Positions 1 to 64,000 of a stretch of 64,000 nucleotides of DNA are shown here, piece after piece. The stretch is from Strigamia acuminata (taxonomy: Eukaryota > Arthropoda > Chilopoda > Geophilomorpha > Linotaeniidae). The position numbers were made by a program, and so were the translations under genes. The stretch is taken from NCBI GenBank assembly GCA_949358305.1, contig OX442315.1:10256427-10320426 (forward strand), in the 5' to 3' direction. Within the stretch, counting starts at the first letter, position 1. Each line of letters begins with the position of its first letter. Below the pieces are notes generated by a model. It was given only the letters and a program-made list of their open reading frames with translations. It did not search any database and was not told where the DNA came from.

Positions 1-352
1 CATCTAACAGATTGACATTTAATCCTCTTTGTTTCATATAATCTATTGTGTAAGTATTATAATCTGTGCAAATAGACACAGGTGGAAATGGACAGTGTTC
101 CATTTTCTGTCGATGTATGTCAACGGCCTTTGGTTCTGTCAAGAAGAACGAGATGCGATCATACATTTGATAGAAATAAATGAGAAAACAGATGACCACG
201 AGAAATGCCCAAATTATACGAAATATGCGTGAACGTGTACAGTCTAGAAGGATGTAAAACTCGGCGCTTACATTCCTATCGTTGCCGATAGCCTCAATGA
301 TTGAAGATGTTATTTCACGCCGATTTATTCTGAATCTGCGTTGATTGAGCAT
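1..352 (-). CDS. DEG/ENaC channel gene A, first coding exon (partial, leaves the window)
   Basis: The minus-strand frame is open from an ATG at 352-350 to the window edge, 117 codons. An in-frame TAG lies directly before the ATG, which fixes the start. The first 65 or so residues are cytosolic and basic. A hydrophobic segment follows (IFRIIWAFLVVICFLIYFYQ) and then the post-TM1 pattern of the family (YDRISFFLTEP, later FPPVSICTD). This is the N-terminus and first membrane helix of an amiloride-sensitive sodium channel (degenerin/ENaC, pickpocket-like), a cation channel of the plasma membrane. Genes A and B are head to tail on the same strand, so this is part of a tandem cluster. The rest of the gene is outside, so it cannot be said whether it has two domains like genes B and C. 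Confidence 0.75.
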   Translation of the reverse strand, partial: MLNQRRFRINRREITSSIIEAIGNDRNVSAEFYILLDCTRSRIFRIIWAFLVVICFLIYFYQMYDRISFFLTEPKAVDIHRQKMEHCPFPPVSICTDYNTYTIDYMKQRGLNVNLLD

Positions 353-1054
353 CTAGATGGAAAAAGGTTGGATTAATAGGTATGTTGTTGTTTGTGCTTT
401 CTAGGAATAGTTTGACTTAATGAATACACAAACGATCTTAGTAACTAGTAGACATATGGCAACTCATTAGTTTTCCCAAGCTGTGGGGTGTGTCCCACTG
501 CTGGATCACGAGCCGATTTTCGTGGGGCCCACAATACATCAGTGTTCAATTAAATAGGAAGTAAGGAAATTAAAAGGGGAAAAAATTAATCAAGAAAAAT
601 TAATCAAGTTTTTTGTTGCATTAACTTAAAACACATTAGCCAATAATAATTACACACTCCAAAATAGACCCAGCTCACACACTAACTAAAAAAAGCTATA
701 GCTGAAAATACTCAATGTTTTGTCTCAACAGGTTATATTTGTGCCTGGAAATGCATTTTTTTGGGGAAAACATGCTTTGTGTTACGTTTTTGTTGTTGTC
801 CACATGTCTTTATACTTACCGTATTATAAGGCTCAGTTCGCCAAACTTAGTCACGTATTGTGAATAGAATAACAACTCTAGCAACTGATGCCTTAACCGT
901 GCTAATGTCGAATGTTTTTCCAACAAATACAGTTACCACAGAAACAACGATTCTGTTTCCACAGAGATAACGATTCTGTTTCTTGTCTCAGGTCTGACAG
1001 ACTTTTCTAACAGTTTATTTATGCATTTTTGTAATGTATTGCTTTTAAACACAA
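353..1054. other. intergenic spacer between DEG/ENaC genes A and B
   Basis: AT-rich spacer of about 700 bases between the 5' end of gene A and the 3' end of gene B. It should contain the promoter of gene A, but I see no convincing TATA box. No ORF of note and no RNA gene recognised. Confidence 0.5.
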
Positions 1055-1215
1055 TTTTATGTTGCTTAACAGGAAATATATTACAGTTTTATGTTTCTCA
1101 ACAGGAAATATTACAGTTTTATGTTTCTTAACAGGAAATATTACAGTTTTATGTTTCTTAATAGGAAATATTACAATTTTATGTTTCTTAATAGGAAATA
1201 TTACAATTTTATGTG
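1055..1215. repeat. 30-bp tandem repeat at the 3' end of gene B
   Basis: About five copies of a 30-base unit (core TTTCTTAACAGGAAATATTA), the last copies diverged. The array reaches the stop codon of gene B at 1201, so the last few codons of the channel are read from repeat-derived DNA on the other strand. Confidence 0.8.
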
Positions 1216-2482
1216 TCTATTGCCAAAAATGATGTTTGTTGAAGAAAAGTGACGATTAAGCTTATATCGTAAGTAACGATGACCATATCTGAATAAAGTC
1301 AACAGTGATGTGCCTACAGTGACACCCAAACTGTTGCCCACACCGCAAAAAAGAGCAGTGATCGAGTGATCTCGAATTTCGACCACATTTTCGACGACAT
1401 TCGTGTGCATTAGAAACAAGACGACATATGGTCCATCAAAATCATCAGCTCTGAGTGTTAGAGTTTGCACCGTGAACAAATTTTGTCGACACGGGCGAAT
1501 ACAATTGCACACTTTGGGCTGGTTTAACGCGAGCGCGATGTATTTGCGAAGGCTTTGTTTGAGTCGCTCGACCATCTCCGGCGATTCACATTCGGTCAGA
1601 TTACTCAGAATTCGGCTCAGAAACGGTAATCTGAAAGAAAAAAAACATTTGGAATAGACGGATAGAAGTTAACACAGTTTCTTACCGGCACAAATCCGCC
1701 TGTCGAATTTGGGCAACTAAACAGTTTTTGCGGCACTCGTTGAATTCGGTTGTGGTCGTGCACGGCTTTTTTGATAAATTCACTCGTTCGATCTGGAAGC
1801 GAGGTTGGGCTTTGTTTCAATAAACTACACAGTAACCAACGAATGTCGATACTTACGGTTGAATATCGAATGTCATTAATTAAATGAATGTGCACGGGTG
1901 AATGGATTACTTTTAAGGGGTCGAAACGGTCGAAATAATGATCTTCGGGGTCACCAAGAAATAACTAAATGAATAAAGTATGTCAGCAATGGGATTTACT
2001 AATTAATTTGTTACGTGCCTCGAAATAGCAATTTTCGCACTTGGATATTGGGTCCACGAGGGTAATTCCACCAAAAGGTAGAGCAAACATTGTTGCAAGC
2101 CCAGCATAATTCACTTCCGCTAAATTAAAAAAAGGAAAGTTTTAGTCTACGAGAATAAATACATGGATAGGGATAGAGCTGAGTAGTTGTGACTAACAGA
2201 ATTGATAATGAAAGCAGTTTCCTAAATACGTTGCAATTTCTGTTTTCTTCGGTGATAGTACTTGCAGCTTTAAAGTTTTCTAAAAATGAAAAAAAAAATC
2301 AGTTACTTTTTATTTTATTTATTTTTTAAATATAAAAGAAAATAAATAAAAATTGAAATTACTTCAATAACTTCTACAAACATGTCCATCACAAGTGGTG
2401 CTGATATTTTCCACAGACCCTCCAAATTGAACTTTTTTTTGAAAAAGAGTAAATCGATCAAGTGCACATCGCACCAAGAAGT

Positions 2483-2513
<31 letters not shown>

Positions 2514-5500
2514 TTGTTATTATTATTTTTTGCAGCAATTCGTTTCTTAAAGTACAATTTCTTCATCGACGAAACCTGCGACGATTGTCCACATATAGTG
2601 AGCGAAGGAAAAGTGATTTTTTCCACGTAATTCACCGTCACCACATTCCGCGTCGGATACGTCAAATAATAAGCAACTCGGTTCTGAATCATGAACACAC
2701 TGAAAGCAATGCAGAGAAGCAAAATGAAATTTCTCACATATTTTCCTTTTGTCGATGTTTTGCCTTCGCTTTGAGAGACCCACAGTTTGTACTCGTTCTC
2801 TATTACCATTTCCAACTTATTCCGCTTGTTTTTCCTCAAATAATTCACCGCTACACCAAATATATCGACGATATGCAACAAGGATAAGCCCAAATACAAT
2901 CCCAAGTTGCCGCCGATGTCCACCAGCAAGCTGATCACATCGTACGTGAATCGCTCTTTCAACGTGATTTTGGTGTCGTCTCCGTGGATTTCGAATGCCG
3001 TGTCTTCTGAATTTTTCTGATCTTCTGCAGTCATGACGACCGAATAGGTGTCTTGGGTGCAAGTTTGTGCGCATTTGCAAGTTTCGCTCGTGTATACTTT
3101 TGGAATGATGGTCACATTAAACGCTGCAATGATGTTGTCGACAGAGTTTTGCCAATCGCTCGAGTTGCAAGGAGGATGATCGATGACGGGAGGAAAAAAT
3201 GAAAATCTGTGATTAAAAAAGTAATTTTACAACGCGTCTGATTGGTTCTTTGCTGGCCACTGATTGGCCGTGCCCTTTCTGTTTTGGGTCTGGCCCTAGC
3301 TTACTTCACCAGGCTGAAGTTGGCACCACATTCACATTTGCCCAAACTACAGATAGAACAAATCCCAATTTTTTTTTTTAACAACGGATTTCAATGGTTT
3401 TTTATGAAAAGATAGAGGACTTTCTCCTAAACAAACCGTGAACAGCACAAGTCTTTACTCCTCTTAGTTTTCGAGCAGCAAGCATTTGAATATGGCACAA
3501 AAAAGACTTGTACTAAATTTCCGAATCCGATGTCACAACTTAAAACCCCAATATCTCAACAACCTGAGCACGGATTTTTTTTTCTTTCAAGAACCCAACG
3601 ATAGAGGACCTACTCTTCTACAAACTCTAAAAAAAACAACACTCTAGCCCTCTTAGTTTTCGAGCGGCGGACACTTAAACATTGCGCAGCAAAAACTTGG
3701 AACAAATTGCTGAATGCTCCCGCTCCCTGAATGCTCCCCGAATGCTCCCCGAATGGTCTGTTTGGTCTTTTTGGTCTTTTTGGTCTTTTTGGGCTTTTTG
3801 GTCTGTTTGGTCTTTTTGGTCTTTTTGGTCTTTCTGGTCTTTTTGGTTTAGGCTGCTGGGGTAAAGTGGTGTGCCTTTCAGGGTTTGTAGAGGAGAAGGT
3901 CCTCTATAACGTTTGGTTTGGCGATGTGTCTATTGCAGCTTCCATGAGCGGCTACGTGGGTTGTACAGGTTAAGTACGGCAGAATGTTCGTCTGAAGTAA
4001 CCGACCACGTCACCCATAGGGTTACAGCCCTGTGTGTGACGAGACGGTTGATGGTGTAGCGTGCCTAATAGCACTGCTACACATGGGTAGATGGGTGATT
4101 CCGACTCCTAGACAACGATTACAGGCCAAAACCCAACAATCCGGAGGCCCTGGCTTAATCATTTATGTGAGTCTGCGTCCCTGCCATGGAAGTCAATCCC
4201 CAGCTACCTTGGGTAAAACCATACCAGTCACAATTCTTTATGCCTTTTGACACGCACTTGGTGACCGGGATAAGTTCAATTCGCAACTGCGTCTTTTATC
4301 GTGTCTCTTGCGCGTGTATTTTAAGCGCAATTGCTCGACTTGGCTATCTCGCCATTAGGGATCCCCGTCAAGTTTAGCAGGGTATTGCCTTCTTGCGAAT
4401 CTAGTTGACTACAGTCCTAGACATGTAACCTCAACTAGACTGTGGATGTGCTCTCTCTACCATTATTCTTCCATTTTATTAAGTCCAAGAAACCCGTGCA
4501 ATTAATTCGTGATTTGATCGAGCGAGGGGATAGTTTGCTGCCACCTTTCGGGCAATCTATCACTAAACGGGCTCTCGCTTACGGCCAAGCTCCCTTCAGT
4601 CGTAATCGGTGCGAAATTCAAAACGCGTTTACCCCATCGTATAAAGCCGGTTCATTACAATATATTATTTGAGTTAATTATTTATTGCACTCGCCTGCAA
4701 GTTGTGTATTTTTTGAGTCGTTTTTCATGGCAGTTTCGGTAACATTTATCAAAATCGTAATTTCTGCCTTTGCACGGCTTCCGAGGATGGTTGGCAAAAC
4801 TGTACTGGAAACGGAACGATGCAGAGTTTAAAGGCATTGAATAACAAGTGAATTTAAGCTCACTTTTCTTAATGAAAGCCTCAGTTTAAAAAGAAAGTCA
4901 CCCGGTGTTGGCATCACATAATAAAAGTCGATCTTATTTCTAATAGCAAACTAATTTTGAAGAAAAAGGCTTGTTCAGTACATTTGTCCGCAAATCATTT
5001 AACATTTGGTTATAGTAGCACCAATTTATTGCCACAAATTTTACAATTTGATTGCATTTTAGGTTTTGCATGAGCAAAACTGAGTTTGGTGCTGCTATCT
5101 AATTAAATCTCTTTAATGATTTACCGTCGGAAGGCAATATTTATTTTTTCGTACTGTGAATTTCAGCAATGCTCCTCCAGCGCTGTAATCTGAAATATAA
5201 AATTTAGATTTGACATTTTAAGGAACACCCAAAGTTTATGAGATTGCAATTTCTCTTAAAATTAATATATTTGCTCACTTGATGGTTCTAGAATGGTACA
5301 CAGTCCTCCGACGCCTACTGCTGAGCTAACTCTCGTTTTCTTAATTAAATAATAAATTAATTCAGCAATAATTTAAACAATAATTTAAATATATTTATTG
5401 CATTATTTTTGCTTATAGTAAATCTGTACTTACATTGGCGTTCTCTAATTTCCTCAAGTTGCTAGTCTTGTTTGTGAAGTCCCAGACTTTATCATAATCC

Positions 5501-5901
5501 AAATTGGTCTTGTCTTCCAACATTTTAACATAAGGCAATATTCTGGTCATGTATTCTCCCAGATTGTGATTTTCCAATATTTTAAGGTTGTAATCATTCT
5601 CAAACGAGCAAATTAGCATACCCGGCATCGTGAAGTCGGCCGTGTAATCAAAATGGATGTCAACCGCTAGAGGATACGTCAAGTAAAAGGTAATTCTTTC
5701 CACTGTCTGGAAACAACAGAGAGTCAAACACAAGACGACCACGAGGAGCCAGATAAAACGCATAAAATAAGAAATGTTTGTGTCGAATAAATCGTTCAAA
5801 TCCACAGGCAAAGCGGCACTGCGCTCGTTTTTCGCAATTTGGTTTCGAATATCGTGACGAAGTCTCGTTGTATTCAAATTTATTTTCCGTTTCAACTCCA
5901 T
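1201..5901 (-). CDS. DEG/ENaC channel gene B with two tandem channel domains (11 coding exons)
   Basis: Coding exons by my splicing: 5901-5434, 5339-5279, 5189-5125, 4950-4864, 4804-4695, 3206-2363, 2279-2198, 2119-2019, 1964-1857, 1792-1686, 1630-1201. Phases join without a break and give about 820 residues, against roughly 450-750 for a usual one-domain channel. Domain 1: TM1 about residues 44-66, Cys-rich ectodomain, TM2 about 352-376 with GLYLGLS (the G-x-S pore motif). A cytosolic linker of about 43 residues follows. Domain 2: TM1 about 421-441, ectodomain, TM2 about 765-790 with GVTVGTS. TM2 of domain 1 and TM1 of domain 2 share exon 6. The His-Gly gating motif usual before TM1 is not seen. 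A 15-residue, almost pure Asn run (491-505) lies in ectodomain 2. The ATG at 5901 is chosen because a TGA arises at the upstream splice junction. Two introns need GC-AG ends (donors at 4694 and 2018). The family is amiloride-sensitive cation channels of the plasma membrane; ligand and stimulus are unknown. Confidence 0.85.
2478..2527. repeat. AAT trinucleotide microsatellite inside coding exon 6 of gene B
   Basis: Interrupted (ATT)n run on the plus strand, read on the minus strand as about 15 Asn codons with one Lys inside the second ectodomain of gene B. It stays in frame, and the exon continues into family-like sequence ending in FVEVIE before the donor at 2362. Confidence 0.85.
3755..3850. 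repeat. 9-bp minisatellite TTTTTGGTC
   Basis: About ten imperfect copies of TTTTTGGTC in tandem, with variants TTTTTGGGC and TCTGTTTGG. It lies in intron 5 of gene B. The Trp/Phe-rich ORFs across it are artefacts of the repeat. Confidence 0.9.
3935..4240 (+). repeat. R1 interspersed repeat, copy in gene B intron 5
   Basis: Non-coding repeat with the landmarks CCATGAGCGGCTACGTGGG, TACGGCAGAAT, GACAACGATTA and a tail GTGAGTCTGCGTCCCTGCCA. Related, diverged copies occur at 51735-52110, 52580-52670 (tail part) and 59700-59900. I see no ORF and no target-site duplication, so the class (MITE, SINE or LTR fragment) is open. Confidence 0.6.
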
Positions 5902-5917
5902 TTTGCGAGTTAGTGTT

Positions 5918-6837
5918 CTGAAAATAATGAAAATGTGTTTCAACTCAAAACAAATCATCGCCAATGTCTTACCAATGGTTGCGACGGCTAGAAGGACATG
6001 CAAAGAACTAAGCACACTTTTGATTTGCTTCTTCCTTTATCTATTTGTTTTATTGACTTATTTCCTCGTTACGAGTGTTGAGATTAATATTTGATCACTT
6101 GTGACATTCAAAAGCAAGCACGCAAGTATATTGGAAAGATTTCAATGTGCAGTAACCCATTGAAGCAAACCTTCCATTTTTCTTCATTCCTTTGACATCA
6201 CTGTGTGAGTGATTCAATATAAATCTCGTGCATGTGGAATTGCTAATTAATTATTTAAGTCAAGCTGTTTTAGAGTTTCGACATTGAAACTCGGTCAAAA
6301 ACCATATTTAATATATTCTCTATGCATTAGTCATTCCTGGTGTGATGGATAAATTTTATTGGCACAGAGCCACCTGTCGTCACTCGTTTCAACTTATTTC
6401 AAAGTTATTACGCCTGGATCTGAAAAAATGACAGCCCTGAGTCAAGCACGCCGTCTCAAGTTCCGCATCGTGCCTAGAAACGGACCAAGGGAGCATCAAA
6501 TTGGTCTGAAACCGGTTTTAAACTATTTCTTGGCCAAAATTACACTAGCAATGTATGCAAACCGATTTTTGGACATAAAAATAATAACAAAAACTGATCC
6601 AAGGACGCGCATTGACGGTTAACACTTCCTCACCAACATCAGTTAAATCTTACAAAAAATTATGCCAACGGTTAGAACTCGTTGAGAAATAATGAGTAAA
6701 AAAATGTAATTATTTTTCAATTGTACTTTCAGGGTGAAATAGCCATGTAACATGGAACTGGACCAGCAGTACAGCGATACACATTCTGGACAGGGAAACA
6801 ATAGATGAGTAACCATTTTATTTATACGTCATCAAAA
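5918..6837 (-). promoter_or_regulatory. 5' region of gene B: 5'UTR intron, non-coding first exon and presumed promoter
   Basis: A 55-base intron fits 5918-5972 (GTAAGACATTGG to ATTATTTTCAG) in front of the first coding exon, so the first exon at and above 5973 is non-coding. Upstream sequence to 6837 is presumed promoter. The whole stretch from 5926 is duplicated at 62211-63128. An 87-codon plus-strand frame at 6359-6622 is mirrored by a 92-codon frame at 62635-62913. Most differences between the two change amino acids, so I do not call it a gene. Confidence 0.6.
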
Positions 6838-7010
6838 TGTAATGTCGTTATGTCCATTAAATAATACACAGCTTTAGCAGTAACGACGATGCATCTTTAT
6901 TACTCATCAACTCTAGAGAAAGTGACCTTGCGGTCACGTGTTACAAGCTTATATAAACTTGCCGACCATGATCGCCCCCTGGTGATCATGCTCGACATCA
7001 CAACACCACA
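6838..7010 (-). repeat. 3' LTR of element 0
   Basis: 173 bp, same sequence as 11402-11574. It contains TATATAA on the minus strand (CAAGTTTATATAAGC), a likely core promoter motif. Confidence 0.92.
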
Positions 7011-7081
7011 TCCCTCCCCTTCATCATAAAATAAACAACAAACTAAAAATTACACCTAAACAAACACATCACAAAAACCAA

Positions 7082-10000
7082 TCAAAGCATAAAGTTCATA
7101 TCATAGTCCTTCTGCCAGACAGGTCTGTTTTTAATCCTTTCAGAACGCCTGGGTCCCTCTTCTGGCACAATCTCATCTGGCACAATCTCATCCGGCCTGT
7201 TCTCATCCACGGCTTCATTCACGGCTGCCCCCTCCTGCTGCACCAAATCATCGGGTCCCTCCATCTGCTCCGGCGGCACCACTCCCTGACGTATCTCCGT
7301 GTCATCCTCCCAACTTACGTCACCAGCACACTCCTCCTCTCGTCGCGCACCATCCCCCAACACACACCTCTCCTGCTTCTCATCATTCCAAATACGCTTA
7401 AAACAAGACGCGTTTCGGACTAGTACCTGCTGTCCTCTCATAGCGGTTACCTGCGTCCCCACTACGTCGGACACTATCAAAGGTCTGGGGTCAAACGGAG
7501 TAGAAAACTTATTAACTTTCACCTGTTTCACCAACACTCTGTCACCAATCTTAAAGTCATGGGGCTTGGCATTCCGATGTCGATCCGCATACGCCTTCAT
7601 TTTGGCCTTCTCCATTAAGTCCTTCTCACGTAGTTGCAGATCCTCTGCATCTCGGCAAAATGTCGGTAGTCGCGTCCTAACCGTCCTCCCGAGTAAAAGA
7701 TCCGCCGGCGGCCTTCCCGTAGTCGAATGTGGGGTAGCCCGATAATTCAGCAGAAATTCAGCTAACTCCCGCTTCCATTGCTTACCCTCCACTTTAGCCG
7801 CCCTCACAGTCTTGTTCAACGTCCTCATAAATCTCTCCACCTCACCATTAGCTTCCGGCCAGAGCGGAGTCACCCGATGATGACGAACCCCAAAGTCCGC
7901 CAAAAATTCAGCAAACTCACGTGACGTGAAGGGTGGGCCATTATCTGACTTCAATAGGTTAGGCAACCCCTGCTCCAAAAAACGACGCTCCAAAAGCGCA
8001 CAAACCACCGTCGCCGAGGTCGAAGAGACCGCCTCCACAAATGGGAACCTAGAAAACTCATCAATTAACACGCACAAAACCGTGCCATCCGGAAAGGGCC
8101 CCGCGAAGTCAATCGCTAACTGTTGCCATGGTCCCACTGGCAATTTTGTCATCACCAACGGGTCCCTTCGCATCCGTGGGACCGCTGCCTGGCACGGTAA
8201 ACATCTCTCGACTCGCGCCTCCACCTGCCTATCGATCCCCGGGAACCACACTTTCTGTCTCAACAAGGATTTGGTTTTGACAACACCCTGGTGGCCTCTG
8301 TGCGCCAATTCGACAACTCTCGCTCGTAGCGTCTCCGGAATCACAATTCGATCCGAGCGAAGCACCATTCCCAACTCCGACACCGACAACTCGTCCTTCA
8401 TAGCCGCATATGGTCTCAGCTGCTCATCATCCCAACAGATCCTCGCCTTCTCTCCAACACTCCTCAACGCAACTCGCACCTTTTTTAAAACCTCATCCAA
8501 GTCAGTCTCTCGCAGAACCTCCTCGACTGTCATCGACGCCGGTATCCGTGTGCGAACCACAAAATTCACATGCTCCTCAATAATCTCGAGCATTGCCACC
8601 CCCATCTCTGATGTCATGGGCAGCGGGTGGCGCGACATATAATCGCTTGGGTTGGTGCTGCCTCTGGTATGCCGCACCTCAAAACGATACTGCTGAACCC
8701 TCACACAGAGGCGCTCCAAACGTATCGACGGTCGTGCTCTGCGGTTCTTTAATATGCTTACGAGAGGTTGATGATCTGTAAAAAGAATAAAAAAATTATT
8801 AAAAAGGTACAAATAAAAAAATTCCACAGCCCAGACCACCGCCACCATCTCGCGCTCTATTTGCGAGTAGCGGGTCTCAACCTGAGAGAGAGCTCTGCTC
8901 GCGTATGCGATCACTTGCACTTCCTCCCTCGCCTTCTCCTGTGCAAGGATCGCCCCCACGCCCACCGGACTAGCATCAACGGTCAAATGCAACCTTGCAT
9001 GCGGACTGTAATAGGCCATGATCTTTCCATCGCCCAGCTCAACCATAATGGCGTCCCAGGCCGCCTGATGCACTTCAGTCCACTTAAACTCGCCGCTCGA
9101 TTCCTTCGTCAATTCACGCAAAGACCTTGTCCGATCAGCCAACTTCGGAATGAAACGCCCACAGTACACAATCATCCCTAAAAGACTTTTCACCTCCGAA
9201 ACGCTCGATGGCATCTTCATCGCCCTAATTGCTTCTACTCTTTTCGGATCCGCAGCAATGCCACGCTCCGAGAACACATGACCGAAAAACACCAATTTCG
9301 ACCTCCCAAATTCACATTTATGAGCATTAAGAGTCAATCCCTCCTCCAACAACCTGTCCAAGACTGCGTACACCGCCGCGTTATGATCCGGCGGCCCCTT
9401 CCCAACGACGAAAATATCATCTAAAATGTTCAACATCTGTAACAGGCCCTCCAAAATCTGTCGTATCTTGTCCTGGAAAATCTCCGAAGCAGAATTTAGG
9501 CCGAAAAATAAACGCAGGAACCTAAATAGGCCCACATGCGTCGCGAATGTGGTAAGGACCCTCGAGGCCACATCCAGCTCGAATTGATAAAATCCATGCT
9601 TCATGTCCAACTTCGTGAAAATCGTAGCATTCTCCGCCAACGCCGTAACATCCTCCAGTCTCGGCGATGTGTGGCGGACCCGCTGTATCGCAAAATTAAG
9701 TTCCCGTGCATCAATGCATATTCGAATGGCCTCAGGATCAGGATCCTTGGGCTTGCGCACACAATGAATGGGCGACACCCATGGCGTCGGCCCCATCTCC
9801 TCCGTCACCCTTTCAATGATGCCTTCCGCAACCATGCGCTCTAGCTCTCGCTCTACTTTACTCCTTAAACTAAACGGGATAGGTCTGTAACGTTGCGCCA
9901 CTGGGGCCACACTCTCGTCGACGTGAAGATGCACAAGATGATTTTTCGACTTCCCAACACCCTGAAATAACCCCGGATATTTGAGCAACACCTCCTCTTT

Positions 10001-11275
10001 CATGTCCATACTTCCCACTGTTCGCACCACCTTAATTAATTCCAACTCTGTCGCAGTGTCAAAGCTCAACAAAGAGCCCCCCTCCACATCCGGCACATAC
10101 ACCTCCGCAACGACGCTTCGGCCACCATATTCCAACGTCACCGATAACACCCCAAGCAACGGCAACGGAGTAGTTTGCCCATACGGCAACAAACGCGCCT
10201 GAGTAACCCTCAATTTCGGCAATGGCACAATTGAACGATACACCTCCCGATTCAACACATTTACATGCGCCCCAGAGTCCAATCCAAACACAACCTTCAT
10301 CTTACAGCGCCCCATCAGGATTTCGAACATCGGCATTTTGCGTTTTGCTTCAATCGAGCCCACTGTAATTCCAAAAATTGGATTTCCTTCGATGTCATAC
10401 AACTGTTCTCCCAGCTCAGCCTTTACAGTTCCGACCGTCTTCCGCTCGCTTCCGGCTGGCTTCGCTCGACAAAATCTGATAAAATGTCCTAACTTTCCGC
10501 AACCGTGGCATTTTACCGTCTTAGCTGGACATACCGATCCCTCACGATGCGGCCACGCACGCCCGCAGTTGAAACATAACCTCGACGGCCCCGGCGAACC
10601 TCCTTCTCTTTTAAACGGCCCCTGTACTCGATCTCCTCTCTTAGGAGTACTGTTCTTAACATAATTTACTTCTATTGGCCGCTCAAAATTCCCAATCTCT
10701 TCCATTTTCTTAGCTTGCCACTCCGAACTCTCATACCCACGCGCCGCATCCAACAAATCCTTCAACTTCCAGTCGGTAGCTCTCAGCGCTTGACGACGCA
10801 ATTTTGCCATCGACGTAGCAAAGATAATCTGCGCTTTCAATTCCTTGTCCAAATCCGTGTAATCACAGCCTACCGCCAACCCTCTTAAGCGCGCACAAAA
10901 CTGGTCGACCGATTCTCCACTCTCTTGCTTACTAGCTCGGAATGTATAGATACAGAAGTCTTCATTTTTCTGCGGCGCAAAATGAGCCGTTAAAATCTCC
11001 GACGTAGTCTTATAGTCCGTTCCCTTGATGGGCATCGCTTCATACACACCATAAACTCCTTCGCCGACATAATGCAGCAGCATCGCCATCTTACGAGCGT
11101 CCTCCGAAATCCCAGCCGCGGTCAGGAATACTTCCAACCGGTTGAGCCAACGCGTCCATCGCTGACTCTGCGTTGACAATTCTCCATGTATGTCAAACGG
11201 TAACACACCCGTAGCTTGCATCCATCCAGTCGAAACTGCCGCCATTGAGCTCGTAGCACTCGTGGGCTCCGCCAT
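7082..11275 (-). CDS. Gag-Pol polyprotein of element 0
   Basis: One frame encodes the whole retroelement polyprotein. The frame opens upstream at 11386, but the first ATG with a gag-like sequence after it is at 11275 (MAEPTSATSS), giving about 1397 residues. Order: capsid-like region; two zinc knuckles (CFNCGRAWPHREGSVC and CHGCGKLGHFIRFC, the first with an irregular spacing); protease with DSGA; reverse transcriptase with FGLNSASEIFQ and NILDDIFV; RNase H with LTVDASPVGVGA; integrase with an HHCC module (HRGHQG ... CLPC) and DDE residues (AIDFAG, SDNGPPF, NGEVERF). The RT catalytic box reads I-L-D-D where Tyr is usual in the first position. Gag and Pol are in one frame with no frameshift. 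The type fits the Mag-like side of Ty3/Gypsy (inference). Confidence 0.92.
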   Translation of the reverse strand: MAEPTSATSSMAAVSTGWMQATGVLPFDIHGELSTQSQRWTRWLNRLEVFLTAAGISEDARKMAMLLHYVGEGVYGVYEAMPIKGTDYKTTSEILTAHFAPQKNEDFCIYTFRASKQESGESVDQFCARLRGLAVGCDYTDLDKELKAQIIFATSMAKLRRQALRATDWKLKDLLDAARGYESSEWQAKKMEEIGNFERPIEVNYVKNSTPKRGDRVQGPFKREGGSPGPSRLCFNCGRAWPHREGSVCPAKTVKCHGCGKLGHFIRFCRAKPAGSERKTVGTVKAELGEQLYDIEGNPIFGITVGSIEAKRKMPMFEILMGRCKMKVVFGLDSGAHVNVLNREVYRSIVPLPKLRVTQARLLPYGQTTPLPLLGVLSVTLEYGGRSVVAEVYVPDVEGGSLLSFDTATELELIKVVRTVGSMDMKEEVLLKYPGLFQGVGKSKNHLVHLHVDESVAPVAQRYRPIPFSLRSKVERELERMVAEGIIERVTEEMGPTPWVSPIHCVRKPKDPDPEAIRICIDARELNFAIQRVRHTSPRLEDVTALAENATIFTKLDMKHGFYQFELDVASRVLTTFATHVGLFRFLRLFFGLNSASEIFQDKIRQILEGLLQMLNILDDIFVVGKGPPDHNAAVYAVLDRLLEEGLTLNAHKCEFGRSKLVFFGHVFSERGIAADPKRVEAIRAMKMPSSVSEVKSLLGMIVYCGRFIPKLADRTRSLRELTKESSGEFKWTEVHQAAWDAIMVELGDGKIMAYYSPHARLHLTVDASPVGVGAILAQEKAREEVQVIAYASRALSQVETRYSQIEREMVAVVWAVEFFYLYLFNNFFILFTDHQPLVSILKNRRARPSIRLERLCVRVQQYRFEVRHTRGSTNPSDYMSRHPLPMTSEMGVAMLEIIEEHVNFVVRTRIPASMTVEEVLRETDLDEVLKKVRVALRSVGEKARICWDDEQLRPYAAMKDELSVSELGMVLRSDRIVIPETLRARVVELAHRGHQGVVKTKSLLRQKVWFPGIDRQVEARVERCLPCQAAVPRMRRDPLVMTKLPVGPWQQLAIDFAGPFPDGTVLCVLIDEFSRFPFVEAVSSTSATVVCALLERRFLEQGLPNLLKSDNGPPFTSREFAEFLADFGVRHHRVTPLWPEANGEVERFMRTLNKTVRAAKVEGKQWKRELAEFLLNYRATPHSTTGRPPADLLLGRTVRTRLPTFCRDAEDLQLREKDLMEKAKMKAYADRHRNAKPHDFKIGDRVLVKQVKVNKFSTPFDPRPLIVSDVVGTQVTAMRGQQVLVRNASCFKRIWNDEKQERCVLGDGARREEECAGDVSWEDDTEIRQGVVPPEQMEGPDDLVQQEGAAVNEAVDENRPDEIVPDEIVPEEGPRRSERIKNRPVWQKDYDMNFML

Positions 11276-11380
11276 CTTGGCTCCACTCAAAAAAACAAAC
11301 GACAAAGTATTTAAAATGTTCACAAACCGTCCCAAAACGTCCACAAACCGTCCCAAAATGTTCACAAACACACTAATAGT

Positions 11381-11399
11381 CCACAATTCCTCGTCGCCA
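11381..11399 (-). promoter_or_regulatory. primer-binding site of element 0
   Basis: TGGCGACGAGGAATTGTGG on the minus strand, two bases inside the 5' LTR. It starts with the TGG expected of a tRNA 3' CCA complement. The tRNA was not identified. Confidence 0.7.
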
Positions 11400-11401
11400 A
11401 A

Positions 11402-11574
11402 TGTAATGTCGTTATGTCCATTAAATAATACACAGCTTTAGCAGTAACGACGATGCATCTTTATTACTCATCAACTCTAGAGAAAGTGACCTTGCGGTCA
11501 CGTGTTACAAGCTTATATAAACTTGCCGACCATGATCGCCCCCTGGTGATCATGCTCGACATCACAACACCACA
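11402..11574 (-). repeat. 5' LTR of element 0
   Basis: 173 bp, TG...CA, matches 6838-7010 base for base as far as I can read. Confidence 0.92.
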
Positions 11575-11960
11575 GATTTATTATGCTTTATACATAAATA
11601 TGCAGGAGGTATATCGTACTTAACAAAATAAAATGAAGATACATCTATTGTATAATCTTATATTGCTCTTGACCAAATTAAGGTATTTGTGAAAGTGGTT
11701 TTATAATGAACTACATCATAAACAGAAAACTCTTATACAAGAACTCAGTTTTACATACATCTGTCTTATAATAGTCTAGTCTACTTTATTCGGAGGCCAC
11801 GATTGTTCTAGAGCAAAAGGCAAGTAAAAAGAGCACACACAAGTGAATTAAATATAAAAATTAATACTCTTATTAAGGTGTCTTAGACAAAGTTGAAATG
11901 GTAAACTGAAAATCGCTAAACGTTTGATTGATCTTTGTATTTTTAAATTTTAAATCAGCT
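11575..11960. other. spacer between element 0 and the 3' end of pseudogene I
   Basis: AT-rich, no gene seen. Bases 11575-11883 continue the segment that is duplicated at 63129-63435. Confidence 0.6.
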
Positions 11961-12780
11961 TTATTTTTTGAAACATTTGTTGAGATAAGCGGAAATTTTG
12001 GATATTTGATTCATAAGCGAGAAAAATGATAATCCCAGAAAGAATCCGAGGATAGATCCGACATCGCAGACAAGGTTTTCAAATGGTAGAACCAGTTCCT
12101 CTTTGAATACTTCTCGGAAATTACTTTCCAATTCATAGCGTGTAAGTAGAAGAGATTGATTAATGGATGTTTGGAAAGTTTGATCATATTCCACGTGAGG
12201 AATGTAGAAGGTGTGTTGACAAGGAGGATGACACCCACATTTGGTTTTCAAAAGATCCTTCAAGTAAGACTTGATAACTCGTTTAGCCGAGGTGGAATTG
12301 GTGCAAGAAGGCAATGACGAGTTGTTGATGAATGGTAAACTGACGGAGGTAAACAAAATGAAAACCAACTAAAAATAGAATTTTATTTCTTTAGACCTGC
12401 ATGAAATGTTTTGTCTGTTTTCAAATAGGCAGTCGTTTTCGCATTTTCTAAATTCTTTCTTGTCTACACAAGGTTTTGTTGGTGTTTTCAACCGAGAAAA
12501 CTGGCAATTACATTTAATGTTTGTTTTTTTAATTATAAAGTGAGACTTACAGATTTTCTTGTGAAAAAGACGTGCATCCATGAATTATGTGGATGAATCA
12601 TGTAAGTAGTAAAATCCATTCGATTTTCAGCTGCCATCAAGAAAATCTAAAATTGAAATTTCAAAAACAATTTTGCTTAGGGGCCGTGCAATACCTAACT
12701 CCGGCCCTGATTACTTACTTTAGAGAATGAATTGCAACCTCTATATGGAATATATTGCACGATGCAAACATATCCGGTTG
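11961..12780 (-). pseudogene. DEG/ENaC pseudogene I, 3' half (exons 8-11, second channel domain)
   Basis: Exons 12780-12719, 12646-12551, 12500-12397 and 12339-11961 have exactly the lengths (62, 96, 104, 379) and phases of exons 8-11 of gene C. They read open through the second ectodomain (CGCHPPC, Cys-rich region) and TM2 (VCDVGSILGFFLGLSFF) to a stop at 11961. This half looks intact. It is called a pseudogene because the 5' half (25730-27834) is broken and element 1 (12.9 kb) sits in intron 7, four bases upstream of the exon 8 acceptor. A truncated or alternatively started transcript cannot be excluded. Confidence 0.8.
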
Positions 12781-12784
12781 CTAC

Positions 12785-12788
12785 ATTG
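12785..12788. repeat. target-site duplication of element 1, left (ATTG)
   Basis: ATTG directly before the TGTCGCG start of the LTR; the same ATTG follows the element at 25657-25660. Gene C has a single ATTG at the matching spot (49486-49489). Confidence 0.9.
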
Positions 12789-13608
12789 TGTCGCGTCCTA
12801 CTTGGTATAGGTTTAAATAGCGCTAACGTGTAATACTTTACCTGTGATCAATTATGTAAATACCCAAATGAATACCAAATGTATGTAAATAAACAGGTAA
12901 TTTATTCACCAGGCTTTATGCCTTTAAAATACACTCAGTAATAATTCTAGAGTCGACGTGGTCAGCGTCGAACAAAGGATTTCTCAAGATGGCGTCGTCG
13001 ATTCCGCGTGGTCGGCGGAACAAAGGCGGCGTCTCGAGTTGTCGTTAATTCGTCACGGATTCGTCTTCACGGACGCGGTGGAATGCTCTTTCGAGTCTTC
13101 TATCCGTGCCTGTTGTCTAGGGTTTGTTTAGCGTCGCAGAGGCCTCGTCTAGGAACTTTGGGGTTCCCTACAAAGCACTCGGACACTTACTTCGGCGAAT
13201 AATCGTCTGGGCGATTATTCTGGGTGATTTCACAAGGGCTATTCTCGTGCTTTCGCAGGAATAGCTCGCAAGTGACTTCGTGAGAGTTACAGTTTGCACT
13301 TTACTCAGCGATCCTCGATCAATCCTAACTTGTAGTTGAAGTTGGCCTGACGGTGAGGTAGTTGCTGTGTTCTTGGTGTCGTTTGTGTAAGTTCTGACTT
13401 TAGGCGGGAAACACAGCCTTTTATGCAGTGGGGTGAAGGGCCGGCGATCAACCAATGGGGGCTGACCATCAGCCGCTTCCTCCCCCTCGGGGCACACACC
13501 TGCCATGGGGAGGTGGAGCCAACTCGGGGGGGAACGACTCTTCAATCACAGTGACTCAGAGGACAAGCATCCGCCCTGGGGGGACACTTATCCAACTGGG
13601 TCACCACA
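12789..13608 (-). repeat. 3' LTR of element 1
   Basis: 820 bp, TGTCGCG...TCACCACA on the plus strand. On the minus strand a GCATAAAAGG box (13427-13418) is a likely TATA element. A CAAGATGGCGTC motif (YY1-like) is at 12985-12996. The 125-codon frame at 13168-13545 overlaps the promoter and is not taken as a gene. Confidence 0.93.
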
Positions 13609-13652
13609 CGTCCCTCCTCCAGCTTCGATCTCGGATCGGAGCGATCTCATTT

Positions 13653-16600
13653 TTATCGCTCTCCTCTGCGAAGAGCCGGCAGCACTCCTCTGCATGGGCG
13701 GAGGATCACTGGTGGCACTGCCGGGGGCGGCGGTGGTAAATCCGGGGGCAGAGAGGTTGTCAGATCCGCAGGATTCTGTCGCTCGTTGATGAAGTACTGC
13801 GGGTGACCGCCGACCGGCTCGCCAATCAGTCCCGTACGTTCGTGGATCCAAATCCGGGTGGATGCCGGGAATCGGTCGGGAACGAGCCGGATCCTTCGCG
13901 ACTCGGTGCTCGATCCGGGTTTCCGGTGGGCTCGCAAGATTCGGCGATGGAAGACGGCGTCCATGGTAGATCGGGCCTCTCTGTTCAGCCATTTGAGGAC
14001 CGACTCGCCGTGATCATCGGAGTCAATGATGCGTTGTCGCGTGAACTCCGACATCTGAAGGAAGGGGTATTCCACTCCCAGCCTCAAATAAAGCTGCGCT
14101 GCTGGGGGCGGCGGAGGCGATGGAGGAAGTGGAATCTCCATTGGACTCTCCAACGGTGGCGTAGCCGGCTCTGTTGTAAGAGCGGCCAGCTCTGCCGCTG
14201 GTGGCGAAGGAGAGGGCAGCGGAGGAGTTCGCGGTCCTCGGTTGGAGCGCTTCGGAATCAATTTGGGTCGATTCGCATACCGCTTCTCCTTTGGGAATAC
14301 CGGCTTTGGGGTCGGTATGTATGGTTGGACCGCCGCCTCTGGGGGGGCGGTCTCGATGGCCTGTGGGAGGCTCGCTGTCGTTCCCGGTATCTCCGGAGCC
14401 TCCCGAATTGTTCGCAACAAGGAAGGGTGGACTCCGGGGTTCCGGTAGCGGAATGCCAACGAACGCATCTTCGAAAACTGCAGGCCTGGGTTCTCCGTAT
14501 TCCTGGCCAGGTCGAAGCGCAGCGAGGCGGGCTCAGGAGTCCATCCGGCCCATACCTGGTACAACGCCCGAGGAAGGTGAACTCCCTCACGGTCGACGAT
14601 TGTCCAGGCCGCCATAGCCTGCCGACTGTCCAAGAAGACGCCCAGGGACAGCAGCTGGGCCATGACGTTCGTCACTGCCAAATTCAAACCGCTCCGATGG
14701 CAGGGGTGAGCGCGGTCCGGATTGCCACTGAATTGTTGTGACAGCGTCCGCATCTGTTCGATCGCCCAATTGATGTGGTGGGTTTGGGCGGCGTCGGCCT
14801 GTCGTATGGCCAACTCGGCAATCGCGGGGTTCTCGTATTCGGCCAGATATTCTTGTAGCTCGCTGAGTGGGGGATAGGCCGCTTCACGCCGGCATCGAGC
14901 GTCCATCTCTCGCTGGGCGTACCATTCGGCGTTGCGATAAGGTCGACACACTCGTGGCGTTGGGGGTGACGGTGGACGGCCCAGCCCGGGTAGATTATCG
15001 TATCTGACCCGCTTCGGAGCTGGATCCCCCACCGGAATCATCCGGGGAGGGGTCCAAGCGGTCACGGCTGGGTTTGTACCCTCGAGGAGTGGCGGCCATC
15101 GCGATTGCACTTGTGGGGGCACAAGCGCGGTGGGCACAGCCGGTGTTGAGCCCGACGGCCGGTTGGCCGCGTATCCTCGGAAGGCGATCTTCAATGCTAC
15201 GGCCAGATCCTGTTTTGTAACCGGCCCATCTTTGTCCGACTCATCTGGGGACATTTGCTCTTCCGTCAACTCTCCCAAATCAATCTCTGCTTGGCGCCTG
15301 GACGGTCCAGCCGTGGGTCCGAGACTCTGGGGTTCGGACCGTTTCGCGGCGGCCATCTCTCGCTCCTTCTCTAATCCCTTAGCTATCAGGGATTGTGCTC
15401 GCAACTTCTGACGTACTTTGCGCTTTCGATTCCTCCGGGTGCTGGCTGCGACGGATCTTCGTTGGGCCGTCCTCTGGGGGACGTCCGTCGGAGAATTCGG
15501 TCTCTGGTGTGATGAGACGGTTCGTCGCGACGAGGATTGATCTGACGACTGTGTGGTAATCGCCATGAACAACGAGGATCTTTTCTTTCCTCGATCTTGG
15601 TGTGTCTCGGTCCTCGCAGCCCAGTGGGCGGAAGATTCGACTGTTCGCTCAGCCCGCGCGTCGTCTGGCGAGGCAGGCTCGAGCGTTACTACTCGGCGAC
15701 ACTCCGAGCGCACGACAACTCGAGTTCGGGAACTGGAGCTGCTCGAGCGGCTGCGGTAGTCGCGGCTCGTTGACGGGCCGGCCTCTATTGGGGAGACGGC
15801 CTGTCTTCTTCGTGCGGGTCCGCGTGGGGCGGACTCCGCCGGACGCTTCGATCTTCTGTGATGGCGGCGACTTCCCAGGATACCAGCGTGGTATAACTGC
15901 CACATCTCAGACTGCGTGGCCGTAAAATTCGCCGGCGGTATCCATCTGGGTGTCAGATGATCTTCTTCGATGTCGCGAAGCCATCTACGGATTTCTTCGG
16001 GGGAGAAACCGTTTCTCTCGAGAACTCGGGTTACTCCGTGAGTCTCGGTGCGCTTTAAGCGTTTGATCTCGTCGTCCACTATTCTCTGGCGGGCTGCCAA
16101 GGTCGGGGCCTCGCTCCACCTATGGGAGGTGTGCAGCTCGGCCACCGTGCCTGGGTAAGCCTCTTCCAGGTACCCGGAGTAAACGGGGCTCGGCGGATCC
16201 GCATCGGGTGGGATCCGCGGCCCCACTCGCTCCCTCATCTCCTTCGTCATGCACTTGACCAGCGTTTTTGATCGCTCGAATTTTTCCTCGAGGGTCCTGG
16301 AATACATCAATCGGATTTTCCAGGCGCTGGTCTCTGCAGGATAGGCCTGCCGCAGGTAAATCGGCAGGGCTCCGCGAAAGATGTTGTTGGCGGTTGACGC
16401 CGTCGGAGGCAGGGCGTCCCACGATTCTAGCGGGTCGACCTGAATAATTTTAGATCACAAGATTAATATAATAAATCCCAGTTAACGATGGGGATCAGAA
16501 ATATGCTCAAGATCGACGGTGGCAGCAACTCCTTTCTTTTGTTGCGGCCGTCGGTCTTATTTTCTTGTTTCGCAGTTCTGCGATGATCTCCGCCGTCGTA

Positions 16601-17118
16601 GCGCTGATCCAACACTACTTTTGAACTCAGGTGATCCGCTTTTTTGGAAGGGGTCGCAGGCAAAACCGATCGTTAAATTTTAATTTCTTACGTTAAACTT
16701 TTTTATTTTAACTCTAATCGTATTTTAATTTATTACGATGTTTAAATTTAAAAGAAAGAAAAACCTTTAGTTTTGGTTTTGGTTTGCCACGACGCCATTC
16801 CGCGAACACTTCCTTTGTTCTAGTTTTTTGGCGGCCTTGACTCCGAGGTGAATCTGGGTCCACTCTCGGGTTTTTAGCCAGCCTTAAATCAACAATAAAA
16901 CAGAAAGAAATATATCAGTCACAAGTCACGCTCCAATCTGGGTTGGATGCAACAGATTCAAAGAATTATGTGATTTCTCTGGGGAAATCACACTAATTTA
17001 CCTGCAACGGCGGTTGTTCGTCCCAATTCTCATCTTCTTCTGCATTTACGATTAGGCCGTCGCTCTCGTCTCTCGACGATGCGCTCGGCTCTAATCGTGG
17101 GTTGCGTCGATCGGCCAT
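13653..17118 (-). CDS. Third gene of element 1: two-exon protein of unknown function, about 967 aa
   Basis: Exon 1 is 17118-17002 (39 codons, ATG GCC GAT..., acidic and polar, ending PPLQ). The donor is CAG|GTAAATT, and an in-frame TAG follows directly, so splicing is needed. The acceptor ATTATTCAG precedes exon 2, 16439-13653, phase 0, first residue V. The protein has an N-terminal globular part with PPANFTATQSEMWQLYHAG, a long Arg/Ser-rich disordered stretch, a second globular part and a Pro-rich tail. No signal peptide or membrane helix is visible, so it does not look like an envelope. Element 2 has a related protein with a phase-0 intron at the same place. Homologous blocks are the ATQSEMWQLYHAGI/KTQTEMHQLHMAGV motif and a C-terminal YPFLQ/YPLLK block. 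Function unknown. Confidence 0.8.
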
Positions 17119-17498
17119 TTCAATTTAGGAAAATGAAGTTTTGTTTGAGAGGTCTTTGTCTTTCTCTTTGGGGGAGAAGCAAAAACACGTCTCGTCGTGT
17201 TAAAAACAGTCGGAAACTGGGCCTATCGACGCTGAGAATTGTGGGTCTCGAACGCGTCTCGTATTTTGCGAGATCCGCCGTGCTGGCAATGACGCTACGG
17301 GGTCGACCGCGTGGTTTCGTTGTCACGTGGTCGCCCGCTACGTCATAACTTCTCGTCTGTTAGTGGTGACTGCGACAATTCGTTGCGAAGTTTGGACTTA
17401 GCCAAATTTTCGCGTCTCAACATGTGCAGCAGCTCTCGTAAGTAAATCTTTTTATTTTACAAGGCCTCCGCTCCATGTTATCACATTTTCTTTTATTT
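17119..17498 (-). promoter_or_regulatory. possible internal promoter/leader of the third gene of element 1
   Basis: 380 bases between the pol stop and the third-gene ATG. The minus strand has an A/T-rich TAAAATAAAAAG about 340 bases before the ATG and a CACGTG box. It is analogous in position to the clear TATA box of element 2, but weaker. Confidence 0.35.
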
Positions 17499-20400
17499 TT
17501 AGTTCTTCCCCACGACTTTGCCGTCCCGAATGAACGGATTATTGCTTCGTCGTGGTCGAAGGTTGATTTTCGACGTGCTCGTAGATCGTGACTCTACTTG
17601 CTCGTTCATCTCCGATGTGTTGGCATTTTTCTCATTACTAATTTTTTTATTTTCCATTTCAGAAGTACTCTCTTCTGCTTCCTCCCTCTCCGAAATTGCT
17701 TGCTCCGGCTGTGCTGGAGCCTCGTCGGCCGGAGATTCGGCGTCGAAGAATTCATCCTCGTCCTCCGCTATATTTTCAGCTTCATTTGTTTTTTGGAACG
17801 TGTCGACCACGGTGCCCCCTTGGCCGCTGTGTGTCTGACCTTCCAGCCAGATTTCTTGGGGAAACTCTGGCAGATATGGCCTTAAATCTCGGCCATGTAT
17901 CGACTGAAAATTTTTGTTGTCCTCTAAGCGGCGTAGTTGGTATGCGTTGCCGCCGTGTTCGGCCACAATTACATAGGGACCGTCCCTCTTGTCGGCTAAA
18001 CCTGCGGCGATGCCCCTCGCTGCATTGGACAACGTGTGTGCCTCCTTCCACACTAGATCATTCACTTTAAAGTTCGCGAAAGCGAGATCGCCTTCTTTAT
18101 CTGCGATTCTTTCTCTCATGTTGAAAATATGCGCCATCATATGCTGGTATGTGTCGGATATAGTCTGTTCCAACCGGCACACGTACTCGTGTGGGCTCGA
18201 TGGGTCTAATACGTTAACAGCTTCGGCAACGCGTGGGTCCCATGGCATCCTTAATTCGCGGGCGAAGTTGAGGTACGCCGGTGAGAATTCGCGTGTTCTT
18301 GACACGGTTGAGCGAATGCTGAAAGCGATTTCTCGCAGGTATTCGTCCCATCGATTGTGAATATCGGTGAATACTGTCAGCGCATATTTTATGTCTTTAT
18401 TTAATCTCTCGACTGGGTTTGTCTGAGGATTATACGTGGAGGTGTTTGATGCATCCATTTTAAATTTTCTACAGAAGTCCTTATATATTCTCGATCGGAA
18501 TTGGGGGCCGTTATCCGAAATGAGTTTTCTGGGAAACCCAAATCGCATTGCCACGTCGTAAAGGCACTCGACTATGTTTTCAGCCGAGGGCTTCGCGAGG
18601 GCGTACAGCTCCGGCCATCGGGTGGCCACGTCCATAATTACGAGAATATACATGTTCTTGTTTCCCGTTGTGGGCTTGGGGCCCATCAAGTCTATGCTTA
18701 AGCAGTCAAACGGTGCGTAGGGTCCGAGAGACATGGCGTTTCTGGCCACTTTATCTCGCGGTCTGCACGCTTGGCACCGGGGGCAGTGTCGGATAAATTT
18801 CGTTATCTTTTGCCGCGCGCCCGGCCAGAAGAAAAGTTGTTTTACTCGATAAAGGGTCCTCGCCACGCCAGAATGGCTGGCGAGCGGGTGTCCGTGCATC
18901 AGCCACAACAGTCGGGTGTGCAGCGATGCCGGCACGACCACTTTAACCGAGTTTCCCGCTCCGCTGAGGTCATCTTGAAACGTCGGGTGGTATTTTACCA
19001 GGAGTTCATCATCTATGAGGTAGCTTGTTGCTTCTTTGACGAACTGTTTCCGGCGGTGTGGGTTTGTCATCCCTTCCGGAAATTCGCCGTTCAGCAAATA
19101 TTGCGTTATAATTTGACATTTTGTGTCTGCTGCCTGGTGTTCGACGAATTCACGTCTCGTGGGTGGAGCGTATTGTGTTTTTTCTTCAATTTTTGCTGTG
19201 AAGGCGCGTAGTAGTGTTTTGTGGGTTTCTCCGGGGGGCGGAGATTGAATTTCGGATGTTGAATCGTTCGTCCCAGCTGGCTGGTATGTTCGAGTCCAAA
19301 AACCACAAAACGTTCTATCTTCAGGCTCCATCACTGGTAGCTCGTTCGCCTTTCGCAAACGCCATATTCTCCGTGGAGTCGGGCAGTACAAGAGGTGGGT
19401 GTCGTCCTCGCCGTCGTCGTCTGGTCCCTGGGGGTCAGAGGCTGGGGCTCTCGAGAGGGCGTCGGCCACATGATTGTACTTCCCGGGGCGGTACGTAATT
19501 GTTATATCGCACGCCATTAACTCCAGTTGCCATCGTGCGAGTCGGCCGGAGGGTTCCTTGAGCTTCATCAACCAGCTTAGTGCCTGGTGATCTGTCTGAA
19601 CCTCGAAGTTCGTGTACTCCAGATAGTCGCGAAATTTCCGAACTGCCCAAATTACGGCTAGGCATTCTAGTTCCGTTGCCGTATAATTTTTCTCCGCGCC
19701 CTGTATTTTTCTGCTTATAAACATACAGGGTACTTCTTGCGAGATTCCGTTGTACACGTGGGTCTGCAGAAGGGCTGCACCCAGTCCGATTTTACTCGCG
19801 TCGGTGTGCAACACGAACGGTCGGTTTAGGTCCGGCAATGGCATCTTTTCGACGTCAGCCAGCATTTGCTTGATAGTGCTAAATGCGGCCTCGCACTGGA
19901 CCGTCCACTCAAACTCTTTATCCGTTCGTAAGAGATCCGTTATAGGCGCGGCCACTTCAGCCAGACCAGAGAGTAGTCGGCCGAAGAAATTGACCATGCC
20001 CATGAATCTCTGGACACCTTTTATATCTTCGGGGGCGGGGAATCCGTTTATTGCTTTGACTTTTTCGGGGTCAATCGCGATTCCCTCGACTCCTATTCGA
20101 TATCCTAGGAAGGCAAGCTCTTTCCTGCAAAACTTGCTCTTCCCTGGATGGATGTGGAGTCCTGCCTTGGCTAGGCGAGAGACCACTCTATCGATGTGGT
20201 CTATATGTTCTTCGAATGTGTCCGACGTTATTATGATGTCGTCGAGATACGCCCACACGAAGTCGTGCAGCATATCTCCCAACACGCTTTCGATCAGTTT
20301 CTGGAACGTGCTCGGGGCGTTTACAAGCCCGAACGGCATCACGTTGAACATTAGTCTTCCTATCGGGGAGTAGAAAGCCGTTTTCAGTTTGTCTTCGGGT

Positions 20401-21635
20401 TTTAGCTCCACTTGCCAATACCCCTTTGACAGGTCCATGGTGGTTACCCACTTGAACGGGCTCAGTTCCCGGAGGATCGAGTCTATAGACGGCATCTGAA
20501 TCGGGTCTATAACCGTTATCGCGTTCAGGGGGCGATAATCAATGCATAGTCGAGGTTCCGAGCCTGGACGCATCACCAGGACGATCCGCATGGCGTATTC
20601 GCCCAGGGCTTGCGTTACTATGCCCTTGTCGAGCATGTCTTGGCACATTTGCGTCACGATGTCTCTTTTCTGGGGGTTCATCCCCTTGTAAGGCACTCGA
20701 ATCGGCTTGTCTGTGGTTAAGACTATTTCGTGTGTTGCTTCCGTCGTTCGACCAGGTGTCTTGGTCAGAATTCTTTCATGCTTTCGAAGCACTCGCCTTA
20801 GTAGCGATGCCTCGTTAACACGCAGTGCTGCCTCCTCGACCAGGGTGTCCACGACGTTACTCCTCTGTAATTCCAGAGTGAAGGCTGCGAAATCGTAATC
20901 TTGGACGAATTTTCGCAATCCTCGTCCGTATTCCTCTTTGTCCTTGGCTTCGTCCAGTAATTTTTGGGGAACTACGGGGACTGACCGTTCTCCCTCGGGA
21001 CTTATCCAGTTCCATGAACGGGTTATCGGGTTTGGCTGAATTTTCAGTTTCGCCATGATGTCCATCCCTAGGAGGAATACTTTGTCGTGGGATGGCAAGA
21101 CTATGAAGGGGTGGGACAGGTTCCCCCCCGTCCAGTCGATCATGATGCGAACTACGCCCTTCGGCTTGACGTAGCCGTTGGCGGTGAGCAATTCTACGTT
21201 CGCGTTCACTTGTGCCACCTTCTTTCCAATATCCAAGTCTTTTACTATATCTTCGGATATGAATGAACGATCCGCTCCTGAATCCAGTAGACCGAACAAT
21301 TTTTGGTTTTCTATCTCCACTGGCAGCATACACAGAGTTTCGCAATGTGCTTTCGTGACATTGCAGTGAAATACGCGTAATGTCTGGGGCTCAGCCTCCA
21401 GATTGAACGGAAGGTCCGTCCAATCCATGTCGACCTCCGGTTTCGTTCTCACTTGCATACTCGTTAACGTCACTTTTTCCTCCTTCTTCGGAACGATCTG
21501 TATGCGGTCTTTGATCTGTGCCTCTGCCAAGGCATGACCTGCGGGTCCAGTGTGATATTTCTTCTTTTTAATTTCCGCGGCTGGCGCAGACGAAGCTGAA
21601 TTTATTTCGGCGACGCCTGCGCTTGGAAGTTTTTT
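17499..21635 (-). CDS. Pol of element 1 (protease, reverse transcriptase, RNase H, integrase), expressed by -1 frameshift
   Basis: The pol frame is open without an ATG from the slippery heptamer at 21635 down to the stop at 17499. Order: aspartic protease with LLDSGAD; reverse transcriptase with FGLVNAPSTFQ and AYLDDIIIT; RNase H with LHTDASKIGLGAALL; integrase with HHCC (HGHPLASHSG ... CPRCQAC) and DDE (LSIDLMG, SDNGPQF, NPVERLN); then a GPY/F-like module (DGPYVIV). A Glu/Ser-rich acidic tail follows. A likely start of independent translation was looked for and not found; the overlap with gag in the -1 frame points to a Gag-Pol fusion. All catalytic motifs look intact. Confidence 0.93.
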   Translation of the reverse strand, partial: KKLPSAGVAEINSASSAPAAEIKKKKYHTGPAGHALAEAQIKDRIQIVPKKEEKVTLTSMQVRTKPEVDMDWTDLPFNLEAEPQTLRVFHCNVTKAHCETLCMLPVEIENQKLFGLLDSGADRSFISEDIVKDLDIGKKVAQVNANVELLTANGYVKPKGVVRIMIDWTGGNLSHPFIVLPSHDKVFLLGMDIMAKLKIQPNPITRSWNWISPEGERSVPVVPQKLLDEAKDKEEYGRGLRKFVQDYDFAAFTLELQRSNVVDTLVEEAALRVNEASLLRRVLRKHERILTKTPGRTTEATHEIVLTTDKPIRVPYKGMNPQKRDIVTQMCQDMLDKGIVTQALGEYAMRIVLVMRPGSEPRLCIDYRPLNAITVIDPIQMPSIDSILRELSPFKWVTTMDLSKGYWQVELKPEDKLKTAFYSPIGRLMFNVMPFGLVNAPSTFQKLIESVLGDMLHDFVWAYLDDIIITSDTFEEHIDHIDRVVSRLAKAGLHIHPGKSKFCRKELAFLGYRIGVEGIAIDPEKVKAINGFPAPEDIKGVQRFMGMVNFFGRLLSGLAEVAAPITDLLRTDKEFEWTVQCEAAFSTIKQMLADVEKMPLPDLNRPFVLHTDASKIGLGAALLQTHVYNGISQEVPCMFISRKIQGAEKNYTATELECLAVIWAVRKFRDYLEYTNFEVQTDHQALSWLMKLKEPSGRLARWQLELMACDITITYRPGKYNHVADALSRAPASDPQGPDDDGEDDTHLLYCPTPRRIWRLRKANELPVMEPEDRTFCGFWTRTYQPAGTNDSTSEIQSPPPGETHKTLLRAFTAKIEEKTQYAPPTRREFVEHQAADTKCQIITQYLLNGEFPEGMTNPHRRKQFVKEATSYLIDDELLVKYHPTFQDDLSGAGNSVKVVVPASLHTRLLWLMHGHPLASHSGVARTLYRVKQLFFWPGARQKITKFIRHCPRCQACRPRDKVARNAMSLGPYAPFDCLSIDLMGPKPTTGNKNMYILVIMDVATRWPELYALAKPSAENIVECLYDVAMRFGFPRKLISDNGPQFRSRIYKDFCRKFKMDASNTSTYNPQTNPVERLNKDIKYALTVFTDIHNRWDEYLREIAFSIRSTVSRTREFSPAYLNFARELRMPWDPRVAEAVNVLDPSSPHEYVCRLEQTISDTYQHMMAHIFNMRERIADKEGDLAFANFKVNDLVWKEAHTLSNAARGIAAGLADKRDGPYVIVAEHGGNAYQLRRLEDNKNFQSIHGRDLRPYLPEFPQEIWLEGQTHSGQGGTVVDTFQKTNEAENIAEDEDEFFDAESPADEAPAQPEQAISEREEAEESTSEMENKKISNEKNANTSEMNEQVESRSTSTSKINLRPRRSNNPFIRDGKVVGKN
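21584..21635 (-). promoter_or_regulatory. -1 ribosomal frameshift signal of element 1
   Basis: Heptamer A AAA AAC at 21635-21629 in the gag frame (codons GCA AAA AAC). A 6-base spacer follows, then arms GCGCAGGCG (21622-21614) and CGTCTGCGC (21592-21584) that pair over nine positions with one G-U. The gag stop (TAA) lies in the loop. Shifting back one base enters the pol frame, which is open from here. Confidence 0.85.
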
Positions 21636-24600
21636 GCCAGATCAGTTCTTAACTCCATCATCATTTTCATCATGGTTTGCATGATGTCCTTTTCTTTGAC
21701 GGTTTTCTCACATTTATCTGAGTAGTGGCCGTATTCTCCACAGCTGTAACATTTGATGTTACTTTTATCCCCTGTGGGAGTGAATCCCGGTTTTTTCGGG
21801 ACGAAGGGCGTCGGGAATCGTCTTTTTCCTCCCAATGCTCCTCTCGCTTTTGTTGCTTGCAGGTGTGCTCTGAATTGTGTGATTGCCAAGGCCCGGTGTG
21901 CATGGTGCAAATAGGGACCTTGATCGTCGCATCCCGTCGATAAGTTTTCGAGGTGCTCATTTAGGGCTTCCTCGTCGCTCGATGCTGGCTCCTCTTCTTT
22001 AGCCGTGGCGAGAGGTGTTGTCTCTTCGACTTTCTCCATCTGGGTGGAGTCCGTCGAGGTCACCTGCATCGCCGTCGCTGCCGGTGCTTTCTTTGGGGCA
22101 GCTATCGGGTTGGCTGGAAGAATACTGCCTGCTTTAGGCGTCAGCATTCGTCCGAAGGATGCTTCGGTGAGACTCATTATGCCGCTCAAATATTCACTTG
22201 GCCTCATTAATTTTTCTGAGGTCTTGTGGCGTTCGGCGCTCGTCTGCAACCGCTTCTCGTGCGCGTCAGCTTCTTCCGGGGGCAGAGTGGCGTAATACCG
22301 CTGTTCTATTTCTAACGTGTTTGTTAGAAGATAGTTACTGACATCTTGGTAATCGCCAGTGCGGGGTGCACGCATGTCTAGCAGAATTCTTTGCGAGTGG
22401 GCCGATAATCCTCCGTAAAAGATCATCGTAAAACCAGCGGGGTTTATTTCGTACGGCGCTCTTGCAAACAGGAGTTTCGCTCGGGCGTCGTAGTCGGCTA
22501 ATGTTTCTCCTGGGGCTTGTCGTAGACCCCGTAATTTGTTACTGATCTCGTCTGGAGTCTCGCCGTATCGGAGATCGAAACGGACGAGAAAATCGTCCCA
22601 GGTTGGGTTTTTCAGTCCCTGGTACCATTCTCGAGCTGACCCCGTAGTTAGCTCCACTAGCCCGTGGGTTAGCATGTCGGCGACGGTGGCTTTTGTCGCT
22701 TTCTTGATACGCATTACTTCGTCCAGGAAGCGGTCTCCGGCCTTCCACGAACCGTCAAATCGCGTTTGAATATAGTGTTGCCAGCGGATGTTACCCGTGG
22801 CTTCACTGCTTGGTTCGTTTCGTACGCCATATTTGCGCTTAACCCTCTCTCCAGCGCGATTATGTTCGTCGCCTGGATGGCCTAGATCGATTCCTTCTCT
22901 TCTGAAAGAGTTCAGCAGGGCTCGGCCTAGCTCAGACATCGTGTAATGTCGGCCAGATGAGTCCTGAAAGTTCCCTTCCTCTGAACGAGGGTTGGAGCTC
23001 CGGGAAGAGCGGTCTGAAGCATTCGGCCGGTTCGACCGGTGCCCATCGCTGCCTTCTTGACTCCTTCCTGTAGACGGTCGACTCGGATGGTCGTCGTCCG
23101 ACGAATCGGAGGGCTCGGAGGGATCTCCTTGGGGGTGAAACCTCGGCCCTCTCGGTGGGGTCTCTCCGCCAGCCTTCTTCTGTTTCGAGCCTTCGGATGG
23201 CGGCGGCTCCCCTCCGTCGTTGTTCTCGCAAAAAGAATGCCATCTGTTTTCCTCGCTCTCGGGGCGTTCCCGATTTTTATTTGCGTTTTTCTTTTCGAGT
23301 AACGCGTCGATGGCTGCTCCCGTCTCGGATCTTTTTGAGGGGTGACGGTCCTTTGTTTTTGGGACCGATCCGTCTCTCTTTTGAGATTTCCCCCTTTTTG
23401 CCGTTTTTGCCGGCTTTGCTGCATCTTCTCCTGTGTCGGTATCAGAGCCGCTTGGGGGTTCTGACTTCCGTTTCGGGTTTTCTTCCCTTTTCTTCCTGCC
23501 CGAGACACCTTGTTCGTACTCTTTTTGGAACTTTTCTGTTTCTTTCTCCCAGTTTTCGGCTTCCCATCTTTTTTGCTCATCTATTATGGCTTGTTTCTTT
23601 GCTTTGTACTCTTCGGTCCATCTGACTCGGTCCCATTCCTCTTTCTCTTTCAGGAACTGTTCCTTTTCTTTTCTGGCTTCCTCTTCTCTCAACCTCTCGC
23701 GATGTTGTTCTTCCCATTTTTGGTGTTGTAAAATGGCTTCTTCTCGCAGCATTTGTAGCTTTTCTGCTTTTCTTTGAGCTACGAGCGCTTGAAATTGGTC
23801 CTCGTACTCTTGAGCTTCTCGATGTCGCCCTTCCACCGTGGCGTTCCATTCTTTTCGAATTTTAGCTTCTCGTTCCTCCCTCATTTTTTGGACCAGTTTT
23901 TCTGTTCTCTCGGTGGTTCTTCTTTCGCGTTGCTCCCTTTCTTCCTCTTCCTTCCAGAGTTCTCGCCGCTCTGCGCTCAGTCTTCGTTGGCGATTAGTCG
24001 CTTCTTGTCTGGCTTCTTCGCGGGCCTTCTCTCTGGATTGGTGAAGTGCCCGGTTGGGGTCTGGCGCGAAACCTCCGGTGTCACTGGGCGTTACCTGGGG
24101 CATGGGCGTCTCCGCTGCTGGTCTTGCGACCGGCGTCGGGGCTTGTGCCGCGCAGATAGCGTCAGTGAGTAGAGTAATCGATTCCCAGACTGACGTTCCT
24201 ACTGGAATGTCTATCATCGCTTTCAGTTGGGCAGCTTGCCGTGTCAACCGAATTAGGTGAGATACCTCGAAGGAAACAACCGCAGGACTCGCCGTAACTC
24301 GGGGGGTTATCGGGGTCCCGCCGTCGTTTTTTCGTGGGGTTTGCTCCACGGACGTCTGAGCCGTGGGTGGCGATGGGTTCGTGCCGACCGTGACCGTTAT
24401 TTTCGGAGCTTCATTCGTCTCCTCGGTCATCAATATCGATACTCGTCCTGGCGATACGTCGCGAATTTCTTCTCGATTTTCTATGGCTTCCGGATCGGTA
24501 TCCTCGAAGGGTTGCATATTCAAGGGAACCCGCTCTCGCTCTGGCCCGTCTAGGGCCGCGAGCGATGCAGCTTGCTCCTCTTTCTGCGCCTTCGCTCTCC

Positions 24601-24742
24601 TTTTATTCGCTCGGGCTTTCGCCTTTGCGGACATTTCAGGGACGGGACCATCCGATCTCAGGTGGTAGTCGGAGGTCCTTTTTCCCTTCTCGGGCATTCT
24701 CTGCTCGGTTTCAGACGTGGATTGCTCGTCTTTGTCTGACAT
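21602..24742 (-). CDS. Gag of element 1 (1046 aa)
   Basis: ATG at 24742, about 95 bases inside the 5' LTR. The first 230 residues are polar and disordered. A long, highly charged Glu/Arg/Lys region follows (about 230-430), likely coiled coil. Next come a Ser/Pro-rich stretch, a capsid-like region with FDGSWKAGDRFLDEV (FDGNWHAGTQFLEE in element 2), and one zinc knuckle near the C-terminus (CYSCGEYGHYSDKC). Gag forms the particle and binds the element RNA. It is about twice as long as a usual Gypsy gag because of the N-terminal coiled coil. It ends in the frameshift signal. Confidence 0.9.
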   Translation of the reverse strand: MSDKDEQSTSETEQRMPEKGKRTSDYHLRSDGPVPEMSAKAKARANKRRAKAQKEEQAASLAALDGPERERVPLNMQPFEDTDPEAIENREEIRDVSPGRVSILMTEETNEAPKITVTVGTNPSPPTAQTSVEQTPRKNDGGTPITPRVTASPAVVSFEVSHLIRLTRQAAQLKAMIDIPVGTSVWESITLLTDAICAAQAPTPVARPAAETPMPQVTPSDTGGFAPDPNRALHQSREKAREEARQEATNRQRRLSAERRELWKEEEEREQRERRTTERTEKLVQKMREEREAKIRKEWNATVEGRHREAQEYEDQFQALVAQRKAEKLQMLREEAILQHQKWEEQHRERLREEEARKEKEQFLKEKEEWDRVRWTEEYKAKKQAIIDEQKRWEAENWEKETEKFQKEYEQGVSGRKKREENPKRKSEPPSGSDTDTGEDAAKPAKTAKRGKSQKRDGSVPKTKDRHPSKRSETGAAIDALLEKKNANKNRERPESEENRWHSFCENNDGGEPPPSEGSKQKKAGGETPPRGPRFHPQGDPSEPSDSSDDDHPSRPSTGRSQEGSDGHRSNRPNASDRSSRSSNPRSEEGNFQDSSGRHYTMSELGRALLNSFRREGIDLGHPGDEHNRAGERVKRKYGVRNEPSSEATGNIRWQHYIQTRFDGSWKAGDRFLDEVMRIKKATKATVADMLTHGLVELTTGSAREWYQGLKNPTWDDFLVRFDLRYGETPDEISNKLRGLRQAPGETLADYDARAKLLFARAPYEINPAGFTMIFYGGLSAHSQRILLDMRAPRTGDYQDVSNYLLTNTLEIEQRYYATLPPEEADAHEKRLQTSAERHKTSEKLMRPSEYLSGIMSLTEASFGRMLTPKAGSILPANPIAAPKKAPAATAMQVTSTDSTQMEKVEETTPLATAKEEEPASSDEEALNEHLENLSTGCDDQGPYLHHAHRALAITQFRAHLQATKARGALGGKRRFPTPFVPKKPGFTPTGDKSNIKCYSCGEYGHYSDKCEKTVKEKDIMQTMMKMMMELRTDLAKNFQAQASPK

Positions 24743-24816
24743 TTTCTTTCGGTAATTCTACGATTTGGGTTATCTTATTGAGAGATCACAAGTTCAGATT
24801 TGAGATTTATTTCTAA

Positions 24817-24834
24817 ATCCCGGACAGGCCCCCA
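24817..24834 (-). promoter_or_regulatory. primer-binding site of element 1, tRNA-Pro-like
   Basis: TGGGGGCCTGTCCGGGAT, two bases from the 5' LTR. It differs at two positions from the tRNA-Pro site known from murine leukaemia virus (compared from memory), so a proline tRNA primer is likely but not proven. Confidence 0.7.
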
Positions 24835-24836
24835 CG

Positions 24837-25656
24837 TGTCGCGTCCTACTTGGTATAGGTTTAAATAGCGCTAACGTGTAATACTTTACCTGTGATCAAT
24901 TATGTAAATACCCAAATGAATACCAAATGTATGTAAATAAACAGGTAATTTATTCACCAGGCTTTATGCCTTTAAAATACACTCAGTAATAATTCTAGAG
25001 TCGACGTGGTCAGCGTCGAACAAAGGATTTCTCAAGATGGCGTCGTCGATTCCGCGTGGTCGGCGGAACAAAGGCGGCGTCTCGAGTTGTCGTTAATTCG
25101 TCACGGATTCGTCTTCACGGACGCGGTGGAATGCTCTTTCGAGTCTTCTATCCGTGCCTGTTGTCTAGGGTTTGTTTAGCGTCGCAGAGGCCTCGTCTAG
25201 GAACTTTGGGGTTCCCTACAAAGCACTCGGACACTTACTTCGGCGAATAATCGTCTGGGCGATTATTCTGGGTGATTTCACAAGGGCTATTCTCGTGCTT
25301 TCGCAGGAATAGCTCGCAAGTGACTTCGTGAGAGTTACAGTTTGCACTTTACTCAGCGATCCTCGATCAATCCTAACTTGTAGTTGAAGTTGGCCTGACG
25401 GTGAGGTAGTTGCTGTGTTCTTGGTGTCGTTTGTGTAAGTTCTGACTTTAGGCGGGAAACACAGCCTTTTATGCAGTGGGGTGAAGGGCCGGCGATCAAC
25501 CAATGGGGGCTGACCATCAGCCGCTTCCTCCCCCTCGGGGCACACACCTGCCATGGGGAGGTGGAGCCAACTCGGGGGGGAACGACTCTTCAATCACAGT
25601 GACTCAGAGGACAAGCATCCGCCCTGGGGGGACACTTATCCAACTGGGTCACCACA
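24837..25656 (-). repeat. 5' LTR of element 1
   Basis: 820 bp, appears identical to 12789-13608. The TATA-like box is at 25475-25466, the YY1-like motif at 25033-25044. Confidence 0.93.
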
Positions 25657-25660
25657 ATTG
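25657..25660. repeat. target-site duplication of element 1, right (ATTG)
   Basis: Second copy of ATTG. Host sequence TATTGCACCTCACC continues as in gene C at 49490. Confidence 0.9.
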
Positions 25661-25729
25661 TATTGCACCTCACCTATGGTGATATTGTATTACTACTTTA
25701 TTAGAAAAATGCAATTTAGTCAATTTTAC

Positions 25730-27834
25730 CATATTTCACTTGAGTGCACTTTCCAAATATAGTCGAAATAGGCGTTTTCGTTCCATCCTCTTTATTTACA
25801 AACGAGGCATCCAGCTCGACATTTTTCTGAATTAGAAAACAAAATTATGTTCAAATTTGACAGAGCCACAACTTTACGAAGTAGCGTAACGTACCAATTC
25901 CATAAAACTGCCGATGTTAGACGAGGCTTCCCACAAACCATTTGCATCGCCAGCAAATTCCGATGGTGGGTCGAGTGTATTAAACTAAAAACAGCATAAA
26001 ACTGTATTTTATAAATGAAAAAAAAACAAAAACATTTTATTATAAAATGCAATTAAAATGATTTTAAAAAAAAACTTTTTCTGATGTTAGTACAGTCTAT
26101 AGTTAGGACTCCTAACTATAGACTGTACTAACATCAGAAAAAGTAACTTAGGAGTAATGAGAGTAAGGCCAATGGAAGAAAGGCCAACCTTGTAGTGACT
26201 CAGAGTAGGTAAGAAAACTTCTTGGCTTTACTCGACGGCTTTGCTAATTTTGGGATGGTTATATTTACTTGCAAAGAGGCTTGATGTCAGTTGATATAAA
26301 TTTTTCGAAACATGAGTGATGGCATTCTTGCTCTTCACTTTCTTCCACACAAGGAATCGATGTCCTGTTCAGAAATTTGTACTGAAATGACAGTTACTTT
26401 GTCTCATCTGGTTGCAACGTGTAAAAAGTTGAAGTAACTTACTCGCTTAATTGAGAATAATAATTCAGAATTCTTCACAATGGATGAGACACGCAGCATA
26501 GGGGAAGCAATAAACCTATTCTTTTTATTCTTTGCTTGTAAGTAGATCTTTTAGAGTTTAGCAATACAATGAGAAATTAGACAATCGAATTTGGTTCATT
26601 CCCATCTGACAGCAGAATTTTAATTCGTTATGGGATGTCAAATTAATAAGAGATTTTATTTTAAACAAGAATCCATCGATATTTTAAGTATTATATCTAC
26701 AAAGTGGATACCTTAACCCGAACAAATAACTGGACCCTCACTCTAGACTGGCAATTGAAATTGTGAGTAATTTCGTGTTTTGCCACAAGGTGAAACGCCA
26801 GACATCAACAGGTTATAATACTTGTATAATTAGGGTATACAAGTATTATCACCTTCTGGACTCGGACGGTTTTTATGACCACGACTGTACAATGACTGCG
26901 TGTAAAAATAAATGGTTTCTCAGCTCAACCAAGAAACGAAATAAAATTCTGCGTAGTCTTAATAAATTGCCATACCACTACATATCCTAAAATGGTACGC
27001 TCGAGAGGAGTTTTTATTGCACTTAGATCAAGCGAATTATACTTAATAGCGATTTTTGCTTGGTAATCAGCGGGTATTTTTCCTTCTGACAGTTAAGTAA
27101 TTATTGTTTTTGTTTTAGAGTTTTCTAAATAATACTTACCGGTTGTTACTAGCACTTGACTCCCTATAAAAAAGTTCATTTCATCAATAACTACTCTGCT
27201 CTGAGTATCATCCCAAGTTCCTTTAGAGTCCTGCAATGAATTATTGCCAATGCAAGTCCAGATTATGTTAGAACTCATAGGCTTACCCTGGCACAAGATA
27301 TGGTGATGTTTCTTATCAACGGGCTTATTCTTCTACTATTCCATTCTGAACTAATGTTTCTTTTTTCATCCATATAAAAATGTGGACTGGTGCCTCTGCA
27401 TTCACTAGCTGTTTTAAAAAAGAGAATTGTAAAGGTATCACTTTGTTGTAGACTTTTTTTTTGCTAATACTGTATTTACTTTCAAGAGATGTATCTTTTA
27501 TTGATTGATGCATTAAAGCACTTTCTAGAGTACTGAAACTAAAGATACCGATAGATATCCCTAGAAAGTCGTCATTTTCGTTGATAACTGCAGAAACTTT
27601 GACCGGTGATGAAGCGTAGTATTTGATCCGGTCAAATTACTGGTAGAAGCACACTGACACCACTAACGCAATTATTAGGTGCCAAATTACAGAGTAAAAT
27701 TGAGTACATTTGGTTTTGCGGATTTGAGGAAATTGCGGGAGTAAATTAGGAATTTTAAATTTCGTTTCTATGTATTCCGAGACGATTTTTTTCATTTTTT
27801 GCACATATCTGTGATGGCTGACTATAGGCGCCAT
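25730..27834 (-). pseudogene. DEG/ENaC pseudogene I, 5' half (exons 1-7, broken)
   Basis: Paralogue of gene C. Exon 1 (27834 to about 27600) has the N-terminus and TM1 (SVIWHLIIALVVSVCFYQ), then an in-frame TAA where gene C reads TWDRIKYY. Exon 2 (about 27430-27310) and exon 3 (about 27240-27000) are recognisable, exon 3 with a frame break. Exons 4 (about 26530-26446) and 5 (about 26370-26258) still read well (CHHSCFEKF). Exon 6, which in gene C carries TM2 of domain 1 and TM1 of domain 2, is reduced to its last 90 or so bases (25985-25895). A 71-base palindrome (26074-26144) lies between exon 5 and this remnant. Exon 7 (25826-25730) is intact. Nonsense codon, lost exon and element 1 together make a normal channel impossible. 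Confidence 0.85.
26074..26144. repeat. perfect 35-bp inverted repeat with a 1-base centre
   Basis: Arms 26074-26108 and 26110-26144 are exact reverse complements (ACTTTTTCTGATGTTAGTAC... on the left) around a single C. It lies where exon 6 of pseudogene I has been lost. Confidence 0.95.
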
Positions 27835-28860
27835 CGTACATGCAATTTTTCAGAGGTGCAAGTATTTCTTACTCGTATTATCCGTGTCCAAGCCGTGCTT
27901 AAAGTGTATTCAAGGTGGTTTACAAGAAAATGTTATGAAATTACATTGTGTTTACATCGTCTTTGTTGCTTTTGCAACTCCTAAGATAATATTGGACAAA
28001 TAAAAGTTACTTTGGATTCTCGATGTTTCCGAAATTTGGCTGATTCTTGTGGATGACAAATAAAGCACGCTTTCACACATATTTGCATTTGACAGTGATT
28101 AATTTATTCAAAACAGGAAATAGGAAATGTTCTATTCCCTACCCTTAAATCTAATAATAAAATACCCCAGTACAGAGTGGGTCACCGAAGTGACCCTCTG
28201 GTGGCCAAACATGGCGCCACCTCCAATCCCCCCTAAACGTTGGCTTCTACAGGAACTTCAGTTTCAACAGTCTTGGTAATAATTTACGAGTTTAAAGTTG
28301 TAATAGTTTCCCGTTTTTATTTTATGTATTTTCTAATAACGGAAGGAAAAAGTGTGTAAAACTGACAACATGTTACACACCATGGTATAACTTTTACTCT
28401 AGTATCGATTGTAATGCGGTGCAAAAATGTTGACACCATTTCTGATCGTTATAATATACTCGCTAACTCGTGGTTAATTCACACAAATTTACAATAGCCC
28501 AACCAATGATTAAGGAATAGACTTTTGGTATTTAATTTATCAAGAAAACTTCTTTGTGTATTTAGCTTCCACAATTTTTTATGGCAGATGTTGCTGTCAG
28601 TAGAATTTGCGTGTAACAGTTTCAAATAATTGCTGCCTCACGTAAATTTATTGAAGCCACTCTGTAATTTCTTCCAATCAGAATTGAGTAGTCATTTTCA
28701 AATTGTTATTTATCATTCAAGAAATAAACTGTGGTGATATCAATTTTTTTATGAAAAAAGTTATTATACAACATTTGCAAATAAATGTTGTTAACTTATG
28801 GCTTGTCTAATTTTTAACATAAAACAATAGTACCTTTAAAGAAAAAACACTAGGGGGATG
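27835..28860. repeat. region upstream of pseudogene I with R2 repeat pieces
   Basis: No gene seen. Bases about 28160-28240 (GAGTGGGTCACCGAAGTGAC, CCAAACATGGCGCC) and 28760-28870 (ACATTTGCAAATAAATGTTG, CTTTAAAGAAAAAACAC) recur in inverted orientation at 51530-51600 and 51103-51220. The interval is therefore an interspersed repeat, R2, possibly a retroelement terminal region. Confidence 0.55.
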
Positions 28861-28862
28861 AC

Positions 28863-28872
28863 CCCTATATAA
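28863..28872 (+). promoter_or_regulatory. TATA box before ORF 29026
   Basis: CCCTATATAAGGGC about 160 bases upstream of the ATG at 29026, at the end of the R2 repeat; a plausible core promoter. Confidence 0.45.
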
Positions 28873-29025
28873 GGGCTACGAAGAGAGCCAAACCCCAGTC
28901 TAATTTTTACTAGTCCACCACGCGGTCGCCAAAATCTTTGGCCTTTTTATCGCGTTTTTATGTAAGTTTTTTCATTGTTTTTGTCGTTTAATTCGACTTT
29001 TATTTTGTTCAAAGTCGACCAATCG

Positions 29026-29901
29026 ATGAAAGAACGTCCGCCGACGTTCAAATCGAAGCAGGCGCCGAGCAATCCTTTGCTTACGCCCAAAGTGACCACG
29101 CAGGTCCAATCGGCCGCCATTACAACCGATTCGATCGCCTGTAAATTCGTTGAAGCTACAATGTCCCGAGATGCGATCCGACTGGCCGCGAGGTCCGTTT
29201 TCACAACCGAATCGCGTACGTCGTTGCGATGTTTGTCGTACGTTTCCGAAACGACCGATTGGAGAATCCGCAAGGCGTATCCACGGAACGCAAATGCGAG
29301 ATCCCCGGACGTGGGGAGGCGTCAGCCTCGACCTAGGTCGAAGGTTCTGGCGTTCCTTTTGCCGTCAAAATCGAAGCAAGCGCCGATCGTTCCTTTGCCC
29401 GATGTGCCTGAAACGGCCACGCAGGTCCAAACGGCCGCCATTACGACCGATTCGCCCGCAAATTCGTCCGTGAATGCCTTGAAGGAATCGGGCCTTTTAT
29501 CCCTGATTCAAAGGGGTCTGCAGGACATTTTCAAATCATCGTCATGTCCGTCGTTCGATTCCGAAACGTTCCGTGCCCGCAAGGCGTGTCTTCGGAACGC
29601 AAGAGCGAGATCCCCGGACGTGGGGAGGCGTCAGACCCGACCTCGGTCGAAGGTGCTGGCGTCCTTTTCCGATTCAAGTTCGGATAACGTGGGCTACGAC
29701 TCCGGGTCCGTCCAGTCGTATGCCTCGAGTGCTTGTTCGCCTAGTCCAAATGGATGTAGGGACGCAGTTGCTAGGCTCAAGTCTAAGCTAGCAAAATTGT
29801 CTAAATCAAGACTTAAAACGGTCGTTTTGAGTTCTGACTCAGACGATGAGGTTGCAAAAAATGTCCCTCTTTTGGCCAAAAAATCGGCGGGAAATGATTG
29901 A
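29026..29901 (+). CDS. ORF of unknown function with an internal duplication (291 aa)
   Basis: The ATG at 29026 opens 291 codons. The protein is basic and Ser-rich, without membrane helices. Two tandem units of roughly 100 residues each start with SKQAP, contain an AAITTDS block and end in RSPDVGRRxxRPRSKVLA. A Ser/Asp-rich tail follows (SSDSDDE). The ORF lies directly behind the R2 repeat and before an A-run and tandem repeats, which suggests part of a mobile element rather than a host gene. It could also be a non-functional frame kept open by GC-rich repeat units. I recognise no family. Confidence 0.4.
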   Translation: MKERPPTFKSKQAPSNPLLTPKVTTQVQSAAITTDSIACKFVEATMSRDAIRLAARSVFTTESRTSLRCLSYVSETTDWRIRKAYPRNANARSPDVGRRQPRPRSKVLAFLLPSKSKQAPIVPLPDVPETATQVQTAAITTDSPANSSVNALKESGLLSLIQRGLQDIFKSSSCPSFDSETFRARKACLRNARARSPDVGRRQTRPRSKVLASFSDSSSDNVGYDSGSVQSYASSACSPSPNGCRDAVARLKSKLAKLSKSRLKTVVLSSDSDDEVAKNVPLLAKKSAGND

Positions 29902-29939
29902 AGAGTTTTTGTCAACCAAGTCATCGGCATCCGACGCCA

Positions 29940-30175
29940 AAAAAAAAAAAAAAAAAAAAAAAGTTATTTTTAACCCCGTTCTTACGACTTCCCCTGTCGT
30001 CACAGGCGGAACAGATCCCGAGCAGATCCAATAGTCGGGACAAACTACGGTGTTTTGTACCCCGTTCTGGAGAAATCCCCTGTCGTCACAGGCGGAGCGG
30101 ATCCATTAGTCGGGACAAACTTGTGTTTTGAATCCCGTTCTTGCAAATGCCCCTGTCGTCGCAGGTGAACCGGTA
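29940..30175. repeat. poly-A run followed by about three degenerate 78-bp repeats
   Basis: About 24 A at 29939-29962. Then come units with CCCGTTCT...CCCCTGTCGTCACAGG and AGTCGGGACAAAC repeated about every 75-80 bases (starts near 29975, 30058, 30136). No coding capacity seen here or in the following stretch to 30447. Confidence 0.7.
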
Positions 30176-30447
30176 ATTTTATCTGCTTCGGATCCAGCCG
30201 TAAACGGAACATACGCAGACGGATCGAACAAATGTTTCCGATCCCGTCATCCCGGATAATACGGTTAATTTATCCGTTCCCATTGCAGACGAATCGACAT
30301 CTTTCCGATTCCGTCATCCCGGTCCCCCCTGTCGCCTAGTTGTTTCAGCTTGCGAGTTCTGAGATTCACTAGACAGATGGGCGGACCACCGCCCGTTTGG
30401 GGCCGCGTTAACGAATTGAAATAAGTTTTGACCGAAATTTAAGTCAT

Positions 30448-30451
30448 AACT
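30448..30451. repeat. target-site duplication of element 2, left (AACT)
   Basis: AACT before TGTGGTAATC; AACT again at 43549-43552. Confidence 0.9.
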
Positions 30452-31610
30452 TGTGGTAATCCCAAATTACTACATAAAGGAAATTCCTTAAATCTGATAA
30501 TTTTATGTGAGTCTAATTTGAGTACCAAAAGGATTGCAAGAATTATCCAGGCACTACAGGATGTAGCCCCTATCTTGTGTGGGAAACAAGATAAGATCTA
30601 GGGACTACAGGATGTGCTACATCCTGTTAGCAGTGAGAGCAGCTGCTAAGAACTCAGTCTGAACCAAACCATGAACCTGAAAACATCTCACAAAAACACA
30701 CAACTGAAAACTATTGAAAATCATTGTTTGTTTGAGATAATCACTTCATTTGGACTCTGGGCTCACATCTTGAAATAACACAACGGTTATTTCAGGATAT
30801 TATCGGTTATTCTCTTCCCGCCGAAGAGAGGGATTACACTCTTCTCCAAGTAAGAGTTGGCCAACACTCTTAGCCAAAAAGAGTCAAGAATCTTCAGTTC
30901 GCCACGGCTAGAACGCTCGTCCACCGCCGCAACAAACGCTGGACCGAGGGAGGAAGATTCATCACGTTGCCGAACGTAAGCAGATCTAGTTTACGGGATT
31001 TCCCGACTAAGACAGCGGAATTCCGCTTGCGTTTGTATTCCGCTCGTATGAGTGGAAATATTCCGTTGGAACCAATTCCCGAGACGTACGAAGACGCCAC
31101 GGACGAGATACAGCCAAGACCGGCATATCTCGAGATAATAGCGGTCCCAGACGAGCCACAGCCCGCCAGGACGCACACGAGGACCGAAGCGAGGTTGGAC
31201 TTCAAGTTTGACGTCCAAGCGAACTCCATCGCCCACGCTGAAAGATTAGATGCGATAAGAAGATTTCGGACGGAATCAATAATCTTCATCGGCAGCGTAT
31301 TTTTTCTTATTTCTCTATTCCTAATTATAAGTTATTTTGTCGTGAAATCATATATTAATTAATCTTTCTATTTCATACTGTTCTCGAAGTCTGGAAAACC
31401 CAGCATTGTAAATTATCATTTATTCATATTTTATTGTAAGATAATTCCGGGTCGGAATTATCCCTATTTTTTATATCAAAGTATTTTATTAAAAGTCAGA
31501 GAGTTAAATTAGAAACTTAGTAAACTTAGTAAACTTAGTAAACTTAGTAAAGCATCGGTAAACTTGAGATTGTTACACTTGGGGTTTGTTACTATTTTGG
31601 GTATACTACA
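30452..31610 (+). repeat. 5' LTR of element 2
   Basis: 1159 bp, TG...CA. It carries four tandem AAACTTAGT units near 31510-31550 where the 3' LTR has an unrelated A/T-rich block. Confidence 0.93.
31048..31362 (+). CDS. LTR-encoded small protein with C-terminal membrane segment (104 aa), 5' LTR copy
   Basis: The ATG at 31048 (MSGNIPLEPIPETYED) opens 104 codons. The first 75 or so residues are acidic and polar with several Pro. The last 27 are a strong hydrophobic segment (SIIFIGSVFFLISLFLIISY) followed by FVVKSYIN. This is the pattern of a tail-anchored membrane protein. The same frame is open in the 3' LTR with one amino-acid change (ATD against AAD). No family recognised. Whether the mRNA includes it depends on the transcription start within the LTR, which I could not place. 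Confidence 0.5.
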   Translation: MSGNIPLEPIPETYEDATDEIQPRPAYLEIIAVPDEPQPARTHTRTEARLDFKFDVQANSIAHAERLDAIRRFRTESIIFIGSVFFLISLFLIISYFVVKSYIN

Positions 31611-31612
31611 CT

Positions 31613-31630
31613 TGGGGGCCTGTCGATTTG
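31613..31630 (+). promoter_or_regulatory. primer-binding site of element 2
   Basis: TGGGGGCCTGTCGATTTG, two bases after the LTR. The first 12 bases equal the site of element 1 (tRNA-Pro-like); the remainder differs. Confidence 0.65.
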
Positions 31631-31709
31631 AACTAAAAATTGTTAATTTTAACGGGACTCTCGACTTTCTTACTGTTTCTGTCTTGCACCTTTTTATTGT
31701 AAAAAAAAA

Positions 31710-33395
31710 ATGCCGAGAAGAAAGAGCTTTATCCCTACGAAAAAGTATCCGACGCGTCAATCAGGACCACCGACGGACAGCCAAGCGCCAGATCAAGATA
31801 TGGAAGTGGATATTCCACAAGTACCTGAAATAATTGATCAGGCGCAGGGAGCGGTAGGGGGCAACGTGTCTACGCCTTCGCCGCCCAAATTAACACATTC
31901 ACCGCCAAAATCGGTTGAATTAACTGGAGAACCTGTGTTGCAACAAGTGCGGCCAAAAACTCCAGAAGTAACGGCAAAAAAGCCGCCAGACATTTTGGCA
32001 CAACGAAAATCGCCAAATTCAGCGACGAAAGAGACTGAAACTTCGTCGTCAAAAATTCCACGCTCAATTTCACGACCACCGTCACGTAGAAGTCACATGT
32101 CGGAAGCGGATCGTGAATTGTACGAAAAAACACTGGCCAACGTGAACAAAATTGGATCAGTGTATCAGCAACAATCGTCCAGTGAACGAGACGCGGCCGA
32201 AGTTTCGTTAATGGACTTAATGGACATTGTTGAGGACAGAGTACGTGAACGACCACTTATTCGACGCCAACCAGGCGAAAGGCTTGTGGACGCCTACCGG
32301 AGAAGCCTCAGTGCAATTCGAGCAGATATGGCAGACAGAGCAGGTGAAGCTTTCGACACGGAATCGGCCCGCATAGAAAGTGAAAAAGGACTCTCGCCGA
32401 GCGAAAGAGACGCTCGACGCCGTAAAAGACTTGAAAATTTCAGACGGGACGACGTTTGGGTTGCCTTAATGAGTGAAGAACAAGCAGCCGTTCGCGCAAA
32501 AAATCAACAACGAGAAGTTGATAAAAGACGTCGTGACAGCACAGAGAAATTTGCAGAAAATTCCGTTGAGTGGGTGCGTAACGAAAATAATCGTATCCTG
32601 TCCGGAATGGAACGTCTGCGAGAAGAGAGAGGTATGTTGGAAGCAGAGCAACAAAGATTGGTGGAAGAAAAACGTGAAGTGGAAAAACGTAAACGAGAAG
32701 CCATTGAAGCGATAGAAGCAGAAAATGAGCAGCTTCGTTTGATCACCTTTCGCGCTGAACAAGATGCTGAAGCAATTAGACGTCATCTTCGCACCAATCA
32801 ATTCCCGCAATCGATCCCGTATTCTGCATATGACGTCACCATAAGTGAATTACATGAACGTGCAGGACGACGAACATCCGATGGAGAGTCGGAAAGTCCG
32901 TCTAAAAAAAAGAGGGGGGAGGAGCCAGTACCTGGAGATAGGAGAATACAGCCACCCTCACCTGCGCAAAATCAAAATTTAATTGATATGTTAAATCAAC
33001 GAAATTTGCAGCCACACGGTCAGCCAAAAAATAGTGATATGCAGCCGATGGAAATAGATACAAATTTCAGAAGCGAAAGACTGCCAATGGACATAGACAT
33101 TCCAGTTGGAGCAAAATGCCCATACACGGGAGATGATCTCGTAACAAGGCAGGGAAATGTGCAAAATATTCAAAACACTCCAAATAGAAGGGAAGTGCGT
33201 CGAGAAAGGCAGCAGACAACGGAAAATCGACCAAATTGGCAAAATCTACCGCCAACTCGACCAAAGGCACCAATATTGGGAGAAAGAGCAAATTCACCTG
33301 TACCAATAATTCGACCAGAACCACAGTATCCGTGGGAACGGCAATACAATAGACAGGAAGGTGAATCGAGCAATATTGAGTCCACCAGAATATGA
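31710..33395 (+). CDS. Gag of element 2, N-terminal part (561 codons)
   Basis: ATG at 31710 (MPRRKSFIPTKKYP). Disordered Pro/Ser-rich start, then a long charged coiled-coil region (about residues 220-370, MERLREERGMLEAEQQRLVE), then a Gln/Pro/Arg-rich stretch. It corresponds to the first half of the element 1 gag, which is one frame. Here the frame closes at 33395 and the rest of gag continues in the +1 frame from at least 33361. A single indel in this copy is the simplest explanation; a programmed +1 shift is possible but I see no signal. Confidence 0.8.
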   Translation: MPRRKSFIPTKKYPTRQSGPPTDSQAPDQDMEVDIPQVPEIIDQAQGAVGGNVSTPSPPKLTHSPPKSVELTGEPVLQQVRPKTPEVTAKKPPDILAQRKSPNSATKETETSSSKIPRSISRPPSRRSHMSEADRELYEKTLANVNKIGSVYQQQSSSERDAAEVSLMDLMDIVEDRVRERPLIRRQPGERLVDAYRRSLSAIRADMADRAGEAFDTESARIESEKGLSPSERDARRRKRLENFRRDDVWVALMSEEQAAVRAKNQQREVDKRRRDSTEKFAENSVEWVRNENNRILSGMERLREERGMLEAEQQRLVEEKREVEKRKREAIEAIEAENEQLRLITFRAEQDAEAIRRHLRTNQFPQSIPYSAYDVTISELHERAGRRTSDGESESPSKKKRGEEPVPGDRRIQPPSPAQNQNLIDMLNQRNLQPHGQPKNSDMQPMEIDTNFRSERLPMDIDIPVGAKCPYTGDDLVTRQGNVQNIQNTPNRREVRRERQQTTENRPNWQNLPPTRPKAPILGERANSPVPIIRPEPQYPWERQYNRQEGESSNIESTRI

Positions 33396-35241
33396 AGACT
33401 CGGAAAGAGCAAGAAATAACCCTTTTCTCACTCCACCAAGAGAGGGAGATCAAGAAGTACTAAGAAATGAGTATCAGCTGCCACAAGGATTTCAACAGCC
33501 AAAGGAGGAAGCAAGAAGTTTCCAAACATACGTAAATCCATGGCTGAACAGCGCAGCAAATCAGCAAAGAGAATTTCCCCAAAGTCAAGAAGGAGGATTT
33601 GCGCATCATAACCGAGGATTTAGAGATTTTAATGCGCCACCATCCTATGACAGAGGAAATCCTCAACAGTCGCAACAAGAAAATAACAATTTTCAGCGAC
33701 AACAGAGAAGTGACAATTTCTCTCAAAATAATCCAAGATCAGATAATTTTCGACAAGAACAAAATTATCACAGAACGAATTTCGAACCACGTTGTGGACA
33801 GCAACAACAGCAAAGGACCAACAACCCATTTGCTGAGCAACTTCCAGAACAAGGAGCGACAGCGCCAGCACAAGATGCGCAATATTGGGAGCAGTACATC
33901 AAAGATCAAATTGACTCCAAATTAGCGGCGACAGAAGTCGATGAAGCTGACGAAGCTCGCCAGAGAAGGTTCGAAAAATATCGAGCAATTAATTGGACAC
34001 ACACGTTTGAGCCAGAAAGTCAAATTAAATGGGACAGAATTTTGCCAGATATATTTGATGGAAATTGGCATGCTGGAACGCAATTTCTGGAAGAAATGGT
34101 GCGACTAGCCAGAGCAAGCGGTGCAAGTCCATATTTGACGTTAAAAAAGATTGTTCCAAAAGCAGTATCCGACAATGCAGCTGATTGGTTCTACGAGCAA
34201 GAATTCCAAGATTGGGACTCGTTCGTAAAAGCATTTTTGACAGAATATGGCGAACCAATCGAGACATTGCTATATCATTGGGATAATTGGCAACAGTATA
34301 GAGGAGAAGACTTACGAGCATATTTACGACGAACAGAGGATCTCCTCACCAAATTGCCATACAAAATGGGCGATGCATCACATGATAGGCAATTCAGAAA
34401 AGGCTTGACTCAATATTCGAAAAATATATTGATGTCAGTAAATGCGCCCAATCCAGGGTCATTTAAAAAATTAGCCACATTCATGCGAGCTCACCAAACA
34501 AAGATCGACGAACGTTTTATTACATACATGACAAACGCCGATCGTGAAGCCATGAAAGAGCTAAGTAAGAAGCAATCCGAAGCAGCTTCCGGAGGTACGA
34601 GGCGAATGAAACCACGACAATACATTCTCCCGCCTTCATCAAACACGCCAGCTGAACGAACAGTGCCAGTGGACCCATCCAATCCTCACCCTCCACCCAA
34701 AAGTGCAGTCAAGATGACAGCAAAAGCGATAGTGGAAAGGTTAGAGATAAAAGATGAAGAAGAAGTGCCAAATGAGACAAATTGGGCACAGGAAGAAGTA
34801 GAGTCAGAAGTTGATGATTTATTAGAAGGAGCACACGCATTCTACACAAGAAATAACCCGACAGCTCCAAAATATAAGCCATCACTGCAAGGAAGGACGA
34901 CGAATCCGTTCACTCGCCCAGCAGCAGCAGCAGCACCTGCATCTGCGCCAGCCTCAACGCTAACTCAAGCTGCAAAGCCAACCACAGCTTCAAATAACCT
35001 CACGAAGGTGATGGAAAGATTTCTGAGTCAACCTTCAACATCAACTGCGCCATTACCTACGGGAGCGGTTCCGAAGTCTACACAGCCAACAGTCAAAGCT
35101 ACGCCAGAAAACTCACCTTGTAACAATTGTCAGCAATTAGGACATTGGTCAAGGAACTGTCCCCAACCAAAAAAATTCACGAAGGAGGACATTGAGCAGA
35201 TAGTAAAATCACTGACGGAGCTTGTTCAAAAAAACATGTAG
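33361..35241 (+). CDS. Gag of element 2, C-terminal part (capsid and zinc knuckle)
   Basis: Overlaps the N-terminal part by 35 bases in another frame; the frame is open upstream of 33361 without ATG (it begins at a GTG). Content: Gln/Asn-rich linker, capsid-like region with FDGNWHAGTQFLEE and DWDSFVKAFLTEYGEP, Ala/Thr/Pro-rich linker, one zinc knuckle CNNCQQLGHWSRNC. The frame ends at TAG 35239-35241, just behind the slippery heptamer. Confidence 0.85.
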   Translation: MNRAILSPPEYEDSERARNNPFLTPPREGDQEVLRNEYQLPQGFQQPKEEARSFQTYVNPWLNSAANQQREFPQSQEGGFAHHNRGFRDFNAPPSYDRGNPQQSQQENNNFQRQQRSDNFSQNNPRSDNFRQEQNYHRTNFEPRCGQQQQQRTNNPFAEQLPEQGATAPAQDAQYWEQYIKDQIDSKLAATEVDEADEARQRRFEKYRAINWTHTFEPESQIKWDRILPDIFDGNWHAGTQFLEEMVRLARASGASPYLTLKKIVPKAVSDNAADWFYEQEFQDWDSFVKAFLTEYGEPIETLLYHWDNWQQYRGEDLRAYLRRTEDLLTKLPYKMGDASHDRQFRKGLTQYSKNILMSVNAPNPGSFKKLATFMRAHQTKIDERFITYMTNADREAMKELSKKQSEAASGGTRRMKPRQYILPPSSNTPAERTVPVDPSNPHPPPKSAVKMTAKAIVERLEIKDEEEVPNETNWAQEEVESEVDDLLEGAHAFYTRNNPTAPKYKPSLQGRTTNPFTRPAAAAAPASAPASTLTQAAKPTTASNNLTKVMERFLSQPSTSTAPLPTGAVPKSTQPTVKATPENSPCNNCQQLGHWSRNCPQPKKFTKEDIEQIVKSLTELVQKNM

Positions 35242-35275
35242 GCGCGGACTCTCGAAGCCAAGAGCAGCCCGCGCC
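35229..35275 (+). promoter_or_regulatory. -1 ribosomal frameshift signal of element 2
   Basis: Heptamer A AAA AAC at 35229-35235 (codons CAA AAA AAC). Spacer ATGTA, then GGCGCGG (35241-35247) pairing perfectly with CCGCGCC (35269-35275); inner CTCT/AGAG pairs extend the hairpin. A shift of -1 enters the pol frame, which is open from here to the ATG at 35277 and on. Confidence 0.88.
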
Positions 35276-38200
35276 CATGTGTAACTCGGAAACCGGTGCG
35301 AAAGAAGAGACAGTGGCACAAACAAAAGAAGTGGAAATTTCAGAAGAAGTTAAAATAAATGACGATAAACTGGAATCTCCAGAATGCAAGTTGGAAGTGA
35401 AGGAAGAAATTAAAACAGAGATTCAAAAAATAGATGCATCATATTTCACCAAAGAAGTAAAAGCAGAGCTGGAACAAATGGAAAAACCGACAGAGTCGCC
35501 AGCTACAGTCTTTTGGTGCAATGTGAAAAAAGATTTTGAAGAAACACCGACATTAAGCGAAGAAATAATGTCAATGAAAAGTGAATTCATAACATTGGAC
35601 GCGATGTTTGAAGAATTACCTCAGTTCTCAGGCGAAGAAAAATACCGTCTAAGGCGAAGTGACATCTTGGTTTCCAACGATGAAATCATGAATGGTCTAA
35701 CGACGCTAAGAATTATTACGAAAAAGGGATCCATAGTAACTATACTGGATTCAGGGGCCAACCGGAGCTACATCACGATGCCTCTAATCAAGAAGATGGA
35801 ACTGGAAAAGAAAATAATTCCAGGAGATTCAAAAGCAATTGTATCAACTGCAGATGGAGATGTAACGCCTGTTGGACACATCAATTTGTCATTCACGTGG
35901 TCCCACGGTGTGAATAATCATCATTTCATAATTTTGCCACATCAATATTCCTTCATTCTCGCTGGAAATGATTTTATGAAGAAATTAAATATTCAGCCAA
36001 ATCCAGTAACGGGAGGATGGAATTTTATCGCAAATGTGCCAGCGCCAAGACCTTATATTGCGCAAGATGTGCTGGAACGCTACGAAGAGAAATTAGACCA
36101 ACCAGCATCATCATTTATGACATTTGTGAAAAAGACAGATTATAAAACATTCCAAGCTCGACTAAAAGTTGGAAATGCGATCGCAACATTGACTGAAGAA
36201 GCAAAATTGGAACTAACTGAGGCAAAACAGTTAGAAAAAGTGCTACGCAGACATGAAAAGATTCTGACAAAAGTACCAGGGAGAACACACGTGACACAAC
36301 ATAGCATTGACTTAGATACAGATAAGCCAATAAGAGTGCCATTTCACAGCTGGAATCCCCAGAAACGTGAAATTTTAAAGCAAATGTGCACAGATTTGAA
36401 AGAAAAAGGCTATGTGTCAGATGCAATCGGCGATTACGCAACAAGGATAGTCCTTGTGATGAGGCAAGGATCGGACCCTCGTCTCTGTATTGATTATCGT
36501 CCGATAAATGAACACACTAAATATGATCCACCGCAAATGCCGACAATTGACGAAATTTTGCGTGAATTAGGCGAGTTCAATTGGGTCTCGACAATAGACT
36601 TAACAAAAGGGTACTGGCAGATCGAATTAAGGCCAGAGGACCGCCCTAAAACAGCTTTTTGGAGTCCGATCGGACGTCTCATGTTTAACGTGATGCCGTT
36701 CGGTCTGGTCAATGCGCCCACGACATTCCAAAGAATGATCGAAAAAGTTTTAGGAGACGCATATAGAATGTATGCGTGGGCATATTTGGATGACATTGTC
36801 ATTGTTTCAAAAACATTCAAGGAACACATACAGCATGTTGACAATGTTTTGACCAAATTGAAAAATGCTGGATTACATGTAAATCCAAAAAAATCGAAGT
36901 TTTTCAGAAAAGAACTTTCCTTTTTGGGCTACAAGCTTGGAGTTAATGGGCTCAGTGTGGACCCAAAGAAAGTCTCAGCAATCAAAGACTTTCCAGCACC
37001 AACGGATCTCAAAAGTTTACAAAGATTCCTTGGAATGGTGAATTTCTTCCACCGACTGCTGAAGAATTTGGCAACCACAGCAGAGCCATTACGCCCACTG
37101 CTAAAAAAGGAAACAGAATTTGTGTGGAATGAAGTTCATCAAAAAGCATTTGACGAAATTAAAGCAGCACTAACCGACTCAGATACGCTAAAGCTGCCAA
37201 ACCTATACAAGCCATTTATTGTGCATACGGATGCCAGTCAAAAGGGACTTGGAGCGGCACTTATGCAGGAGCAGCTAGTCGATGGTCAAATGATAGAAGT
37301 TCCGTGTGTCTACGCGAGCAGAAGCCTTCAGCAAGCTGAGAAAAATTACAGCGCTACGGACTTAGAATGTCTCGGCGTAATCTGGGCATTACGGAAATTC
37401 CGTCCATATTTAGAGTTTACGCACTTCACAGTGCAGACGGACCACCAAGCACTCAAATGGTTAATGATGTTAGAAGAACCAGCCGGACGTTTGGCAAGAT
37501 GGCAGATGGAACTTATGAGTTTCAACTTCAAAATAAATTACATCAAAGGGCCATCAAACGTCGTAGCTGACGCATTATCACGAGCACCAGTAGATAATTT
37601 GGATGAACCCGAAATCTACGATGAAATTACGTCATATTGCCCAACAGCAAATGGACAATGGTCATTCACAAATTGGAACCAACTTCCACGTCAAGATCGC
37701 GAGCCAACTCCTGAAGAAAAAGAAGAAAAGTTCATCACATATTGGTGCCAATCACTCAACACCAAAGATGAGGAGTTCGAGCAAGATCAAGAGGAAGAAG
37801 ATTGGAAATATATGCCCAAAACAGAAAATAAGATGATGAAAGCATTTGTCGCCAGAGTAACGGAACAATTAGATTGTGCTCCGCCTTCGCGACAAGATTT
37901 TATTGATCATCAAATTCAAGACAGACAATGTCAGCAAATGCGACATTTTCTAGAAACACAAGAACTTCCACCACAAGTTAGAACGCCAATAGAAAAACAG
38001 ATTTTCCGAAAAGTGGCAAATCAACACATTGTGGAAGATGGATTACTGCTTCGCTTCCAACCCACTCTTTCCGACGAATTAGGAGATGATGGAAGAGCAA
38101 TGAAAGTAGTAGTACCAAAGACTTTACGTCACAGAGTCTTATGGTTAATGCACGGCCATCCGCTGGCAAGCCATTGTGGAATTTCTCGCACGTTATACCG

Positions 38201-39548
38201 AATGCGACGAATTTATACATGGTCAGGAATGAAAAGAGACGTGGCACGCTTTATTAAACACTGCCCACGTTGCCAGGCATGTAAGCCACGCATTAAGCCA
38301 AAAATTGAATCCGCAGAAATTGGGCCTTACGCACCATTTGAGTGTCTCAGTATCGACCTCACAGGCCCAAAACCAAGAACAGATCGCGGAAATACATACA
38401 TCTTGGTAATTGTAGATGTCGCAACAAGATGGCCAATTTTTTACCCAATGTCAAATCCAACAGCGGTAAAAATTGCTAATTGCATCTACGATGTATCAAT
38501 GAGATGGGGATTTCCCCGCAAATTATTGTCAGACAATGGCCCACAATTTAAAGCCAAAGTCTACAAGGAATTTTGCCGAAAATTTAAAATTGTGCCGAAA
38601 TTCACGTCCCCTTATCATCCACAAGCCAACCCAGTCGAAAGGGTTAAGAGGGACATAAAATATATTATTTCGATTTATTCAGATCTTCACAATAAGTGGG
38701 ATGAATATTTACGCGAAATAGCATTCAGTATCAGAACCACTGACACCCGTGGTAGAGGCTATTCACCAGCATATTTAAATTGCGGGCGCGAATTTCGAGT
38801 GCCATGGGACCCAAGAATATTGGATGATATGTTGCAAATCGACCTGCAAAATCCTCACATTTACGTGCAAAAATTGGAGCGCATCATTGGTGACACATAT
38901 CAACACATGATGGCGCACATCGTCGATTTGCGAGAAAGAGTAAAAAACAAGAAATTGGACGGAAAATTTCAAGATTTCCGAGTCAATGATCTTGTGTGGC
39001 GATAAAGTCACATATTATCAAGTGCACAACATGGAATTTCGGCAGGATTAGCCGATAAACGCACAGGGCCGTACGTCATTATGCAAATTCACCAAGGAGG
39101 CGCGGCAAAATTGAAAAGGTTAAGAGACAACAAAATTTTTGGATCAATTCATTTGACAGAATTGACTCCATATTTTCCTGAATTTAACCAGGAAATATGG
39201 AAAGAAAATCAATCTGCAAGCGACATAAATGCAGAAGTTGTCAACACACTTTATGACGAAGTCGCGACCCCTCCAAATGATGAGACAGCGCCTGCAGAAA
39301 ACAATGGAGCGCATTCCACACCAGAGTGTGAAGTCCAAGCCACTCCATTCCCACCTGTCAATAATGTAGAAATCCGTCAACAAGTGGACGAATTTTTAAA
39401 AAGGAGGGAGGAAGGGGTGAGAAGGAAAATTAGAAATAAATTGCGCAAAAAAGATAAAGTGGAAAATCCACATGAAACCAGTGAAAAACCGACTCTTAAA
39501 TACAATTTAAGAGATCGAGCAAAAATCCGAAGTCCCCAGTATCTATAA
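35229..39548 (+). CDS. Pol of element 2, interrupted by a premature TAA at 39003-39005
   Basis: Open from the heptamer; the first ATG is at 35277. Protease LDSGANRSY; reverse transcriptase FGLVNAPTTFQ and AYLDDIVIV; RNase H VHTDASQKGLGAALM; integrase HHCC (HGHPLASHCG ... CPRCQAC) and DDE (LSIDLTG, SDNGPQF, NPVERVK). After VNDLVWR a TAA replaces the Glu codon that element 1 has at this point. The same frame then goes on to 39548 with the GPY/F-like module (TGPYVIM) and the acidic tail. The truncated product keeps the integrase core but loses the C-terminal module. Confidence 0.92.
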
Positions 39549-39592
39549 ATAGAAATGGCGTCACTCGGAATCCAGGATATGGATGACGTCAT
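39542..39592 (+). promoter_or_regulatory. possible internal promoter of the third gene of element 2
   Basis: CTATAAATAG at 39543-39552, right at the pol stop, is a strong TATA box. A GATGACGTCATG (CRE/AP-1-like palindrome) lies about 30 bases downstream. The ATG of the third gene is 280 bases further on. Confidence 0.5.
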
Positions 39593-39823
39593 GGGATAGG
39601 GACTGAACGGAAACAAAACGTCACTTTTCCGTTCATCGCCAAAGTGAAAACACACAAGTGTTCGTGTCAAACAAACAACTCGGATTTACCAACGAAAGAA
39701 GGATTTATCACTGAGTAGTAAGTTAAACTGAAGTGGATTGCCACAATAAATATATAATAACAAACAAACTTCGTCGAAATTAGGAATTTATTGAAATTTC
39801 GGACGAAAGTAGCAGCACCAATT

Positions 39824-42340
39824 ATGTCACGCAAACGCGCCTACATCCCCGACGAAGATAGCGAGGATGAAAAAGAATTCGAGGAGACCATGAAGGTATT
39901 TATGATTAACAAAAAATAGTTAAAAAAGAAAAAATTGCAAAGTCAACAAAAAGCAATTTCGAAAAGTTGTTAATCGAAACCAACATGGCTGCTGTCGAAT
40001 ATGGGAGTTTTCCGTCTAATGGAATAATTAATTTATTCAGGTTCTCTCGTATATGGCCATGTGGGAGGACATTTACGATGCCGGGTTCTGCAACTGGGCA
40101 ATACAACGAGGCAGAATTCCGGAGGCACTAAGAATTGCATTCGAGAAATATGGGCCATGGAGAGTAAGAAAATGGTGGTCCAAAGCAATCGAAAGACGAT
40201 GGGGAACCGACAAAAGACTGTGTGTTTGCATGCCAGTCAACAAACGCGAAGAAGCTCGTATCGCGTTATGGGGCGCCGACGTTCCCGCGCCGTTGTGGAC
40301 GGAGTTATTAGCCAGAGAATATCCGATCGTAAGACAAGAAGACTTGGACAGGAGAAGATTCTTTAAACGAGGATCGGATAAAAAAGCCATTTTGGAGGAA
40401 ACTCGAGAAAGGCTGCGATCAACAATGCACGAAGTCGCCGCCAAATACCTGAAAGCGAAAGCGGAGTATGAGAAAAAGTTAAAGCGGTTTCCACAGTCAG
40501 TTAGGCCTGGATCACGCCCTCCATATTTCGCAAAGACGCAAACAGAGATGCACCAACTCCATATGGCAGGTGTATTTTCGAGCGCAGATCCCGTCATGTC
40601 CAAAGAAATTGGAAGATTTTATCCGAAGTCGTAACGAAGAAAAGCCACAGCTATCAGCAGCAGCGGCCGAACGGAACGATTCACATCACGCCCACGACTG
40701 TGAAGGTGACCACTGAAGGACGGCAAAGCAACGCAGAACTTCAGCAAGATAATCCTGAAGTAGCACAACAAGGACCAAGAACGCCGCCAGGTTCTACGAG
40801 GAGTTCAAACCACAGTCGACATTCACCGATAATCTGGTCGAACGAAAATCGTCCAGAAAGAGAGAAGTCGCTACCGCCACCTCCTCCACCACCATTGGAG
40901 AAAAAGAAGGAAGTTGTCAAGCCCCGAAAGATTCTGCGGCCTAGACACAGACAAGCGAGCATTCCGGAAAGTTTGAGGAATTCATCTAAAAACACCAAGA
41001 ACGCAGGGCAGGTGCAACAATACATCATGCCACACGAGAAGCTCGTGAGTTACCGACTTCCAAAAGAGGACTTGTCAATTCCAGTTCCTGATGTACCACA
41101 AGTCAATTTTTCGGGAAATATGTCCATGCAGCCAGTTGATGGATTTAATCAAGATTACCGAAAATTGTGCGAAAGATATTCGGTATATGCAAAAGAAGCG
41201 CAAGAACTGCTCAAACCACATTTGGACATTTATCAAAACGATCAGATAAATGAGGGAATATTCGATTGGCAGCGGAATGCCGAAGAATTCAGGAAAACCC
41301 CTCTAAACGAGCAAAACGAAAGATTCCTGAAGCGCTTCAAACGAAGAATGACTCGCGCGCCACAAAGGATTCTATATCCAGGAGTATTGGCAACGGACGA
41401 ATACGCCTTTATGGCAATAACATTTCTATGGTCGTCGCCAATGGGAATTCCCAGGGAAATGATACAGAATTGGATGTCGATACTACCTGACCCCGCCGAA
41501 CTGCGAGCCGATTTAGTCAGAAAAGCCCTCGCAAGCGGCGAGACAGCAAGCCAGGGAGCCATGCGCTTGCGTGGGGAATGGCAAGCCAGAAAATCCGAAG
41601 TTGAGTTAGGATTGAAGCCATTCGTGCCACCAGCCACAAACCCATATATGCCAGTATTCGCAACCGGACGGACGCCTGGACCACAGCCGCCTTCGTCCAG
41701 ACCTGAAGCCACATACACACCAATGGCTGCCGCCATTGCATCGGGTCACCAGAGTTCGACAAGTGCATCGAAACCCACGCCGGAAAAGGATCAGCGAACT
41801 TCGGGCTACACATCAGGATGGCAATCAGATGCGTGTCCAACACCACGATTAGTGCAAGCCGACGCTAGGTTGCAGGAAGAACGCGTCCGCCATCGATTGG
41901 AATTGCTAGAGATTTCAAGGGCAATCGCGGAGAGCAAAACTCAGCAAGCAAACGAGAAACCTAAAGGGCCCGTAATCGACAACAACAATTACGGAAAAAT
42001 TCGATATTACTACCCTTTGCTAAAATTCTCCGCAAGCACGAGAATCATATTGATGAATAATTCGGTGCTGTGTCAGGAAACATTTGACTGGTTGGAAATC
42101 CACGCCAAATGTGGATCCGACCCAATTCTCCAAGCCAGACTGGTAAAAGCCCGAAGACACATCGACGAATGTCCAGAAACATACCAGATTCCAGTCAGAC
42201 ACGTCTACGACCGAATTCATGACATTGAAGAAGTATGGCTCAAGATCAATCCAGGAATGGCGTCTGGACCAGACAGAGGAAACCCAAAGTTCACAATTCT
42301 GGACAGCCCGGTCCCGACCTTGGATCTGAGCAACGCATAA
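39824..42340 (+). CDS. Third gene of element 2: two-exon protein of unknown function, with one frame break
   Basis: Exon 1 39824-39895 (24 codons, MSRKRAYIPDEDSEDEKEFE, acidic) ends in AAG|GTATTT. The intron is 39896-40040, with acceptor TTATTCAG. Exon 2 starts at 40041 in phase 0 with V and is open to TAA 40632-40634. The downstream part continues in another frame, open from at least 40595 through 40700 to the stop at 42338-42340. The shift falls in the disordered middle that in element 1 is continuous, so it is most likely an indel. Blocks shared with element 1: the region from SYMAMWEDI to KTQTEMHQLHMAGV, and YYPLLKFSASTRIILM near the C-terminus. No membrane helix, no envelope features. 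Function unknown. Confidence 0.78.
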
Positions 42341-42386
42341 AGGAAAAGAAGAAGTGGTTCCGCTTCTCCCCTAAAAAGGAGGGAAG

Positions 42387-43548
42387 TGTGGTAATCCCAA
42401 ATTACTACATAAAGGAAATTCCTTAAATCTGATAATTTTATGTGAGTCTAATTTGAGTACCAAAAGGATTGCAAGAATTATCCAGGCACTACAGGATGTA
42501 GCCCCTATCTTGTGTGGGAAACAAGATAAGATCTAGGGACTACAGGATGTGCTACATCCTGTTAGCAGTGAGAGCAGCTGCTAAGAACTCAGTCTGAACC
42601 AAACCATGAACCTGAAAACATCTCACAAAAACACACAACTGAAAACTATGGAAAATCATTGTTTGTTTGAGATAATCACTTCATTTGGACTCTGGGCTCA
42701 CATCTTGAAATAACACAACGGTTATTTCAGGATATTATCGGTTATTCTCTTCCCGCCGAAGAGAGGGATTACACTCTTCTCCAAGTAAGAGTTGGCCAAC
42801 ACTCTTAGCCAAAAAGAGTCAAGAATCTTCAGTTCGCCACGGCTAGAACGCTCGTCCACCGCCGCAACAAACGCTGGACCGAGGGAGGAAGATTCATCAC
42901 GTTGCCGAACGTAAGCAGATCTAGTTTACGGGATTTCCCGACTAAGACAGCGGAATTCCGCTTGCGTTTGTATTCCGCTCGTATGAGTGGAAATATTCCG
43001 TTGGAACCAATTCCCGAGACGTACGAAGACGCCGCGGACGAGATACAGCCAAGACCGGCATATCTCGAGATAATAGCGGTCCCAGACGAGCCACAGCCCG
43101 CCAGGACGCACACGAGGACCGAAGCGAGGTTGGACTTCAAGTTTGACGTCCAAGCGAACTCCATCGCCCACGCTGAAAGATTAGATGCGATAAGAAGATT
43201 TCGGACGGAATCAATAATCTTCATCGGCAGCGTATTTTTCCTTATTTCTCTATTCCTAATTATAAGTTATTTTGTCGTGAAATCATATATTAATTAATCT
43301 TTCTATTTCATACTGTTCTCGAAGTCTGGAAAACCCAGCATTGTAAATTATCATTTATTCATATTTTATTGTAAGATAATTCCGGGTCGGAATTATCCCT
43401 ATTTTTTATATCAAAGTATTTTATTAAAAGTCAGAGAGTTAAATTAGAAACTTAGTAATTATTTATATTATGTGTAAGTCTTTTTAAAAGCATCGGTAAA
43501 CTTGAGATTGTTACACTTGGGGTTTGTTACTATTTTGGGTATACTACA
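42387..43548 (+). repeat. 3' LTR of element 2
   Basis: 1162 bp, preceded by the purine tract AAAAAGGAGGGAAG. It matches the 5' LTR except for a few substitutions and the block near 43451-43490 (TTATTTATATTATGTGTAAG instead of AAACTTAGT repeats). Confidence 0.93.
42983..43297 (+). CDS. LTR-encoded small protein with C-terminal membrane segment (104 aa), 3' LTR copy
   Basis: Same frame as 31048-31362, intact, one residue different (Ala for Thr). See that entry for the structure. Confidence 0.45.
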   Translation: MSGNIPLEPIPETYEDAADEIQPRPAYLEIIAVPDEPQPARTHTRTEARLDFKFDVQANSIAHAERLDAIRRFRTESIIFIGSVFFLISLFLIISYFVVKSYIN

Positions 43549-43552
43549 AACT
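43549..43552. repeat. target-site duplication of element 2, right (AACT)
   Basis: Matches 30448-30451. Confidence 0.9.
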
Positions 43553-45238
43553 AAATTTAGTTATATGATCTTGTACTAATTAAAATCACAAGAAGTTAAA
43601 AAATTATTCACTTTAAGAAAATTCTACCACGTGGTAAGACCTATAAATCTACCACGGGAAATTATAAAATTCAGTCCGAATTTATCGCTGTCTTGTCCGA
43701 CTACGGAACGTCTTTTTCGCCAAATTCAAATTCGGATTATTATTCAATTGGCCGTTTCAAGAAATTGACAGAATTTATCAAATACTTAAACCTACTTTTA
43801 TTTGGGAAATAAGTACGAAGGACAGTTGATAATGTTTAAAGAACAAGTTTATTCGTTCTAAAATTTTGGTTTCAAGATTAACAGATACCTGATTAACTTT
43901 ACACTTGTATCGTACAATCAAGACCGTGTTTTTAAAATATTGGAATCTAAAAGGCAAGAATTATTGCTCGAATGTTCGAATCCGGCGAAGACATTTTGCA
44001 GCTGCGTTGCCTAGAAACCATAAGCGCGGTGTTTCGCCGGACTCCGCTAAGAATCCAACGATTCAGCGTGCTTCCTAATTGTTATTACACAAATTTTCAA
44101 TCGTGGATCCAGATTGTTTTAATAAAAAACTTTATTTATTTCGGTTTATAACTTGAATCGAATCGGAATGTCACAAGTAATCTTGTACACATTTGCGAAA
44201 GTGAATGAGATTGATTTAGACAAACTTCTGGAAGGAGTTTTGATTAAAAAATTTATAGTATAATTTTAATTTTGCTTCATAATTACTAGCAAAATTTGTA
44301 ATTTCTCAATCATCATTTCATAAGTTCAGTAATTATAATTTGAACCCATACTCTTTTTCAACAAGAAAGTAATAGGTGATAAAAGAATTCCATTCTAAGT
44401 TAATTACTCCGCAACCATTCTTGATATCAATTATATGGACCACTCTTTTGATAGTTATTATAGAGACTCGTTTATACGTCACATTAATAATACGAGCATT
44501 TCAGCCTTCATTTTCATCACATAAAATTTGATGTCTTTTAACCCACTACTGTCTAAATATATCCGCATTATTCTTGTGCTGTCAATCACAAGGAAGAAAG
44601 ATGCATTCACTTTAATGCTAATTTTCTTAAAGGATAAAGATAAATCTTGCAAATTGCAAAAATCAAATATATTTCAGTACGGAAAAAGGAATAAAGTTTA
44701 CTCTTCCTTCTCGAAATAAAAGGTATACTTATCAATCGAAGGAATTCGAAGGCAACTCGAAAACGATCGGTTATGTTAATTACACCTAACATTATTGTTT
44801 GAAAGGTTATTTAAACTAAAGAACATTTAGCAGTTCATGCCTAGTATTTGTTAGAAAATAAATAGAAAATCTAATCAGTTTGGTAAATGATACAGTTTAT
44901 TTTATTCTGAATTCACCTAAAAATATACAAGATAGTAAACATATTTACCGGAACTATAAGTTTTTATACAGTTCAAGAACTTTGTTGAAGCCATCTGTAC
45001 AGAACAGTTCGACGATCCTCTTTAATTGTATGTAGTAGCAGAACGTTCAAAAGAACAATTTGTTTTTAAAAATCCTGTTTTAAAATAAAATTGGAATTTT
45101 TTAGAAGTTAGGTCAATCCAGACCATCACCGTTTTACACTTGAAAGTATAATATATTTACCAAGTTATAGCACTTGCTTTTTCTCTAACAAGACAAACAT
45201 TCCGACTATTTAGTAGATTTTACGAAAAGCTTTAGCTT
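43553..45238. other. AT-rich stretch without recognisable gene
   Basis: About 1.7 kb, rich in A/T, with only short frames (63 codons or fewer) and no recognisable repeat. Confidence 0.5.
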
Positions 45239-46630
45239 TCGATGCCTTGGTCCAAGAATGGGGATCGGAACTTAATTATGCTTTCCCTCCTTTCTGTCTA
45301 ATCCCGGCATGTTTGCAACGAATTAGATTAGCGTTATTCCCAACAAGGATAATTCTTATCACTCCAATTTGGCTTAGTCAGAGCTGGTTTCCGGTAATCT
45401 GGTCTCTCTCGACACAGGCTCCGGTCATTCTTCCAAATCTGACGAATCTTCTACTGAGTCTGGAAGGGGACCCTCATCCGTTTATTAGAAGGATCGCTCC
45501 AGTTAGCGACCTGACATCTATCCTCGCTTCCCTTCGAGAGGACGGAATTTCATAGGAAACTTCCCGATTGGTGGGAGTATCATGGAAACCCTCCACAGCC
45601 AGAGTCTACACAAATTGCTGGAGATCCTGCTCTTCTTGGACAAAATCCAGGAATTTGGAACCTTTTTACTCATCTCCCATATGCCTAGTTTTTTGTATTC
45701 GGAGGGCAAATCTTATAGTGCAATAAATTGCCATAGATCTACTATTTCTCAGAATTTACTTATCAATGGGGGCCAAGATCTAGGATCTCATCCCCTTATC
45801 CATCGCGTTATGAAAGGGATTTTAGCTTCTAAACCCAGAATTCGTCGTTATTCCCACATTTGGCATGTGGGATCGGTACTCGGATATCTTAAATCTTTAT
45901 CTTCCGTCGTTAACCCTTCAGGTCTTCTCATTAATCAGAAGCTAACTACTCTTTTAGCGCTTACATTGTCCAGAAAATCTTCTTCCCGAGCTCCTTTTCG
46001 CATTTCTAGTTTTCAAGATAGAGATTTATGTCCTGTCTTAGCTCTTCGTGAATACTTGAATCTCACTTTTTCCATTCGCAAGGATACGAAGTAAAGATTT
46101 TTTATTTTGGCCTCTTTCCCCTTTGAAGCAGTCTCTTCCACGACTATATCCAGATGGATTAAAAGGGCACTCGGTAATGCCGGTGTTGATACCTCGATTT
46201 TTTCCGCCCACTCTACTAGGGCGGCTTCCACCTCATTTGCAGCAAGCAGAGGTGTTTCCCTGAGTCACATTATCAAAGCAGCCGATTGGTCAACTGCTGA
46301 AGTTTTTCAAACTTATTATAAGAAACTCCCCAGGGACACTTCACCCCAATTTGGCTGGGGTAAACTATTAAATAACCGTTTTGGTGCAACAATTCCTTTG
46401 TTGCACCAAAATGCACTAATTACGCCGGTCTGCCGCGCAGATCTGAAGTCTGCCAGGCTCAAATTTGGAGATTTGGCACACTCTCGAATTCAACCTAAAA
46501 CTAACAACACACTTGTCATTGCTCAGCCACAAATCGCGAGTACTGACGGTGTTAACGTTTGGGTGATTCGAGACATTGCTATCTTTGCACAGTTTGCAAA
46601 GCCAGCACTGCATTGTGCCGCGTGTATAAA
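45239..46630 (+). pseudogene. DIRS-like retrotransposon remnant: end of RNase H and tyrosine recombinase
   Basis: Three open pieces. The first, 45239-45555, reads FDALVQEWG...YAFPPFCLI, the end of the RT/RNase H polyprotein typical of DIRS/Ngaro-type elements. A frame change then leads into a tyrosine-recombinase frame 45582-46094, interrupted by a TAA at 46092-46094. The same frame continues to 46640 with ISRWIKRAL, the HSTR box (HxxR catalytic motif), AADW and FQTYYKK (catalytic Tyr region). These elements integrate with a tyrosine recombinase instead of a DDE integrase. The upstream RT part is missing and the frame is broken, so the copy is dead. Confidence 0.8.
46379..46411. repeat. 14-bp inverted repeat with 5-base loop at the end of the recombinase frame
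   Basis: TTTTGGTGCAACAA (46379-46392), TTCCT, TTGTTGCACCAAAA (46398-46411). It forms a perfect hairpin just behind the recombinase core; it may be part of the terminal/internal repeats of the DIRS-like element. Confidence 0.7.
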
Positions 46631-46649
46631 CCACCGTTAATACACGCAC

Positions 46650-48535
46650 TTGTACTGTATAAGTGATCGTAAACTTGGGTTGGGGAAACCGAGCTCTTAC
46701 TTGACGATGCCATCGCCATTGCCTGGGACCACCATGAACCGCTCTGGAGTTCCAGCCATCGCCATCGCCCGTGTGAGTACGAGAAGGTAGATGCCGCCTC
46801 GCCGTTCCGCGCAAAAGTCGTTGTTGTGCGCCGTATTTCATCTCTTTGTCGCTTTTCCATATGTAAGCCCTCATCATTAGTTTAATTTTATTATTATTTA
46901 TTAATTCATCATTTGTAAATTAATCGATTAAATTATTGTTTCTTTTTATTTTTATACTTTAGCCATATCTAACCGGATTCAGATGACATCTTTTCTTCCA
47001 GATAGAAGAAAGATTCATTCTTCTCTGGACTGTAGGAACTGCGAACCGAGCCGATATTATTATTATTTTAGGGCTTCGGCCTCAAGATTGTATATTTTAA
47101 CTATTTGCATTAATTTGGTCAAATGTCGACCTTAATGTTTATATAATTTTATTTTATATGACTTGGTTATTATAATCACTTAATGTAATTATATACCAAA
47201 TCAATAAATGCCCATGTTTTGATAAAACGACCCCCTCCGTTTTACTTTATCTCAGTTACACAGTTCACTATTTTCTCCTGTTAAACTTATCTGAACATAG
47301 ATAGTTTAACTAGTTTGGCTAAGCATGTTAATTAATTGCGCCAGTACGTCATCGTCACAACAGATCACAAGTAAGATAAACGACGGTAGTTACACTTTGC
47401 GCTGGTTATTTTACATCGCCAGCGAAGGACGCAACTCAACTTTTTGTTTGTGTCCTAATGACAAAGAAACAGATTTTTAAATCTTTTATTGCTCTTGATC
47501 AAAGTGTGAGACCAATGTAACTTTACATGCATTTCAGCGATTTTAATACACAGAAAACTCAAAATTGTATATCAATCAACAAAGCTTGTGGCGGATGGTC
47601 GCCTTGTCCCGGTCAAGAAGAAGTGGGTTGGGGTGAGGCTGGTTGCACCAACGCGAGCACTGGACTAACCGCCACCAGAGTTGTCCAGAAGCGACCTCAG
47701 GAGGGTAAGAATGGAGGGAACTACCACCACTGACTCATATGGAGTAGTACCTAAGGTCCAGGTGCCAGGGGAAGAGAGACAAGAAACAGGACTGCATTCA
47801 GTGAAAACCAAGTCAAGTCTGATTTAATAATGCATAATTCATCAATAAAGAAAACTTAGAATAATAACAGCATAAGCTATTAACATACCGCACAGCATTA
47901 TTGCTAACAATGAAGTAGAGAGAAAAAAGGCTTAGTCTAGGTTTAACATGGGAATAGTAGAACATAGGAAATATACAGAAATCAGAGAAATAACAAAGAA
48001 AATGAGAATTAAACAACAAAGCAATAAATTACAATAAAAGAGGATAATAAACACAGTAAGTTAGACATAACATTAATTTCAAGCAATTCTCAAAAAGGAG
48101 TTAAATCTCCATGGCAACAGTTCTGTTTAGGTTTAATACTAAGTAAGCCTACTCTAACAAGGTTTATTTCCTACTCTAAACAAAGCTAAAGTTTTTACTC
48201 TACTTAATTGTAAATAATACCACACACATCAAGTTATTAACTATACATAAGACGTGTAGTTATTTAATTATTACTTTCAGTGATTAAAAATTAAAGTTAC
48301 AAATAAAATTTCATAATATTTTTATAAAGTGTCTAAGAGAAAGGTAAAATGTAAAACAGTGAAACATGTCTGCAGTGACCACCATTGCAACCAAAATTTG
48401 ATGGTGTATCGATTGCTATCACACAGGTTTCACTGTTGTATGGTTAGATGTTATAGGTTTTACATGTGGTGGAAAACCGTATTAAACATCTTGCAGTATT
48501 TTAGACATAATTTTTTTAAAATTCTAAATTCGAGT
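46650..48535. other. stretch between the DIRS remnant and gene C
   Basis: No gene seen. A GC-richer patch at 46690-46830 has repeated CATCGCCAT; the rest is AT-rich. Bases from about 48325 resemble the sequence downstream of pseudogene I (11880-11960), so this is the 3' flank of gene C. Confidence 0.45.
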
Positions 48536-51500
48536 TCATTTTTTATAACGTTTGCTGAAAAAAGTGGAAATGTTGGAAATTTGATTCAAAAGTGAGAAAA
48601 AAGATAATCCCAGAAAGATTCCGAGAATAGATCCGATATCGCAAACAAGCTTTTCAAATGATAGAACCAGTTCCTCTTTAAACACTTCTCGGAAATTACT
48701 TTCCAATTCATAACGTGCAAATAAAATAGATCGAGCAATGAATGATTGGAATGTCTGGTCATATTCCACTTGAGGAATGTAGGTGGTCTGTTGACACGGA
48801 GGATGACACCCACATGTGGTTTTCAAAACAATTTTAAGGTAAGATTTCGTAACTTGTTTAGCCGAAGAGGAATCGTTGCATGAAGGCAACGACGAATTGG
48901 TTATGAATGGCAAACTGATGGTGATAAACAAAATGAACAACATAATTCAAAAAATGTATACATATACAGTATATAATTGTACCTGCAAGTTATGTTTAGT
49001 CCCTCTTCCTTTCGACAGTCGTCCTCACATTTCCTAAATTCTTCCATGTTTACACAAGGTTTTGTTGGCGTGTTCAGCCGTGAAAACTGAAAATTTTATT
49101 TACTTTAATAGTGTGAATTCAAACGATTAACATATTGATTCATACAAAGCTGATTTAATGCTTAAATATAAGCTAACGTAACATATACCAACCTCCTGTA
49201 GCACCATTAAGGAAGACTAGAGAACTCGTATTTGGTTTATAAAGTGAAACTTACAGATTGTCTTGTGAAAATGGCGTGGATCCAAGAATTATGCGGGTGA
49301 ATCATGTAAGTAGTAAAATCCATTCGACTTTCAGCAGTCATTAAGAAAATCTAAAATTGAAAAAGAAATAAAAATAAAAATAATACTGCACAGCAGGGTA
49401 AAACGAATAATCGATTTACTTTAGAATGTGAGTCACAACCTCTCTCTTGAATCGCTTGCACGATAAAAACATATCCACTTGCTACATTGTATTGAACCTC
49501 ATCTAAGGTGATATTGTATTACTAGTTTATTATAAATATATAATTCTAGTTAATTTTACCATATTTGACTTTAGTGCAAATTCCAAATATTGTTGAAACG
49601 GACGTTTTCTTTGCTTTATTCTTGTTTACAAAAGATAAATCCACTCCTGTTTCACTCTGCATTAGAAAACATATTATATTTAAAGTTATATCTCGTCAGA
49701 AAACATAACTTGCTGTTCTTTATAAAGGAACGTACCATTTCCAAAAAACTGTCGAAGTTAGACGAGGCTTCCCACAAACCATCTGCATCGCCAGCAAATT
49801 TAAATGGTGGGTCGAGTAATTCGGCAATGCTCAATTTGTCAACACAATTTTCTTTCAAACTGTTGTTTTTAATTACTTTTTCTTTTTCATCAATCACAGC
49901 ATCACCCTCGTTGCAAATAAGTAATGTTGGCATTTGAACAGACCGATCTTCCTCTACTTCAATTATGGTGTAGACAGGAAACGAGTAAAATGACATTATA
50001 TGACTGCTCACTTGATAACAGCAGACACAGACACATACAACCAGAATTATTCCTTTGATGTATGATTGAAAGTTGATTACATTTGACAATGCGTATTCAT
50101 TTTGTCTGACTACAATGTTATTCATACATTTGTAAATTTTCTTTTCGAAACTACTTTTCCGTTTCCGGGACATGGCTATCTTCTTATACTGCTTTTGTGC
50201 TTTGCGAATGATGACTTCGACTAAACCCAAACACGAAACTCCGATGTACAAGCCAATGAAGCCTCCAGTGTCACACAGCAGAGCGATGATGTCGTAACAG
50301 AATTGCTCGGACAAAGTGAGTCTGTGACTGCTGAATGAAGAAACTGTCAAAGTGTTGTCGACGACATTATCGAAATGTTGATGAGCAATTATCATAATTC
50401 TATTGCATGCTCTGGCACAACTGCAATTATAATGCGGATTGATGATTTTAATTTTTTCGTGAATTTTTTGCATGTCCGAGCACGTTTGGTTATTTGCAAA
50501 GCATTCTTCAAGATCTAAGTCAGGCATGTAAGGCAACCTGAAAGGATTTTATTGAATATTACGCAGTAAATGTTTATTTTTTGAATAAACAAGTCGTTAT
50601 CTATCCATCCACACAACAATCTCATAATCATACTTCGGTGCAACTGCAAACTCACTAATTATATTTACTTGCAAACAGGTTTCATGTCAGTAGATATAAT
50701 ATTTTTGAAACATGAGTGATGGCATTCTAGCTCTTCATGTTCATCTACGCAAGGACTATTTTTTCTGTTCAGGAATTTGTACTGAAACCACAAGTGAAGT
50801 TTTTTTCTTTTTTAATCTGGATATAATGTGTAAAAACTAGAAGTAACTTACTCTCTTAATTGTGAATAATAATTCAGAATGTTTCTCAACAGATGAGAAG
50901 CGCACCATAGCATTGCCAACATATCTATTCTTTTTATTCTTTGCTTGTAAGTAGACCTTTTACCATTAAAAAATTAAAAAATTAAAAAATTAAAAAATTA
51001 AAAAATTAAAAAATTAAAAAATTAAAAAATTAAAAAATTAAAAAATTAAAAAATCTAATTTTGTTCATTCTTATCTGATAGCAGAATTTTAATTCATTGT
51101 TGTAGCCTTTATATAGTGGTCATACCCCTGGTGTTTTTTCTTTAAAGGTACTATTTATTTATTTAAAAATTAGACAAGCCATAAGTTAACAACATTTATT
51201 TGCAAATGTTGTATAATTTGGTTAACATAGAAATTAATAAGAGATGGTTTCCAGAAACAGAAATAGAAAAATTACTGGCAATTGCAAAGGGGAACAGTTT
51301 TTACTCTGCCGCATCGTAGAACTATGTGAGATGACGAGTTAGTTTTGTTTATTTATATGAGGTTGTGGATGTGACCACTTGGCCACCTAAGTGAGACCTG
51401 CATCATTACCATACACTGCCCAATGAACCCGAGGTCACCCCTTTTCACGGGGTGGGATGACCCAGTACGGGACGGGGGGGGGGGGCTGAGTTGTGTATGT

Positions 51501-53599
51501 AAAAACTGTCGTTTAAAAGATATTGTAAAAGAGGGGTATTGGAAGTGATGCCATGTTTGGTCGCCAGGGGTCACTCAGATGACCCACTATGTAAATAGGT
51601 CAGGTTAATTTTGATGTGAAAAAGGGAAAATAGCGGATTAGCATGTTGGATTGAAGTCCTGAAGCCAGCAAGAACAGTTGTGCTCTGTGCTGACTCAGCT
51701 CTCCTCCCTATTCACCATTGTGACGCTTAGTGGTGAGATGTTGGATCCATGAGCGGTTGCATGGGCTGTACAAGGGAATACGGCAGAATAGTTATGTTTA
51801 ACCGGCGACGTCAATCGTGGGGATCCCTCCCTATGTGTGACGGGTTGCTTGCAAGTGTGGCTTGCCTTTGCGGCACTGCCAACATGCAGGTAGACGGGAG
51901 ACTCCATTCTCTCGACAACGATTAACGAAAAACGTCGTTAAAATGTCTTCGCGGTCCAGGTTTTGACCTTCCGCAGTCCGGATACGGACTGCGGTCCGCC
52001 TGTTTCCAACCGCTGCCCAACAACTCAACAATCTGTAGTCTTTGTGTGACTGGTATGGTCTTTGCCAGTGCAATCAGGGGACTGAAGACACTGGTTTGGG
52101 ACGCATACTCACGTAAATAACGAGAACTGTCGTTTTAGGTGCCACGAATTCACGCCGCACCGGCAACCGACCCGTCACACACTGGGCGTGAGCCCAATGG
52201 GTGACGTAGTCGGTTCGACTAAACATTCGTGTCGTACTCACCTACGACCCGCATATCCACTCATGGAGGCTGCGCTATGGAATCCGCCATAGCACTGAGT
52301 ATCAACGTGGTGAATGGTGAGGAGTACAGAGTCCAACGTGGGACACGTCCTGTCCATCTGATGAATACCTTCTCTTCCTCTGGAGCAATTCAACACACGT
52401 CCTTCTCAGTCCATGTCCAGTGCTACTCTCTCTCCTCTACACCACTCCTCTCCTCACCACACCACTCCATTCCCTCCTCCCCGGGCTGGGTCAATCCCCC
52501 ACAAAGGGGATGACCTTTGGGGCCGTATGGTGGTGTGTGGCAGTGCCGTAGGTCACTCAGGTAACCTAGCAGTCACACTTGTCTTCTTTCATGTGAGTAT
52601 GCGTCCCACCTTGTGGTAACCAGTCCCCAGGCTGCCATGGATAAGACCATTACCGGAGCTGTGAGTGTGGCGTTAATAAAATAAAATTCTGCGTAGTCAT
52701 GATACTATACCACTACAAATCGTAATATGATCTTATCTCTTTCGGTTGTTATTAAACTTAGATCAAGCTTGTTATACATAATGATCAGTTTTGCTTGGCA
52801 ATCAACGGGTATTTTTCCTTCTAATAATTCAGCAATCAGAAATTCCATGAAAACTAATTGTATGGTTTTTGTTTTAGAGTTTTCTAAATGATACTTACCG
52901 GTTGCTGCTTGCATTTTACTTCCTAGGGAATAGTTTATTTCATCAAGAACTACGTTGCTCTGAATATTGTCACAAATTCCTTTAGACCTCTGCAATGAAT
53001 TATTGTCAATATACAAGTTCAGGTTGTATTAAAACTCATTATAGGTTTACCTTGGTATAAGATATGCTTGTGTTTCTTATTAATGATCTAATGCTTCTCA
53101 AACTCCATACTGAACTCATGTTTCTTTTTTCATCTATGTAGAAAATTGGAATGGTTTTATCGCATATAACAGCTGTTTAGAAAAAAAATGACTTTAAAGG
53201 AATCACTTACGCTTAAAATTTTTTTTGGTAATATTTACCGTTCGGATATTCAGCTTTTATTGATTGAGACAGTAAGGTACTTTCCATAGTACCAAAACTA
53301 GTGATACCGATGTCTATTCCTGGAAAGTCCTCGTTTTCGTTGATAATGGCAGCAACTTTGACCGGAGATGAAGCATAGTATTTAATCCGGTCCCATGTCT
53401 GGTAGATGCACACTGACACGACCAACACGGTGATTAAATGCCAAATCACGGAATAAAAATGACGAAATTTGCTGTTGCGGATTTGAGGAAATCGAGGGAG
53501 TAAATGGGGAACTTCGAAGTCCATTTCTAAATATTCCGAGATCATTTTCTTCATTTTTCGCACATATTGGCGATGTCTGATTCCAGCAGGTACCATCAT
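48536..53599 (-). CDS. DEG/ENaC channel gene C with two tandem channel domains (11 coding exons)
   Basis: Exons: 53599-53239, 53172-53051, 52989-52711, 50938-50852, 50781-50669, 50537-49736, 49656-49560, 49481-49420, 49350-49255, 49086-48983, 48914-48536; about 833 residues with no frame break. Domain 1: TM1 about 47-67 (SVIWHLITVLVVSVCIYQ), ectodomain with several Cys pairs, TM2 about 401-427 with GLYIGVS. Linker about 428-478, Lys/Arg-rich. Domain 2: TM1 about 479-500, ectodomain, TM2 about 795-818 with GIFLGLS. Exon 6 alone holds TM2 of domain 1, the linker and TM1 of domain 2. The introns after exon 5 and exon 10 both lie in phase 2 at the Cys just before LP(Y/F). The start is uncertain: adjacent ATGs at 53599 and 53596, and the frame is open a little upstream to a possible acceptor at about 53656. 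It is the closest intact relative of pseudogenes I and III. A membrane cation channel by family; stimulus unknown. Confidence 0.85.
50957..51053. repeat. 8-bp tandem repeat ATTAAAAA
   Basis: About twelve near-perfect copies of ATTAAAAA in intron 3 of gene C. Confidence 0.95.
51054..52705 (-). other. intron 3 of gene C (part), built of repeats R1 and R2
   Basis: Bases 51103-51600 contain R2 pieces inverted relative to 28160-28870, and a 10-base G run near 51475. Bases 51735-52110 are an R1 copy (CCATGAGCGGTTGCATGGG, TACGGCAGAAT, TCTCGACAACGATTA). Bases 52580-52680 are a second R1 tail in opposite orientation (GTGAGTATGCGTCCCACCTT). The short frames across it are not genes. Confidence 0.6.
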
Positions 53600-53639
53600 G
53601 GCGTATGCAATATTTCCGACGTGCAAGTATTTCTTACTC

Positions 53640-54342
53640 CTGGGTTTGTCGCTTCCAAGTTGTATCTAAAGTGTAAACACTTTTTACGAGCTGTTAAAAG
53701 AAAAATTTTTTCAAACTGCATCGTCTTGGTAACAATTTATGAGTCTGAAATTTTAACAGCGTTTCCAGTTAATTTTATCTCTTTATTAACAACGGAAGTA
53801 GTTAAAAATATGCGAAAACATGTGGTTCGTGCATTGTACCTACGGTATTGAATTTTTGTTTTAAAAATGTTTACGGTAATATTGGTTACGAAGTCTGCCT
53901 CAATGGCATCGTTGCTTGCGTCTGAGGTAGATTCGAGCCGACGAATAACCTGGAACAAGCTCCTACAAATAACTAAAATATTAAAATGTTTAAGTAATTA
54001 ATTGATTTGTGAGACGTGGTTGAACATCTCATGGCGTGGTCAGGGAAGGTCCACAAAATGTTGGACATTCAGGCATGAAAGGCTGGGGAGCAAGTTCGTC
54101 ATTGAAACATTATGAAAACAAATAGTTTTAGCCCAAAATCGACGTTTTAGCCCAAAAATCTACATTTTTGGCCAATATGATGTTGCAATGACAAGTATAA
54201 AAAGTCTATTTTTAGGCTAAAACATCTACTTTTGGGTCAAAAACGTAGATTTTATTGCGAAACAGCCAATTTTCCGTGCTAAAACAGCCGATTTTCGTGC
54301 AGAAACAGCTGATTTTCATGAAAAAATGTCTGATTATCGTGT
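53640..54342. repeat. upstream region of gene C with degenerate A/T repeats
   Basis: Contains the presumed promoter of gene C; no clear TATA. Bases 54120-54340 are a loose tandem array of units like TTTAGCCCAAAA and AACAGCCGATTTTCGTGC. No gene seen. Confidence 0.5.
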
Positions 54343-54346
54343 AAAC

Positions 54347-55245
54347 TGCGGCGATCCAAGTTTTCTATTTAATATTCGGGAGGAATAACTAAATAATCAC
54401 CGTAGAGATCTCGTATAGGGCTTCTACTCACAAATCAGCGGCCAAGGTTGTCTAGGGGAAATGATTTTACACACACATAATGAACTAAAAAAGTACGGAG
54501 TAATTGTTTTAATTGTTCTCTAAAATTACAATGAATAAAATAATGTCGGCAAAATGTCTTCTTAAAAATACACACTCACGATTGTTGGCTCCAAGATGGC
54601 GTCGCGTGAGCGCAGTTTTTGGCAGAGCAAGCTAAATGCCAAAATCTTCCTCAAACACATAGTAATGACTTCTGTGGAGCAAGCTCAACACAGAAGTCTT
54701 CTTCAATTGACAGAGCAAGCTGAATGTGAATTCACACAGCAAGCTCAACGTGAATCCACACAGCAAAGAATGGCTTTGATCACACTTAGTAATCACAGCA
54801 GTGGTGTTATCCTGTAAAGGCAGTTACAGGCCAGCAGTGAGTCCCAATTCTTCCAAGCTTATCACAGATCGCCCTTTGCAAATTGGCATAAGACACAGTT
54901 GTGAATTGGTTGGAAACAGAATCAAGAGTGATCAGAGTGTGCCAAAATAATTTGGCTCACCCTGAATCCTGCTCAGAAAAGCTGCGCAGACAACCAAGAT
55001 ATAAAGATCAAACACAACCGCTCATGGGTCGTGTGCAAAACGTCTGTCAGGAGAGGGAGCCTCCACTCCCAATTTGCACCCAGCTGCAACATCAAAAGAT
55101 GCGCCCTGCAGCGTGATTGGTTGAGTTTGTTGCTAAGTTAAAACTTAGCTCACAATATTACTTTGTTCAAATACTATTGTACTTTATCCTTTAAATAATT
55201 GGAAATATGGTGAGCTCTTAAATAAATACATTTGAGGTCACCACA
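54347..55245. mobile_element. solo LTR (899 bp) with AAAC target duplication
   Basis: TGCGGCGATC...GGTCACCACA, flanked by AAAC at 54343-54346 and 55246-55249. The end GGTCACCACA and an internal CAAGATGGCGTC are shared with the other LTR families here. No internal region, so a solo LTR left by recombination. Confidence 0.65.
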
Positions 55246-55249
55246 AAAC

Positions 55250-57030
55250 TTTGTCCATTTTCTAAACGACGCAATGACGAACTTTTGTTAAAGCCTGTAC
55301 CCACCGTTGGCCATTATAAAAGTTAGACACCTGGACAATACTAAAATCAATGGTTCTTGACCATAAAGTTATTTTCAACCGGAACGCCGTTCCGCTTAAA
55401 ATTCTTTTATCAGAACGGCATTCCGGTGCGTTCAGATTAATTTCATCCCTGTAGAAACCTCTTACGATGGAATACAACACTAAGAAAACACAGTTTAGAA
55501 TCATGGCGTCATTCGTAAACTCTGCCATTGGAGTACCTAGAATCCGCCTGAAATAGTTTTCCCATCATTGGAAAATTTTCTGTCGGAAGTCGTCTATATC
55601 CCCTCCATTTAGCGGCGTGGATTTCAATGAATGGTATGATAATTAATTTAATGGCATTAAATTTTCATTTTAGATCCCAGACAGCTATAATTTTGATAAT
55701 AATCCACAATTGAAACTTGATCTTTCTTTTGAGTGAAAAACAAAAATCAATTTCCAAGAAAGCAATTTTTTTTTATCTGTACGAAGAAACCGTAATAAAC
55801 AAAAAAAAATCCAATTTCAATTGTATCTATTATTGATTCACTATTGCCAGAACGACAAAGCATGTTTGTACGAAGCAAACATTGGACTGATACCACAGCA
55901 TGTGGTGACCCTGATTTTATTCCGCCTAAAATCATCGTCACCACTTAAATAATTATTTATTTAATTGTTTAATGTGGCACATGCCAAAAGTGTGACTTGA
56001 GAACGGAAATCCCTCAGGCACACTTTACCCTCTTTGAGCTAGGGCGTTACATCAGAGTGATGATTGTGGCGTAATACATCCTGTATTGCACCTAAATGAA
56101 CACTCTACGCACATTTTGACCAGAGAGTGCATAAAAGCCCCAAATTTTGGCGCTTTTACTCACTCTCGACCACATCACCAACAAGAACACAACGTCACTG
56201 CTTTGAATAGGACAAACCCTGAAACTTCAAGTATTGATAGTGTTAGTTTGGTGAGTTGAGATTCATTTTGCTGTTTCCACTGTATTATCGGTGGAACCAG
56301 CTCCATTTGCGCCTTGTGTGTGACCGGCATCGTCGGTTACACGCACTTACACGAATCTCGGGTAACGCCCGAGAAAACCGCTCACTGTCGGTTGCTGCGA
56401 GTCCCCTCGACTTGATCCGAGACTCACTGTCGCTGATGCAGCATCCCTGCTTGTTCGTGAACCACCGTGAACAACTGTAGACCACCGCGAGCTTCCTCCG
56501 AGTCTACAGTTTACACCATCGTACGAGCGGCAAAATTTGTCCCGGCAAGTTCGTTTGTTACGCGTTTGTTACGCGCCAAAATAAAACCTTTGTTCAACGA
56601 GAGCATTGTCGCTTTCGTTATATTTTCCTTTCTGTCCCTTTCCTTCGTAAATTACTAGTCGAAATTATTATTATCATTTTAATCATTGTAAATTCCATGA
56701 ATAAAGTTTCTTTGTATTTTATTCAATTCAACTGTAGTTTTCATTTCATAAAATTACCCCTAGACACCATTTTACAGGCATCAGAGTTTAAGTCCTATAA
56801 ACGGCATCTCAATTGCGCGTTACTTGGCAATAAGGTAAGTATTTTGTCAAGTAAATACCCGGATCGCAACAAGCACTACGAAGCTGTAGCAGTCTCGGCC
56901 TTCTATTTACACTATTCGTGTCAAACGGTCTTTCATTGTTAATTTTAATATTTAAACACAACATGCAAGCAAAAAAACACCAGTAAGAATAATTAATCAT
57001 TCTTGCACATCGAAAAAATTGCAAACACGA
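55250..57030. other. stretch with a retroelement-like transcription unit, class unknown
   Basis: 55250-55960 shows no gene. From about 56120 there is a TATA-like GCATAAAAGCCCC, a GC-richer 500-base stretch with short frames (74 and 63 codons, not convincing), and an AATAAAG signal at 56700. The layout resembles an LTR or a short non-coding transcript unit, but I could not find matching ends or a target duplication. Confidence 0.35.
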
Positions 57031-58916
57031 TGGTGCCTGGAATCAGACACAGCATGTACGGTATGTGCGAAAATTGAAAGAAATGGTGAATGTTTATATG
57101 CAAATGACTTGGAAGTACCCCATTTATTTCATCGATTCCCTCAAATTTTCAACAACTAATTTCGTCATTTTTATTCCGTGATTTGGAATTTAATTACTGC
57201 GTTAGTCGTGTCAGTGTGCATCTACAAGACATTTGACCGGATCAAATACTACGTCTCCTCACCGGTCAAACTTTCCGCCGTCATAGACGAAAACGAGGAC
57301 TTTCCAGGAATAGATATCGGTATCAGTAGTTTTGGTACAATGGAAAGTACCTTACTGTCTCAATCAATAAAAGCTGCATATCCTGTCGTGCTCTTCTCTC
57401 TCTCTCGCTAATACGTGGTATGAGTCACTTACAATCTCACAATACCGCTTTGCTCAAGCGGTTACCCAAAAGAATGTACACGGCAAACAATATAAAAGGT
57501 AAATATAATAAATGTATTTATTATACGGGAATGTACAGGTAAAAGGGAATAAAATATGTAAGGGAATAAAAAGGTAAAAGGTAAGGTGTGTGAAGTCGGC
57601 GGGAAACTGGTCGAGGTCGTCCTTTGTTGCTCTGAATCCAAGATGGCGTCCGCGTGGCAACGTGGTGTCGTCTTGGGCCGGCGTGGCAATATATGGCGTC
57701 CTCGTCTCACGTTCCTGGTCGGTCCTTCAGGCTCACGCTGGTCGGCCGCGAGTGAATGCCTAAAAGGTCTTACTTCGGCTGTTGTCTAGGTTTAGGGTTT
57801 TGTTTAGGTGTCCGGCGATCACACAGCGGCGGACGCTTGGTGGTTCCCGGCGATACACACAGCGGCGGGAACGCTCGTCGTGGTTACTGCAGTTTAGGCT
57901 TGTGCGACCGTTTGTCTGCACAACTCGCTAAACTGGAGTAGGTTTACTATTTCTAGCTGGCTTGCTAAAATAGTGTGGTAATCTTATTTCGCAGGTTACT
58001 CTGCGGAGGTTAACACTAATCAAACGTACTCACGGCAATTTGAATCCTTTGTCCCTGGTCACTCCTAGTTCTTTGACTTAGGCCTGATCGGTAGGACGAT
58101 AGATTTTGCGTGTGTTTCTTGCTTGATGTTTGTGTTGGTTCTGCCCGCTCAGTGCAAGGCACATTCCTTTGCACAAAGCGGGGGTGACAGGTGACTAAAG
58201 CCACCCAATGGTGGAAAAGACGAATCTCCCCCACTCCCCCAGGGCAGACGCCCGTCCATTGACTAGATGTCAATGCTCTGAGGGAAAGGAGGCGCGCGTA
58301 CGACTCCCCCTTCTCTACCCGTAAGTAGGCCACGAGAGAAACTCTTCGTGCCCCACCCCAGTCGGGTCACCACAATCCGAACGGTAAATATTACCAAAAC
58401 AATTTTAAGCGTAGCGATTCCTCTAAGGTTATTTTTTTCTAAACAGCTGTTAAATGCAATAAAGCCATTCCAACGTTCTACATGGATGAAAAAAGAGACA
58501 GTGTGGAGTTTGAGAAGCATTAGATCATTAATAAGAAACACAAGCATATCTTACACCAAGGTAAACCTATATTGAGTTTTAACACAATAATTCATTGCAG
58601 GGGTCTAAAAGAATTTGTGACAATATTCAGAGCAACGTACTTCTGGAAGAAATAAACTATACTCTAGGAAGTAAAATGCAAGCAACAACCAGTACGTACC
58701 AATTTGAAAATTCTAAAACAAAAACCATACAAATAATTTTCATGAAATTTCTGATTGCTGAATTATTAGAGGGAAAAAATACCGGTTGATTGTCAAGCAA
58801 AACTGATCATTATGTGTAACAAGCTTGATCTAAGTTTAATAACAAACGAAAATGATAAGATGGTTTTAGGATTTGTAGTGGTATGGTATCATGATTATTC
58901 AGAATTTTATTTCATT
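57031..58916 (+). pseudogene. DEG/ENaC pseudogene III (exons 1-3, inverted copy of gene C)
   Basis: Plus-strand, diverged copy of the 5' part of gene C. Exon 1 starts near 57031 with a frame-broken N-terminus. It reads clearly over TM1 (SVIWNLITALVVSVCIYK) and the following ectodomain to 57383, where a solo LTR interrupts it. The last exon bases GAACG and the donor GTAAATATT come behind the LTR at 58379. Exon 2 (about 58447-58560) has a small deletion that shifts the frame, exon 3 starts at about 58603. A second solo LTR (58921) follows. The rest of the gene is absent. Confidence 0.85.
57384..58374. mobile_element. solo LTR (991 bp), family 3, with ATCC target duplication
   Basis: TGTCGTGCTC...GGTCACCACA between ATCC copies 57380-57383 and 58375-58378, inside exon 1 of pseudogene III. 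It contains ATATAAAAGG at about 57489 and CAAGATGGCGTC at 57639-57650. The LTR start at 63436 is the same family. Confidence 0.85.
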
Positions 58917-58920
58917 AAAG

Positions 58921-59687
58921 TGTCGCGTCCTACTTCGTATAGGTTTAAATACTACTTAAGTATGCTAACATGGTTTACTTTACCTGTGATCAATTAGTTA
59001 TACCCAAAAGAATACGCAATGTATGTAAATGAATGTATATCTATTCAAATGGCTTTACGCCTTACAATACAATGAATATACATTAACTAGAGTCGACTTG
59101 ACTGAGTCAAACAAAGGTTTCTTCAAGATGACGTCCTGAGTTCCACGTGGTTGCTGGAACAATGGTGTCGTCTTGAATACTCGGTTATTCGTCACTGATT
59201 CGTCTAACAGACGTGATGGATTGCTCGGTGAGTCTTCTATCCGTGCCTATTGTCTAGGGGTGTATGTTTTAGCGTCGCGGAGGCATCGAGTCGGAATGCG
59301 AGATTCTGTACGATACACTCGGACACTTTGGTGATTTCACAAAGGCTATTTGCTTGCTTTCTCGGGAATAGCTCTCTTGTAAATTCGTGATAGTTTCAGT
59401 TGCACTTTACTCAGTGGTCCTTGATCAATCCTAACTTATATTTGAAGTTGGCCTGACGGTGAGGTATCTGCTGTGTTTCTTGGTGTCGTTTGTGTAAGTT
59501 TTTATGCAGTGGGGTGAGGGGACGACGACTACCAATAGGGATTGTCCACTCATCGCCTCACTCCGCTCGGGGCATACACCTGCTCAGGGGGGAGGTGGAG
59601 CCAACACGAGGGAAACGACCTGTTTACTTTGGTGACTCAGAGGGGAAACATCTGCTCGGGGGACGTTTATCCAACTGGGTCACCACA
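58921..59687 (-). mobile_element. solo LTR (767 bp) of the element 1 family, with AAAG target duplication
   Basis: TGTCGCGTCCTACTTCGTAT...CACCACA, diverged from the element 1 LTR. AAAG at 58917-58920 and 59688-59691. The YY1-like motif reads CAAGATGACGTC (59124-59135), one base changed. Confidence 0.88.
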
Positions 59688-59691
59688 AAAG

Positions 59692-60065
59692 CCACGTTCA
59701 CAGCTTCCAAGTGATGGTAATGGTCTAATCCATGACAGCCTGGGGACCGGTTACCACAGGATGGGACACATACTCATGTGAAATAAAACAATTACTCCAG
59801 ATTGTTGGGTTGTTGGCCTTTAATTGTTGTTTAGGGGTTTGAGTCTCCCATCTACCCGCACGTTGGTAGTGACGCAGGTCACCCGCAACTGGCTAAGCGG
59901 TCACATCCACAACTTTATCTAAATAAATAAAACTAACATTCTTCATCTCACATAGTTTTACAATGCGGCAGAGTAGGGACTGTGCCCCTTTGAAATTGCC
60001 AGTCATTTTTCTATTTCTGTTTCTGGAAACCATCTCTTATTAATTTCTATATTAACCTAATTAAC
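59692..60065 (+). repeat. continuation of the inverted gene C duplicate (R1 tail and further intron 3 sequence)
   Basis: 59693-59790 matches 52590-52680 in reverse, and about 59930-60065 matches 51230-51350 in reverse. So this is intron 3 of the duplicated gene with a deletion in between. Confidence 0.65.
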
Positions 60066-62210
60066 CACTGAGGACTGCCCCGAGGGGAGTGAGGTGGCCG
60101 ATGGCAAGCCCCTATTGGCTGTGCCTGACCCCTCACACTGACCTATAAAAGGTGGAGTTTCCTGCCTAAAGTCAGAACTAACACAAACGACACCAAGAAC
60201 GACACCTCACCGTCAGGCCAACTTCAAGTACAAGTTAGGATTGATCGAGGATCGCTGAGTAAAGTGCAACTGTAACTCTCACAAATTTACCTGAGAGCTA
60301 TTCCCGCGAAAGCAAGAGAATAACTCTTCTGAATTCACACCGAATAATCGCCCGTCGATTATTCCGCCACCGAAGTGTCCGAGCGCCCTGTAAGAAACTC
60401 CCTGTTTCTGGTCAGATCCTTGAGACGCTAAAAGTAACCCCTAGACAACAGGCACGGATAGAAGACTCAACCGAGCATTCCACGGCGTCCGTGAACGACA
60501 AATCCGTGACGAATTAACGACAACTCGAGACGCCACCATTGTTCTGCCGACCACGCGGAACTTAGGACGCCATCTTGAGAAATCCTTTGTTCGACTCTGA
60601 CCAAGTCGACTCTAGAATTGTACTGAGTGTATTTAAGGCATAACGCCACTTGAATAAAATCATTTGTTCATTTACATACATTTAGTATTCATTTGGGTAT
60701 TTGCATAATAGACCACAGGTAAAGTATCACATGTTAGCACACCTTAAGTACTATTTAAACCTATAGGAAGTAGGACGCGACACGTGGGGACCTGTCCGGA
60801 ATTTAGAAATAAATCTCACTGAACTTGTGATCTCTCTCTTGATAAGATAACCCAAATCTGCAAATTACCCAAAGAAATGTCAGACAAAGACGAACAATCC
60901 GTGTCTGATACCGAGCAACCTATGCCGGAAAAGGGGAAGAGGACCTCCGATTACCATCTAAGGTCGGGCGGCCCAGTTCCCAAAATGTCCGCTAAGGCGA
61001 AAGCCCGAGCGAACAAACGAAAAGCGAAAGCGCAGAAAGAGGAGCACGCTGCATCCAAGGTGAGCCAGAGCGAGAGCGGAGTTTCTCAAATATGCAAACC
61101 TTCGAAGATACCGATACAGAAGTTCTAGAAAATCGAGAAGAAATTCGCGATAAATCAACTGAACGAGTAACGATATTAATAGCCGAGGAGACAAGCAAAA
61201 CTCCAAAGCAAACGAACACGGTTGGCACAAACCCATCGACACCGGCGGACCAAACGTCCACCCCCATCGACCAAACTCCGGTGCGAAACACGAACGGAAC
61301 CCCGATTAACTCCCGAGTTACGGCGAGATCTGTCTCTGTTTCCCCCGAAGTAGCTCACCTAATACGGTTAGGACAACAAGCTGCCTGATTGAAAGCCGTA
61401 GTGGACATTCCGCTAAGAACTTCAGTCTGGGACTCGATCACGCTACTCACTGAGGCCATTTGCGCGGCACAAGCCCCGACACCGGTCGCAAGACCAGCGG
61501 TGGAGACGCCCATGCCGCAAGAAACGCCAAGTGACTTAGGCAATTTTGTACCTACCCCCATAAAGCCCTTCACGAGTCTAGAGAAAAGGCCCGAGAAGAA
61601 GCAAGACAGAAGACGATAAATCGCCAGAGTAAGCGCAGAAAGAAGAGAACTCTGGAAAGAAGAAGAAAGACTACAGCGTGAAAAAAGGACAGCCGAGCGA
61701 ACGGAAAAAATGATACAAAAAATGAGAGAAGACCAGGAAGCCAAAATAAGGCAAGAATGGAACGCCACCGTAGAAGGGAGACATGGAGAAGCCCAAGACT
61801 ACGAAGATCAATTCCGAGCTCTCTTAGCCCAGCAAAAAGCAGAAAAGCTGCAGAAATTGCGAGAAGAAGGCCAACTGCAACATCAGAAATGAGAAGAACA
61901 GTACCACGAAAGAATGAAAGCAAAAAAGGCCAGAAGAGAAAAGGAACAATTACTACGAGAACAGGAAGAATGGAAGCAAGAAAGATGGAGCGAAGAATAT
62001 CAGGCTAAAAAACAAGCCATAATCGACAAACAAAAAAGATGGGAAGCCGAAAACTGGGAGAAAGAAACTGAGAAATTCCAAAGCTAGTATGATCAAGATG
62101 TTTCGGAAAAGAATAAGAAGAAGGAAAACGTGAAAAAGGAGCAAGAGCCCCCCAGTGGTTCTGACACCGAAACCGGGAAAGACAAATTAAAGCCGATAAA
62201 AACGGCAAAT
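60066..62210 (+). mobile_element. truncated relative of element 1 (partial 5' LTR plus degenerate gag)
   Basis: Starts inside the LTR (GCCCCGAGGGGAGTGAGG), passes a TATA box CTATAAAAGG near 60141, and the LTR ends at GACGCGACA 60782. The primer site GTGGGGACCTGTCCGGAATT follows. Gag-like sequence begins at ATG 60877 (MSDKDEQSVSDTEQPMPEKG, close to element 1) but is broken by stops and frame shifts. It ends abruptly at 62210 against the duplicated gene B 5' region. Pol, third gene and 3' LTR are absent. Confidence 0.85.
60877..62200 (+). pseudogene. degenerate gag of the truncated element
   Basis: Frame fragments 60877-61128, 61092-61388, 61389-61619 and 61710-61892 cover the N-terminal and coiled-coil part of the element 1 gag, with several stops and shifts. 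Capsid and zinc knuckle are absent. Confidence 0.8.
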
Positions 62211-63435
62211 AATGAAAATGTGTTTCAACTCAAAACAAATAATCGCCAATGACTTACCAATGGTTGCGACGGCTAGAAGGACATGCAAGAAACTAAGCAC
62301 ACTTTTGATTTGCTTCTTCCTTTATCTATTTGTTTTATTGACTTATTTCCTCGTTACGAGCGTTGCGATTAATATTTGATCATGTATGCTCATAATGTAC
62401 TTGACTTGTGACATTCAAAAGCAAGCACGCAAGTATATCGGAAAGATTTCAATGTGCAGTAACCCATTGAAGCAAACCTTCCATTTTTCTTCATTCCTTT
62501 GACATCAATACGGGAGTGATTTAATATAAATCTCGTGCTTGTGGAATTGCTAATTAATTATTTAAGTCAAGCTGTTTTAGAGTTTCGACATTGAAACACG
62601 GTCAAAAACCAGATTCAATATATTCTATCCTGGTGTGATGGAGAAATTTTATTGGCACCAGAGCCACCTGTCGTCACTCGTTTCAACTTATTTCAAAGTT
62701 ATTACGCCATCTGAAAAAATGACGGCCCTGAGTCAAGCACGCCGTCTCAAGTTCCAAACCGTGCCTAGAAACGGACCAAGGGAGCATCAAATTGGTCTGA
62801 AACCGGTAGCAAACTATTTCTTGGCTAAAATTACTCTAGCAAAGTATGCAAACCGATTTTTGGACACAAAAATAACGGCAAAAACTGATCCAAGGACGCG
62901 CATTGACGGTTAACACTTCCTCACCAACATCAGCTAAATCTTACAAAAAATTATGCCAACGGTTAGAAATCCTTGAGAAATAATGATTAAAAAAATGTAA
63001 TTATTTTTCAATTGTACTTTCAGGGTGAAATAGCGATGTAACATGGACTTGGACCAGCAGTACAGCGATACACATTCTGGACAGGCAAACAATAGATGAG
63101 TAACCATTTTATTTAGACGTCATCAAAATGGATTCATTATGCTTTATAAGTTACATAAATCTGCAGGAGGTATCGTACTTAACAAAATAAAATGAAGATA
63201 CATCTATTGTACAATCTTATATTGCTCTTGACTAAATTAAGGTATTTGTGAAAGTGGTTTTATAATGAACTACATCATAATCAGAAAACTCTTTTTACAA
63301 CTCAGTTTTACATGCATCTGTCTTATAACAATCTAGTCTACTTATTCAGAGGCCACGATTGTTCTAGAGCGAAAGTCAAGTAAAAAGAGCACGCACAGTT
63401 GAATTAAATATAAAAATTAATACTCTTATTAAGGT
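62211..63435 (-). repeat. segmental duplicate of the gene B 5' region, without element 0
   Basis: 62211-63128 matches 5926-6837 and 63129-63435 continues with 11575-11883, same orientation. It contains the copy of the 5'UTR donor (GTAAGTC) and the presumed promoter. The left breakpoint lies inside the 5'UTR intron, so no channel-coding sequence is attached here. Confidence 0.88.
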
Positions 63436-64000
63436 TGTCGCGCTCAACTCTAACCGTCGCTAACTCGTGGGTTGATTACTTAATTCGACTAACTCACTAC
63501 CGCTTTGTCTCAAGCGGTTTACCCAAAGAAATGATTACACAGATATAAAAGGTAAAATATAATATAGATTTATTCTGTGGGACAATGTACAGATATATCT
63601 TATATATATATATGAAAGGTAGGTAAAAGGTAAATCGGAATGGGTGAAGGGAAATGGAAAGGTAAAGGTATGATGAAAGCTGGCTGGAATCGGCGAGGTC
63701 GTCTGTTGTCTCGGTCGTGTCCAAGATGGCGTCCTCGTTGTGGCAACGTGGTGTCGTCTTGGGCCGGCGTGGCAATATGGCGTCCTCGGCTCGTCTCTGG
63801 CTGGTCCTTCGGGCTCACGCTGGTCGGGCGCGAGTGAATGCTTAGTTAAAAGGCTTACTTCGGGCTGTTGTCTAGGTTTTTGTGTGGTGTCCGGCGATCA
63901 CACAGCGGCGGACTCTTCTGGCTCCCGGCGGTCACACAGCGGCGGGAACGCTCGTCGTGGTTTTACTGCAGTTTAGGCTTGTGCGACCGTTTGTCTGCAC
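63436..64000. mobile_element. LTR of family 3, cut by the window end
   Basis: TGTCGCGCTC..., shares with 57384-58374 the sequence around CGCTTTG(T)CTCAAGCGG, ATATAAAAGG, CAAGATGGCGTC (63722-63733) and CACACAGCGGCGG. It interrupts the duplicated segment after AAGGT. Whether it is a solo LTR or a full element cannot be seen. Confidence 0.8.

Follow-up and report, generated by a model that had tools for sequence, protein, structure and literature searches.

DEG/ENaC channels are regarded as trimers of one-domain subunits. Because they consist of three separate one-domain chains, a chain that carries two such domains poses a puzzle: is it genuine, and how could it assemble? The question is raised by gene C, which lies on the minus strand (positions 48536–53599) of the window, the 64,000-nucleotide stretch of Strigamia acuminata DNA analyzed here. 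A first-pass annotation had proposed that the exons of gene C join in frame to encode two DEG/ENaC domains. Our model bears this out with an open frame and the Pfam ASC domain in both halves, but the 11 exons and about 833 residues given earlier become 12 exons, 11 introns, and 819 residues (820 if translation starts at the upstream one of two adjacent ATGs, at 53599). Exons 1–4 lie at 53596–53239, 53172–53051, 52989–52899, and 52820–52711; exons 5–8 at 50956–50852, 50781–50669, 50537–49736, and 49656–49560; and exons 9–12 at 49502–49420, 49350–49255, 49086–48983, and 48914–48536. All 11 introns are bounded by GT-AG with fitting phases, and the sole stop of the spliced model is the final codon. 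The intron phase series 0,1,0,0,2 is common to both halves of gene C and both halves of gene A, another gene in the window. The whole protein matches ASC with an E-value of 7.8e-25 (88.3 bits). The domain count proposed as a check gave 37.3 bits for domain 1 and 63.1 bits for domain 2 when the halves, cut at 421 and 398 residues, were scored singly; both exceed the curated cut-off of 23.6 bits. Rfam returned no match within the window at gathering scores.

Hydropathy analysis of gene C revealed the order TM1, large ectodomain, TM2 twice over, and the four hydrophobic segments and two motifs (G-V-S and G-L-S) agree with the four membrane helices and two G-x-S motifs claimed previously. In domain 1, TM1 comprises residues 47–65 (53402–53458, minus strand) and TM2 residues 390–413 approximately (50207–50269, minus strand), with D-T-G-G at 389–392 and the filter G-V-S at 399–401. 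The linker that follows (residues 411–458; 50063–50206, minus strand) contains 48 residues, close to the 50 or so first estimated, with 13 K/R and 2 D/E and thus a net charge of +11. TM1 of domain 2 spans residues 459–484 (49985–50062, minus strand), with its hydrophobic segment at 463–481, and TM2 spans residues 783–801 (48593–48649, minus strand), with D-I-G-S at 786–789 and G-L-S at 796–798, followed by a short tail and the stop. As the first-pass annotation had stated, TM2, basic linker, and TM1 share one 802-base exon, numbered 6 there and 7 in the present model. This exon (49736–50537, minus strand) encodes the end of the domain 1 ectodomain, TM2, the linker, and TM1 and the early ectodomain of domain 2 in one open frame of 298 codons.

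The search for further two-domain members, also proposed earlier, yielded gene A, four S. maritima proteins, and many loci in the S. acuminata genome. In that genome, at least 372 loci contain the TM2-linker-TM1 joint, a lower bound that counts joints and not complete genes; 351 of them have a stop-free match spanning the joint. The spanning-locus count keeps 150/150 matches of one search and drops 1/144, 4/69, and 2/138 of three others; a further 150 matches from a fifth search were left out of the 372. The four Strigamia maritima database proteins, which are predicted, carry TM2, linker, and TM1 within one chain. The full order TM1, TM2-TM1, TM2, and stop was present in three of 11 S. acuminata regions inspected, one gene end being missing in the other eight; the complete two-domain gene at locus L053 spans about 3 kb. 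No three-domain gene, from which a single chain could make up a clean trimer, turned up among the loci and regions covered: none of the 11 regions has two TM2-TM1 exons, and the closest same-strand pair among the loci listed is 3.5 kb apart. Among the papers listed in searches of open-licence literature, no title or displayed abstract described a natural two-domain DEG/ENaC chain. Domain databases contain predicted proteins with two ASC domains. Judged from sequence, gene C is a member of a very large family of tandem subunits in Strigamia.

Several members lie within the window itself. Gene A (1201–5901, minus strand) has the same plan as gene C, with 807 residues from 11 exons in a spliced model that includes one GC donor and an uncertain junction between exons 8 and 9; its TM2-linker-TM1 exon (3206–2363, minus strand) is 844 bases long. 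Sequence comparison identified gene B (11964–27834, minus strand) as a broken C-like copy in which TM1 of domain 1 contains a stop, a retrotransposon splits the gene, and only the last 27 codons of exon 7 remain. Copy D (57050–58886, plus strand), identified in the same way, is inverted and broken and corresponds to the exons of domain 1 in gene C. At the window's edge, an open frame at 2–352 (minus strand) encodes the first exon of a further member, with a C-like and A-like TM1, whose gene runs past the edge.

The linker appears to be maintained as coding sequence. Among gene C and nine near copies (n = 10), its Ka/Ks is 0.40 (95% interval 0.24–0.63), and the coding frame contains no stops in the linker region as opposed to 1–7 in each other frame. 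By this measure the linker is under purifying selection in the ten near copies; the signal is weaker for gene C alone against the nine copies (Ka/Ks 0.61). The linkers of T1J963 (S. maritima) and L053 (S. acuminata) are identical at 33 of 50 positions. A run of about 48 open codons could arise by chance in one gene, but not at hundreds of loci. An artefact of merging two neighboring genes was rejected in view of the single joint exon, the paralogues, and the selection on the linker. Together, the gene model, the paralogues, the predicted proteins of the congener, and the linker selection support two complete domains in one chain.

Such a chain would have arisen when two neighboring single-domain genes fused, so that the final, TM2-encoding exon of one gene became continuous with the initial, TM1-encoding exon of the gene that followed. 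A tree test with 30 domains rejected separate fusions in each subfamily (AU p 0.005), whereas a smaller test with 11 domains did not (p 0.09 and 0.08). The one-fusion topology does not coincide fully with the best tree. The 30-domain tree is also not clean, because the seemingly truncated L037_d2 sits on a long branch and the domain 1 rows include L004_single. On balance, the sequence comparison favors one old fusion.

What kind of subunit was joined? Among solved structures, domain 1 is nearest to PDPNaC1 (PDB 9jf7; E 1.7e-12), with the match covering the C-terminal part (residues 248–409); domain 2 is nearest to BRTNaC1, broad-range thermal receptor 1 (PDB 8ymx, 8ymr; E 1.9e-17), with most of the domain covered by the match. 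Gene A is also nearest to BRTNaC1. The gene C halves match these compact centipede channels both by similarity and by domain size, about 420–430 residues. PDPNaC1 has 421 residues, the size of one gene C half, and shares the Asp gate and G-x-S filter; it differs in having one domain per chain, in forming a homotrimer, and in its lower-gate Gly375, which is Ser in domain 2 of gene C. BRTNaC1 (431 residues) likewise has one domain per chain, as do classical ASIC/ENaC subunits, in contrast to the two within one open reading frame in gene C. Two-domain ion channels such as two-pore channels also place two pore-forming repeats in one chain, through internal duplication, but their four-fold pore is completed by two chains, whereas the three-fold pore of DEG/ENaC channels cannot be shared out evenly among two-domain chains. 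Sections of the PDPNaC1 report describe it as a proton-gated channel of Scolopendra subspinipes mutilans that is a homotrimer by cryo-EM and has no knuckle domain (PMC12714832). Artificial ASIC concatemers, in which subunits are linked head to tail via the cytosol, conduct currents according to parts of two reports (PMC10329638, PMC4529235); these are laboratory-made, whereas the Strigamia joint is natural, family-wide, and under selection. AlphaFold models built from 6-row alignments had mean pLDDT values of 33.9 (T1J963) and 34.6 (T1JBK6), too low for use. Gene C would correspond to two whole subunits of the compact centipede type, joined in the cytosol by the basic 48-residue linker. Assembly apart, it very probably encodes a natural tandem DEG/ENaC channel subunit. 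We infer that the chain is a cation-channel subunit, and its role is probably sensory.

The two halves differ at the lower gate. The Gly of trimeric relatives is retained in 37/37 internal TM2 segments, but the residue is Ser in 13/13 second-domain TM2 segments found, two of the latter (L042 and the neighbor gene in L051) being assigned by similarity. The TM2 and linker lists leave out TM2 segments under a hydropathy limit, and L002, a single-domain locus, is absent from the later lists, as are the internal segments of L030, L031, and L043; L034 was counted as terminal solely because its internal TM2 frame has TGA, and L019 is unclassified. The last residue of the G-x-S filter is Ser in 36/37 internal segments and Ala in one. 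The Gly-Ser split indicates that the two halves are not equivalent. If each domain has a fixed place unlike that of the other, the complex must either include a partner chain or contain two pores.

Most likely, one chain would fill two positions of a trimeric pore that lie next to each other and are not equivalent, with the Gly gate from domain 1 and the Ser gate from domain 2, and the third position would be taken by a single-domain subunit or by one domain of a second chain. We give such a trimer with a partner chain a little under an even chance. The first-pass annotation had argued that identical two-domain chains could not make up one clean trimer with no domain left over. This holds for a single pore; a leftover domain is not forced, however, since three such chains could form two complete trimers. 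A double-barrelled arrangement of this kind, with two linked trimers, one per domain type, would need no partner, since identical chains would leave none of their domains unused. It also fits the distinct TM2 types kept in domains 1 and 2, as expected of two separate homotrimers, and the homotrimer described in sections of the PDPNaC1 report (PMC12714832). The linker (39–54 residues in 37 distinct sequences) is long enough both for two trimers and for neighbors in one pore, so its length is not decisive. We consider two pores possible, though on the unlikely side.

Somewhat more doubtful is that only one domain lines the pore, the other being a regulatory or ligand-binding appendage, or that the chain is non-conducting. 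Classical ASIC/ENaC subunits have an HG gating motif before TM1; none was present in the four domains inspected (genes C and A), which leaves room for altered gating or for a non-conducting domain. Ser at the lower gate of domain 2 also fits a spare domain, as does the loss of the Asp from domain 2 of gene A. Gene A also departs from the Ser pattern, with Asn at the gate. Domain 2 of gene C, however, retains both Asp and the G-x-S filter and outscores domain 1 on ASC, and Ka/Ks between genes B and C is near 0.5 in both halves.

Assembly of some other kind seems improbable. Also very unlikely is that one locus yields two one-domain proteins through alternative promoters, internal starts, splicing, or polyadenylation within exon 7. 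The gene C linker does contain Met codons, at linker positions 12 and 28. Of the two events named earlier as splitting the domains, an in-frame stop is absent from exon 7; for polyadenylation, AATAAA is absent but two ATTAAA hexamers are present. Against separate proteins stand the uninterrupted exon, the in-frame purifying selection on the linker, and the absence of Met from 9/37 distinct linkers. Indeed, the sole Met of the T1JBK6 linker lies downstream of a conserved FEKKV stretch, that of T1IU34 has none, and a stop does follow soon after TM2 in single-domain genes from this genome. A tetramer of four domains from two chains, with nothing left over, is the least credible arrangement, given the trimeric structures of ASIC and ENaC and the homotrimer seen by cryo-EM for the related channel PDPNaC1.

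With a two-domain chain that occurs naturally, stoichiometry can be tested directly in a native protein, and the Gly-to-Ser split offers a precise handle for mutagenesis. The scale of the family is also of interest. Sections of the S. maritima genome paper (PMC4244043) report 77 gustatory receptor genes, 17 of them seeming pseudogenes, and an ionotropic receptor family of 69 genes, 15 of which are IGluRs, as compared with at least 372 joint loci in S. acuminata. They also name "sodium transport" as one of the functions for which expanded genes show enrichment; a word search of the paper's text (PMC4244043) gave no ENaC, pickpocket, degenerin, or sodium channel. If the family serves a sensory function, as is reported for BRTNaC1 and PDPNaC1, this eyeless, burrowing predator could have in it its main set of receptors. 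We tentatively suggest that a natural tandem DEG/ENaC subunit may have given rise to the several hundred genes of the largest receptor repertoire in geophilomorph centipedes. Its domains would take fixed, unlike places (Gly versus Ser gate), and with a partner chain or as two pores it would depart from the rule of trimers built from one-domain chains.

Gene C, a two-domain DEG/ENaC gene, lies on the minus strand (53599-48536), and its 12 exons encode 819 residues. The model was assembled by splicing open frames by eye and then checked by script; all 11 introns are GT-AG with consistent phases, and the spliced frame contains a single, terminal stop. The first-pass annotation had placed TM2, a linker, and TM1 in one 802-base exon, and this exon was recovered as exon 7 (50537-49736, minus strand), which runs from the closing part of the domain 1 ectodomain through TM2, the linker, and the domain 2 TM1 into the opening part of the domain 2 ectodomain. 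TM2 of domain 1 contains D389-T-G-G followed by G399-V-S401; TM2 of domain 2, encoded by exon 12, contains D786-I-G-S followed by G796-L-S798, a short tail, and the stop. The intervening linker (residues 411-458) contains 13 basic and 2 acidic residues. The Pfam count proposed in the same annotation also bore out two domains, with each half of gene C matching ASC when scored separately. Intron 4 contains an array of AAAAATT-type units (50966-51055) that adjoins other inserted sequence.

Sequence comparisons indicate that the linker is coding sequence. Linkers from 37 distinct internal segments are 39-54 residues long with net charges of +4 to +18, and Met is absent from nine of them. Across gene C and nine close copies, whose exon 7 is 69-75% identical to that of C, the linker has a Ka/Ks of 0.40 (95% interval 0.24-0.63 by column resampling of ten copies whose pairs are not independent), similar to that of its flanks in the same copies (0.42, 0.42, and 0.50); comparison of C with the nine other copies alone gives 0.61. 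Both non-coding frames of the linker contain stops in all ten copies, and alignment gaps are whole codons. Between the S. acuminata locus L053 and the S. maritima protein T1J963, 33 of 50 linker positions are identical. Gene C compared with the broken copies B (11964-27834, minus strand) and D (57050-58886, plus strand) gives Ka/Ks values of 0.49 (507 codons) and 0.39 (198 codons), respectively.

Protein searches for other two-domain members led to the congener S. maritima. T1IU34 was the only protein match of gene C at E ≤ 1, and a search from T1IU34 reached T1JBK6 and T1JF11; gene A, the second two-domain gene (1201-5901, minus strand), matched T1J963 together with two weak matches in Haliotis and Oedothorax. 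All four S. maritima predictions contain TM2, linker, and TM1 within one chain, with three of the gene models plainly incomplete or odd at one or both ends.

Loci with the TM2-TM1 joint form a giant family in the S. acuminata genome. PMC10556566 describes the genome of this species as 237.5 Mb in 158 scaffolds; our search covered 237,517,015 bases in 157 contigs, with the window at C3:10256427-10320426. Among the matches listed for the exon 7 query, 143 of 144 places span TM2 to TM1, 139 of the 143 without a stop; among those listed for three further queries, 65/69, 136/138, and 150/150 are spanning. The union of the four queries comprises at least 372 loci with the TM2-TM1 joint, for 351 of which one or more spanning matches lack a stop. 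This is a lower bound, as each query scored no more than about 150 places and another 150 matches from a further query were not added. These are exon counts, and each spanning match establishes the joint but not the completeness of the gene around it. Eleven regions of 7.0-7.4 kb, six chosen and five drawn at random, were inspected for gene order. The full order of TM1, one-frame TM2-TM1, and TM2 with a stop is present in three (L051, where the upstream TM1 is weak at 17.8 bits, L053, and L065); an upstream TM1 is found in six of the 11 and a terminal TM2 with a stop in five, and no region of this size contains a second TM2-TM1 exon. Pieces not seen may have diverged too far or fall outside the inspected stretch. 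In the genome's best Pfam matches, L001-L008, a stop comes soon after TM2, beyond a short tail, as in single-domain genes.

Intron phases indicate that the two halves of gene C are old duplicates. The series 0,1,0,0,2 describes both the final five introns of domain 1 and the five of domain 2, in C and again in A. The phases of A are not fully independent of C, because C guided the placement of its weaker exons, and gene A also has one GC donor and one uncertain junction. Gene C has an additional intron in domain 1. The simplest history is a tandem duplication after which the final exon of the first copy merged with the initial exon of the following one. A tree test of 30 TM2-exon sequences favors a single old fusion behind the tandem family: both tree sets that keep subfamily halves together were rejected (AU p 0.005 each) and the one-fusion tree was not (p 0.16), the best tree matching neither hypothesis exactly. 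A smaller test of 11 sequences did not separate the hypotheses.

Several other elements lie in and around these genes. Within broken gene B lies a Ty3/Gypsy-like LTR retrotransposon (12788-25135, frames on the minus strand) in which a 300-base repeat pair is 100% identical, which suggests a recent insertion. Reverse transcriptase, RNase H, and integrase are all matched by its frame at 21638-17499, whereas Pfam gave nothing for its long frame at 16454-13656. Another long LTR element, with plus-strand frames, occupies 30452-42686; it likewise has a 100% identical 300-base repeat pair, with matches to the same three domains in frame 35196-39002. A compact retroelement (6835-11574) has identical terminal repeats of 176 bases and one gag-pol-like frame (11437-7085, minus strand). 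The segment directly upstream of gene A (5922-6717) recurs 56 kb away at 62207-63008 in the same direction with 94-97% identity. In the TM2-TM1 exon of gene A (3206-2363), an AAT-type repeat (2470-2535) encodes an Asn run in the domain 2 ectodomain, which may be a microsatellite that keeps the frame or may signal decay. Two neighboring open frames (45507-46637, plus strand; 195 and 181 residues) gave no match in a Pfam search.

The HG motif before TM1, a gating motif of classical ASIC/ENaC subunits, is absent from all four domains of C and A. Just ahead of the TM2 Asp, at the degenerin position, both domains of C carry Cys, as do the close copies of C listed among loci L001-L008 and L009-L048 elsewhere in the genome; several of the other loci carry Ser or Gly there. 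Position four of the D-x-G-G motif aligns with Gly375 of PDPNaC1, a single-domain centipede channel. PMC12714832 places the two constrictions of PDPNaC1 at Asp372 and Gly375 and sets them against their chicken ASIC1a counterparts, Asp433 and Gly436. Whereas PDPNaC1 has Gly at this constriction, domain 2 of gene C has Ser. Among the TM2s listed, the equivalent residue is Gly in all 37 internal ones and in all seven from single-domain loci; all 13 terminal TM2s assigned to domain 2 have Ser. Ser is also found in T1JBK6, T1J963, and L065, and Asn in gene A. The split between Gly in domain 1 and Ser in domain 2 indicates that a distinct version is retained in each domain, the pattern to be expected from domains with fixed, different places.

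Four membrane crossings are predicted for the chain, which would leave its linker and both termini in the cytosol, give both domains the same orientation, and allow them to be neighbors in one trimer. We propose that the two domains of one chain sit side by side in a trimer whose third subunit would come from elsewhere. Two studies (PMC10329638; PMC4529235) describe currents from artificially linked ASIC subunits, and a covalent joint should therefore be no bar to such an assembly; linkage in those concatemers is artificial, whereas gene C would place two domains in one natural chain. An arrangement of three tandem chains into two linked trimers is possible, if improbable, and one in which a domain of the chain is left spare seems somewhat less probable still. 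For the family, analogy with PDPNaC1 and with BRTNaC1, another single-domain centipede channel, together with the size of the family, points to a possible sensory role.
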